From Artemia franciscana (lineage: Eukaryota; Arthropoda; Branchiopoda; Anostraca; Artemiidae), in the NCBI RefSeq assembly GCF_032884065.1, contig NC_088881.1, forward strand, positions 7,713,047 to 7,777,046: 64,000 nucleotides of DNA, given 5' to 3'. The notes beneath the pieces are model-generated. The model was not told the DNA's origin, did not search any database, and worked only from the letters and a program-made list of their open reading frames with translations. A program made the position numbers and the translations under genes. Positions 1 through 64,000 of the stretch are shown here, one piece after another. Position 1 is the first letter of the stretch; every line of letters starts with the position of its first letter.

Positions 1-96
1 AATGGTTCTCCTGTCCTCTTGTGTTTAACATTTTTCGAAGTTATTCCATTATTCATTCATTTCAATTTTTTGTTAATTAAAAGAGGGCCTTTCCGA

Positions 97-290
97 AGCC
101 AAGAGCGGGGGGACAGGGGGCGGCAGCCCCCACAACAAAAAACCTGTACAAAAGAGTCTTTAAAAGCGGGGGGTTTGGGGGGGCGGCAGCCCCCCAACTA
201 CCTCTCCTAATTCCTGTACGTTTTAAGGTTCGACTTGGGGACGCAGCCTCTTTAACTCTTTAAGAAAACGAAGTTTTTTCATATTATTTC
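97..290. repeat. Right arm of the GC-rich foldback (copy 1)
   Basis: Matches 31424-31617, the right arm of the foldback. The left arm would lie before base 1. The open frame here is low-complexity arm sequence, not a gene. Confidence 0.75.
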
Positions 291-476
291 TGTACGTTTT
301 TCTACAATCCATGGTGGATGTAATTTATCATTGTATAAAATAGAAAAAAATTAGATAGAATGACCGAAATGTTTCTTTTGCTTATAAGAAGCTAATATTC
401 TGTTATCTCTCAAATGATAAGCTGTCCAGGTGTTATCAAAATTATACACTTTTATTTTGATCTTGTGAAAAAAAAA

Positions 477-549
477 CCGCCCGTTAGGGACTTGAACCCT
501 TGACCCGAGGATTAAAAGTCCCACGCTCTACCGACTGAGCTAACCACTT
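477..549 (-). tRNA. tRNA-Lys(TTT)-like sequence, degenerate
   Basis: On the minus strand 73 nt contain a perfect D-arm region (TAGCTCAGTCGGTAGAGC), an anticodon loop CTTTTAA with anticodon TTT, and a B-box-like GGGTTCAAGTCCC. A run of nine T follows at once, as a Pol III terminator would. The acceptor stem pairs poorly, and the anticodon and T stems have mismatches. A tRNA pseudogene or SINE head is therefore more likely than a working tRNA. Confidence 0.5.
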
Positions 550-634
550 GCATGTAAAAATAACTTTTAAATAACTTTTAAAAATTTCAAATTAACATGG
601 GCTCTTATGGAGAAATGGGTTAATTAAGTAGCTA

Positions 635-1085
635 ATGCGTGGTTTCTGGAAAACAGGGAAGGAGTTATCGGATTGAGCTGAAATTTCGCGGATAATCTCC
701 TGGGCCGTAGGGGACCTTAACTTGTGAATTTCAGCCCGATCGGACAACGTTAAAGGGGTGGGATGGAGTTGGGGGGTCGAAACTTTCGGGGGGTTAAGAT
801 TTTCCTACGAAACTTTCAAGGGCACTTACTCGGAGAATTCCGCATCGAATGAGTCTTCCTACACCCAGATCCGATGTCGGCTGTGACCTGTAGGCGTCGA
901 AGAAAAAAAAGAACATGAATTTTAAGTGGATATGCGTGGTTTCTGGAAAACAGGGAAGGAGTTATCGGATCGAGCTCAAATTTCGCGGATAATCTCCTGG
1001 GCCCTAGGGGACCTTAACTTGTTGTCCTGATCGGACAACGTTAAAGGGGGGCTGGGGTTGACGGGTCGAAACTTTCGGCCAGATT
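635..1085. repeat. Two-unit direct repeat, about 297 bp apart
   Basis: ATGCGTGGTTTCTGGAAAAC begins at 635 and again at 932. Both units continue through GGAAGGAGTTATCGGAT, AATTTCGCGGATAATCTCC, GGACCTTAACTTGT, CGGACAACGTTAAAGGGG and GGGTCGAAACTTTCGG. The second unit is shortened after CTTAACTTGT. GC content is higher than in the flanks. The family is not recognised. Confidence 0.75.
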
Positions 1086-2122
1086 TTCCCCATGAAGGAA
1101 AAGTTGGAGGGGGATGAAATTTGGCAGGTTTCTTAGTTGGAGCTCGGGCTACGAAATGCATCCCTCCCCATCCCTCTACAACCACTGGAACCGAAGATCG
1201 CTTAACATTATCGTGGTTCGCCTCTTTATAGAGGCACGAGTGTGCCTCCTTGATCTCTACTTATTAAAAGAATTAAAAAACGTTAGCGTAAAGAGCGAGG
1301 CGTTGGGAGGGGACAACTCTCTTCGTATACGGAATAATTTCTGTTCGTTTTAAATTTTAATGTCGCTCTTTACTTTCAGTTGAAAAAACTTCTTCTTTAT
1401 TAACTTTCTGAACGTTTTTGGTTTCATGCAAATTTTGATTTTCGCTCACCGTACATGAATAACTAAAATGAAATTTGCATATTAATTTTTTTTGGGGGGG
1501 AGGGGATAAATGGCCTTCTCATAGTTTTGATCGGACGATTTTGAAAAGAAAAAGGTTGTGGGAGGAGCCCTAGTTGCCCTCCAATTTTTGACTACTTAAA
1601 AAGGCAACTGGCACTTTTTATTTTTTACGAACGTTCTATTAGTAATAACTATAAGTAACTTACGAATTAACTTACGTAGCGAACTTTTATATTGATATGT
1701 TTTCATTGTGTATATAAGAGGGTTCGCCCCCTCATCAATACCTCGCTCTTTAATTTATAGCTTGAATTTTGTCCCACTTCTTTAAGAATGAACCCTTAAT
1801 CACAAAGGCCATAGAATAAATAGTTGAAATTACTAAAAATACTTTAGCGTAAAAGTTCACATTTAGTTCACAGTTCACATTTAGCAGTCAATGGATAAAT
1901 TGTCTGACTGCTTTTGCCCGGATACAACGGTCGCTATGCTATGTTGTAGACTTATGTGCAACTAGCTGTTGGGGTGGCGCTTCGCACCACCCCAACAGCT
2001 AGCCAACCCAACACCCAGTTGGTGGGGGCACTTTGCGTCCCCCCAAGCCCCTTCACGCGCGTAAGTCGTTAAGCGCCATATTAGTTACGCGCCATTGTAG
2101 TTGTATCCCTGTGTCCCACCTG

Positions 2123-2126
<4 letters not shown>

Positions 2127-2171
<45 letters not shown>
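2127..2171. repeat. (TA)n microsatellite in Helitron (copy 1)
   Basis: About 22 TA units follow the decayed helicase in element orientation. The copy 2 version (33450-33545) has more than twice as many. Confidence 0.95.
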
Positions 2172-2177
<6 letters not shown>

Positions 2178-2178
2178 T

Positions 2179-2368
2179 TTCAACTACGTAAAACTTGCGA
2201 TTATACAATATTCTTTGCTGTCCCATTGTCTGTGCATATAAATAGATTGTCAGGTTTACCGACTCTTGAACATGCAACATATAATTGTCCATGGGGAAAA
2301 CAATCCGTATTCATATCTATACCTCATTATTCTAATGATTGCCCTTGAGCTTCGTTGATGGTGATTTC
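2179..2368 (-). pseudogene. Helitron (Rep/Hel, PIF1-like) helicase C-terminal fragment
   Basis: On the minus strand the frame reads EITINEAQGQSLE, two stop codons, then [38 protein letters not shown] and [11 protein letters not shown]. The TIN-AQGQS motif and the [17 protein letters not shown] block are typical of the last helicase motifs of Helitron and PIF1 proteins. The rest of the protein (Rep domain, helicase motifs I-IV) is absent. The longer open frame across this place, containing [16 protein letters not shown], is a shifted-frame shadow. Confidence 0.8.
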
Positions 2369-2544
2369 CAATCGAACATTCCCTGTGTCCCGGTCGTCAT
2401 TTATATTCCCTGTGTCCCGGTCGTTATTTGTGTCCCGGTGTCCCAGTCTGTAATTTCTCTTTGAGTGTCCCGTTCGTCATTTGTATTCCCGGTGTCACGG
2501 TCGTCATTTGTGTCCCGGTTTGTAATTTTGTCAGTCAACAAACA

Positions 2545-2646
2545 TGACGTCAGTCGACAAACAACTTCATGACGGCATAATGCTCAATCTTTATAATGAC
2601 GTCAGTCGACAAACATGACGTCAGTCGACACACAAACATGACGTCA
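2545..2646. promoter_or_regulatory. Cluster of four CRE-type octamers in the Helitron
   Basis: The palindrome TGACGTCA occurs at 2545, 2597, 2616 and 2639, mostly within the repeat CATGACGTCAGTCGACAAA. It is the consensus ATF/CREB site. Here it sits near the Helitron 5' end, and any regulatory role is untested. Confidence 0.45.
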
Positions 2647-2879
2647 GTCAACAGACAGACAAACAACTCATTTTTGTATATATAGATAATATCGTGACAA
2701 TTGCTTGGATTAATTGTTACAATATAATCTTGGATACAAAGGAGTGAGTTCTACGTTCGAGATAGTCCCTGAGGAATCCGGATGTGGGTTTTAGCCATGT
2801 CCTTTTAACGGTTTATGCAAACTGCACGCTCTAAACTAGCGTGGGTAAAAAATAAGTTTTTGCAAAGGTAGGTGACTTA

Positions 2880-3038
2880 TATTATTTTGATAAAGTCAGA
2901 ATAGGAAAGAAAGCAAGACCCAAACGCAACCGGAGAGAAGCTGAGTTATTGAATCCGGTTATGAATTCTAATAGTAATTCGGATACAAGTGTCAATGCGG
3001 ACTGCCAGAAAACGACTGCAGAGAATATCATTAAAATC
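2880..3038 (+). pseudogene. Possible LINE ORF1 N-terminal part
   Basis: An open stretch reads a basic RIGKKARPKRNRREAE followed by a polar MNSNSNSDTSVNADCQKTTA segment ending at the R junction. Removing R would place it just ahead of the coiled-coil part at 4744. In copy 2 a 10-base deletion near 34290 breaks it. The assignment rests on position and composition only. Confidence 0.4.
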
Positions 3039-4738
3039 AAACAGTTCGTGGTAACGAACTGTAGTAAGGAGAGACCCGGCTCAATAGTAAACGAAACTCT
3101 AAAAAACGGAATTTCGATGCTAAAAGATATATCAAAAGAATCAGATATTTATGCTGATTTTAAATATACATATTTCATCAAATTTAGTCTTTGGCATCAA
3201 AAGTTACCAGCCTGAGAAAATTTGCCTTATTTTGGAAAATAGGGGATAACACCCCCTAAAAGTCATAGATCACACCATCGCATTAAGCGTATCAGAGAAC
3301 TCTGTAGAAAAAAATTCAAGGTCCAATCTACAAAAATGTGGAATTTCGTATTTTTTGCCAGAAGACAAATCACGGGTGCATGTTTTTGTTTGTTTTTTTC
3401 CCAGGGGTCATCGTATCGACCAAGTAGTCCTAGAGCGTTGCAAGAGGGCTCATTCTAACGGAAATGAAAAGTTCTAGTGCCCTTTTTAAGTGACCAAAAA
3501 ATTGGAGAACAACTAGGCCCCCTCCCACGCTCATTTTTTCCCCAAAGTCAACGGATCAAAATTTTGAGATAGCCATTTTGTTTCGCATAGTCGAAAATCA
3601 TAATAACTATGTCTTTGGGGATGACGTACCCCCCACAGTCCCTGGGGGAGGGGCTGCAAGTTACAAACTTTGACCAATGTTTACATACAGTAATGGTTAC
3701 TGGGAAATGTACCGACGTTATCAGGGGGATTTTTTTGGTTTGGGTGTGGGGTTCAGAGGAGGGGGCTATATGGGAGGATCTTTCCTTGAAGGAATATTTC
3801 ATGGGGGAAGAGAAATTCAATAAAAGGGCGCAGGATTTTCCAGCATTACTATTTAAAAAAATGAAAATATAAACATGAAAAAGCTTTTTCAGTTGAAAGT
3901 AAGGAGAAGCATTAAAACTTAAAACGAACAGAGATTTTTACGCATATTATGGGTTCTAATAATACTTTAGCATAAAGAGCGAGGTATTTAGGAGGAGATA
4001 AATACTTCGCTCTTTATGCTAAAAATGTTTGAAGTAATTTCAACTATTTATTCTACGGCCTTTCTGATTCAGGGGTTATTCTTAAAGAATTGGGACAAAG
4101 CAAGATTTAAAATGAAGAACGAGGTATTAACAAGGGGACCAACCCCCTCATATATATAATCAAAAATATAAGAATATAAAAGTTTGTTACTTAAGCTAAT
4201 TCTTAAGTTATGTATATTTTGTACTAATAAAACGTTGGTTAAAAATTAACAGATCTATTTGCCTTTTTAAGTAACCAAAAAATTGGAGGGTAACTAGGCC
4301 TCCTTCCCCACCCCTTATTTCTCAAAATCGTCTGATCAAAACTAAGAGAAAGCCATTTAGCCAAAAAAAGAATTAATATGCAAATTTTATTTTAATAATT
4401 TGTGTACGGAGAGCCAAAATCAGACATGCATTAATTCAAAAACTTTCAGAAATTAAATAAAAAAAATAAGTTTTTTTGAAATGAAAGTAAGGAGCGACAT
4501 TAAAACTTAAAACGAACAGAAATTACTCCGTATATCAAAAAGGCTTTTTCTCCTCGACACCCCGCTCCTTGCGCTAAACTTTGATTCTTCCTCGCAACTC
4601 TACTTAAAAAAAAACTTTAGCGTAAAGAGCGGGGTGTCGAGGAGGAAAAGCCCCTTTCATATACGAAGTAATTTCTTTTCGTTTTAAGTTTTAATGTCGC
4701 TCCTTAATTTCATTTCAAAATACTTGTTTTTTTATATT
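3039..4738 (-). repeat. R element, full length, inverted orientation, inside the LINE
   Basis: It begins with the terminal hairpin ACAGTTCGT-GGTA-ACGAACTGT and ends with the large foldback (about 4480-4735), where AAAGTAAGGAGCGACATTA is answered by its inverse. A second short hairpin around CTTTAGCATAAAGAGCGAGG lies at 3965-4025. No conserved reading frame is seen. It separates a possible ORF1 N-terminus (to 3038) from the ORF1 coiled coil (from 4744). Confidence 0.8.
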
Positions 4739-4743
4739 TAATT

Positions 4744-5280
4744 TTGCAAATGGTCCAATCTATTAATGTGAACTTGGAAACCCTAAAGCAGAGTGTACTT
4801 GAAATTCAGCATGACTTGGGTACAGTTAACAGTCGTGTTATGGTGCTAGAAAATAAAAACAGTGGAACGGACAATGAAATTGCAACAGTGAAATCGAAAG
4901 TTCTAACTCTGCAAAGTTTTGTAAAAGCCCAGTCACAGCTGGGCTTTTGAGCCCAGCAAGAAATACAATAAGGAAATGAATGTGCTCTTGTTGACAAAAT
5001 CGGGAAAAGCTGCACAATTTGCTGTTTTGGGGCCTTAATGATGTCCCCTTGAATGAGGCTGCATCTCCGGTTTCCGGGGTGATTGTAGATGGTTTGTCAC
5101 TCTCACCATTCACTGTGGCAACTGATAAGTTGCCACCATTCACTGTTCCAAGAATTTCGTTAAAATTAAGGTGGACAGTGTCCAAGCGCGTTTCTTGATT
5201 CTAAGCAATTCGAAAAAATTAAAAGGGAAAGAGTTCGGTGTTTATAAATCTCTTTTTATTAGGTTATCTTTATGGATTCG
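4744..5280 (+). pseudogene. LINE ORF1 remnant (coiled coil)
   Basis: It opens with MVQSINVNLETLKQSVLEIQ and continues as heptads through VMVLENKN and ATVKSKVLTL, a coiled coil typical of LINE ORF1 proteins. After a stop at 4948, other frames read LNDVPLNEAASPVSGVIVDG and later NSKKLKGKEFGVYKSL, fitting the middle and C-terminal parts of ORF1 proteins of this group. It is broken by stops and frame changes. Confidence 0.6.
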
Positions 5281-5459
5281 TTACGGACAAACCAAATACA
5301 GCCTGTTTCTTTTTTTTGTTTGTTTTTTTCTGAGATGGAAAGTGTCATTCTTTTGTTGTTTATTATATTCTATTTTGTTCTTGTTTAGTTGTTTTTTTGT
5401 TCTTTTTTGTTTTTCTTTTGTTGTGAAGGTGATGCGATATTACTTTTTTGTAAAATAGT

Positions 5460-6568
5460 ATGAAGATGGTTGATGGTGATCGTGGCACCCCGGGTAACAG
5501 CCGTCTTAAAAATTTGGAAGCTTCATTTGTGGATTTTGGTAGTATGCTTACGGAGCAGCTCCACCGGAATTATGACAATGGGATTGCTGGTCAATATATT
5601 TCTTGTAATTTAAAGTACCTATTTAAAGATGGTTTGTGGTCCAGGTATAGTGGTGGTGATTCTGAAGATCTCAGAATTTTCCACCTTAACTGCCAGGGTT
5701 TGAATTCATCTTTTAAATTTTAAGTGAGATATATGAACTTTGCGTTTTTCAGGTTATTTGTCTCACAGAAACATGGCTAAATGAGCATAACTCTGCTCAG
5801 ATGGATATTCCAGGGTATACACTTTATCATAGGAATCGTCAATTTTGACAACATGGAGGAATTAGAGCTTATACACGGAGCGATATCGAGGTTTTGGTAA
5901 GAAGTGATCTAGTGCTGTATCACGAGATGTTATTTGAGCAACTTATCCTTCAGCTCAGGCTTAAGCCAAAAGATTTTTATGTTGTTGTACTATACAGACC
6001 ACCATCTGGGTCTATACCGGCCTTTATGGATATTTTGGAGGAACAGTTGGATAAACTACCTACTGGTTTGCACCTATTCTTCATGTTTGGGGGCTTTAAT
6101 ATTGACCTTAATGATATGAATTCGAATACTCCTATGGACTTCTTACAGCTTTGCATGTCATATCGTTTATTTCCCACTTTAATATTTGTACGCGTGTTAC
6201 CACTTTAACGGCAAAGCTACTTGATAATACTTTTTCTAGATCCATGGGTTTTTGTTACTGATGTTTCTGACCATTTTGGAATTTCGGCAAGTTTTAAAGT
6301 TTGTTTCCCAAGGCAGCAAGGCCCTAGACTAAAAATGAGTATGTTACCTTTGCTCTACCAGAGTAACCTAGAAAAGTTTAAACAAGAGATTTCTAATGTT
6401 GATTGCAATTATATAGTTGACAATCTAGAAGATATTAATATAAGTTTTCAGAGATTTTATGATACATTGATCTCTATTTCGAGTAAAACTTGTATAATGA
6501 ATCGGACAAGGTCAAGGAAAAAGATACCTAAAAAGATAACAAGGTACAAGGTAAAGGCTGTCACCTAG
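5460..6568 (+). pseudogene. LINE endonuclease domain remnant
   Basis: It starts MKMVDGDRGTPGNSRLKNLE. AP-endonuclease motifs follow in order over several frames: FHLNCQGLN (about 5678), ICLTETWLNEH (about 5757), YVVVLYRPPSGSIPAF (about 5979), GGFNIDL (about 6090) and VSDHFGISASF (about 6266). The family motif is GDFN; here the catalytic Asp is Gly in both copies. The frame then runs to 6568 in the linker to the RT. It is interrupted by stops. Confidence 0.72.
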
Positions 6569-6863
6569 TCTTCTGCGGTGCATAAATAAGAAAGACCAGT
6601 TATATAGGGATTCAATAAGGAATGAAAATGATCCAGTTTGCACTAGAATTTATAAAAACTATAGAAATGCTCTTAATAAATTTTTGAGAAACGCGATGAA
6701 AAAATATTTTGAGTGTTAATTTAAAGATACTTGTGGTAACCCAGCTAAAACATGGAAAATTATTAAAAGTGTAATATCTTCAACAGATTCAGTTCTGCCT
6801 GATGAAGTTACTACAAATGATGGGTTAAAATCGAATTAGCCTGATGTAATATGTAATGCCCTT

Positions 6864-8344
6864 TTGGAACATTTTGCAACTGTTGGGGCTCGATTTTTTC
6901 GTGCTACAGTAGCTTCTGATAATGATCATCCACTTGAGACTTTTATGAGTACTTCTGTCGATGTATCAATGTATCTAAGACCTGTCACTCGTGGTGAAAT
7001 TCGTAAGATTATCTTTGAGATGAAAAGTCCTTCGACTGGGAGTGATTCCATTAACCTTCTTGTTTTAAAGACTGCGTTTCCAAGCATTTCACATATATTT
7101 ACGTCCCTTATTAATACTTGTTTTAAGCAAGAGAAGTTGCCCAATATTCTTAAAATCCCTAGGTCAACTCCTGTGTTTAAGGGTGATAACAAGGATGATT
7201 TGAGGAATTATAGACCAATTTCGTTATTTCCTGTTGCTTCACGATTTTTAGTAAAAAGTATTAATATTAGAATTTATGAGTATTTGGAACGTCAAAAACT
7301 TCTACATCCAAATCAATTTGGTTTCACGAAGGGTAGAACAACAGAAATGGTGATTTCATTTATTACTACTATGATTAATAATGCTGTTGATAAAAAGCTT
7401 AGGGTAGCTGGTATATTTTTGGACTTAATTAAGGCGTTTGACAGTGTTGACCATCGAACATTATTAAAAAAAAAATGTGAATTATATGGATTAAGGGGTG
7501 CCACATTGGGTTTGCTTTGCAGTTATCTTCATAATAAACAACAGTATGTCAATTTACAAGGATTTTTGTCTAGTAAAAAAAAATTTAAATTGGGGGGTTC
7601 CCCAAGGATCCGCACTAGGTCCGACTCTGTTTTCAATTTTTATTAATGATCTGCCGCATGTTGTGAAAGCATCTGGGCATGCTCTGCCCAGAATTAACGA
7701 CTTTGTTGACAACTGTCCGAGTAAGATCCAAGTTACTATGCCCTTATTTGGTGATGATACAACCTTCGTGTGTGTTGCCCCTATGGAACAACTGCTCATG
7801 TCAATGATAAATGCAGAAATGAGCAAGATTTGTACATGGCTTAAAATAAACCACCTTGACCTGAATATAGATAAGTCAATTTTTTTCCTGATTCACTGTT
7901 ACATTTTGTATTGCTCGTCAATTTGGCTTGGTACTTTTCCCTCGATAGTTTGTTCAATCTCTGTGATCCAGAACAATACTATCCGAGTTTTTTGTGGTGT
8001 TGGGAACCAAGAATCTTTGAGGTCTGTGTATAGAGATTTAAATATAATGCCTACAGCTGGATTACGTGATTTTTATATATAAGTATTACAGTGAGAGCCT
8101 TCTTGATTGTCTTATAGGGATATTTTGTGAGAAGTCTGATGTTCATCACCATATTACTAAAATACGAGGTAATACTGAGGTTTCTCAATTAGTTTCATGT
8201 TGGTCTTCTTTTTCACTTATTGACAGAGCTTCAATACTTAGGAATAAATTGAGTATAGATATCAAGGAAATAGGTAGCTTTGGCCATTTTAAGTCTGATT
8301 TATTTGTGGAGTTGCTCGGTCGGTATACTTTGGAAACCGATTAA
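6864..8344 (+). pseudogene. LINE reverse transcriptase remnant
   Basis: The first frame (6864-7646) reads STPVFKGDNKDDLRNYRPIS, HPNQFGFTKGRTTEMVI and motif A FLDLIKAFDSVDH. The frame then changes, and 7580-8082 has motif B GVPQGSALGPTLFSIFINDL and motif C FGDDTTF, where the family usually has YADDT. A short internal deletion seems to join LNIDKS to the thumb region CYILYCSSIWLG. The end of the protein is in a third frame (8066-8344). Non-LTR type, CR1/Jockey group. In copy 2 everything after 38166 is missing. Confidence 0.8.
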
Positions 8345-8603
8345 CTAAAATGAATTTTCCATAGGTTATTCATTTGTAATATTTATGTATTTTTTTGTTT
8401 GTAATTTTTTGTTGTCTTGGGGTCACGCAAGGTAATGTATTGCTTATGTTTCTTTTTTATTGTTTTTGATTTCAGTATGTGGTCTCATTCTCCGTAATCT
8501 CTCTTTATTTTCCTTGAATTTAGCACCGCCTCGCAAGCTTCGCTTACGTTGTGCTATTGACTAAGAAATGTTTATTTCTGATAAAATTGTTCTAATACTA
8601 CTA
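8345..8603 (+). repeat. LINE 3' untranslated region and tail
   Basis: Non-coding T-rich sequence follows the RT stop and ends in CTAATACTACTACTACTA. Microsatellite-like 3' tails are usual in CR1-type LINEs. R sequence resumes directly after it. Confidence 0.6.
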
Positions 8604-8925
8604 CTACTAGTGAGGTATTGAGAAGGTGATGAACACCCTTATATACGTAATAATTTCTATTTGTTTTAAGTACTAATACTGCTTCTTACTTCCAGTTGAA
8701 AAAAACTTTTTCTTTTATTTATTTTCTCATTTTTTGTTTTGTTTAAATGATGCTAGAAAATCCTGCACCCCCTTCATGGAAATTCTCTTTCCTTATGACA
8801 AATTCCTCCATGAAAAGATCCTATAAAGTAACCCCCTTCCCTCAACCCTCCCCCCACCACAAAAAAAGATTCCTGAAAACGTCGGTACACTTTCCAAAAA
8901 CCATTACTAAATGTAAATTGAATAT

Positions 8926-10616
8926 AAAAAAAATAAGTTTTTTTTTACTGAAAGTAAGGAGTGACATTAAAACTTAAAACGAACAGAAATTACTTCGTAT
9001 ATGAAAGGGGCTGCATCCTCATCAACGCCCCGATCTTTACGCTAAAGTTCGACTCTTTATCTCAATCCTACTTTACTAAACAGTAAAAATCGTTGGCATA
9101 AAGAGTGGGGCGTTGAGAAGGGAATAGCCCCTTTTATATACGAAGTAATTTCTGTTCGTTTTAAGTTTTAATGTCGCTCCTTACTTTCAGTTAAAAATCC
9201 TTGTTTTTTTATTTGATTTCTGAACGTTTTTGAATCAATGCATGTTTTAATTTTGGCTCTCCGTAGAGGAATAGTTAAAAAGAAATTTGCATATTCATTT
9301 TTTTTGTCTAAATGGCTTTCTCATAGTTTTGATCGAATGATTTTTAGAAAAAAGGAGAGGGGAGGAAGCCTAGTTGCCCTCCAATTTTTTGGTTACTTAA
9401 AGAGGCAATTAGAACTTTTTATTTTTTATGAATGTTTTTAGTAGTAAAAGACATACGTAACTTATATATTAGCTTGCGTAAGGAACTTTTGTATTCTAAT
9501 ATTTTTATTACATATATTAGGGGGTTTACCCCCCCCCCCCCCCCCCCGTCGGTACCTCGCTCTTTACACTAAAGCTTAAATTTTGTCCCAATTCATTAAG
9601 AATACCCCTGAATCACAAAAGCCGTAGAATAAATAGTTGAAATTACTAAACATACTTAGCGTAAAGAGCGAGGTATTAGGAGGATGTGAGCCCCTCGTAA
9701 TCGTAATAATTTCTATATGTTTCAAGTTTTAATGTTGCTCCTTACTTCCAGTTGAAATAACTTTTTCGTGTTTATTTTTTTATTGTTTTTTTTTAATAAT
9801 GCTAGAAAATTCTGCGCTACCTTCATGGAAATTTTCTTCCCCCATGACAAATTCCTCAATGGAAAATTCCCACAACATCTCCCCCTCTTCTCAACCCCTC
9901 CCCCAACCAAAAATTCCCCTGAAAATGTTTGTACACTTCCCAATAACTATTACTATATGTAAGCACTGGTCAATGCTCGTAACTTGTAGCCCCTCCTATG
10001 GGGACTGTGGGGGAGTAAGTCGTCCCCAAAGACATAGTTATAAGGTTTTTTGACTACGCTGAATAAAATGGCTATCTCAGAATTTTGATTCGTTAACTTT
10101 GGGAAAATAATTAGCGTGGGAGGGGGCCTAGGAGCCCACCAATTTTTTTGAAAGGGCACTAGAACTTTCATTTCTGTTTGAATGAGCCCTCTCGCAACAT
10201 TCTAGGACCACTTGGTCGAAAATATCACTCCTGGGGGAAAAACAAAAAGAAAAACAAATAAACAAAAAAAAGGCATCCGTGATCTGCCCTCTGGCAAAAA
10301 ATACAAAATTCCACATTTTTGTAGATAGGAGCTCGAAACTTCTAGAGTAGGGTTCTCGGATACGCTGAATCTGATGGTGTGATTATTGTTAAAATTTTAT
10401 GACTTTTATGGGGTGTTTCCCCATAAATAAGGCAAATTTGCTCAGGCTCGTAACTTTTGATGAGTAAGACTAAACTTGATGAAACTTATATATTTAAAAT
10501 CAGCATTAAAATGCGATTTTTGATGTATCTATTGAAATCAAATTCCATTTTATTGAGTTTTGGTTGTTATTGAGCCGGGTCGCTCCTTACTATACTTCGT
10601 TACTACGAACTGTTGG
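8926..10616 (+). repeat. R element, full length (copy 1)
   Basis: The foldback lies at about 8935-9200, followed by about 400 bp of common body, a C-run at 9530-9547, the internal CTTAGCGTAAAGAGCGAGG module near 9657, and the terminal hairpin region ACGAACTGTT at 10607-10616. The nearby short open frames are repeat sequence. Confidence 0.8.
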
Positions 10617-11272
10617 ACAATGGTCAAAGTTCATAACTTGCAGCCCCTCCCCTGGGCACTGTTGAGGATTAAATCGTCCCAAAAGACATATTTATTAGGT
10701 TTTTAGACTGTGTTGAACAAAATGGCTATCTAAAAATTTTGATCTGGTGAGTTTGGGAACAAATGAGCGTTGGAGGGAGCCTACGTGCCCATGAATTTTT
10801 GGTCAATTAAAAAAGGTGCTAGAGCTTTTATTTTTCGTTAGAATGAGCACTCTCGTGACATTCTAGGACCACAGGGTTGATATGATCACCCCTGGGAAAA
10901 AAACAAACAAACATGCATCCGTGATCTGTCTTCTGGCAAAAAATACAAAATTCCACATTTTCTATATAGGAGCTCAAAATTTCTACCAGAGGGTTCTCTG
11001 ATACGTTGAACTTGATGGTGGGATTTTCGTTAAGATTCTATGGCTTTTACAGGTATTTCCCCCTATTTTCTAAAATAAGGCAAATTCTCTCAGACTCGTA
11101 ACTTTTGATGTGTAAGACTAAACTTGATGAAACTTACATTTTTAGAATCAACATTAAAATACAGTTCTTTTGATGTAACTATTGGTATCAAAATTTTGTT
11201 TTTTAGAGTTTTAGTTACTATTGAGACAAGTCACTCCTTACTACAGTTTGTTACCATGAACTGTTGGATAAT
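10617..11272 (+). repeat. R element, right part only, in tandem (copy 1)
   Basis: It begins in the middle of R (GGTCAAAGTTCATAACTTGC) directly after the previous copy's terminal hairpin and ends in CCATGAACTGTT at 11272. The tandem arrangement suggests unequal exchange between R copies. Confidence 0.75.
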
Positions 11273-12679
11273 TTTGAATCACTATTTGTAGTTGGATTCG
11301 TTCACGTTTGTTGATGTTTCAAGGAGACACTGATTAAAAATGGAATAACAGGATTTACTACAAAGGTCCTTGTGAAATTTTGACGGTGAAACTTTTGAAA
11401 AGGAAGGCAATATTTACTTTAAAGTTAAACCTGATGAGATCGTCAAATGCAATATTGACAATTCAAATTCCAGAAGCAAATTTAAGGAAAATTTTTATAT
11501 GCTTAATCCAATACTTACTGTAAAAACTCGTTAAAATATTTTAGGGTCTTCATTATCTGCAAGGGGACCTTTTTTTATTTTTACCAAGCTCACTAGTCCC
11601 ACTTGAATATAAAACGTTAATTTTTAATTTTTAAAATTAACGTGTTTAATTTTCTGATAACAAGCGCTGGCATTAGCAAGAACTCTTGCTAGAGTGACCA
11701 GTCTGAGTGGCTGTGTTCAGACAAACATGGAAATAGAATCTGAAAAAAAACTTTCAGCAATACGGAAGATCTATAGATACTTTCATCTATAGGGCTTGGG
11801 AAGAGACATAACCTTTTAGGCTTCGTTATTGGGAATCCTTTTGTTAAGTAATAACGATTTTCTATTTCTAAAGCCTACTTTTTTGTTCTTCGATCAGTTC
11901 GTCCTGGCTTACTTTTATTTTAGCTTAAAACCAAATGTTTTCCCAGTTCTTTGCTGTCTTACATATGCTAAGTCCTCTAAAATCTGATTTGTCAAGATTG
12001 TATTTAATATTTGATCGGAATTAGCTTTTCCTCCAATTTGTTCTTCTTGGTTCATTTTATTTTTCAGTAGTATCACGTCTGATATAAATCTTTTGATTTG
12101 CCTTCTATAACTAAATTTGACTTCGTCCATGTTTTTGGTTTTCATCTTTTCGATCATTGAGATTCATTTTCCGTCTTTTCACTTTGGTGTTTCGTTACCC
12201 ACCAAGCATTGATAACATCGTTAAAATATTACCAATTCTAATATCAATATTATTCAACCAATCACTTGGTTCTTTTTAAAAAATTTTTTAAACATTTTGT
12301 AAAAGAAGAGGGGGGATCGGTTTCTTCAAAGAAGTTTGTTGGGCACATTTTATATTTTATTGGGTAACTGAAGCAGTCTTTGTATGTTTACTTTTTTTGA
12401 AAATCTTATTTCTGGTAATTTTTTCAATTAAAGTAAGTATAATCACTATTGAGGAACATTCCTTATTGGAATTGCTGTCAAAATGTACTATCATTATTTA
12501 AGGCCTTTTCAGTATTAGATTATGCAACACGGCTTGGATAGTCAATGTATAAACCTGAAATTGGCTGGTAAATTACAGATTCGTGACTGTCACCAGTTAA
12601 TCAAAGGATGTTAACCAATTGGCAACCAACTCGTTACGCTCTGACAGATCCTTGAACAACAAACGAAACAAAATCAACC
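11273..12679. other. Unassigned stretch (copy 1)
   Basis: AT-rich sequence with no recognisable gene. One 80-codon minus-strand frame (11915-12157, MIEKMKTKNMDEVKFSYRRQ) matches nothing familiar and is broken in copy 2 by a small insertion near 42037, so it is probably not coding. Confidence 0.5.
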
Positions 12680-13165
12680 AAACAGTTCGTGGTAACGAAC
12701 TGTAGTAAGGAGCGACCCGGCTCAATAGTAAACGAAACTCTAAAAAACGGAACTTTGATGCTAAAAGATACATCAAAAGAATCAAATTTTTATGCTGATT
12801 CTAAATATATAAGTTTCATCAAATTTAATCTTTGTTATCAAAAGTTACGAGCCTGAGAAAATTTGCCTTATTTTGGAAAATAGGGGGAAACACCCCCTAA
12901 ATGTCATAGAATCTTAACGAAAATCACACCATCGCATTCAGCATATCAGAGAACCCTATAGCAAAATTTTGACTAAAGTTTGACTCTTGCCACAATTCTG
13001 CTTTTTAAAACAATTAAAAGCTTTATAGCGTAAAGAGCGAGGGATTGCGGAGGGGACAACCCATTTCATATACGGAGTAATTTCTGTTCGTTTTAATTTT
13101 TAATGTCGCACCTTACTTTCAGTTTAAAAACTAGTTTTTTTTATTTAATTCATAAAGGGACGGCA
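12680..13165 (-). repeat. R element with large internal deletion (copy 1)
   Basis: It starts with the terminal hairpin ACAGTTCGTGGTAACGAACTGT, runs about 280 bp, then jumps at about 12968 into the loop and one arm of the foldback (GACTCTTGCCACAATTCTGC to TTTTAATTTTTAATGTCGC). Both termini are kept, as in deletion derivatives of transposons. Confidence 0.75.
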
Positions 13166-14578
13166 TTTTTGTTTTGATGCGATGAAAAATGTAGAGATGA
13201 TTTTTAAGACATGTCCCTGTGTTTCATCCAAGAGTCGCACCGACACCTTCACCCCTTTATACGAGCCCTCATACACATTAATTTTTGCCCCCTTAGAAAA
13301 ATATCTGTGGAGGCAAATTTCCTTTTAAGACATGGATCATGATTTTTTTTTTTATGAGGTAACTTTTATTTTTTGTGACTTTTATTGTATTTTTTTCGGG
13401 GGGAGGGGGAAACAAAGAATAGCCCCTGAAAGCAGTACATATACATATTCTCAATTCATTTTTCCAGTCTTAACAAAGTCTTAAACCTCATACTAAAATG
13501 TTTTTTTTATGCTCAAGATGGAGAACAGTAATTCTCCAAAACATTTTAGTTATGGTGATTTCAAAGGCTACCGTTTTCATTTCAATTCGAATTCATTCTT
13601 GGTGGGCTTGGGCTATTTTTCGAAAATGCAATGTATTGTTTAGGCGACAAACTTTTATCATTAAGGTCAGTCGACATGCTAGATTAATATAAATAAAGAA
13701 AAACCTTTCTGAAATGGCTTGGATGAAAATGAAAATAAACAATAAACAAGAGGTATTTAAGAATGTTTTGAAAGTATTTTTTCTAAAAAAGAAATTTTTG
13801 CCATGGTTTCCGGAATTTCAATATATTTTTTCGTAACAAACCTTCATCGTTAACGTCAATCGACATTATCAACATAAATAAATATATCAACATTAATATA
13901 TCAACATCAATAAATAAAGAAAAACTATTTTGAAATGGCCCGTGTTAACATAAAAATAACAAAAAACAAGATATATTTAAGAATGTTAATCTTGAGACTT
14001 TACTGTCGCCGAAGTATGTATGTGTGATTGATATGTGACTGTACTGTAAATTGGTTTTATATATTATTCCTAAGTTTATATTTAGTATTACATACGGGGC
14101 AAAGCTTTTTGAGGTATCATGGATTCTCTTTCACCGCACAAAATTGGATACTGAATCTATGCAAATTGCACATCATTGATGATGCAACATCAAAGTCGAT
14201 GATGCAATATCGATGATGCAATATCAATGATGATATCAAAGACGCCAAAATAGAATCATTTGAAGCCTCACAATCTATCGGAGTAAGAGAATCATTATCA
14301 TTGATAAGCATTTATTTATGGGAAATAACTTTAAACCCAAAGCAAAAACAAACCTTTTACTTCAGTCTGAATTAGTTTATTGTGTTGGTGAGTGCTTAGG
14401 CCTTCATTGTGGGACAGATGGTTTCACATCAAATGGTCAGGACTAATGTTTTGAAAATAGCTAAGAAATTAAGAGTTCCGCTTTAATAAAAATTAGGCTT
14501 CAACTTTCTATACAAAAATATAAAATATTTCAAAGAATGCTCACAACTAAAGTAAATTTAACGAAAAAATATTTAACA
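13166..14578. other. Downstream flank of transporter (copy 1)
   Basis: No gene is recognised. It contains a short GATGATGCAATATC repeat at 14160-14235 and AT-rich low-complexity runs with repeated CATCAATAAATAA motifs near 13900. Confidence 0.5.
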
Positions 14579-14782
14579 TTATGGAAGTTGATTATTTTCT
14601 TGTGTTACTATAGGTGTGTTATTTACATTGTTCATCCTAGATTCTACTTCATCGATTTCTCCTTCAGCCTTGTAATTCCAGGATTGTTCAGAGCCGGATC
14701 CAAATATAAGGAAGAAAATCGAGTCTGCTGCTAACACACTGCCAGCCATAATAAAGACCGCCGACCAGGCTTCAAGGATTTG
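14579..14782 (-). CDS. Transporter terminal exon (copy 1)
   Basis: Counterpart of 44564-44767. It encodes QILEAWSAVFIMAGSVLAAD, FFLIFGSGSEQSWNYKAEGE and the same tail, ending in TAA. Confidence 0.86.
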   Translation of the reverse strand, partial: QILEAWSAVFIMAGSVLAADSIFFLIFGSGSEQSWNYKAEGEIDEVESRMNNVNNTPIVTQENNQLP

Positions 14783-15519
14783 CTGCAAAATAAAGGTAAA
14801 ATCAGGATAAAAACTGAAAAGTAGTAAAAAGGAGAAATAACAAACAAGGCGAATCGTGCACGTTGTCTTTCAGAAGGAAATTTTTTTCCAAATCCAATTA
14901 AAAAACATTTGGCACCAAAGTTTGCAAAACAATAGCAAAATTAAAAAACGAATAAGCATAGCTGAAAAATTAGGACTAAAGCAAAACACTAGAAAATTAT
15001 TAGCAAGGCTCTATCTCTACCTCCACCCCTACCTCTAGTTGTTATTTATGGCGGAAAAATCTGGTAAGGTCCTTACATCCAAATAAAGTCTAGGATTTAA
15101 AATCAAGATACAAAAAGAATTGAGCCAAATTTTAAAAGCTGTGAAACATTGCATCAAACAAAAATTACTACTAAAAATAATTACAGTCCAAGATATTTAA
15201 ACGTGAAAACAGTTAGATCCCCGGTGCTTTTACATGGTTCTTATTGAGGTTAAGTACTTGGTAACACAAATAGTATATAACTCCCAAGTTGAACACGTGA
15301 AAGTAAAATTCCTGTAAGAGTTTTATCAATAGTAGATGTTAAAGTGTCGAGTACCATGTTTAAACCGTTCTATCTTCAAATTAAATCGATGTGGAGCTTC
15401 CAATACCACGCATTTGTAGTATTTGCGTATTTTTGAGACAGACCCACATTTGGTATCTATAATGTGGTGTTTGCAACAAATTACATTCATAGAACTATCT
15501 GTAAACTCTTAGATTCATT

Positions 15520-15932
15520 GCAAACTTAAGCTATTTGAAAACTTTGCATGCTGACCAATGGTCTGCGTAGCATAGGCATTGACCTTTTGACTCCCTGCCT
15601 TCGGTCGGGAGTGTATTGCACAGTTAAAGGTAGAACCATCTGACCCTTCTCGTGTTTTCCTCCATATTTCATCACATTCATCAGAATGCCATTCATTCTG
15701 AATGCGACTATGGGCCTGGACAAGGCTCGAATGTGACCCAAGTAAGTAAGTAAGTAAGTACATTTCATCACATATCCATTTCGAGCTAGGTCAGCTCTCG
15801 GCTGAGCTTACAAAGTCATACGGCTGACCCCTGTTCCAAACCAAATAACCGCCAACACCAGGACTCGAACCCCCGCCCTCAAGGACAATGGATTTCGCGT
15901 GTAATCTTTGGTTATAAACCACTATAACATTC
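15520..15932 (-). mobile_element. tRNA-derived SINE in transporter intron (copy 1)
   Basis: On the minus strand a tRNA-like head has an A-box-like TTATAGTGGTTTATAACC and a perfect B box GGTTCGAGTCC (near 15867). A body follows with the internal hairpin AGCTCAGCCGAGAGCTGACC, a short (TTAC)n run at 15737-15760, and ACTCCCGACCGAAGGCAGGG. It lies between the last two transporter exons. The 3' boundary is approximate. Confidence 0.65.
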
Positions 15933-16056
15933 TAAAAACTTACAGATTCAAAGTTCTTGGATATATAAAAGCACACAAGCGCACTTTTAACTACGGACTA
16001 AAAACCAAAAATCAAAATCAAAATATTACAAAGGAGTAAAGTAGAAACAGACTTAC

Positions 16057-16142
16057 ATTTTCATCTGTCATGAATCCTACCAGGACTGGGCCCAGCCAGG
16101 AAACCAGCATAGATACACCATTTGTTATTCCAAACAGAGTCC
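16057..16142 (-). CDS. Transporter exon, TM11 (copy 1)
   Basis: Counterpart of 46056-46141. The codon split over the junction reads Gly, the family-typical residue, giving PSFSGTLFGITNG. Confidence 0.86.
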
Positions 16143-17605
16143 CTATGGGAAAAATGTTATCATAAAATAGATCAATAAACATTACTAATTATATTGTTAG
16201 CTGAGTAATTTTAAGAGCCAATAAGAAATGTATAGAAGAAAAGCCGAATATCCTCCCATCTAAAGCTTTTTCTAAGCATATACCAATAACCAAATTTGAA
16301 CTTTTCATGACCTGACCAATAAACCAATGAATCTAAGAAATGTCTTGGTTGGAAAAGAGAGTTTCAAGGCTTTACATAAAACAGATAAGGCAAGATACCT
16401 GCAGACTTCTTTTATTACAAACTCTATTTTTGATTGTATAATAAGTTACTAAAAGATGCAAAAACAATCCTGGGTTAGTACTAATATGCCATCTACCTAA
16501 CAGGCTACATACAAACATAAAAAATATAGATTCTATTCAATCGAAAAGGAATTCTATTCAAGCTACTTAAAAAAAGGAAAAGAACAAACAGAAGAAAGGA
16601 AGAAATGCCAAAATAGATATTACAAGGCCAAAAATAGGTAGCATATTACGGAAAAACAAAATATATAAAATTCATTGAACTAACATGTGACCATACAACG
16701 ATAATAAAAATGGAAATCATCCGTGAACAGAACAAGAAAAAAACAAATACGTGAAAGCATCTTAAAGACAGCAAGTGCAAAAAAAAATTGAATAAAAATT
16801 GCTTTAGCAATAATATTTTTTTTAGCATTTCATACTAATCAGAGATTAATAAACCAAGTTAAAGAGGTGACTAAACCTGTTCATTTTGTGAATAAACTAG
16901 ACATTCAAAAGCACTTAAATTTTGCAGGAGTATGAAATTATGTCTAGTGACTTGTAGACATGCTAATCAGCTAACCGAACAAAAATTAATATTAATGAAA
17001 GGTTTCTCTTAAATTATATATATTTTTAATTGAAAATTAAATCCTAGAGGAAAAACCGGTCGAGTAGTTTTATTTCACTGTCAAAAACCAGCAGAAAAGG
17101 TGATAAGTAAAAAGAGTTTCAGTCGTTTTTATAGTTTTCTTAAAGCATCAATGGCAGATAAACAGTATTTTAACCGTTTGTATTGGTTAAATAGTAAGTT
17201 ACATAGACAATTATACCTCAACAAAATAGAAAAGGTTCGGAGTTCATTTTCTAATGAAAGTGAGCTTCTTATTTAGTTACACAGTTTGATGCAGTAGTTG
17301 GGTTAACTTGTAAAAAAGGAGCGTTGAAAAAATCTAAACAAAATCAGAAAGCAAACGATACCAAATAGCAAAGACTGCCATAAGAGCTTCATAATTTTGA
17401 AACAGTTGAAAGAAAACTTTATAAAAAACTGTAATTTTCCGCTTTAAGTATTTTCTCGAAAAGGGTCAAATGGCTGAAATTTATTTTTATATTCCAGGCA
17501 CTTTAAGGGAATAATACCCCAGGTCAGAAGGCAACCCGCTTGTAAAATTCTGAACAATAAGCTCAGGTCTAAAAGGCAAAAATAAATGATAGGAGACCAA
17601 ATTAC

Positions 17606-17761
17606 CTGAGAAACTGGGTGCTATATCAATGTGGTTAATGAGCCAGCCACCGTAATTTCCAACTTCAACAACTTGTGATAACATCAGCATTGCAATAATT
17701 AATTGAATGTTACATCCAGCGCCTGCCATTACAAAGAGGCATAGTGCTGGTCCTAAATGAC
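17606..17761 (-). CDS. Transporter exon, TM9-TM10 (copy 1)
   Basis: Counterpart of 47605-47760 with the same splice sites. It encodes HLGPALCLFVMAGAGC to IDIAPSFS, with VVEVGNYGG in place of VVEAGNYGG. Confidence 0.88.
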
Positions 17762-18444
17762 CTAAAAAGAAAATAAGTTTTAACATTTTTTTGACGTAGA
17801 AAAAGACATCCTCGCTGGATGAAGTTACGTATCCAGTTTGCTCATTCTTCAAAATTATAAATATATTTCCGACCTCCATACCAATAGTGATTTTTATGTA
17901 AGTTACTAAAGACCCCCTTCCAAAAAAAAGTAAACTGAGCGACAGCTATATACTCAGCCTTAAAGCAAAAATTATTTATTGAAAAATACAACAGGTGGTA
18001 ATACCTACGAAAAGTAAACCGTCTTTGAGCAGAAAGAAAAAAATTTGTAAAGCTTTTGTTCCATACTCTGAGGAAATCTCTAGTGCTAGAACTAATAGTA
18101 AAGCTAGAGAACTAATTTTTACTATACTGCAAAACTGAAACTGCAAAACTTTTTACTAAAACTGCATTTTTAAGTGGAGCGATGGGTAGTACTAGCTTCT
18201 TGCACTGAGGCTAACCTTGACGAGAATACGGTGAAATTGTTCGCGGGAAGGATACCCAAAACAAGCCAAGTTTGTACGTTTAGGCTATAGAAGGGAAATT
18301 GGACGGACAGATTGCTGAGACGAGAAATAATTACACTCACAATCCTGCAAACGCAAGAACCTAAACGAAAATCAATATTCAACAAACTTTTGATAACAAA
18401 TAAATAAACTTGAAACTTTAACTAGGTAATATCAACCCAATTAC

Positions 18445-18577
18445 CAATTAGAGTCCATATCTTTCGTACTTCAACTGTGGACAGCCATTTCCTGTTTTTG
18501 CATAAATCGGCGAGTGGACACAATATCAAAGTAGAAACCCATGATAAGAAATATGGTAGAGCCAGGATGACAGCATT
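18445..18577 (-). CDS. Transporter exon, TM8 (copy 1)
   Basis: Counterpart of 48444-48576. The acceptor is ATATTTCAG. It reads LSWVSTLIL, LCKNRKWLSTVEVRK, so three residues differ from copy 2. Five base differences in 133 make it more divergent than neighbouring exons. Confidence 0.86.
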
Positions 18578-19433
18578 CTGAAATATAAATTAAGTAAGTA
18601 AAGAACGAACTAAAAGGCAAGGCCTTTATCGTTGTTTTCGGATTTTTGAAAAAATATAAATAGAGTTTTGTGCTGAATAAGGTTTTGATTAAATTCTTTT
18701 TATGAGCAGAAACATCAGCCCCAGACAGATATCCTCTTAGATTGGGTCGTTGCTTCAGAAAATGAACAATCTTATCTTATCAACGATGATTATATCTATG
18801 TTTGTTTGGGCCCCAGGAATGTAAATGTTGTATTTTTTCTGTATATTATTGTTGTTGTTTTGCAAAATACGATTGATGAAAAATACTAAGAGTTTTAAGG
18901 AGTGAAAACAAATTTCTTCAATGTTTCAATCCATCTAGATTGCTTTTTGCATCGTAAAATGGCAGCGCGGTAATTTTCAGAATATAGAATATCGGAAGAG
19001 ATATTCTGTATATCTCTGTATCGATGTTGTATATAGAGATATTCTATATACAATATAGAACATCAGAATATTGGAAGAGACTATTTCCGATAAAAATTTA
19101 CAGATATGCATGCATACAATTATTGTAGTAATGCACTTAGCAAAATGTATCAACGCAGTGATGACTAAATATGTAGAAAACGAGGGGTTTTAAGATTCTT
19201 ATGACACTAATATACTCTGGGATTATCATTTTGTCAAAGATTTTATTTTTTTGGTGTCTCAACCTATTCTGGTATATAAGCTATTTGGTAGAACTATTTT
19301 AGGAATATAGTCCTTGAATATCCTGGAGACACTTCCAAGTCAAATAAACTAGTAAGTAATATCAGTACTAGGAGGCATCCAGCCTCGAAATTTGGAAAAT
19401 ATCCAAAAAATGTACCACAATGACGTTGTACGT

Positions 19434-19926
19434 AGACCGGGATTCTCAATCTGTTTTGGGCCATGCCCCACTTAGGCATTTCTACCTGATACCTTTCCCA
19501 TAATTTTTAAATTTTTCTAATTGAAAATTTTAAGTGTATTCACTTGAAGAAAGCTTCAAAAGACATTATGTACAAATATTATAGGTAATGTATAATATAG
19601 TTATGTATAATGTATAATATAGGTATAATATATAATAATGTATAATATAGTTTTGTTTATGAACAAAAGGTAATTCGTTCGGGCCGTCCTCTTGGTGTAT
19701 TTTATACTAGTTAAAACATATCCCGAATACAATACGCTTTATGGTGTCATTACAAAACTATAAAGTGGGTTTTTGCTCTTTTAATGTACATGAATGTAGA
19801 CATTTTTTTTTACCATTGAGGCTTTAAATTATAGGCAAAAAAAGGCTGAATGTCCTGCCCACGGCCCACCAAATATATTGTCATGCACTACCTGTGGGGC
19901 CTGAACCCCACATTGATATTCACGGA
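19434..19926. mobile_element. hAT-like MITE, unit 1 (copy 1)
   Basis: The left end is near GGGATTCTCAATCTG. The right end, inverted, is CCGTGAATATCAATGTGGGG. The conserved interior CATGCCCCACTTAGGCATTT and CTGTGGGGCCTGAACCCCAC resembles hAT termini of the CAGTGATTCCCAA type. No transposase. Confidence 0.5.
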
Positions 19927-20794
19927 TATAGACCCATCGAGTCAAAATTGGATTTGTTGTGAAGTATTTAGAAAAGATAATAACTTAATAACTTTCGAAG
20001 TAAAAATCTTAAGATATATAGTAAAAGGCTAACTAGAAGGACATCCTTAGTTTTGACCAATATTAGTACTCCAAATGAGTATATCCATCCAATCCTTGTC
20101 GTCTGTGTCTATTCCAAGTACTTCCTTTCTGAACTCTAATAGTGATTATATCATAAACAAGAGGTAAGAGCTCATATGACACTTGTGACGAGGTTGGAAG
20201 AGCCAAGAGCTCATATGCTCACCAGAGGCTTAATGCCGGTTGGGATTTAAAATAAAAGCTCTGCGACACGAGGTCCTTCTAAATATAAAAAATCATTAAG
20301 ATCTGATATCCCATTAGTAAGTTAAAAATATCTCAGTTTTTAATTTTTCCTCTCCTTTCAGCATCCCAGATGGTCGAATCGGGGAAACAAGTCAATTTGT
20401 GCATGTCCTTAACACGCTTACCAATTTTCACTAATGGACTCTGGAATTATCATTTTGTCTAACATTTTGTCATCTCATCCTATTCTCTGGTATAAGCTAT
20501 TTGGTAGAACTATCTTAAGAATATAGTCCTTAACTATCCTGGAAGCACTTCCAAGTCAAATAAACGAGTAAGTAATATTAATGCTAGGAGGCATCCTGCC
20601 TCAATGTTTAGATGATAACTTTTGAACACCTTATCATTAAGATTTATGCCTAAAATTATCCATTAGTAAAGCATGTTGAGAAATAAAGACATTTTGCTGA
20701 ACCTTGCACATAGATAAAATCCTTACTGTTTTTGTTACTTAATGTGGCTAAAATTAGAAGAATATCAAAAAATGTAGCAATATGACGTTGTATC

Positions 20795-21200
20795 TAGACT
20801 GGGGATTCCCAATCCGTTTTGGGTCATGCCCCACTTAGGCATTTCTATCTGATACCTCTCTCGTAATAATTAAATCTTGTTAATGAAAATTTTACTTGTA
20901 TTCACTTGAAGAAAGCTTCATGGGATATTAACTTGGTATTTTATTTGGGCCCACCTCTTGGCATATTTAACGCTAATTAAAATATATTCCAAATACAACA
21001 CGTTTTATACAATGCTTGGTTTCATTACAAAACTATCAAGTGGGTTTTGCTCTTATAATGTAAACGAATGTAGACATTTTTCTACCATTAAGGCTTTAAA
21101 GTATTGTCAGCCAAAGGCTGAACGTCCCGCCCACGGTCCACAAAATTTTGCCATGCGGTACCTGTGGGGCCTGAACCCCACATTGGGAATCACTGATATA
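20795..21200. mobile_element. hAT-like MITE, unit 2 (copy 1)
   Basis: The ends are CTGGGGATTCCCAATC and, inverted, CAGTGATTCCCAATGTGGGG, so imperfect inverted termini of about 15-20 bp. It lacks the AT-rich insert of unit 1. The target duplication is unclear. Confidence 0.55.
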
Positions 21201-21514
21201 GACCCATCGAGTCAAAATCGAATTTGTTGAGAAGTATTTGGAGAAGATAGTGTCTTAATGACTTTTGAAGTAAAAAATCTTAAGATATACAGTGAAAGAG
21301 TAGCTAGAAGGATATTCCTAGCATTGACCAATAGTAGTACTCCAAATGAGTATATCCATCCATCCCCTGTCATCTGTGTCTATTCTAAGTAGTTTCTTCC
21401 TGAAATCTACTAAAGTGATTACATCATTAAAAGCAATATAAAGTGACTGTGAACACCAGTCACTCATTTTTGTTTTATGAGGAGCAGTGGAGAAGAAAAT
21501 AGAAAGAAACTTAC

Positions 21515-21664
21515 ACTTTTGATGTCAAAGCCAAAGATAGTCCTTAGGTATATTGGCAAATCCACTAGAAGGATGAGGAATCCCCAATTGTGACCAATAT
21601 TAGCTATCAAAATTGAATAGAAGGGCATCGATGTCAAAATGGATTTCCAGGGTATTGGCAAGGC
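21515..21664 (-). CDS. Transporter exon, TM7 (copy 1)
   Basis: Counterpart of 54150-54299, 50 codons, translation unchanged (ALPIPWKSIL to GFDIKS). The donor GTAAGTTT is conserved. Confidence 0.88.
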
Positions 21665-22743
21665 CTAGAAAAACGTTTTATTTCAATTTAGGGCATTACA
21701 GGCCATGCTGCAAATACTTCTATCAAAAATGTTTGAAGATAGGGTTAAATGTTCAGAATTTATATAATTAAAAAAATAAGTTAAAGTAGATCAGATGCAA
21801 GATTTTCAACAAAATTTGGCCACAAAGAAAATACGTTAGAAAATATACTTTCACTAAAATCAATTATTCCTGAGACATAGACATACCAAAAAAGCTATCC
21901 CTTACATTACCAGCACAGGTCTTATATTTATGTGACTTGCAACATATAAGATTTATCTACCAATATTAAAAAACAAATGAAAGTTAAGTATGACATGAAA
22001 ACTTTTAATAGCATACGGATGCTTAAATAAGGGTTTAAATGCAATTTACTTTTTAAATTTTGAACGAAAGCTATTGTTTGTACACAAATAAGCTCTACCT
22101 GAGATACTCTAAAAAAAGTTTTATTCCACTTTGAAAGCTATTGTTAACCAATGTACACAAATAGGCTCTTCCACAGATACTGTGAAAAAAATTTTTTAAT
22201 TGCCCTTGTTCTAGATTTTTCGAAAACGTTTAAATTTCACAATGTTAACGTGAAAAGGGGGAAGCTAAGAAAGATTCAGCCACCCTCATATGGAACATAT
22301 TTCTGTTTCGAGATGATGCATTTGAAGCCTGTTATGTTTTTAATTTAATTTATATTCCTTTTTAATGCCAAACCCTGTGTTACCCTGGATGTGGCGAAAA
22401 GCTATCTCAAGCTCTAATCCAAATCTTTAAATAAACGTTTAACCTTTGTTAAACAATGGCTTTATAAAATGAGCTGTAATTTTTTGCATCAGTGTCCAAA
22501 ATTAACTATTATTTCAGCAATAAAATAAAATTTTCGCCTCCTCATCTGGTTCATTTATTCTTCCTTTTTCGTATGGGATTTCTATTAGGAGTGCTTCAAA
22601 TCTTTAACCGAAAAGTAAAGACAAAAATGAGTTTATAAATGAGGATTTATGATATTTCCGTTTAATAAAATGTAGTTCCTCATCACATTATTTTGATTTT
22701 AATTTTTTTTTAGAAGTTTGTAAAATTTTAAAAGACTATTTAC

Positions 22744-22967
22744 CTTATTTGACACATGTGCATCTTTTGCAATTTGTGTTTTTATATATGTTTTCTCCTT
22801 CTCACTTATTCTTGGATGTTCTTCAGGATTGTCATGAACTATCAACAGCCAGAATACGGCCCAAACGACACCAAAACAGCCTTCAATATAAAACACAGCT
22901 TCCCATCCAATATTCTCAATAATAAAACCGGTTAGCAGAAGACCTGACACCGTACCAAGCTCAGCAC
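22744..22967 (-). CDS. Transporter exon, TM5-TM6 (copy 1)
   Basis: Counterpart of 55412-55635 with the same splice sites and the same translation (AELGTVSGLL to DAHVSNK). It is the most 5' exon of copy 1. The expected upstream exons do not occur before the next unrelated sequence. Confidence 0.88.
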
Positions 22968-23559
22968 CTATAAAAAGAATAAAGTCAAAGCTCGCGGTAC
23001 AAAATTCATTGACGGGAACCCAAAGTTTCCCTCGGAGAAGAAAACAAACCAGTGACACTTAGCAATAACCAGCAAAACGCTAATGCAAGTTACAGTATCG
23101 TGAATGAAAAGTATTAACCAAGTTTATTTTATTCATCTTTGTGTTACCATTATATTTAGCATAAAATAAAGGATCAACTTTTGTAGAGGGGTACTGTGGA
23201 TATAAACCTGTGGTAGCATATAGTACTGATACTCTGATTGGCAGAACGAGACCAAGAAACTAAAAGAATCGATATTTAAAATGTTCCAAAAAAGAATTCA
23301 AATCAATCCGTCAAAAGTTTATATCCTTAGAAAAGGGATCTTATTGCGAAATTTACATATCCCTATCTACAAAATGTCGAATTTAAGAATGTTTTTCGAA
23401 AAATAAGGAAAGGGTTTATTTTTTGTGGTCTTTTTGTGGTATCAATTGAAATTTGAATTTTAACTATAGTTTAATTAAGTCATTTGCACTTTAATTAAAC
23501 GTTTTTACGCAAATCAAAATAGTAAAAAACTGTTCTACTGGTGGCATTTTATGATATAT

Positions 23560-25302
23560 TAAATTAAAAAAAATTAGTTTTTTTAACTGAAAGTTAGGAG
23601 CGACATTAAAACTTAACACAAACAGAAATTACTCCGTATATGAAATGGGTTGTCCCCTCCGCAGTCCCTCGCTCTTTACGCTAAAGTTTGACTCTTTGCC
23701 ACAATTCTACTTTTTAAAACAATTAAAAACTTTAGCGTAAAGAGCGTGGGACTGCGGAGGGGACAACCCATTTCATATACGGAGTAATTTCTGTTCGTTT
23801 TAAGTTTTAATGTCGCTCCTTACTTTCAATTAAAAAAACTAGTTTTTTTTTATTTAATTTCTGAACGTTTTTGAATTAATGCATGTTTGATTTTGGCTCT
23901 CCGCACATAAATTATTGAAATGAAATTAGTATATTAATTTTTTTTTGGGCTAAATGGCTTTCTCTTAGTTTTGATCAGAGGATTTCGAGAAATAAGGGGC
24001 GGGGAAGGAGGCCTAGCTGCCCTCCAATTTTTCGGTTACTTAAAAAGGCTACTAGAACTTTTAATATTCAACGAACGTTTTTATTAGTAAAAAATATACG
24101 TAACTTAAGAAATAACTTACGTAACAAACTTTTATATTCTTATATTTTTATTATGTGTACGAGGGGGTTTGTACCCTCGTTAATACCTCGCTCTTTACAC
24201 TAAATCGTAAGTTTTGTCCCAATTCTTTAAGAATGACCCCTGAATCAAAAAGGCCGTAGAATAAATAGTTGAAATCACTAAAAATATTTTAGCATAAAGA
24301 GCGAGGTATTTATCTCCTCCTAAATACCTCGCTCTTTATGCTAAAGTATTTTTAGAACCCCTCATATGCGTAATAATCTCTGTTCGTTTTAAATTTCAAT
24401 GCTATTCCTTACTTTCATTTGAAAAAACGTTTTCATATTTATTTTTTCATTGTTTTTTTATAGTAATGCTAGAAAATACTGCGCCCTTTTCATTGAATTT
24501 TTCTTCCCCCATGACATATTCCTCAAAGGAAAGATCCTCCCACAAAGCCCTCTCCCATCAACCCCACCCCCCAAACCAAAAAATCCCCATGAAAACGTCT
24601 GTACACTTCCCAATAACCATTACTATATGTAAACATTGGTCAAAGTTTGTAACTTGCAGCCCCTCCCTCAGGGATTGTGGGGGAGTAAGTCATTCCCAAA
24701 GACATAGTTATTATGGTTTTCGACTATGCTGAACAAAATGGCTATCTTAAAATTTTAATCTGTTGACTTTTGGGAAAAAATGAGCATGGGAGGGGGCCTA
24801 TTTGCCCTCCAATTTTTTTGGTCACTTAAAAAGGACACTAGAACTTTTCATTTCCGTTAGAATGAGCCCTCTCGCGACATTCTAGGACCACTTGGTCGAT
24901 AAGATGACCCCTGGGAAAAAAAACAAAAAAAAAAAACAAATAAACACGCACCCGTGATTTGTCTTCTGGCAAGAAATACAAAATTCCACATTTTTTAGAT
25001 AGGAGCTTGAAATTTTTGCTATAGAGTTCTCTGATATACCGAATGCGATAGTGTGATTTTCGTTAAGATTCTATGACTTTTAGGGGATGTTTCCCCCTTT
25101 TTTCCAAAATAGGACAAATTTTCTCAGGCTCGTAACTTTTGATGACAAAGATTAAATTAATTGAAACTTATATATTTAGAATCAGCGTAAAAATTCAATT
25201 CTTTTGATGTATCTTTTAGCATCAAAATTCCGTTTTTTAGAATTTCGTTTACTATTGAGCCGGGTCGCCCCTTACTACAGTTCCTTACCACGAACTGTTT
25301 GA
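23560..25302 (+). repeat. R element, full length, at the end of duplication copy 1
   Basis: This is the best complete copy. The foldback (about 23570-23850) has arms over 110 bp running from GAAAGTTAGGAGCGACATT to ACGCTAAAGTTTGACTC and back. A short hairpin at 24292-24352 pairs AGCATAAAGAGCGAGGTATT with its inverse. The terminal hairpin ACAGTTCCT-TACC-ACGAACTGT ends at about 25300. Homology to copy 2 ends where this element starts. Confidence 0.82.
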
Positions 25303-27079
25303 AAAGAAAATAATTCGGTATTTCGGGGCTTCTGACATTATTACTCCTTTGCGGAAGTTAGGCTCAAAATTGAAAAAGGATTATATTTTTTCTCTGGGCC
25401 CTTCCACCTCTTAGCTCGTTTATTTTCCCGTTAGTTTTCACCTGTTTTCGCTTTATAGTTGTTTTATCTCTTAGCAGTTCTTTCGTTAGTTGAGTTATGG
25501 TTGTGGTATATATGTTTTATGGCTCGTATAGTTGTGTTATTTTCAAATTATACTCCATAATAGAGAGGCTCCGAACACCCAGCATTGTATGTTAAGCTCT
25601 TAATTTGACGTTTTTTTTTGACGTTTTAGTAGATATAATCAGCAATTACTGACATTTCATATTTAGCGCTTATAATTAACTAAGAAAAAACATAATTAAC
25701 ATGTGACTTCCTAAACAATAAGGTCAGGGGTTCCCGAGTGGTTTCACTTAAGGCTTTCTTAAGTTGATTTAAAGGGTCATTGAATAGACAATTAACAAAT
25801 AATGTTTCCTTTGCTGATAACGGCTCTAAGATATACAGGCCAAATATTCATTTAGAAAAAATATCTCTGTCTCAAATTAATTCCTCGTTGGAACCCTTTG
25901 TTATCCCCCCCATGGGGGGGTCCCCTCTAAGACAGTTTCCCCCTGGAAAACACCCCACTTGTAAAATTTAGCAGCCAAAGGAAAATCTAGAAAAATAAAA
26001 AGAATGAAGAAAAGAAGATATTTTTGAATATCTTTATAAATTGAATACAGATTAAATTTAAGGTTCTAGAATATCTTGCAGTGGGCTATTTATTTCTAAA
26101 TCGTTATTTATTCAAATTATTTTATTCATATTTTGGGGGATCAAAGTACATTTAACCTAGAAGGGTAAAATGAAGGTTAAACAAAACAATTGGCGTAGTG
26201 ATTTGAAACAAATAAGTTCTGTCTTTTGAAAATTTATTTGGTTCCGGATTGCAATTTGAATCCAGGTTATTTAAATTGAAATTTTTAAAAGGATGCCCCT
26301 TAAAAGTATGTTGGACAAAAAAAAACTTCTGATGTGCCTATAGTCGTATTTATTTTATTTATTTTTTTGAAGGGGGAAAAAAGTTTTTAAAAATACAGAA
26401 AAAATGCGTTTATATGCATTTTATTACGTTTGGACGAGTCGGGCAAACGTTCAAGGGGGGAGGGGGGTCGAACCTCCTAACACAACTCCTCAATACGACC
26501 TTGGATGCATACGTAATGAACACGTTTTATATCCCAAGTGCTGAACCGGTATCGTGTACAACGAAAATCAGTGCCAGAATAAGTCCACAGGACTTAATTA
26601 CTTGTACTGGCTTAGCCAGTATTGTGCACTTTCATTACGAGTCATTTCTTCCACAGTTGCCGTTAAATTATATTTTCTTTTTTTTTTTGTATTTCTTTAG
26701 CCTTTAGGTTACCCAGTAATGATAACTCAACAAATTAAATGCAAAAACAGTTTCAGTAAGTAAATGTGTAAAAAAATATACTATAGGATACTCTACTCCG
26801 TATATTCTACCTGTTTTTTTTGGAAAATAGGTAGAATATACCGAAATAACCTGTTTTCTTTGTTCTTTTAATTCTTTTTAGTTTCCCTTTGTTGGCTCAC
26901 TTTTACAGGTGAGGGGAATTTTCAAAGGGGTATTTATTTGCGAGAGGGTATTTTCACCGAGCCAGAATTTATGATGCTACTTAAGCTTTTTTTTTTGGTG
27001 AAGAATCTAGAGTTGCAAAAAAAGCGATATTGTTCTTGTTTCGAGGATTTTAAACTGGCTTTACCACCATTCATGTTTA
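25303..27079. other. Unassigned sequence between duplication copies
   Basis: No gene or named repeat is recognised. A short inverted repeat GTATATTCTACCT / AGGTAGAATATAC lies at about 26803-26844. Open frames at 25780 and 26414 have no familiar motif. Confidence 0.45.
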
Positions 27080-27660
27080 CAAACAGTTCGTGGTAACGAA
27101 CTGTAAGAATTGCATTTTAATGCTGATTTTAAACATATAAACTTCATCAAGTTAAGTTCTACCCGTCAAAAGTTACGAGCCTGGGTAAATTTAACTTATT
27201 TTAGAAAATAGGGAAACATCCCCTAAAAGTCATAGAATCTTCACGATAGTGACACCATCAGATTCAGCGTATCAGAGAACACTACTGTTATCCAGTGGTC
27301 TTAGAATTTTACGACAGGACTCATTCTAACGAAAATTAAAAGTTCTAGTGCCCTTTTTATGTGACCAAAAAATTGAAGGGCGCCTTGGCCCACTCCAACG
27401 CACAATTTTTCCCGAAGTCACCGGATCAAAATTATGAGATAGTGATTCTGTTCAATTTAGACGAAAATCTAATAACTAACTCTTTTAGGACGACTTAATC
27501 CCCCACAGTCCCCGGGGGAGAGGCTGCAAGTTACAAGCTTTGACTATTGTTTACATATTGTAATGGTCATTATGAAGTGTACAGACTTTGTCAGAGGGAT
27601 TTTTTTGCGTCGGGGTGGGAGGAGGTTGCGTGGGAAAATCTTTCCATGGTTTGCATATTC
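27080..27660 (-). repeat. R element, truncated
   Basis: It starts with a complete terminal hairpin ACAGTTCGTGGTAACGAACTGT at about 27083, has a small deletion right after it, and runs about 570 bp into the body (CCCACAGTCCCCGGGGGAG near 27502) before ending near 27655. Confidence 0.75.
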
Positions 27661-27850
27661 TTCATTTACTTTTTCATGGTTACTTAGGACTCTTTTAATT
27701 GTGTTTGAGCCACCTGCTTTTGTATGTTCAAGCTCTTCATATTACCTTCGTTGTTTTGGTAATTTTTGAGTTTCTGCCACACCTTGTTTTCGGTCTGATT
27801 TTATTCCTCTGGTTGTAGCTTTTAAAATAAGGATTAGATTGACAGCTAAA

Positions 27851-28098
27851 GTAAAACAGTTCAAAATAGGGATGATACCTTTTTATTGACAGTGAATAGA
27901 TATAAAATTATTTAACTGGATATTTCGAACACATATACAGTGTTCATCATCAGCAGTAAAACTGCTGATTTTACTGAACACTGTCAGTTTTACTGCTGAT
28001 GATGAACACTGTGTATGTGTTCGAAATATCCAGTTAAATAATTTTATATCTATTCACTGTCAATAAAAAGGTATCATCCCTATTTTGAACTGTTTTAC
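27851..28098. repeat. Near-perfect inverted repeat, 114-bp arms
   Basis: Arms 27851-27964 and 27985-28098 are inverse complements, from GTAAAACAGTTCAAAATAGG through CATCATCAGCAGTAAAACTG, with a 20-bp spacer. Only about two differences are seen. Such similarity implies recent origin. A foldback MITE or a snap-back duplication are both possible. Confidence 0.85.
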
Positions 28099-28264
28099 TT
28101 TCGTCATGGAAAGGCAGTGTGGTCTTCGAAGTTATCTAGATTGACAGCTGTTGCTCAGAGCTGTCACATTTAAACGTCTGGAGTTAGATTTTTTTAAAGT
28201 TAGTTTTAATTTAATTTAGTTTAAAGTTAGTTTTAATTTAAGCACTGTGGGACACAGTGCTTTT

Positions 28265-28390
28265 AAGTGACCTAAAATACTGGAGGGTAACTAGCCCCCC
28301 TCTCACGCCTCTTTTTCTCCAAAATTGTCCGAGAAAAATTTTGGGATGGCCATTTTGGTCAATATGCGTGAAAGAATTGATAACTAAGAA
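28265..28390 (-). repeat. R element fragment
   Basis: About 125 bp matches the R body (AGTGACC-AAAA-TGGAGGG, GGCCATTTTG-TCA) at lower similarity than other copies. It is an old fragment. Confidence 0.55.
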
Positions 28391-28429
28391 AAAAAACACT
28401 TGGATAACTATAAATCTCCCCGTTCAGCT

Positions 28430-29480
28430 GCCCGTCCAGGGGACGAGTCGTTCAGGTGTCCATCCTAAAATACGGTAGTCCGCCTGAGACTCTAAGCGGG
28501 CAAGCCTATTAGGTGTCGCTTGTTTGCCTGTGAGTTCAAGCAAAATTAGTACCCCGTTTCCCATGCTATTCCAGTCGATAGACAAGATAAGATTTATTTG
28601 CAAAAAAAGTTTGCAGGCCATAACAAACACATTAAACAAGCACCTAATTACAAACAACTTAAACAAGCAAACACCTTGAAAAACAATTTAAACAAGCAAA
28701 CAAACTTTCAAACACTTTATGAATTCAGAAACACCCGTAAATAAACTTTTACCAAGCTAACTCCTCAAACATGATCCCCTATGCTTAATCCCTAACCGAA
28801 GAAACTTACACAACTGTTTAATAGCATATCCATTCCTCTCAGCCATTCGCTCCGACAGCTCTTCACACTCGGATACAAAATGAACTAAATTTTAATTCCT
28901 CCCACCACACATAGGGCAAAAGTAGGGGCCTGCCTCCTGCCTGAACTTTCCCAAATATTTTCTTCTGATACCTAAATTTAAACTCCTCTTAGCAACAACA
29001 AATTCTTCAAGTCCTCCCTACTCAACCCAAATTTAAAATAAACTTCCTCTCCCCAACACTCTTTAGCTTGGGAGTAAAACCTCAAAGACACCGATTGGCC
29101 CTTATGAGTTTGCCACTCTTGGATTTCTTGGTCGTTTAGGACTCGCTGAACTTCCTTCCATACTGAAACGATTCCATCCACCGGTACTTTACCTTCATTC
29201 CACATCTCTGAAAGGCCCGAAATGTCCAGTATTTTCTTGACCTGATTTGCCCACGAATTTCGTCTACCGTCCTTCAAACTCTCCGAATACGCTGACTTAA
29301 GAAGCCGAACTCTAGGTAGTCTAATTATTTTCTCCCAATATTTCACCATTTTAACCAATCTACCACTCCTTAAAGTGAAAAGCCCCAAATCTCCTTTCAA
29401 TACCACTGAACTAAATGAATCCTTCAAGCCTAACATTCTCTTAAAATATCTTAGTTGAACTACTTCTAACTGAGCGGCTT
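28430..29480 (-). pseudogene. 5'-truncated LINE fragment with zinc-knuckle C-terminus
   Basis: On the minus strand it begins AAQLEVVQLRYFKRMLGLKD and is open to 28978, with LGLFTLRSGRLVKMVKYWEK, RRNSWANQVKKILDISGL and QEIQEWQTHKGQS. After a frame change it reads GPYFCPMCGGRN, HFVSECEELSERMAERNGYA, a C-x2-C-H-x4-C arrangement. This is the region after the RT domain in several non-LTR families. An AATAAA-containing 3' end with a TCTTATCTTG tail lies near 28580. No RT core is present, so it is a 5'-truncated insertion. Confidence 0.65.
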
Positions 29481-29684
29481 TAGCGAATATTGTCCGTCAT
29501 GAGCCAAGCCAAAAATCTGGCTCATCTCTTAGTTCTATGACTGTCTATCTTAGCTCTGCTGTAGGATGGATGATTGACTATGCATCAACAAGTGAAAATG
29601 ACTTTCATTTTTATACAATCCTGAAAAGGGCTTATGCCAGCTTCACCTCTCATTCTGACTATCTGTCTTGGCTTTTTTTCCAAT

Positions 29685-30560
29685 AAAAAAAAAGACGTTT
29701 TTTTTCAACTGAAAGTAAGGAGCGACATTAAAACTTAAAAGGAACAGGAATTATTCCGTATATGAAAGGGGTTATCCCCTCCTCGACGCCTCGCTCTTTA
29801 CGCTAAAGCTTGACTCTTTCCCTCAACTCTACTTTTTAAAACAATAAAAAACTTTAACGTAAAGAATGAGGCGTTGAGGGGGGACGACCCCTTTCATATA
29901 CGGATAATTTCTGTTCGTCTTAAGTTTTATATGATTTTGGCTCACCGCACATGAATAATTAAAACGAAATTTGCAAATAATTTTCTTTTTTTGCCAAATA
30001 GCTTTCTCATAGTTCTGATTGGACGATTTTGGTAAGAAAAAGGAGTGGGGGAGGAGGCCCAGTCCAATTTTTGGCTACTTAAAAGGCAACTAGAACTTTT
30101 TTTTTACGAGCGTTTTTATTAGTAATAAATACACATAACTTACGAATTAACTTTCGTAACAAACTTCTATATTTGTATATTTTTATTACGTATATGAAGG
30201 GGTTTACCCCCTCGTCAATCCCTCGCTCTTTAAACTAAAGCTTGAATTTTGTCCAAATTCTTTAAGAATGCCCCTGAATCGCAAAGGCCGTAGAATAAAT
30301 AGTTGAAATTACTAAAAATATTTTAGAGTAAAGAGTGAGGTATTGTGGAGGAGACGAGCCCCCTTATATGCGTAATAGTATCTGTTCGTCTTAGCTTTTT
30401 ATGCTCCTCCTTACTTCCAACTGAAAAAAACTTTTTTGATTTATTTCCTCATTGTGCTTTAAATAATGCTAGAAAATACTTCGGCCCCTTAATGGAAATT
30501 TTCTTCTTTCATGATAAATTCCTCCATAGAGAGATAATTTTCTGGTGCCCTAGTTCCTTG
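29685..30560 (+). repeat. R element, left part
   Basis: The foldback (about 29700-29930) keeps both arms but the right arm is cut short. The body follows to about 30560, including TTTAGAGTAAAGAGTGAGG, and then stops. The small open frame at 30345 is repeat sequence. Confidence 0.75.
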
Positions 30561-30639
30561 TTTTTTTTCGCTTTTACTCTTTCTTTAAAATAAATTTGTC
30601 AATTTGGTCAATTTTCGGTGCTCTTGTCATGTCCCCCCC

Positions 30640-30990
30640 CCAATATTTTGCTCTAGATCCACCTTTTTAATCAAGGGTCAGCTTATATCCGGTAGAGATA
30701 TTATTGAGTCAAGTCAGCTAGCGGCTTATTTCTCTGCTTTTGGGAAAACCACTGTTGCATTTAATTTTCTAGCGCCTTCTGATCCGGATTACAAGCCCTA
30801 TTTGGGCCCGGCTTTTTGAAATAAACGAGAATTGAGCCCTTAAATGTGTTCAAAATATGTAGGTTTGGCTCTGCCCTACAAGGCACTTCCTCGTCAGGTC
30901 CAGATGATATTCCTACTAAGGTTATCAAGTTCTAGCTGCTATTGCCTCACCCTTACCCGAGCTTGTTGAGGCTCCCTCTGATTTTGGTAT
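30640..30990 (+). pseudogene. LINE reverse-transcriptase fragment
   Basis: Several frames give KGQLISGRDIIESSQLAAYF, APSDPDYKPYLGPAF, and then SSSGPDDIPTKVIKF, the last matching the GPDxIP motif that opens non-LTR RT domains. Stops and frame changes are present. It does not obviously belong to either LINE above. Confidence 0.45.
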
Positions 30991-31141
30991 TTATTAAATA
31001 AAAAAACAAGTTCTTGAACTGCAAGTACGGAGTGACATTAAAACCTAAAACGAACAGAAATTATTCTGTATATGAAAGGAGTTGTCCCCTCCTCAACGCC
31101 CCGCTCTTTACGCTAAAGTTTGACTCTTTGTCACAAAATAT
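30990..31141 (+). repeat. R element, one foldback arm
   Basis: The left arm of an R foldback (AGTACGGAGTGACATTAAAA to CTAAAGTTTGACTCTTTGTC) is cut off exactly where the GC-rich foldback begins at 31142. Confidence 0.7.
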
Positions 31142-31615
31142 GAAAAAAACTTCGTTTTCTTAAAGAGTTAAAGAGGCTGCGTCCCAAAGTCGAACCTTAA
31201 AACGTACAGGAATTAGGAGGGGCAGTCGGGGGGCTGCCGCCCCCCAAACCCCCCCGCTTTTAAAGACTTTTGTACAAGTTTTTTGTTGTGGGGGGACTTC
31301 ATTCTTACTAATTACTAGTTTCGGCGCAATGGTTCTCCTGTCCTCTTGTGTTTAACATTTTTCGAAGTTATTCCATTATTCATTCATTTCAATTTTTTGT
31401 TAATTAAAAGAGGGCCTTTCCGAAGCCAAGAGCGGGGGGACAGGGGGCGGCAGCCCCCACAACAAAAAACCTGTACAAAAGAGTCTTTAAAAGCGGGGGG
31501 TTTGGGGGGGCGGCAGCCCCCCAACTACCTCTCCTAATTCCTGTACGTTTTAAGGTTCGACTTGGGGACGCAGCCTCTTTAACTCTTTAAGAAAACGAAG
31601 TTTTTTCATATTATT
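31142..31615. repeat. GC-rich foldback element
   Basis: Two arms of about 150 bp are inverted repeats of each other: 31142-31295 and about 31430-31605. They share GAAAAAAACTTCGTTTTC, GTCGAACCTTAAAACGTACA and the G/C runs around GGGGCTGCCGCCCCCC. A spacer of about 135 bp separates them. It could be a foldback transposon or MITE. It ends at the left margin of duplication copy 2 as seen here. Confidence 0.75.
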
Positions 31616-31803
31616 TCTGTACGTTTTTCTACAATCCATGGTGGATGTAATTTATCATTGTATAAAATAGAAAAAAATTAGATAGAATGACCGAAATGTT
31701 TCTTTTGCTTATAAGAAGCTAATATTCTGTTATCTCTCAAATGATAAGCTGTCCAGGTGTTATCAAAATTATACACTTTTATTTTGATCTTGTGAAAAAA
31801 AAA

Positions 31804-31876
31804 CCGCCCGTTAGGGACTTGAACCCTTGACCCGAGGATTAAAAGTCCCACGCTCTACCGACTGAGCTAACCACTT
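31804..31876 (-). tRNA. tRNA-Lys(TTT)-like sequence, degenerate (copy 2)
   Basis: Same sequence as 477-549 within the duplicated segment, with the same defects and the same T run after it. Confidence 0.5.
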
Positions 31877-31961
31877 GCATGTAAAAATAACTTTTAAATA
31901 ACTTTTAAAAATTTCAAATTAACATGGGCTCTTATGGAGAAATGGGTTAATTAAGTAGCTA

Positions 31962-32405
31962 ATGCGTGGTTTCTGGAAAACAGGGAAGGAGTTATCGGAT
32001 CGAGCTGAAATTTCGCGGATAATCTCCTGGGCCGTAGGGGACCTTAACTTGTGAATTTCAGCCCGATCGGACAACGTTAAAGGGGTGGGATGGAGTTGGG
32101 GGGTCGAAACTTTCGGGGGGTTAAGATTTTCCTACGAAACTTTCAAGGGCACTTACTCGGAGAATTCCGCATCGAATGAGTCTTCCTACACCCAGATCCG
32201 ATGTCGGCTGTGACCTGTAGGCGTCGAAAAAAAAAGAACATGAACTTTAAGTGGATATGCGTGGTTTCTGGAAAACAGGGAAGGAGTTATCGGATCGAGC
32301 TCAAATTTCGCGGATAATCTCCTGGGCCCTAGGGGACCTTAACTTGTTGTCCTGATCGGACAACGTTAAAGGGGGGCTGGGGTTGACGGGTCGAAACTTT
32401 CGGCC
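31962..32405. repeat. Two-unit direct repeat (copy 2)
   Basis: Counterpart of 635-1085, with units starting at 31962 and about 32257. Confidence 0.72.
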
Positions 32406-33446
32406 AGATTTTCCCCATGAAGGAAAAGTTGGAGGGGGATGAAATTTGGCAGGTTTCTTAGTTGGAGCTCGGGCTACGAAATGCATCCCTCCCCATCCCT
32501 CTACAACCACTGGAACCGAAGATCGCTTAACATTATCGTGGTTCGCCTCTTTATAGAGGCACGAGTGTGCCTCCTTGATCTCTACTTATTAAAAGAATTA
32601 AAAAAGTTAGCGTAAAGAGCGAGGCGTTGGGAGGGGACAACTCTCTTCGTATACGGAATAATTTCTGTTCGTTTTAAATTTTATTGTCGCTCTTTACTTT
32701 CAGTTGAAAAAACTTCTTCTTTATTAAATTTCTGAACGTTTTTGGTTTCATGCAAATTTTGATTTTCGCTCACCGTACATGAATAACTAAAATGAAATTT
32801 GCATATTAATTTTTTTTGGGGGGGAGGGGATAAATGGCCTTCTCATAGTTTTGATCGGACGATTTTGAAAAGAAAAAGGTTGTGGGAGGAGCCCTAGTTG
32901 CCCTCCAATTTTTGACTACTTAAAAAGGCAACTGGCACTTTTTATTTTTTACGAACGTTCTATTAGTAATAACTATAAGTAACTTACGAATTAACTTACG
33001 TAGCGAACTTTTATATTGATATGTTTTCATTGTGTATATAAGAGGGTTCGCCCCCTCATCAATACCTCGCTCTTTAATCTATAGCTTGAATTTTGTCCCA
33101 CTTCTTTAAGAATGAACCCTTAATCACAAAGGCCATAGAATAAATAGTTGAAATTACTAAAAATACTTTAGCGTAAAAGTTCACATTTAGTTCACAGTTC
33201 ACATTTAGCAGTCAATGGATAAATTGTCTGACTGCTTTTGCCCGGATACAACGGTCGCTATGCTATGTTGTAGACTTATGTGCAACTAGCTGTTGGGGTG
33301 GCGCTTCGCACCACCCCAACAGCTAGCCAACCCAACACCCAGTTGGTGGGGGCACTTTGCGTCCCCCCAAGCCCCTTCACGCGCGTAAGTCGTTAAGCGC
33401 CATATTAGTTACGCGCCATTGTAGTTGTATCCCTGTGTCCCACCTG

Positions 33447-33551
<105 letters not shown>

Positions 33552-33552
33552 T

Positions 33553-33742
33553 TTCAACTACGTAAAACTTGCGATTATACAATATTCTTTGCTGTCCCAT
33601 TGTCTGTGCATATAAATAGATTGTCAGGTTTACCGACTCTTGAACATGCAACATATAATTGTCCATGGGGAAAACAATCCGTATTAATATCAATACCTTA
33701 TTATTCTAATGATTGCCCTTGAGCTTTGTTGATGGTGATTTC
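33553..33742 (-). pseudogene. Helitron helicase C-terminal fragment (copy 2)
   Basis: Counterpart of 2179-2368. It keeps the more usual TINKAQGQS (Lys where copy 1 has Glu) and reads GIDINTDCF. The same two in-frame stops precede GID. Confidence 0.78.
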
Positions 33743-34406
33743 CAATCGAACATTCCCTGTGTCTCGGTCGTCATTTATATTCCCTGTGTCCCGGTCGTTA
33801 TTTGTGTCCCGGTGTCCCAGTCTGTAATTTCTCTTTGAGTGTCCCGTTCGTCATTTGTATTCCCGGTGTCACGGTCGTCATTTGTGTCCCGGTTTGTAAT
33901 TTTGTCAGTCAATAAACATGACGTCAGTCGACAAACAACTTCATGACGGCATAATGCTCAATCTTTATAAAGACGTCAGTTGACAAACATGACGTCAGTC
34001 GACACACAAACATGACGTCAGTCAACAGACAGACAAACAACTCATTTTTGTATATATAGATAATATCGTGATAATTGCTTGGATTAATTGTTACAATATA
34101 ATCTTGGATACAAAGGAGTGAGTTCTACGTTCGAGATAGTCCCTGAGGAATCCGGATGTGGGTTTTAGCCATGTCCTTTTAACGGTTTATGCAAACTGCA
34201 CGCTCTAAACTAGCGTGGGTAAAAAATAAGTTTTTGCAAAGGTAGGTGACTTATATTATTTTGATAAAGTCAGAATAGGAAAGAAAGCCAAACGCAACCG
34301 GAGAGAAGCTGAGTTATTGAATCCGGTTATGAATTCTAATAGTAATTCGGATACAAGTGTCAATGCGGACTGCCAGAAAACGACTGCAGAGAATATCATT
34401 AAAATC

Positions 34407-36112
34407 AAACAGTTCGTGGTAACAAACTGTAGTAAGGAGAGACCCGGCTCAATAGTAAACGAAACTCTAAAAAACGGAATTTCGATGCTAAGAGATATAT
34501 CAAAAGAATCAGATTTTTATGCTGATTTTAAATATACAAGTTTCATCAAATTTAGTCTTTGGCATCAAAAGTTACCAGCCTGAGAAAATTTGCCTTATTT
34601 TGGAAAATAGGGGATAACACCCCCTAAAAGTCATAGATCACACCATCGCATTAAGCGTATCAGAGAACTCTGTAGAAAAAAATTCAAGGTCCAATCTACA
34701 AAAATGTGGAATTTCGTATTTTTTGCCAGAAGACAAATCACGGGTGCATGTTTTTGTTTTTTTCCCAGGGGTCATCGTATCGACCAAGTAGTCCTAGAGC
34801 GTTGCAAGAGGGCTCATTCTAACGGAAATGAAAAGTTCTAGTGCCCTTTTTAAGTGACCAAAAAATTGGAGAACAACTAGGCCCCCTCCCACGCTCATTT
34901 TTTCCCCAAAGTCAACGGATCAAAATTTTGAGATAGCCATTTTGTTTCGCATAGTCGAAAATCATAATAACTATGTCTTTGGGGATGACGTACCCCCCAC
35001 AGTCCCTGGGGGAGGGGCTGCAAGTTACAAACTTTGACCAATGTTTACATACAGTAATGGTTACTGGGAAATGTACCGACGTTATCAGGGGGATTTTTTT
35101 GGTTTGGGTGTGGGGTTCAGAGGAGGGGGCTATATGGGAGGATCTTTCCTTGAAGGAATATTTCATTGGGGAAGAGAAATTCAGTAAAAGGGCGCAGGAT
35201 TTTCCAGCATTACTATTAAAAAAAAATGAAAATATAAACATGAAAAAGTTTTTTCAGTTGAAAGTAAGGAGAAGCATTAAAACTTAAAACGAAGAGAGAT
35301 TTTTACGCATATTATGGGTTCTAATAATACTTTAGCATAAAGAGCGAGGTATTTAGGAGGAGATAAATACTTCGCTCTTTATGCTAAAAATGTTTTAAGT
35401 AATTTCAACTATTTATTCTACGGCCTTTCTGATTCAGGGGTTATTCTTAAAGAATTGGGACAAAGCAAGATTTAGCATGAAGAACGAGGTATTAACAAGG
35501 GGACCAACCCCCTCATATATATAATCAAAAATATAAGAATATAAAAGTTTGTTACTTAAGCTAATTCTTAAGTTATGTATATTTTGTACTAATAAAACGT
35601 TGGTTAAAAATTAACAGATCTATTTGCCTTTTTAAGTAACCAAAAAATTGGAGGGTAACTAGGCCTCCTTCCCCACCCCTTATTTCTCAAAATCGTCTGA
35701 TCAAAACTAAGAGAAAGCCATTTAGCCAAAAAAAGAATTAATATGCAAATTTCATTTTAATAATTTGTGTACGGAGAGCCAAAATCAGACATGCATTAAT
35801 TCAAAAACTTTCAGAAATTAAATAAAAAAATTGGTTTTTTGAAATGAAAGTAAGGAGCGACATTAAAACTTAAAACGAACAGAAATTACTCCGTATATGA
35901 AAGGGGCTTTTTCTCCTCGACACCCCGCTCCTTGCGCTAAAGTTTGATTCTTTCTCGGAACTCTACTTTAAAAAAAAAAAAAAAAAACTTTAGCGTAAAG
36001 AGCGGGGTGTCGAGGAGGAAAAGCCCATTTCATATACGAAGTAATTTCTGTTCGTTTTAAGTTTTAATGTAGCTCTTTAATTTCATTTCAAAATACTTGT
36101 TCTTTTATATTT
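34407..36112 (-). repeat. R element inside the LINE (copy 2)
   Basis: Counterpart of 3039-4738. The terminal hairpin has one change (ACAAACTGT in the second arm) and the foldback loop contains a longer A run. Confidence 0.8.
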
Positions 36113-36116
36113 AATT

Positions 36117-36655
36117 TTGCAAATGGTCCAATCTATTAATGTGAACTTGGAAACCCTAAAGCAGAGTGTACTTGAAATTCAGCATGACTTGGGTACAGTT
36201 AACAGTCGTGTTATGGTGCTAGAAAATAAAAACAGTGAAACGGACAATGAAATTGCAACAGTGAAATCGAAAGTTCTAACTCTGCAAAGTTTTGTAAAAG
36301 CCCAGTCACAGCTGGGCTTTTGAGCCCAGCAAGAAATACAATAAGGAAATGAATGTGCTCTTGTTGACAAAATCGGGAAAAGCTGCACAATTTGCTGTTT
36401 TGGGGCCTTAATGATGTCCCCTTGAATGAGGCTGCATCTCGGGTTTCCGAGGTGATTGTAGATGGTTTGTCACTCTCACCATTAACTGTGGCAACTGATA
36501 AGTTGCCACCATTCACTGTTCCAAGAATTTCGTTAAAATTAAGGTGGACAGTGTCCAAGCGCGTTTCTTGATTCTAAGCAATTCGAAAAAATTAAAAGGG
36601 AAAGAGTTCGGTGTTTATAAATCTCTTTTTATTAGGTTATCTTTATGGATTCGTT
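36117..36655 (+). pseudogene. LINE ORF1 remnant (copy 2)
   Basis: Counterpart of 4744-5280. The coiled-coil part is the same apart from Gly to Glu (KNSETDNE). It has the same stop and downstream fragments. Confidence 0.58.
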
Positions 36656-36832
36656 ACGGACAAACCAAATACAGCCTGTTTCTTTTTTATGTTTGTTTTT
36701 TTCTGAGATGGAAAGTGTCATTCTTTTGTTGTTTATTATATTCTATTTTGTTCTTGTTTAGTTGTTTTTTTGTTCTTTTTTGTTTTTCTTTTGTTGTGAA
36801 GGTGATGCGATATTACTTTTTTTTAAAATAGT

Positions 36833-37955
36833 ATGAAGATGGTTGATGGTGATCGTGGCACCCCAGGTAACAGCCGTCTTAAAAATTTGGAAGCTTCATT
36901 TGTGGATTTTGGTAGTATGCTTACGGAGCAGCTCCACCGGAATTATGACAATGGGATTGCTGGTCAATATATTTCTTGTAATTTAAAGTACCTATTTAAA
37001 GATGGTTTGTGGTCCAGGTATAGTGGTGGTGATTCTGAAGATCTCAGAATTTTCCACCTTAACTGCCAGGGTTTGAATTCATCTTTTAATTTTTAAGTGA
37101 GATATACGAACTTTCCGTTTTTCAGGTTATTTGTCTCACAGAAACATGGCTAAATGAGCATAACTCTGCTCTCTTGGATATTCCAGGGTATACACTTTAT
37201 CAAAGGAATCGTCAATTTTGACAACATGGAGGAATTAGAGCTTATACACGGAGCGATATCGAGGTTTTGGTAAGAAGTGATCTAGTGCTGTATCACGAGA
37301 TGTTATTTGAGCCACTTATCCTTCAGCTCAGGCTTAAGCCAAAAGATTTTTATGTTGTTGTACTATATAGACCACCATCTGGGTCTATACCGGCCTTTAT
37401 GGATATTTTGGAGGAACAGTTGGATAAACTACCTACTGGTTTGCACCTATTCTTCATGTTTGGGGGCTTTAATATTGACCTTAATGATATGAATTCGAAT
37501 ACTCCTATGGACTTCATACAGCTTTGCATGTCATATCGTTTATTTCCCACTTTAATATTTGTACGCGTGTTACCACTTTAACGGCAAAGCTACTTGATAA
37601 TATTTTTTCTAGTTCTAACTTTTCAGATCCATGGGTTTTTGTTACTGATGTTTCTGACCATTTTGGAATTTCGGCAAGTTTTTAAGTTTGTTTCTCAAGG
37701 CAGCAAGGCCCTAGACTAAAAATGAGTATGTTACCTTTGCTCTACCAGAGTAACCTAGAAAAGTTTAAACAAGAGATTTCTAATGTTGATTGCAATTCTA
37801 TAGTTGACAATCTAGAAGATATTAATATAAGTTTTCAGAGATTTTATGATACATTGATCTCTGTTTCGAGTAAAACTTGTATAATGAATCGGACAAGGTC
37901 AAGGAAAAAGATACCTAAAAAGATAACAAGATACAAGGTAAAGGCTGTCACCTAG
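36833..37955 (+). pseudogene. LINE endonuclease domain remnant (copy 2)
   Basis: Counterpart of 5460-6568 with the same motif order and the same GGFNIDL. It keeps about 14 bases before DPWVFVTDVSDH that copy 1 has lost. Confidence 0.7.
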
Positions 37956-38166
37956 TCTTCTGCGGTGCATAAATAAGAAAGACCAGTTATATAGGGATTC
38001 AATAAGGAATGAAAATGATCCAGTTCGCACTAGAATTTATAAAAACTATAGAGATGCTCTTAATAAATTTTTGAGAAACGCGATGAAAAAATATTTTGAG
38101 TGTTAATTTAAAGATACTTGTGGTAACCCAGCTAAAACATGGAAAATTATTAAAAGTGTTATATCT

Positions 38167-39215
38167 ACCTGAGGCCAACAAAGTGGCGGACGTTCCTCCT
38201 TCATCCTAATCTATTTAAAGCTTCCCTCTCTACACCCTCCAAGAACTCCTAATTTTCTTTAAATCTTTTCGTAGGACCTCCTCTCAGCCTGTTGGGGGAT
38301 GGCTTGCTTTTTGTTTAGCCCTAGATGGTTGGCTTAAAAGGACAATATTTGGCAGTGTGTTTCCTTTGTCCGCAGGACGTGTCCTATATATCCCAATTTT
38401 GTCTCATTATAGTTTTAGAAAGTAGAATAGTATCAGATTTTTTGTACAGCTCACTATTTGAAATATAATCAGTCGGAGGGATGTCCTAAAGAATCTGTAG
38501 ACGATTTGCTGTAATAAAACCCAACGAATCCTCCTCCGTCGGAAGTTCCCACGTTTCAGGGCCATGCTTGACGGACTTGTCTCGCGTTCTTATCTTCGCA
38601 GACTTATCTTCCTATTCTTCAAAACTATTTTGATTTTGAAAGAAACTCCTTGGGCTTTGGCTATTCTGCTTTTAACATCTTCACTGCTTTCATCATCTTT
38701 ATTAATAGTGCTACCCACCTGTGTGAGGCTATCCACTTGGTCGGTCTTTCTCATGGCCCAGAATCATCTTTTTCTTCATTTATTGCCTGTCTAAACCACT
38801 TAATCTTATTAATGTTAAATTTCAAACCTATTCTTGGATCCTGAGCTCGTAAAACCCCAAAAGAATCATTCTTTTGTCTAATATTTTCATCTAGGATCCT
38901 TAAATCATCGGGACAATGTAAGCCTTTGATAGTTCTACTTTCCTATTTGATTTTATGTTCTCCGATAGCCCTTTCCGTTTTCCTTATTGTATAGTCTATC
39001 AAAATGATCCAAATAAATGGGGATAGGACACAACCCTGCTTAACTCCTGATTAATTCGAAACCAGCTACTAACCTTATTTCCTACCGTAACCTCTGTTGT
39101 CCCCGTACATAACATTAATCACTTTAATGTATTTATCTGATATACCATAGTAGGATAGGATTTTCGGTGAAATCAAAGCCTTGAGCTATAAATAGATGTA
39201 AGATAGATCTGGGGC
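38167..39215 (-). mobile_element. Second LINE type, RT C-terminal half, decayed
   Basis: On the minus strand fragments of a different non-LTR reverse transcriptase can be read in several frames: LWYIRYIKVINVMYGDN-like sequence near 39150, AKAQGVSFKIK and KNRKISLR near 38620, and an end resembling LGWRRNVRPLCWPQV near 38170. The order fits the back half of an RTE-like endonuclease/RT element. Many stops are present. It abuts the broken CR1-type LINE directly and has no counterpart in copy 1. Confidence 0.5.
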
Positions 39216-39737
39216 GGATCCAGGATTATTTTTTTTAAGGGAGGGGCACGTTATAGGTTGCTCCGATAAATTGGGAACAAAGAAATACCAGTAACTTACA
39301 GGAACTTCATCAATTATGCTTCGCAGGTAGTGGAAATTGTTGTAAATTTAATCTAAAATCTGGGGAGGGTTAAAGTTCTAAAAAATATATTAGAATTAAA
39401 ATGGTTTAAAAATATTGATACAAAAAATAGTAAGGTATAATAATCTACCCCGCCATTAAAAAAAAAATATAAAGCTGTTCACCCTCTATAATAGAATAAT
39501 TACAAATAATTACTTACAAATAATTTACTTACTATAATAGACAATTTCGGTAGTATTACTGGAAAGAGATTTTTTTAAATACTTCTCAGAGACATTATAC
39601 CACTCACTGCAGAACCTTTCCTATCATATATGATATTTATTATTCTATTTTTCATATATTGAATCAAAGTAAATGATACATCTTATTCTTCATTTCCGAG
39701 ATAGCTTTGGAATGAAGGATCTTCTCCTCTTGCTAAA
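39216..39737. other. Unassigned AT-rich sequence, copy 2 only
   Basis: No gene or known repeat is recognised. It starts with CTGGGGCGGATCCAGG-like sequence and contains two short AATAATTACTTACAAATAA repeats. At 39738 typical R sequence (TCGTTTTAAGTTTTAATG) begins. Confidence 0.5.
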
Positions 39738-41273
39738 ATTACAAAATTTCTGCTCGTTTTAAGTTTTAATGTCGCTCCTTACTTTCAGTTAAAAAACCTT
39801 GTTTTTTTATTTGATTTCTGAACGTTTTTGAATCAATTCATGTTTTAATTTTGGCTCTCCGTAGAGGAATAGCTAAAAAGAAATTTGCATATTCATTTTT
39901 TTGTCTAAATGGCTTTCTCATAGTTTTGATCGAATGATTTTTAGAAAAAAAAGAGAGGGGAGGAAGCCTAGTTGCCCTCCAATTTTTTGGTTACTTAAAG
40001 AGGCAATTAGAACTTTTTATTTTTTATGAATGTTTTTAGTAGTAAAAGACATACGTAACTTATATATTAGCTTACGTAAGGAACTTTTGTATTCTAATAT
40101 TTTTATTACATATATTAGGGGATTCCCCCCCCCCCCGTCGGTACCTCGCTCTTTACACTAAAGCTTAAATTTTGTCCCAATTCATTAGGAATGCCCCTGA
40201 ATCACAAAAGCCGTAGAATAAATAGTTGAAATTACTAAACATACTTTAGCGTAAAGAGCGAGGTATTAGGAGGAAGTGAGCCCCTCATAATCGTAATAAT
40301 TTCTGTTCGTTTTAAGTTTTAATGCTGCTCCTTACTTCCAGTTGAAAAAATTTGTTTCCCCATAAATAAGGCAAATTTGCTCAGGCTCGTAACTTTTGAT
40401 GAGTAAGACTAAACTTGATGAAACTTATATATTTAAAATCAGCATTAAAATGCAATTTTTGATGTATCTATTGAAATCAAATTCCATTTTATTGAGTTTT
40501 GGTTGCTATTGAGCCGGGTCGCTCCTTACTACACTTCGTTACCACGAACTGTTTGACAATGGTCAAAGTTCATAACTTGCAGCCCCTCCCCTGGGCACTG
40601 TTGAGGATTAAATCGTCCCAAAAGACATATTTATTAGGTTTTTCGACTATGTTGAACAAAATGGCTATCTCAAAATTTTGATCTGGTGAATTTGGGAACA
40701 AATGAGCGTTGGAGGGAGCCTACGTGCCCTCGAATTTTCGGTCAATTAAAACTAGAGCTTTTATTTTTCGTTAGAATGAGCACTCTCGTTACATTATAGG
40801 ACCACGGGGTCGATATGATCACCCCTAGGAAAAAAACAAACAAAAACGCATCCGTGATCTGTCTTCTGGCAAAAAATACAAAATTCCACATTTTTTAGAT
40901 AGGAGCTCAAAATTTCTAACAGAGGGTTCTCTGATACGTTGAACGTGATGGTGGGATTTTCGTTTAGATTCTTTTCTACCATTTCTACCAGAGGGTTCTC
41001 TGATACGTTGAACGTGATGGTGGGATTTTCGTTTAGATTCTATGACTTTTACAGGTATTTCCCCCTATTTTCTAAAATAAGGCAAATTCTCTCAGACTCG
41101 TAACTTTTGATGTGTAAGACTAAACTTGATGAAACTTACATTTTTAAAATCAACATTAAAATACAGTTCTTTTGATGTAACTATTGGTATCAAAATTCTG
41201 TTTTTTAGAGTTTTAGTTACTATTGAGACAAGTCACTCCTTACTACAGTTTGTTACCATGAACTGTTGGATAA
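39738..41273 (+). repeat. R elements with deletions (copy 2)
   Basis: Counterpart of about 9150-11272. The foldback's left arm is missing, about 650 bp is deleted at 40345 (GAAAAAATTTGTTTCCCC junction), and the second R has a local duplication of about 65 bp (GAGGGTTCTCTGATACGTTG at 40921 and about 40988). Confidence 0.75.
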
Positions 41274-42668
41274 TTTTGAATCACTATTTGTAGTTGGATT
41301 CGTTCACGTTTGTTGATGTTTCAAGGAGACACTGATTAAAAATGGAATAACAGGATTTACTACAAAGGTCCTTGTGAAATTTTGACGGTGAAACTTTTGA
41401 AAAGGAAGGCAATATTTACTTTAAAGTTAAACCTGATGAGATCGTCAAATGCAATATTGACAATTCAAATTCCAGAAGCAAATTTAAGGAAAACTTTTTT
41501 TATATGCTTAATCCAATACTTACTGTAAAAACTCGTTAAAATATTTTAGGGTCTTCATTATCTGCAAGGGGAGCTTTTTTTATTTTTACCAAGCTCACTA
41601 GTCCCACTTGAATATAAAACTTGCTCGTGTTTAATTTTCTGATAACAAGCGCTGGCATTAGCAAGAACTCTTGCTAGTGTGACCAGTCTGAGTGGCTGTG
41701 TTCTGACAAACACGGAAATAGAATCTGAAAAAAAAACTTTCAGCAATACGGAAGATCTATAGATACTTTCATCTATAGGGCTTGGGAAGAGACATAACCT
41801 TTTAGGCTTCGTTATTGGGAATCATTTTGTTAAGTAATAACGATTTTCTATTTCTAAAGTCTACTTTTTTGTTCTTTGATCAGTTCGTCCTGGCTTGCTT
41901 TTATTTTAGCTTAAAACCAAATGTTTTCCCAGTTCTTTGCTGTCTTACATATGCTAAGACCTCTAAAATCTGATTTGTCAAGATTGTATTTAATATTTGA
42001 TCGGAATTAGCTTTTCCTCCAATTTGTTCTTCTTGGTTGTGTCATTTTATTTTTCAGTAGTATCACGTCTGATATAAATCTTTTGATTTGCCTTCTATAG
42101 CTAAATTTGACTTCGTCCATGTTTTTGGTTTTCATCTTTTCGATCATTGAGATTCATTTTCCGTCTTTTCACTTTGGTGTTTCGTTACCCACCAAGCATT
42201 GATAACATCGTTAAAATATTACCAATTCTAATATCAATATTATTCAACCAATCACTTGGTTCTTTTAAAAAAAAATTTTTACATTTTGTAAAACAAGAGG
42301 GGGGATCAGTTTCTTCAAAGAAGTTTTTTGGGCACATTTTATATTTTATTGGGTAACTGAAGCAGTCTTTGTATGTTTACTTTTTTTGAAAATCTTATTT
42401 CTGGTAATTTTTTCAATTAAAGTAAGTATAATCACTATTGAGGAACATTCCTCATTGGCATTGCTGTCAAAATGTACTATCATTATTTAAGGCCTTTTCA
42501 GTATTAGATTATGCAACACGGCTTGAATTGTCAATGTATAAACCTGAAATTGGCTGGTAAATTACAGATTCGTGACTGTCACCAGTTAATCAAAGGATGT
42601 TAACCAATTGGCAACCAACTCGTTACGCTCTGACAGATCCTTGAACAACAAACGAAACAAAATCAACC
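41274..42668. other. Unassigned stretch (copy 2)
   Basis: Counterpart of 11273-12679, with small indels and no recognisable gene. Confidence 0.5.
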
Positions 42669-43145
42669 AAACAGTTCGTGGTAACGAACTGTAGTAAGGA
42701 GTGACCCGGCTCAATAGTAAACGAAACTCTAAAAAACGGAATTTTGATGCTAAAAGATACATCAAAAGAATCAAATTTTTATGCTGATTCTAAATATATA
42801 AGTTTCATCAAATTTAATCTTTGTTATCAAAAGTTACGAGCCTGAGAAAATTTGCCTTATTTTGGAAAATAGGGGGAAACACCCCCTAAATGTCATAGAA
42901 TCTTAACGAAAATCACACCATCGCATTCAGCATATCAGAGAACCCTATAGCAAAATTTTGACTAAAGTTTGACTCTTGCCACAATTCTGCTTTTTAAAAC
43001 AATCAAAAGCTTTATAGCGTAAAGAGTGAGGGATTGCAGAGGGGACAACCCATTTCATATACGGAGTAATTTCTGTTCGTTTTAATTTTTAATGTCGCTC
43101 CTTGCTTTCAGTTTAAAAAACTAGTTTTTTTTTATTTAGTTCATA
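42669..43145 (-). repeat. R element with large internal deletion (copy 2)
   Basis: Counterpart of 12680-13165 with the same deletion join, so the deletion predates the duplication. Confidence 0.75.
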
Positions 43146-44563
43146 AAGGGACGGCATTTTTGTTTTGATGCGATGAAAAATGTAGAGATGATTTTTAAGA
43201 CATGTCCCTGTGTTTCATCCAAGAGTCCCACCGACACCTTCAGCCCTATATACGAGCCCTCATACACATTAATTTTTGCCCCCTTGGAAAAATATCTGTG
43301 GAGGCAAATTTCCTTTTAAGACATGGATCATGATTTTTTTATGAGGTAACTTTTATTTTATGTGACTTTTATTGTATTTTTTCGGGGGGAGGGGGAAACA
43401 AAGAATAGCCCCTGAAAGCAGTACATATACATATTCTCAATTCATTTTTCCAGTCTTAACAAAGTCTTAAACCTCATACTAAAATGTTTTTTTTTATGCT
43501 CAAGATAGAGAACAGTAATTCTCCAAAACATTTTAGTCATGGTGATTTTAAAGGCTACCGTTTTCATTTCAATTCGAATTCATTCTTGGTGGGCTTGGGC
43601 TATTTTTCGAAAATGCAATGTATTGTTTAGGCGACAAACTTTTATCATTAAGGTCAGTCGACATGCTAGATTAATATAAATAAAGAAAAACCTTTCTGAA
43701 ATGGCTTGGATGAAAATGAAAATAAACAATAAACAAGAGGTATTTAAGAATGTTTTGAAAGTATTTTTTCTAAAAAAGAAATTTTTGCCATGGTTTCCGG
43801 AATTTCAATATATTTTTTCGTAACAAACCTTCATCGTTAACGTCAATCGACATTATCAACATAAATAAATATATCAACATAAATAAATAAAGAAAAACTA
43901 TTTTAGAATGGCCCGTGTTAACATGAAAATAAACAAAAAACAAGATATATTTAAGAATGTTAATCTTGAGACTTTATTGTCGCCGAAGTATGTATGTGTG
44001 ATTGATATGTGACTGTACTGTAAATTGGTTTTATATATTATTCCTAAGTTTATATTTAGTATTACATACGGGGCAAAGCTTTCTGAGGTATCATGGATTC
44101 TCTTTCACCGCACAAAATTGGATACTGAATCTATGCAAATTGCACATCATTGATGATGCAACATCAATGACAACATCAAAGTCGATGATGCAATATCGAT
44201 GATGCAATATCAATGATGATATCAAAGACGCCAAAATAGAATCATTTGAAGCCTCACAATCTATCGGAGTAAGAGAATCATTATCATTGATAAGCATTAA
44301 TTTATGGGAAATAACTTTAAACCCAAAGCAAAAACAAACCTTTTACTTCAGTCTGAATTAGTTTATTGTGTTGGTGAGTGCTTAGGCCTTCATTGTGGGA
44401 CAGATGGTTTCACATCAAATGGTCAGGACTAATGTTTTGAAAATAGCTAAGAAATTAAGAGTTCCGCTTTAATAAAAATTAGGCTTCAACTTTCTATACA
44501 AAAATATAAAATATTTCAAAGAATACTCATAACTAAAGTAAATTTAACAAAAAATATTTAACA
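43146..44563. other. Downstream flank of transporter (copy 2)
   Basis: Counterpart of 13166-14578. The GATGATGCAATATC region at 44145-44220 has one extra 12-base unit. Confidence 0.5.
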
Positions 44564-44767
44564 TTATGGAAGTTGATTATTTTCTTGTGTTACTATAGGT
44601 GTATTATTTACATTGTTCATCCTAGATTCTACTTCATCGCTTTCTCCTTCAGCCTTGTAATTCCAGGATTGTTCAGAGCCGGATCCAAACATAAGGAAGA
44701 AAATCGAGTCTGCTGCTAACACACTGCCAGCCATAATAAAGACCGCCGACCAAGCTTCAAGGGTTTG
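44564..44767 (-). CDS. Transporter terminal exon, TM12 and C-terminal tail (copy 2)
   Basis: The acceptor is TTATTTTGCAG. The exon encodes QTLEAWSAVFIMAGSVLAAD, then FFLMFGSGSEQSWNYKAEGE, an acidic and Asn-rich tail and TAA at 44564. A variant ATTAAA polyadenylation hexamer lies about 95 bp downstream on the minus strand. Its use is unproven. Confidence 0.88.
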   Translation of the reverse strand, partial: QTLEAWSAVFIMAGSVLAADSIFFLMFGSGSEQSWNYKAEGESDEVESRMNNVNNTPIVTQENNQLP

Positions 44768-47700
44768 CTGCAAAATAAAGGTAAAATCAGGATAAAAACT
44801 GAAAAGTAGTAAAAAGGAAAAATAACAAACAAGGCGAATCGTGCACGTTGTCTTTCAGAAGGAAATTTTTTTCCAAATCCAATTAAAAAACATTTGGCAC
44901 CAAAGTTTGCAAAACAATAGCAAAATTAAAAAACCAATAACCATAGCTGAAAAATTAGGACTAAAGCAAAACACTAGAAAATTATTAGCAAGGCTCTATC
45001 TCTACCTCCACCCCTACCTCTAGTTGTTATTTATGGCGGAAAAATCTGGTAAGGTCCTTACATCCAAATAAAGTCTAGGATTTTAAATCAGGATACAAAA
45101 AGAATTGAGCCAAATTTTAAAAGCTGTGAAACATTGTATCAAACAAAAATTACTACTAAAAATAATTACAGTCCAAAATATTTAAGCCTGAAAACAGTTA
45201 GATCCCCGGTGCTTTTACATGGTTCTTATTGAGGTTAAGTACTTGGTAACACAAATAGTGTATAACTCCCAAGTTGAACATGTGAAATTAAAATTCCTGT
45301 AAGAGTTTTATCAATAGTAGATGTTAAAGTGTCGAGTACCATGTTTAAACCGTTCTATCTTCAAATTAAATCGATATGGAGCTTCCAATACCACGCATTT
45401 GTAGTATTTGCGTATTTTTGAGACAGACCCACATTTGGTATCTATAATGTGGTGTTTGCAACAAATTACATTCATAGAACTATCTGTAAACTCTTAGATT
45501 CATTGCAAACTTAAGCTATTTGAAAACTTTGCATGCTGACCAATGGTCTGCGTAGCATAGGCATTGACCTTTTGACTCCCTGCCTTCGGTCGGGAGTGTA
45601 TTGCACAGTTAAAGGTAGAACCATCTGACCCTTCTCGTGTTTTCCTCCATATTTCATCACATTCATCAGCAATGGAGAGACGCATGTCGACAAATTCTGA
45701 ATGCCACAATGGGCCTGGACAAAGCTCGAATGCGACCCAAGTAAGTAAGTAAGTAAGTACATTTCATCACATATCCATTTTGAGCTAGGTCAGCTCTCGG
45801 CTGAGCTTACAAAGTCATACGGCTTACCCCTGTTCCAAACCAAATAACCGCCAACACCAGGACTCGAACCCCCGCCCTCAAGGACAATTGATTTCACGTG
45901 TAATCTTTGGTTATAAACCACTATAAAATTCTAAAAACTTACAGCTTCAAAGTTCTTGGATATATAAAAGCACACAAGCGCACTTTTAACTACGGACTAA
46001 AAACCAAAAATCAAAATCAAAATATTACAAAGGAGTAAAGTAGAAACAGACTTACATTTTCATCTGTCATGAATCCTACCAGGACTGGGCCCAGCCAGGA
46101 AACCAGCATAGATACACCATTTGTTATTCCAAACAGAGTCACTATGGGAAAAATGTTATCATAAAATAGATAAACAAACATTAGTAATTATATTGTTAGC
46201 TGAGTAATTTTAAGAGCCAATAAGAAATGTAAAGAAGAAAAGCCGAATATCCTCCCATCTAAAGCTTTTTCTAAGCATATACCAATAACCAAATTTGAAC
46301 TTTTCATGACCTGACCAATAAACCAATGAATCTAAGAAATGTCTTTGTTGGAAAAGAGAGTTTCAAGGCTTTACATAAAATGGATAAGGCAAGATACCTG
46401 CAGACTTCTTTTATTACAAACTCTATTTTTGATCGTATAATAAGTTACTAAAAGATGCAAAAACAATCCTGGGTTAGTACTAATATGCCATCTACCTAAC
46501 AGGCTACATACAAACATAAAAAATATAGATTCTATTCAATCGAAAAGGAATTCTATTCAAGCTACTTAAAAAAAGGAAAAGAACAAACAGAAGAAAGGAA
46601 GAAATGCCAAAATAGATATTACAAGGCCAAAAATAGGTAGCATATTACGGAAAAACAAAATATATAAAATTCATTGAACTAACATGTGGCCATACAACGA
46701 TAATAAAAATGGAAATCATCCGTGAACAGAACAAGAAAAAAACAAATACGTGAAAGCATCTTAATGACAGCAAGTGCAAAAAAAAATTGAATAAAAATTG
46801 CTTTAGCAATAATATTTTTTTTAACATTTCATACTAATCAGAGATTAATAAACTAAGTTAAAGAGGTGACTAAACCTGTTCATTTTGTGAATAAACTAGA
46901 CATTCAAAAGCACTTAAATTTTGCAGGAGTATGAAATTATGTCTTGTGACTTGTAGACATGCTAATCAGCTAACCGAACAAAAATTAATATTAATGAAAG
47001 GTTTCTCTTAAATTATATATATTTTTAATTGAAAATTAAATCCTAGAGGAAAAACCGGTCGAGTAGTTTTATTTCACTGTCAAAAACCAGCAGAAAAGGT
47101 GATAAGTAAAAAGAGTTTCAGTCGTTTTTATAGTTTTCTTAGAGCATCAATGGCAGATAAACAGTATTTTAACCGTTTGTATTGGTTAAATAGTAAGTTA
47201 CATAGACAATTATACCTCAACAAAATAGAATAGGTTCGGAGTTCATTTTCTAATGAAAGTGAGCTTCTTATTTAGTTACACAGTTTGATGCAGTTGTAGG
47301 GTTAACTTGTAAAAAAGGAGCGTTGAAAAAATCTAAACAAAATCAGAAAGCAAACGATACCAAATAGCAAAGACTGCCATAAGAGCTTCATAATTTTGAA
47401 ACAGTTGAAAGAAAACTTTATAAAAAACTGTAATTTTCCGCTTTAAGTATTTTCTCGAAAAGGTTCAAATGGCTGAAATTTATTTTTATATTCCAGGCAC
47501 TTTAAGGGAATAATACCTCAGGTCAGAAGGCAACCCGCTTGTAAAATTCTGAACAATAAGCTCAGGTCTAAAAGGCAAAAATAAATGATAGGAGACCAAA
47601 TTACCTGAGAAACTGGGTGCTATATCAATGTGGTTAATGAGCCAGCCACCGTAATTTCCAGCTTCAACAACTTGTGATAACATCAGCATTGCAATAATTA

Positions 47701-50700
47701 ATTGAATGTTACATCCAGCGCCTGCCATTACAAAGAGGCATAGTGCTGGTCCTAAATGACCTAAAAAGAAAATAAGTTTTAACATTTTTTTGACGTAGAA
47801 AAAGACATCCTCGCTGGATGAAGTTACGTATCCAGTTTGCTCATTCTTCAAAATTATAAATATATTTCCGACCTCTATACCAATAGTGAGTTTTATGTAA
47901 GTTACTAAAGACCCCCTTCCAAAAAAAAGTAAACTGAGCGACAGCTATATACTCAGCCTTAAAGCAAAAATTATTTATTGAAAAATACAACAGGTGGTAA
48001 TACCTACGAAAAGTAAACCGTCTTTGAGCAGAAAGAAAAATAATTTGTAAAGCTTTCTTCCATACTCTGAGGAAATCTCTAGTACTAGAACTAACAGTAA
48101 AGCTAGAGAACTAATTTTTACTATACTGCAAAACTGAAACTGCAAAACTTTTTACTAAAACTGCATTTTTAAGTGGAGCGATGGGTAGTACTAGCTTCTT
48201 GCACTGAGGCTAACCTTGACGAGAATACGGTGAAATTGTTCGCGGGAAGGATACCCAAAACAAGCCAAGTTTGTACGTTTAGGCTATAGAAGGGAAATTG
48301 GACGGACAGATTGCTGAGACGAGAAATAATTACACTCACAATCCTGCAAACGCAAGAACCTAAACGAAAATCAATATTCAACAAACTTTTGATAACAAAT
48401 AAATAAACTTGAAACTTAAACTAGGTAATATCAACCCAATTACCAATTAGAGTCCATATCTTTCGTACTGCAACGGTGGACAGCCATTTCCTCTTTTTGC
48501 ATAAATCGGCGAGTGGACACAATATCAAAGTAGAAATCCATGACAAGAAATATGGTAGAGCCAGGATGACAGCATTCTAAAATATAAATTAAGTAAGCAA
48601 AGAACGAACTAAAAGGCAAGGCCTTTATCGTTGTTTTCGGATTTTTTTGACAAAATATAAATAGAGTTTTGTGCTGAATAAGGTTTTGATTAAATTCTTT
48701 TTATGAGCAGAAACATCAGCCCCAGACAGATATCCTCTTAGATTGGGTCGTTGCTTCAGAAAATGAACAATCTTATCAAATGAACGATGATTATATCTAT
48801 GTTTGTTTGGGCCCCAGGAATGTAAATGTTGTATTTTTTCTGTATATTATTGTTGTTGTTTTGCAAAATACGATTGATGAAAAATACTAAGAGTTTTAAG
48901 GAGTGAAAACAAATTTCTTCAATGTTTCAATCCATCTAGATTGCTTTTTGCATCGTAAAATGGCAGCGCGGTAATTTTCAGAATATAGAATATCGGAAGA
49001 GATATCGGAAGAGATATTCTGTATATCTCTGTATCGATGTTGTATATAGAGATATTCTATATACAATATAGAACATCAGAATATTGGAAGAGACTATTTC
49101 CGATAAAAATTTACAGATATGCATGCATACAATTATTGTAGTAATGCACTTAGCAAAATGTATCAACGCAGTGATGACTAAATATGTAGAAAACGAGGGG
49201 TTTTGAGATTCTTATGACACTAATATACTCTGGGATTATCATTTTGTCAAAGATCTTATTTTTTTGGTGTCTCAACCTATTCTGGGGTATAAGCTATTTG
49301 GTAGAACTATTTTAGGAATATAGTCTTTGAATATCCTGGAGACACTTCCAAGTCAAATAAACTAGTAAGTAATATCAGTACTAGGAGGCATCCAGCCTCG
49401 AAATTTGGAAAATATCCAAAAAAATGTACCACAATGACGTTGTACGTAGACCGGGATTCTCAATCTGTTTTGGGCCATGCCCCACTTAGGCATTTCTACC
49501 TGATACCTTTCCCATAATTTTTAAATTTTTCTAATTGAAAATTTTAAGTGTATTCACTTGAAGAAAGCTTCAAAAGACATTATGTACAAATATTATAGGT
49601 AATGTATAATATAGTTATGTATAATCTATATATATAAAAATAAGTTGTCTGTGGATCTGTGGATCTGTGGATCTGTGGATCAGGTGACGATCCACAAAAA
49701 AGGTAAAAAACTAAAAACTAAAAAAAAAAACTGAAAAAACTAAAAAAAGGCAAAAACTACAAAAAAAACTAAAAACTAATAAAAAAAATAAAAAAGCTAA
49801 AAAACTAAAAAAACTAAAAAAACTAAAAAACTAAAAAAACTAAAAACTAAAAAAAAAACTTAAAAAAAGGAAAAAACTGAAAAATAGAAGAGAAAAAGAA
49901 AACTAATAAAATTAAGAATAAAATAAAAAAAAATAAAAAAGATAAAAACTAAAAAAAAAGTAAAAAGAAAAAACGAAAAAAACTAAAAAAGCTAAAAAAA
50001 AAGGTAAAAACCAATCAAAAACTAAAAAGAAAAAAAGGAAAAAAAAACTAAAAAAACTAAAAACTAAAAAAAAAACTTAAAAAAAAGGAAAAAACTGAAA
50101 AATAGAAGAGAAAAAGAAAACTAATAAAATTAAGAATAAAAATAAAAAAAAATAAAAAAGATAAAAACTAAAAAAAAAGTAAAAAGAAAAAACTAAAAAA
50201 GCTAAAAAAAAAGGTAAAAACCAATAAAAAACTAAAAAGAAAAAAAGGAAAAAAACTAAAAAAAAATTTCATCTAAAAAACTAAAAAAAACTAAAAAAGG
50301 TAAAAACTAAAAGAACTAAAAAAGAAAAAAAACTAAAAAAAGGAAAAAAACTGAAAAATAAAGGAGAAACAATCTAAATAAATGACGACACTCAAAGAGA
50401 AAGCGACCGAGACAAAAGGAATGTTCGATTAGCAATCAACAAAGCACCGGGACACAGGGAGTATAAATGACGACGACCGGGACACAGGGACATAACTACA
50501 AAGGGGACGCCGGGGTGCACAGGGGGATATATAAATGAATATCTATATATATAATTCTGTGGATCTGTGGATCAGGTGACGATCCACAAAAAAGGTAAAA
50601 AACTAAAAACTAAAAAAAAAACTGAAAAAACTAAAAAAAGGCAAAAACTACAAAAAAAACTAAAAACTAATAAAAAAAATAAAAAAGCTAAAAAACTAAA

Positions 50701-53700
50701 AAAACTAAAAAAACTAAAAAACTAAAAAAACTAAAAACTAAAAAAAAAACTTAAAAAAAGGAAAAAACTGAAAAATAGAAGAGAAAAAGAAAACTAATAA
50801 ATTAAGAATAAAATAAAAAAAAATAAAAAAGATAAAAACTAAAAAAAAAAGTAAAAAGAAAAAACGAAAAAAACTAAAAAAGCTAAAAAAAAGGTAAAAA
50901 CCAATAAAAAACTAAAAAGAAAAAAAGGAAAAAAAAACTAAAAAAATAAAAACTAAAAAAAAAAACTTAAAAAAAAGGAAAAAACTGAAAAATAGAAGAG
51001 AAAAAGAAAACTAATAAAATTAAGAATAAAAATAAAAAAAGATAAAAACTAAAAAAAAAGTAAAAAGAAAAAACGAAAAAAACTAAAAAAGCTAAAAAAA
51101 AAGGTAAAAACCAATAAAAAACTAAAAAGAAAAAAAGGAAAAAAACTAAAAAAAATTTTCATCTAAAAAACTAAAAAAACTAAAAAAGGTAAAAACTAAA
51201 AGAACTAAAAAAGAAAAAAAACTAAAAAAAGGAAAAAAACTGAAAAATGAAGGAGAAACAATCTAAATAAATGACGACACTCAAAGAGAAAGCGACCGAG
51301 ACAAAATGAATGTTCGATTAGCAATCAACAAAGCACCGGGACACAGGGAGTATAAATGACGACGACCGGGACACAGGGACATAACTACAAAGGGGACGCC
51401 GGGGTGCACAGGGGGATATATAAATGAATAAAATTAAGAATAAAATAAAAAAAAATAAAAAAGATAAAAACTAAAAAAAAAAGTAAAAAGAAAAAACGAA
51501 AAAAACTAAAAAAGCTAAAAAAAAAGGTAAAAACCAATAAAAAACTAAAAAGAAAAAAAGGAAAAAAAAAACTAAAAAAACTAAAAACTAAAAAAAAAAC
51601 TTAAAAAAAAGGAAAAAACTGAAAAATCGAAGAGAAAAAGAAAACTAATAAAATTAAGAATAAAAATTAAAAAATAAAAAAGATAAAAACTAAAAAAAAA
51701 AGTAAAAAGAAAAAACGAAAAAAACTAAAAAAGCTAAAAAAAAGGTAAAAACCAATAAAAAACTAAAAAGAAAAAAAGGAAAAAAACTAAAAAAAATGTT
51801 CATCTAAAAAACTAAAAAAAACTAAAAAAGGTAAAAACTAAAAGAACTAAAAAAGAAAAAAAACTAAAAAAAGGAAAAAAAACTGAAAAATAAAGGAGAA
51901 ACAATCTAAATAAATGACGACACTCAAAGAGAAAGCGACCGGGACAAAAGGAATGTTTGATTAGCAATCAACAAAGCACCGGGACACAGGGAGTATAAAT
52001 GACGACGACCGGGACACAACTACAAAGGGGACGCCGGGGTGCACAGGGGGATATATAAATGACGATGGCGACTCAGGGAATGGTCGATTCACAGGTGGGA
52101 CATAGGGACACAACTACAATGGCGCGTAACTAATATGGCGCGTAACGACTTACGCGCGCGGGGGGGATTGGGGGGGGGGGCGAAGCGCCCCCACCAACTA
52201 GGTGTTGGGGTGGCGCGAAGCGCCACCCCAACAGCTAGTATATAATATAGGTATAATATATAATAATGTATAATATAGTTTTGTTTATGACCAAAAGGTA
52301 ATTCGTTCGGGCCGTCCTCTTGGTGTATTTTATACTAGTTAAAACATATCCCGAATACAATACGCTTTATACAATGCATGGTGTCATTACAAAGTTATAA
52401 AGTGGGTTTTTGCTCTTTTAATGTACATGAATGTAGACATTTTTTTTACCATTGAGGCTTTAAATTATAGGCAAAAAAAGGCTGAATGTCCTGCCCACGG
52501 CCCACCAAAATGTTGTCATGCACTACCTGTGGGGCCTGAACCCCACATTGATATTCACGGATATAGACCCATCGAGTCAAAATTGGATTTGTTGTGAAGT
52601 ATTTAGAAAAGATAATAACTTAATAACTTTCGAAGTAAAAATCTTAAGATATATAGTAAAAGGCTAACTAGAAGGACATCCTTAGTTTTGACCAATATTA
52701 GTACTCCAAATGAGTATATCCATCCGATCCTTGTCGTCTGTGTCTATTCCAAGTACTTCCTTTCTGAACTCTAATAGTGATTATATCATAAACAAGAGGT
52801 AAGAGCTCATATGACACTTGTGACGAGGTTGGAAGAGCCAAGAGCTCATATGCTCACCAGAGGCTTAATACCGGTTGGGATTTAAAATAAAAGCTCTGCG
52901 ACACGAGGTCCTTCTAAATATAAAAAATCATTAAGATCTGATATCCCATTAGTAAGCTAAAAATATATCAGTTTTAAATTTTTCCTCTCCCTTCAGCATC
53001 CCAGATGGTGGAATCGGGGAAACAAGTCAATTTGTGCATGTCCCTAACACGCTTACCAATTTTCACTAATAGACTCTGGAATTATCATTTTGTCCAACAT
53101 TTTGTCATCTCATCCTATTCTCTGGTATAAGCTATTTGGTAGAACTATCTTAAGAATATAGTCCTTGACTATCCTGGAAGCACTTCCAAGTCAAATAAAC
53201 GAGTAAGTAATATTAATGCTAGGAGGCATCCTGCCTCAATGTTTAGATGATTACTTTTGAACACCTTATCATTAAGATTTATGCCTAAAATTATCCATTA
53301 ATAAAGCATGTTGAGAAATAAAAACATTTTGCTGAACCTTGCACATAGATAAAATCCTTACTGTTTTTGTTACTTAATGTGGCTAAAATTAGAAGAATAT
53401 CAAAAAATGTAGCAATATGACGTTGTATCTAGACTGGGGATTCCCAATCCGTTTTGGGTCATGCCCCACTTAGGCATTTCTATCTGATACCTCTCTCGTA
53501 ATAATTAAATCTTGTTATTGAAAATTTTACTTGTATTCACTTGAAGAAAGCTTCATGGGATATTAACTTGGTATTTTATTTGGGCCTACCTCTTGGCATA
53601 TTTAACGCTAATTAAAATATATTCCAAATACAACACGTTTTATACAATGCTTGGTTTCATTACAAAACTATCAAGTGGGTTTTGCTCTTATAATGTAAAC

Positions 53701-56700
53701 GAATGTAGACATTTTTCTACCATTAAGGCTTTAAAGTATTGTCAGCCCAAGGCTGAACGTCCTGCCCACGGTCCACAAAATTTTGCCATGGGGTACCTGT
53801 GGGGCCTGAAACCCACATTGGGAATCACTGATATAGACCCATCGAGTCAAAATCGAATTTGTTGAGAAGTATTTGGAGAAGATAGTGTCTTAATGACTTT
53901 TGAAGTAAAAAATCTTAAGATATACAGTGAAAGAGTAGCTAGAAGGATATTCCTAGCTTTGACCAATAGTAGTACTCCAAATGAGTATATTCAACCAACC
54001 CCTGTCATCTGTGTCTATTCTAAGTAGTTTCTTCTTGAAATCTACTAAAGTGATTACATCATTAAAAGCAATATAAAGTGACTGTGAACACCAGTCACTC
54101 ATTTTTGTTTTATGAGGAGCAGTGGAGAAGAAAATAGAAAGAAACTTACACTTTTGATGTCAAAGCCAAAGATAGTCCTTAGGTATATTGGCAAATCCAC
54201 TAGAAGGATGAGGAATCCCCAATTGTGACCAATATTAGCTATCAAAATTGAATAGAAGGGCATCGATGTCAAAATGGATTTCCAGGGTATTGGCAAGGCC
54301 TAGAAAAACATTTTATTTCAATTTAGGGCATTACAGGCCAGGCTGCAAATACTTCTATCAAAAATGTTTGAAGATAGGGTTAAATGTTCTTTTCCAATTG
54401 AGTATTCGAAGCAAGTAATATCAGAATTTATATAATTAAAAAAATAAGTTAAAGTAGATCAGATGCAAGATTTTCAACAAAATTTGGCCACAAAGAAAAT
54501 ACGTTAGAAAACATACTTTCACTAAAATCAATTATTCCTGAGACATAGACATACCAAAAAAGCTATCCCTTACATTACCAGCACAGGTCTTATATTTATG
54601 TGACTTGCAACATATAAGATTTATCTACCAATATTAAAAAACAAATGAAAGTAAAGTATGACATGAAAACTTTTAATAGCATACGGATGCTTAAATAAGG
54701 GTTTAAATGCAATTTACTTTTTAAATTTTGAACGAAAGCTATTGTTTGTACACAAATAAGCTCTACCTGAGATACTCTAAAAAAAGTTTTATTCCACTTT
54801 GAAAGCTATTGTTAACCAATGTACACAAATAGGCTCTTCCACAGATACTGTGAAAAAAAATTTTTAATTGCCCTTGTTCTAGATTTTTCGAAAACGTTTA
54901 AAATTCACAATGTTAACGTGAAAAGGGGGAAGCTAAGAAAGATTCAGCCACCCTCATATGGAACATATTTCTGTTTCGAGATGATGCATTTGAAGCCTGT
55001 TATGTTTTTAATTTAATTTATATTCCTTTTTAATGCCAAACCCTGTGTTACCCTGGATGTGGCGAAAATGTATCTCAAGCTTTAATCCAAATCTTTAAAT
55101 AAACGTTTAACCTTTTTTAAACAATGGCTTTATAAAATGAGCTGTAATTTTTTGCATCAGTGTCCAAAATTAACTATTATTTCAGCAATAAAATAAAATT
55201 TTCGCCCCCTCATCTGGTTCATTTATTCTTCCTTTTTCGTATGGGATTTCTATTAGGAGTGCTTCAAATCTTTAACCGAAAAGTAAAGACAAAAATGAGT
55301 TTATAAATGAGGATTTATGATATTTCCGTTTAATAAAATGTAGTTCCTCATCACATTATTTTGATTTTAATTTTTTTTTAGAAGTTTGTAAAATTTTAAA
55401 AGACTATTTACCTTATTTGACACATGTGCATCTTTTGCAATTTGTGTTTTTATATATGTTTTCTCCTTCTCACTTATTCTTGGATGTTCTTCAGGATTGT
55501 CATGAACTATCAACAGCCAGAATACGGCCCAAACGACACCAAAACAGCCTTCAATATAAAACACAGCTTCCCATCCAATATTCTCAATAATAAAACCGGT
55601 TAGCAGAAGACCTGACACCGTACCAAGCTCAGCACCTATAAAAAGAATAAAGTCAAAGCTCGCGGTACAAAATTCATTGACGGGAACCCAAAGTTTCCCT
55701 CGGAGAAGAAAACAAACCAGTGACACTTAGCAATAACCAGCAAAACGCTAATGCAAGTTACAGTATCGTGAATGAAAAGTATTAACCAAGTTTATTTTAT
55801 TCATCTTTGTGTTTCCATTATATTTAGCATAAAATAAAGGATCAACTTTTGAAGAGGGGTACTGTGGATATAAACCTGTAGTAGCATATAGTAATGATAC
55901 TCTGATTGGCAGAACGAGACCGAGAAACTAAAAGAATCGATATTTAAAATGTTCCAAAAAAGAATTCAAATCAATCCATCAAAAGTTTACATCCTTAGAA
56001 AAGGGATCTTATTGCGAAATTTACATATCCCTATCTACAAAATGTCGAATTTAAGAATGTTTTTCGAAAAATAAGGAAAGGGTTTATTTTTTGTGGTCTT
56101 TTTGTGGTATCAATTGAAATTTGAATTTTAACTATAGTTTAATTAAGTCATTTGAACTTTAATTAAACGTTTTTAAGCAAATCAAAATAGTAAAAAACTG
56201 TTCTACTGGTGGCATTTTATCATATATCACAGAACAGTGGTTTTGGCACAATGGCACAATTTGGCACATATCCCTATCTACAAAATGTCGAATTTAAGAA
56301 TGTTTTTCGAAAAATAAGGAAAGGGTTTATTTTGTATGGTCTTTTTGTGGTTTCAATTGAAATTTGAATTTTAACTATAGTTTAATTAAGTCATTTGAAC
56401 TTTAATTAAACGTTTTTAAGCAAATCAAAATAGTAAAAAACTGTTCTACTGGTGGCATTTTATCATATATCACAGAACAGTGGTTTTGGCACAATGGCAC
56501 AATTTGGCACATATCCCTATCTACAAAATGTCGAATTTAAGAATGTTTTTCGAAAAATAAGGAAAGGGTTTATTTTGTATGGTCTTTTTGTGGTTTCAAT
56601 TGAAATTTGAATTTTAACTATAGTTTAATTAAGTCATTTGCACTTTAATTAAACGTTTTTACGCAAATCAAAATAGTAAAAAACTGTTCTACTGGTGGCA

Positions 56701-59700
56701 TTTTATCATATATCACAGAACAGTGGTTTTGGCACAATGGCACAATTTGGCACATATCCCTATCTACAAAATGTCGAATTTAAGAATGTTTTTCGAAAAA
56801 TAAGGAAAGGGTTTATTTTGTATGGTCTTTTTGTGGTTTCAATTGAAATTTGAATTTTAACTATAGTTTAATTAAGTCATTTGCACTTTAATTAAACGTT
56901 TTTACGCAAATCAAAATAGTAAAAAACTGTTCTACTGGTGGCATTTTATCATATATCACAGAACAGTGGTTTTGGCACAATGGCACAATTTGGCACATAT
57001 CCCTATCTACAAAATGTCGAATTTAAGAATGTTTTTCGAAAAATAAGGAAAGGGTTTATTTTGTATGGTCTTTTTGTGGTTTCAATTGAAATTTGAATTT
57101 TAACTATAGTTTAATTAAGTCATTTGCACTTTAATTAAACGTTTTTACGCAAATCAAAATAGTAAAAAACTGTTCTACTGGTGGCATTTTATGATATATT
57201 ACAGAACAGTGGTTTTGGCAAAAAGTTTTTGGCAAACAGTGGTTTTGGCAAAATATCCTTAGAAAAGGGATCTTATTGCGAAATTTACATATCCCTATCT
57301 ACAAAATGTCGAATTTAAGAATGTTTTTCGAAAAATAAGGAAAGGGTTTATTTTGTGGTATCAATTGAAATTTGAATTTTAACTATAGTTTAATTAAGTC
57401 ATTTGCACTTTAATTAAACGTTTTTAAGCAAATCAAAATAGTAAAAAACTGTTCTACTGGTGGCATTTTATGATATATTACAAAACAGTGGTTTTGGCAA
57501 AAAGCCATCGAGTGATAATTCTTTTTAGAAGTAACATTTTAGTTTCGTATGTTATGATGCAAAGTCCACTAATTTTTTTATTAATTAATATTTACTGTTC
57601 ACATCGTCCAGCTCTGTAGTTTAATTCAGATATTGGTAGAAAGAATCAAATTAGTTTCAGTTATAATTTTTCAATTACACTTTAAAGGTTATCCCAGCCT
57701 ATCTTGAAATATTTTGATCAGATAACAGGAAAATGAGAAAGTAGATCTTACGCTGTGTCTTACTTTCTAAAATATGTAATTATAGGCATATCCGCACAAA
57801 TTTATGAAAGTAGTGTTAAGTCCAAAACAGGTAAAAAAAGACAAATTTAAATAAATTTCATTCGTCCAAGATATTGTAGGTAAGACAAAAAAAAGCAAGA
57901 TTTTGAAAGTACATGAGTTCAAGGAACAGTAGTCCATGACAAACATGTTCTATTTTGGGATAAGATTTGTTGGCATTTCTGAGATATTAAAATATAGTCA
58001 AAAAGATAGATATACCTATACTATTTACCATTTACTTGGCAAAATAAACAAAAAATAAGCTTAGAAGGCTCATAAAGCGTTCCTGAGAAAGCTCTAATTA
58101 TACAAACTGAAAAGAAAATTATTCTGTGTGGAACATATAAGAATAATTACCTCCATAAACCAGCGCTGAAATGGTGCTTCGCTCTGTAGGTGGGATCCAT
58201 TTTGCTATCATTGGGTGCATAGACGGGAATGATGGACCCTGTAAAAACAAATAAGTGCTTTTGGTGAAAAATGCAGAAACTATTGGCCAACTCACTAAGA
58301 CGTGTGCTTGTCTCAGCAATTGTTTAGTTTTTAAGCTCATATTGAGCATTTCCTTATCCTTAATTTGTAATTACAGATATATATTTACTGGTTTATATGT
58401 GTGGCATTGACAGGTTTTAACTCCCCTAATGTGCATTTCAAAGTGAAAAAAGATTAAAACAAAATGATCAAGACCAATTTCTTAATTCTAAAATAGCAAG
58501 TTTGATCAAGTTTTCAAGTTCAAGTCTTTTATTTCAACATTCACAAATAGATAAATAAAACACAACGCTTTCGCGCTGAGGAAAACCTATGAGGGTCTGT
58601 ATTCGTGCGAAAGTCCACATATCTACTTACCTATAATAACAAATCCAATATCTCTTAAACATTAATATACAACTGTCCCTTCCCCCTTTCACTCCTCCTG
58701 ACCCCACCTTACCCCATGCCCACCCTTACCTCCCGAACCCACCCTTCCTTCCCTAATCACCTTACCACCCATAATAAAATTCAACATAGATGATGGTAGG
58801 AATGATCGTAAAAAACGTTTTATTGCTAATAATTTATCGACAATATATCACTAAAACTTTTCGTGCAAAGGTAAACGAAAGGGGATTTCTACAGCCAGTA
58901 TCTACACAGCCAAAAATTTCCTGTATTATTATTCAGTATGAGGGAGCTACAGCCATAACTCTCTATGACGTGCGTTTTTTTTATGCCCAATTGCTCAGTT
59001 TTAAAGCTCATGCTATATATTTCCTTGTATCCTCAATTCGTAATTATAAAGTATAGCCTGGTCTAAAATATAGCCTAACAAGCATTTCCAAAGTACCAAA
59101 AGATTGACCGATTTCTTATTTCTGAAATGCCAATGCTGATCATTATCAGAAAGATAATGAACATATAAAAATACAGGTAATTTTTTTCTAGTTAAAAATG
59201 CTTTATTGCTAATGATTGATTGACAGTATATGACTAAAATTTTCCGTACAAAGTTAAACGAAAGAGGATGTCTGCAGTCATTATCTGCAGAGCCAAAATT
59301 TCCTATTTTATTATTCAGTATGATGAAGCTTGAGCCAAAACTCTCTCCCTAAAAATCTCCTTGGGTGCACTACTACGGGATACCTAAAATACATACAACC
59401 TTCAGCTTAAATACCAATACAGTTATGATAACTCCTATCTTGCCCATGAGAAGCTTTTGGTACAGAGCTCTGAGCTTGGCACCTCCTCCAAGCCCACGCT
59501 CCGACACGTAGATCGTACTACAACACCATAGGCGGGAAAGGAATTTTGTTTTGTTGCATACGTGGTCAGTTCAATTGCTCCGACTCTTAGATTCAGACTG
59601 CAAGTTTCCTATCTCCAGCCGCTAGCATTGCTACCGCGCACTGTGTCCCAAAAAAAAATCGAGTTTCCATAACTTTATTGGTATCTAAGCTGTAATACAA

Positions 59701-60234
59701 CCGGCAAATCGACATGACGCTTTTGACTATATATTGATAGACAGAGTGAATTAGATTGTTGAGATTGTAGATCATACTTTGCCATTGGAATACAATTCAC
59801 ATTGATTTGAAAGACGACAAATTGTAAAATTGAAAGGTCAGCAATGAAAAATATTTCAATTTAAAATTGGAAAAAGAAGTCACCAAAAGTTAAATAAAAT
59901 TAAGAAATTTGGCAAGGAATATTGGAGCCCCTCCCCTGTGTTTTTGTCTGCTAGGGTTAAAAAATAATTCCTAAGAAAAGCACACTTACCAGGGCAATCC
60001 CCATCAAAACTCGAATAAAGACAACATATTGCCATCCAAGATAGGCCGCAGGAGGTACAAGAACGGTCAAAACTGATGTTAACAGCATCGAACCGGTAAG
60101 AAGATACTTTGTACCAACCACTTCTGCTAATCTACCACCTGGAATATTGGTTGTAATATAACCCCAGAGAAAGCTGGTGCTGATCAACGCTTGAATTGGC
60201 TGACTCCATACAAAAGGACCGTCTTCATTTTTAC
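44564..60234 (-). CDS. SLC17-family MFS transporter (sialin / phosphate cotransporter-like), 5'-partial gene
   Basis: Eight exons, read from right to left: 60234-59990, 58238-58151, 55635-55412, 54299-54150, 48576-48444, 47760-47605, 46141-46056, 44767-44564. All junctions have AG acceptors and GT donors and the phases agree, giving about 428 residues and a stop. Family evidence: MFS motif A-like GGRLAEVVGTK after TM2, the SLC17 signature PSMHPMIAKWIPPTERS with the histidine and arginine conserved in sialin, IPWKSILTSMPF before TM7 and INHIDIAPSFS near TM10. Known members are 12-TM membrane proteins moving organic anions, glutamate or phosphate with H+ or Na+; which substrate applies here cannot be told. 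The N-terminal exon with TM1 is not in the window. Introns hold a SINE, a Helitron, hAT-like MITEs and a 243-bp tandem array. Confidence 0.88.
45505..45932 (-). mobile_element. tRNA-derived SINE in transporter intron (copy 2)
   Basis: Counterpart of 15520-15932 with the same B box. A block of about 35 bp near 45665-45705 is unlike copy 1, which has CATTCATTCTGAATGCGAC there. Confidence 0.65.
46056..46141 (-). CDS. Transporter exon, TM11 region (copy 2)
   Basis: This 86-nt exon has donor GTAAGTCTG. It encodes TLFGITNGVSMLVSWLGPV then LVGFMTDEN. The first base after the acceptor CCCATAG differs between copies (T here, G in copy 1), so the split codon reads Val here and the family-typical Gly in copy 1. 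Confidence 0.88.
47605..47760 (-). CDS. Transporter exon, TM9-TM10 region (copy 2)
   Basis: This 156-nt exon has acceptor TTCTTTTTAG and donor GTAATTTGG. It encodes HLGPALCLFVMAGAGC through VVEAGNYGGWLINHIDIAPSFS. The DIAPSFS segment corresponds to DIAPSYAG in sialin. Copy 1 has Val for Ala in VVEAG. Confidence 0.9.
48444..48576 (-). CDS. Transporter exon, TM8 region (copy 2)
   Basis: This 133-nt exon has acceptor ATATTTTAG and donor GTAATTGGG. It encodes NAVILALPYFLSWISTLIL then CPLADLCKKRKWLSTVAVRK. It lies 5.6 kb downstream of the previous exon; 2.6 kb of that intron is the Helitron. Versions exist at 18445-18577 and, on the plus strand, at 63379-63511. Confidence 0.9.
49625..52238 (+). 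mobile_element. Helitron insertion with internal tandem units, present in copy 2 only
   Basis: It begins TCTATATATATAAAAATAAG and ends with a perfect 13-bp stem (52204-52216 with 52220-52232, loop GAA), then AG, then CTAG. The left host base is A and the right is T. Copies 1 and 3 read straight through this point (GTATAATGTATAATATAGG), so ends and target are confirmed by empty sites. Inside, very A-rich CTAAAAAAACTAAAAA sequence is arranged in three units, each ending with a block containing GCGACCGAGACAAAA-type sequence and GGGACGCCGGGGTGCACAGG (about 50363, 51248 and 51893). A second 5'-like start TCTATATATATAATTCTGTG lies at 50542. No protein coding. Confidence 0.92.
52204..52238 (+). terminator. 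Helitron 3' hairpin and CTAG end
   Basis: GTTGGGGTGGCGC pairs perfectly with GCGCCACCCCAAC around a GAA loop and is followed by AGCTAG. This is the rolling-circle transposition stop signal of Helitrons, not a host transcription terminator. The same structure, with one mismatch, closes the minus-strand Helitrons at 1962 and 33286. Confidence 0.85.
53428..53833. mobile_element. hAT-like MITE, unit 2 (copy 2)
   Basis: Counterpart of 20795-21200. The copy 2 counterpart of unit 1 runs 49444-52563 and is split by the Helitron. Confidence 0.55.
54150..54299 (-). CDS. Transporter exon, TM7 region
   Basis: This 150-nt exon (50 codons, phase 0 at both ends) has acceptor TTTTTCTAG. The donor is taken as GTAAGTTT rather than the GT two bases earlier, because it keeps phase with the next exon and fits the consensus better. 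It encodes ALPIPWKSILTSMPFYSIL, NIGHNWGF and IYLRTIFGFDIKS. Confidence 0.9.
55412..55635 (-). CDS. Transporter exon, TM5-TM6 region
   Basis: This 224-nt exon has acceptor TTTTTATAG and donor GTAAATAG. It begins AELGTVSGLLLTGFIIENIG, includes the TM6 stretch GVVWAVFWLLIVHDNPEEHP, and ends in the cytoplasmic loop RISEKEKTYIKTQIAKDA, as in sialin. Its translation matches the copy 1 exon at 22744-22967. Confidence 0.92.
56022..57485. repeat. 243-bp tandem array in transporter intron
   Basis: Six units, marked by CATATCCCTATCTACAAAAT at about 56022, 56266, 56509, 56752, 56995 and 57287. The middle steps are exactly 243 bp. The units differ by very few bases. The last interval is longer (about 292 bp) because of an extra copy of upstream sequence with GTGGTTTTGGCA repeats. 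Copy 1 has only one unit before its homology ends. Confidence 0.9.
57486..58118. other. Intron sequence, nothing recognised
   Basis: AT-rich, without repeats shared with the rest of the window and without open frames of note. Confidence 0.5.
58151..58238 (-). CDS. Transporter exon with SLC17 signature
   Basis: This 88-nt exon has acceptor TTTTTACAG and donor GTAATTATT. It encodes GPSFPSMHPMIAKWIPP then TERSTISALVYG, the most diagnostic SLC17 stretch. It ends one base into a glycine codon, which the next exon completes. No counterpart exists in copy 1. Confidence 0.9.
58320..59350. repeat. Diverged tandem duplication in intron
   Basis: TTAAAGCTCATG-type sequence followed by ATTTCCTT, AATT-GTAATTA and ATTTCTTA-TTCT recurs at about 58325-58500 and 58990-59150. 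A second pair, CGTTTTATTGCTAATAATTT with AAACGAAAGGGGATTTCTAC, recurs at 58810 and 59190. Divergence is high, so it is old. Confidence 0.5.
58512..58800 (-). mobile_element. Possible LINE 3' end in intron
   Basis: On the minus strand a G-rich segment leads to CGCGAAAGCGTTGTGTTTTA and ends in AATAAAAGACTTGAACTTGA, an arrangement common at LINE 3' ends. It interrupts the first unit of a tandemly repeated intron segment. No coding sequence. Confidence 0.4.
59990..60234 (-). CDS. Transporter exon, TM2-TM3 region
   Basis: The acceptor is TTTTCAG just above 60234 and the donor is GTAAGTGTG from 59989. The exon encodes about 81 residues from GKNEDGPFVWSQ to RVLMGIAL, including FLWGYITTNIPGG and the motif A loop GGRLAEVVGTK. 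It ends on a codon boundary. Its 5' side joins an exon that is not visible in the window. Confidence 0.88.
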
Positions 60235-60244
60235 CTGAAAACAA

Positions 60245-60710
60245 AATAAGGTATTAAGACATTGGACCTTGCTATTACGACCTTGGGTTCAAATTTGTCT
60301 GTTTTGTGCAACATCGACATAATATATTTGGATCTTGAGAGAGCATCGCGTTTCTTTAATAGTCACTTGTAATTTCAGCAAAGCGCTAGTTTGTGACAAT
60401 TCTAAAAATATAGGAAAATATCAAAATGCAGTTATCAGAGACTGGAGATTCAAGATGCCCTTCCTCTAACCAAAACTCAGAGAATACGAACTTTGGACTA
60501 GAACAAATCCATCAACATATAATTGTTTATGCTGAGCTTGAATATAAAAATTCAATTTTACAGAAAATAGAAATCTTGTACAAAAAAAAATGTTAAGGAA
60601 AAATTTAATACGGGAAATCGTCAAAATACCATAAGAAAGACAAACGGGTTTTCCTTGATTTAAAAACATTATAATAAAAAAAAATCCTCATTTGCGCATG
60701 AATAGTGAAT
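60245..60710. other. Sequence between transporter exon and inverted copy
   Basis: This is the start of the intron upstream of exon 59990-60234. No upstream exon, promoter or repeat is recognised. The inverted copy begins at its right edge. Confidence 0.5.
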
Positions 60711-60736
60711 GAATTCGATTTTGACTCGATGGGTCT

Positions 60737-61143
60737 ATATCAGTGATTCCCAATGTGGGGTTCAGGCCCCACAGGTACCGCATGGCAAAATTTTGTGGAC
60801 CGTGGGCGGGACGTTCAGCCTTTGGCTGACAATACTTTAAAGCCTTAATGGTAGAAAAATGTCTACATTCGTTTACATTATAAGAGCAAAACCCACTTGA
60901 TAGTTTTGTAATGAAACCAAGCATTGTATAAAACGTGTTGTATTTGGAATATATTTTAATTAGCGTTAAATATGCCAAGAGGTAGGCCCAAATAAAATAC
61001 CAAGTTAATATCCCATGAAGCTTTCTTCAAGTGAATACAAGTAAAATTTTCATTAACAAGATTTAATTATTACGAGAGAGGTATCAGATAGAAATGCCTA
61101 AGTGGGGCATGACCCAAAACGGATTGGGAATCCCCAGTCTAGA
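60737..61143. mobile_element. hAT-like MITE, unit 2 (inverted copy 3)
   Basis: Reverse complement of 20795-21200. The edge of the whole inverted copy lies only about 25 bp outside it. Confidence 0.55.
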
Positions 61144-62002
61144 TACAACGTCATATTGCTACATTTTTTGATATTCTTCCAATTTTAGCCATCTTAAGTA
61201 ACAAAAACAGTAAGGATTTTATCTATGTGCAAGGTTCAGCAAAATGTTTTTATTTCTCAACATGCTTTATTAATTGATAATTTTAGGCATAAATCTTAAT
61301 GATAAGGTGTTCAAAAGTAATCATCTAAACATTGAGGCAGGATGCATCCTAGCATTAATATTACTTACTCGTTTATTTGACTTGGAAGTGCTTCCAGGAT
61401 AGTCAAGGACTATATTCTTAAGATAGTTCTACCAAATAGCTTATACCAGAGAATAGGATGAGATGACAAAATGTTAGACAAAATGATAATTCCAGAGTCC
61501 ATTAGTGAAAATTGGTAAGCGTGTTAAGGACATGCACAAATTGACTTGTTTCCCCGATTCGACCATCTGGGATGCTGAAAGGAGAGGAAAAATTAAAAAC
61601 TGAGATATTTTTAACTTACTAATGGGATATCAGATCTTAATGATTTTTTATATTTAGAAGGACCTCGTGTCGCAGAGCTTTTATTTTAAATCCCAACCGG
61701 CATTAAGCCTCTGGTGAGCATATGAGCTCTTGGCTCTTCCAACCTCGTCACAAGTGTCATATGAGCTCTTACCTCTTGTTTATGATATAATCACTATTAG
61801 AGTTCAGAAAGGAAGTACTTGGAATAGACACAGACGACAAGGATCGGATGGATATACTCATTTGGAGTACTAATATTGGTCAAAACTAAGGATGTCCTTC
61901 TAGTTAGCCTTTTACTATATATCTTAAGATTTTTACTTCGAAAGTTATTAAGTTATTATCTTTTCTAAATACTTCACAACAAATCCAATTTTGACTCGAT
62001 GG

Positions 62003-62513
62003 GTCTATATCCGTGAATATCAATGTGGGGTTCAGGCCCCACAGGTAGTGCATGACAACATTTTGGTGGGCCGTGGGCAGGACATTCAGCCTTTTTTTGC
62101 CTATAATTTAAAGCCTCAATGGTAAAAAAAATGTCTACATTCATGTACATTAAAAGAGCAAAAACCCACTTGATAGTTTTGTAATGACACCATGCATTGT
62201 ATAAAGCGTATTGTATTCGGGATATGTTTTAACTAGTATAAAATACACCAAGAGGACGGCCCGAACGAATTACCTTTTGTTCATAAACAAAACTATATTA
62301 TACATTATTATATATTATACCTATATTATACATTATACATAACTATATTATACATTACCTATAATATTTGTACATAATGTCTTTTGAAGCTTTCTTCAAG
62401 TGAATACACTTAAAATTTTCAATTAGAAAAATTTAAAAATTATGGGAAAGGTATCAGGTAGAAATGCCTAAGTGGGGCATGGCCCAAAACAGATTGAGAA
62501 TCCCGGTCTACGT
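62003..62513. mobile_element. hAT-like MITE, unit 1 (inverted copy 3)
   Basis: Reverse complement of 19434-19926. It contains the uninterrupted TATAATGTATAATATAGG point where copy 2 carries the Helitron. Confidence 0.5.
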
Positions 62514-63378
62514 ACAACGTCATTGTGGTACATTTTTTTGGATATTTTCCAAATTTCGAGGCTGGATGCCTCCTAGTACTGATATTACTTACTAGTTTAT
62601 TTGACTTGGAAGTGTCTCCAGGATATTCAAAGACTATATTCCTAAAATAGTTCTACCAAATAGCTTATACCCCAGAATAGGTTGAGACACCAAAAAAATA
62701 AGATCTTTGACAAAATGATAATCCCAGAGTATATTAGTGTCATAAGAATCTCAAAACCCCTCGTTTTCTACATATTTAGTCATCACTGCGTTGATACATT
62801 TTGCTAAGTGCATTACTACAATAATTGTATGCATGCATATCTGTAAATTTTTATCGGAAACAGTCTCTTCCAATATTCTGATCTTCTATATTGTATATAG
62901 AATATCTCTATATACAACATCGATACAGAGATATACAGAATATCTCTTCCGATATCTCTTCCGATATTCTATATTCTGAAAATTACCGCGCTGTCATTTT
63001 ACGATGCAAAAAACAATCTAGATGGATTGAAACATTGAAGAAATTTGTTTTCACTCCTTAAAACTCTTAGTATTTTTCATCAATCGTATTTTGCAAAACA
63101 ACAACAATAATATACAGAAAAAATACAACATTTACATTCCTGGGGCCCAAACAAACATAGATATAATCATCGTTCATTTGATAAGATTGTTCATTTTCTG
63201 AAGCAACGACCCAATATAAGAGGATATCTGTCTGGGGCTGATGTTTCTGCTCATAAAAAGAATTTAATCAAAACCTTATTCAGCACAAAACTCTATTTAT
63301 ATTTTGTCAAAAATCCGAAAACAACGATAAAGGCCTTGCCTTTTAGTTCGTTCTTTGCTTACTTAATTTATATTTTAG

Positions 63379-63511
63379 AATGCTGTCATCCTGGCTCTAC
63401 CATATTTCTTATCATGGGTTTCTACTTTGATATTGTATCCACTCGCCGATTTATGCAAAAAGAAGAAATGGCTGTCCACAGTTGCAGTACGAAAGATATG
63501 GACTCTAATTG
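63379..63511 (+). pseudogene. Transporter TM8 exon in the inverted copy
   Basis: The acceptor TATATTTTAG and donor GTAATTGGG flank 133 nt encoding NAVILALPYFLSWVSTLIL, YPLADLCKKKKWLSTVAVRK. It is a mosaic: V as in copy 1, KWLSTVAV as in copy 2, and Y and KKKK of its own. The next exon would fall just past 64000. No upstream exons precede it in this orientation; the neighbouring DNA belongs to the minus-strand gene. Confidence 0.8.
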
Positions 63512-64000
63512 GTAATTGGGTTGATATTACCTAGTTTAAGTTTCAAGTTTATTTATTTGTTATCAAAAGTTTGTTGAATATTGATTTTCGTTTAGGTTCT
63601 TGCGTTTGCAGGATTGTGAGTGTAATTATTTCTCGTCTCAGCAATCTGTCCGTCCAATTTCCCTTCTATAGCCTAAACGTACAAACTTGGCTTGTTTTGG
63701 GTATCCTTCCCGCGAACAATTTCACCGCATTCTCGTCAAGGTTAGCCTCAGTGCAAGAAGCTAGTGCTACCAATCGCTCCACTTAAAAATGCAGTTTTAG
63801 TAAAAAGTTTTGCAGTTTCAGTTTTGCAGAATAGTAAAAATTAGTTCTCTAGCTTTACTATTAGTTCTAGCACTAGAGATTTCCTCAGAGTATGGAAGAA
63901 AGCTTTACAAATTTTTTTCTTTCTGCTCAAAGACGGTTTACTTTTCGTAGGTATTACCACCTGTTGTATTTTTCAATAAATAATTTTTGCTTTAAGGCTG

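Follow-up and report, generated by a model that had tools for sequence, protein, structure and literature searches.

The 64,000-nucleotide stretch of Artemia franciscana DNA analyzed here (the window) carries one segment three times, and one of the three copies is interrupted by 2,614 bp that the other two lack. This arrangement raises the questions of what the interrupting DNA is, where exactly it begins and ends, and whether it arrived before or after the copies separated. An earlier inspection of the letters (the sequence-only reading) proposed that the insert is a Helitron and that it arrived after the separation. We therefore present an analysis of the copies, the insert, a related element elsewhere in the window, and the internal structure of the insert, followed by comparisons with published systems.

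Repeated segments of the window

Large portions of the window are repeated. Positions 1-6779 recur at 31328-38166, and 10979-23559 recur at 40981-56227; long pieces of these large copies are 97.5-99.6% identical, with indels. In addition, 17955-21224 recurs in inverted orientation at 60712-64000 (98.1%). Two copies thus lie in tandem, about 31 kb apart, and the third is inverted, all in one stretch. The insertion site sits in the portion that is present three times. We refer to these as copies 1, 2 and 3 in order of position.

Many diverged repeats occur across the window. One family, whose members are about 76-95% alike and occur in both orientations, is perhaps another transposon; its locations include 1256-1853, 3036-4742, 8911-11272, 23551-25302, 29682-30524, 34404-36117 and 39745-41274. 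At 56023-57220 a 243-bp unit is repeated in tandem (4.9 copies, 99% matches), and the other large copy carries one partial unit of this array, of about 205 bp, at 23355-23559. Pfam searches within the window covered four open frames and the helicase peptide described below. They revealed a broken reverse transcriptase at 6840-8082 on the forward strand, in two overlapping frames (RVT_1, E = 7.4e-12 and 5.7e-8), which from its sequence seems to be of the non-LTR type. Taken with the Helitrons described below, the reverse transcriptase and the diverged repeats indicate a repeat-rich eukaryotic genome.

Boundaries of the insert and two empty sites

The insert and the corresponding empty sites are as follows.

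49625..52238, + strand: insert in copy 2, almost certainly a non-autonomous Helitron, 2,614 bp, TC...CTAG, between host A and T (sequence and three-copy alignment)
19610..19611, + strand: empty site in copy 1, between A and T (read-through and alignment)
62332..62333, - strand: empty site in copy 3, inverted, between A and T (read-through and alignment)

The insert, hereafter the main element, starts with TCTATATATATAAAAATAAGTTGT, the T of TC being 49625, and finishes with ...CCAACAGCTAG, the G of CTAG being 52238; host bases A49624 and T52239 lie outside. Before the three-way alignment of about 3.3 kb, the insert was removed by script, so that 49624 was joined to 52239. Copy 2 without its insert is gap-free at the site relative to copy 1 and relative to the reverse complement of copy 3, and copies 1 and 3 are identical at 140 of 140 shared columns around the empty site. 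These coordinates, and the position between A and T, agree with those given by the sequence-only reading, as does the observation that the other copies run uninterrupted through the site, which they do between 19610 and 19611 and, inverted, between 62333 and 62332. A footprint or deletion at the empty sites had been named in advance as a result that would speak against the proposal, and the alignments of copies 1, 2 and 3 show none at either site.

The claim that the empty sites fix both ends exactly stands in part. Because T49625 equals T52239, the alignment alone leaves a 1-nt shift in the insert ends, and within this shift the placement between A and T was chosen by the TC...CTAG convention. 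Also, the right flank departs from the empty sites at base 52240, the second nucleotide past the junction: copy 2 has A there, and copies 1 and 3 have G. Comparison with the paralogous empty sites indicates that the main element has no target-site duplication, subject to the same 1-nt ambiguity. As a chance control, both strands of the window were scanned for TC...CTAG between A and T at the 2,614-bp spacing, and 3 of 122,768 intervals matched, main element included. Empty paralogous sites are an established confirmation of such elements, as used in the available text of PMC4067079 and also reported in that of PMC6544945.

Relative age of the insertion

The flanks, about 3.3 kb in each copy, were compared with gap columns excluded. 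Identical positions number 3222 of 3267 for copies 1 and 2, 3228 of 3267 for copies 1 and 3, and 3249 of 3289 for copies 2 and 3; the corresponding differences are 45, 39 and 40 (1.2-1.4%). Private substitutions number 22 in copy 1, 23 in copy 2 and 17 in copy 3. A test of branching order used internal paralogs of 83-85% identity as the outgroup, which provided 173 and 505 columns only. In the right-hand alignment, the first 12 columns were set aside as end effects, since the aligned stretches do not share a common starting point; another column was uninformative, the outgroup having a third base. Among the remaining sites, one substitution groups copies 1 and 2, and another groups copies 2 and 3, as does a one-base indel within a run of A; no site in the 173 + 505 outgroup columns groups copies 1 and 3. 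These sites fix the branching order of the three copies only loosely.

Because neither empty site shows a footprint, the most economical reading is that the insertion occurred after the copies had separated, which is what was first proposed. On the simplest reading, the main insertion would be younger than the splits of the three flanking copies, and it would have happened on the lineage of copy 2 alone, once the segment had been duplicated. The further proposal of recent activity of the family can be retained in a relative sense: the comparison supports an insertion that is probably younger than copies differing by 1.2-1.4%, and "recent" is to be measured against that divergence only.

The three copies might instead be alleles or mis-joined haplotypes, in which case filled and empty sites would represent a polymorphism. 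Identities of 97.5-99.6% with indels, as observed between the large copies, fall in a range that is also seen between alleles. However, the copies lie in one stretch, two in tandem and one inverted, and a faulty assembly would have had to line up three haplotypes one after another. We consider this explanation improbable, and the insertion would be recent whether the copies are alleles or paralogs.

A second explanation is that the element is ancestral and was precisely lost from copies 1 and 3 by excision, deletion, or gene conversion from an empty allele. The loosely resolved branching order leaves room for such a history, but both empty sites are identical, have the right length, and are free of a footprint. 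Precise loss would also require two events, or one event on a branch shared by copies 1 and 3, a grouping for which the outgroup comparison gave no site. It is very unlikely.

Terminal structures and a second family member

The following features concern the ends of the main element and a second element with similar ends.

49625..49696, + strand: 5' end of the main element, TCTATATATATAAAAATAAGTTGT, with four TGTGGATC repeats and a subterminal inverted repeat
49674-49681 and 49689-49696, + strand: arms of the 5' subterminal inverted repeat (by eye)
52063..52238, + strand: sole 3' end region of the main element
52203..52233, + strand: terminal hairpin, 14-bp stem, 3-nt loop, 1 nt from the final CTAG (folding)
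1962..2686, - strand: second family member, 725 bp, TC...CTAG between A and T
33286..34060, - strand: counterpart of that member in the other large copy, 775 bp, with a longer AT microsatellite
33578..33754 (equivalent 2204-2380), - strand: decayed Pif1-type helicase C-terminus in the second member, with two stops

The terminal hairpin folds with a z-score of -7.95, and 0 of 200 shuffled sequences fold as well; the segment at the 5' end (49625-49720) has a z-score of -4.24. An outer 4-bp pairing joins CTAG at 52198-52201 to CTAG at 52235-52238. The whole forms a 3' palindrome, 52198-52239, that includes the terminal CTAG and has a second CTAG at its left edge. A scan for perfect stems of at least 11 bp with a loop of 3-6 nt, at most 15 nt from CTRR, returned this hairpin, its mirror image and nothing else. 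The rule misses the hairpin of the second member because of a G-T pair in that stem; the folded stem of the second member comprises 19 bp, CTAG included.

The second member resembles the main element at both ends, with 82% identity over 39 columns at the 5' end and 82% over 168 columns in the 3' region; within the last 34 nt, one mismatch is seen by eye. Its flanks are A and T, as at the main element. Since it is present in both large copies, it is older than the large duplication. The simplest reading of the order of events is then that the second member would have arrived first, followed by the duplication and later by the main element.

The helicase remnant was compared with solved structures in the PDB by using a 59-residue query with X at the two stops. 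The best match is the bat Helitron transposase Helraiser (7lcc_A, residues 1423-1464 of 1496, E = 1.6e-6), and PIF1 helicases come next. Judged by this similarity, the remnant is a tie between the family and RepHel elements that does not depend solely on the ends.

Assignment to canonical Helitrons

The main element is almost certainly a non-autonomous canonical Helitron, which would have been inserted by rolling-circle copy-and-paste with a RepHel transposase supplied from elsewhere. This assignment agrees with the sequence-only reading and draws on several lines of evidence. Like the second member, the main element has canonical ends, with TC at 49625 and CTAG at 52235-52238. Its target, between A and T, is canonical and, within the 1-nt ambiguity, not duplicated. 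The 14-bp stem 1 nt from CTAG provides a 3' hairpin, and the two empty sites and the helicase remnant of the second member complete the set.

Several observations weigh against the assignment. The autonomous partner is putative, and a search of the window for the helicase remnant turned up the two copies in the second member and no others; the main element has only a 38-nt piece of helicase-region homology, present three times (82-84%). A 38-residue piece of the remnant has no match in the PDB. Neither a Helitron nor a PIF1 model of Pfam matches the remnant; the one model reported, for a herpesvirus helicase, falls short of its cut-off (E = 5.7e-5, 21.8 of 27 bits). The hairpin lies 1 nt from CTAG, whereas the spacing in canonical elements is about 11 nt according to the available text of PMC4067079. 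Finally, one base differs beside the insertion point, as noted above.

Some of the same features invite comparison with Helentrons (Helitron2, or DINE-1-like elements), since the available text of PMC4067079 describes 5' subterminal inverted repeats and internal tandem repeats in DINE-1-like elements also. That text gives Helentrons a preference for TT targets, but both the main element and the second member lie between A and T, and TC and CTRR ends combined with this target are the canonical set. The same source describes a proto-Helentron with a 5' TT, a 3' CTAG and a target between A and T. Because CTAG and the target are shared in this way, the 5' TC is the telling feature, and a Helentron is highly improbable. 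Expansion of a simple repeat or satellite can be dismissed with near certainty: A-rich sequence with periods of, for example, 9, 26 and 219 bp makes up a large part of the insert, but its ends are common to a second element at another site, both elements have junctions with A and T, and the terminus is a hairpin.

For the canonical Helitron, rolling-circle movement with an enzyme from elsewhere is the most likely mechanism by analogy with Helraiser. The available text of PMC4778049 reports for Helraiser TC and CTAG ends, AT targets, a 3' hairpin terminator, bypass of the 3' end, and circular intermediates. By this analogy, RepHel would start at the outer 5' TC of the main element, copy through an inner 5' end, and halt at the last hairpin and CTAG.

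Internal organization of the main element

The G+C content of the main element is 25%, versus 34% for the window (without N). The list of open frames of 150 codons or more in the window has 5 entries, none of them inside the main element, which consists largely of A-rich repeats. It is composed of three partial units in the same direction and has two 5' ends but a single 3' end.

49625..50541, + strand: unit 1, with the 5' end and without a 3' end; ends at ...AAATGAATA
50542..51427, + strand: unit 2, opening exactly at a second 5' terminus, TCTATATATATAA, preceded by A; without a 3' end
51428..52062, + strand: unit 3, without a 5' end; about 95% like the corresponding parts of units 1 and 2

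Unit 3 leads into the single 3' end. The tail of unit 1 is 99.4% identical to that of unit 2 over 174 columns and 94% identical to that of unit 3 over 171 columns, which is too little sequence to date the internal triplication relative to the 1.2-1.4% divergence of the flanks.

This two-headed, one-tailed body may have arisen when a 3'-truncated template was copied more than once, and an equivalent tandem duplication or a nested insertion would be an alternative source. Nested insertion of a sibling into unit 1, with termination at an inner 3' end, fits the body too, and the exact inner TC with A before it is compatible with such an event. A plain tandem duplication would fit equally. The main element might even be a freshly integrated multimer, made in one round on a circular template that lacked the 3' terminator; unit 2 would then begin at the exact 5' TC, and only the last unit would carry the hairpin. 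We regard this last proposal as unlikely. If units 1 and 2 did arise in the inserting event, the locus would be a natural snapshot of rolling-circle over-replication beside an empty site.

Both the three-unit structure and the older second member are additions to what the sequence-only reading had found.

Searches of other collections

Exact scans of a viral contig collection with 30 nt of the 3' end, the 5' end, 24 nt of the 3' end, and a 38-nt subterminal block gave 0 matches each. With 18 nt of the 3' end, one viral contig matched (L001), and we rejected it as a chance match: the contig has 53% G+C and many long open frames, the match is 19 nt inside an open frame, and no other similarity to the window appears at E = 1e-3. 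A search of the viral contigs with the helicase peptide produced 6 stretches by pattern, none of which was confirmed. Both exact scans of prokaryote genome contigs for the ends gave 0 matches. A eukaryotic element would not be expected in such viral and prokaryote collections. A search for the end sequences in print gave no title on an element of this sort among the matches listed, and we do not claim that the family is absent from the literature.

Comparison with known systems

The value of this locus lies in well-fixed ends for a Helitron family, in two empty-site controls found alongside, and in the relative timing of the older member, the segmental duplication and the main element. Having two heads, one tail and an inner 5' end at an exact TC, the body of the main element offers a small test case for tandem units in rolling-circle transposition. 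Apart from the ends, the order of events and this body, the results are routine annotation.

Three published systems were compared, each as described in the available text of its source. The bat Helitron Helraiser (Helibat1; PMC4778049, PDB 7lcc) shares the 5'-TC, the CTAG-3', the AT target in AT-rich surroundings, and the 3' hairpin, and its C-terminus is the best match for the helicase remnant of the second member. In contrast to Helraiser, the main element is non-coding and has its hairpin 1 nt from CTAG rather than 11 nt upstream; the DNA ends were compared by description. Hel-2 of insects and insect viruses (PMC4344730), also compared by description, is likewise non-autonomous, with a 3'-CTAG, a 5' subterminal inverted repeat, a 3' stem-loop and internal tandem arrays. 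Truncated Helitron arrays of plants (Xiong et al. 2016, via the review PMC12628747) have tandem truncated units with multiple 5' ends and a single 3' end, which the review explains by a circular template that has lost its terminator. Those arrays contain several to several hundred repeats, whereas the main element has two 5' ends in one insertion. The main element thus adds to a known kind of Helitron and, with its tidy internal structure, is a clean example of something ordinary.
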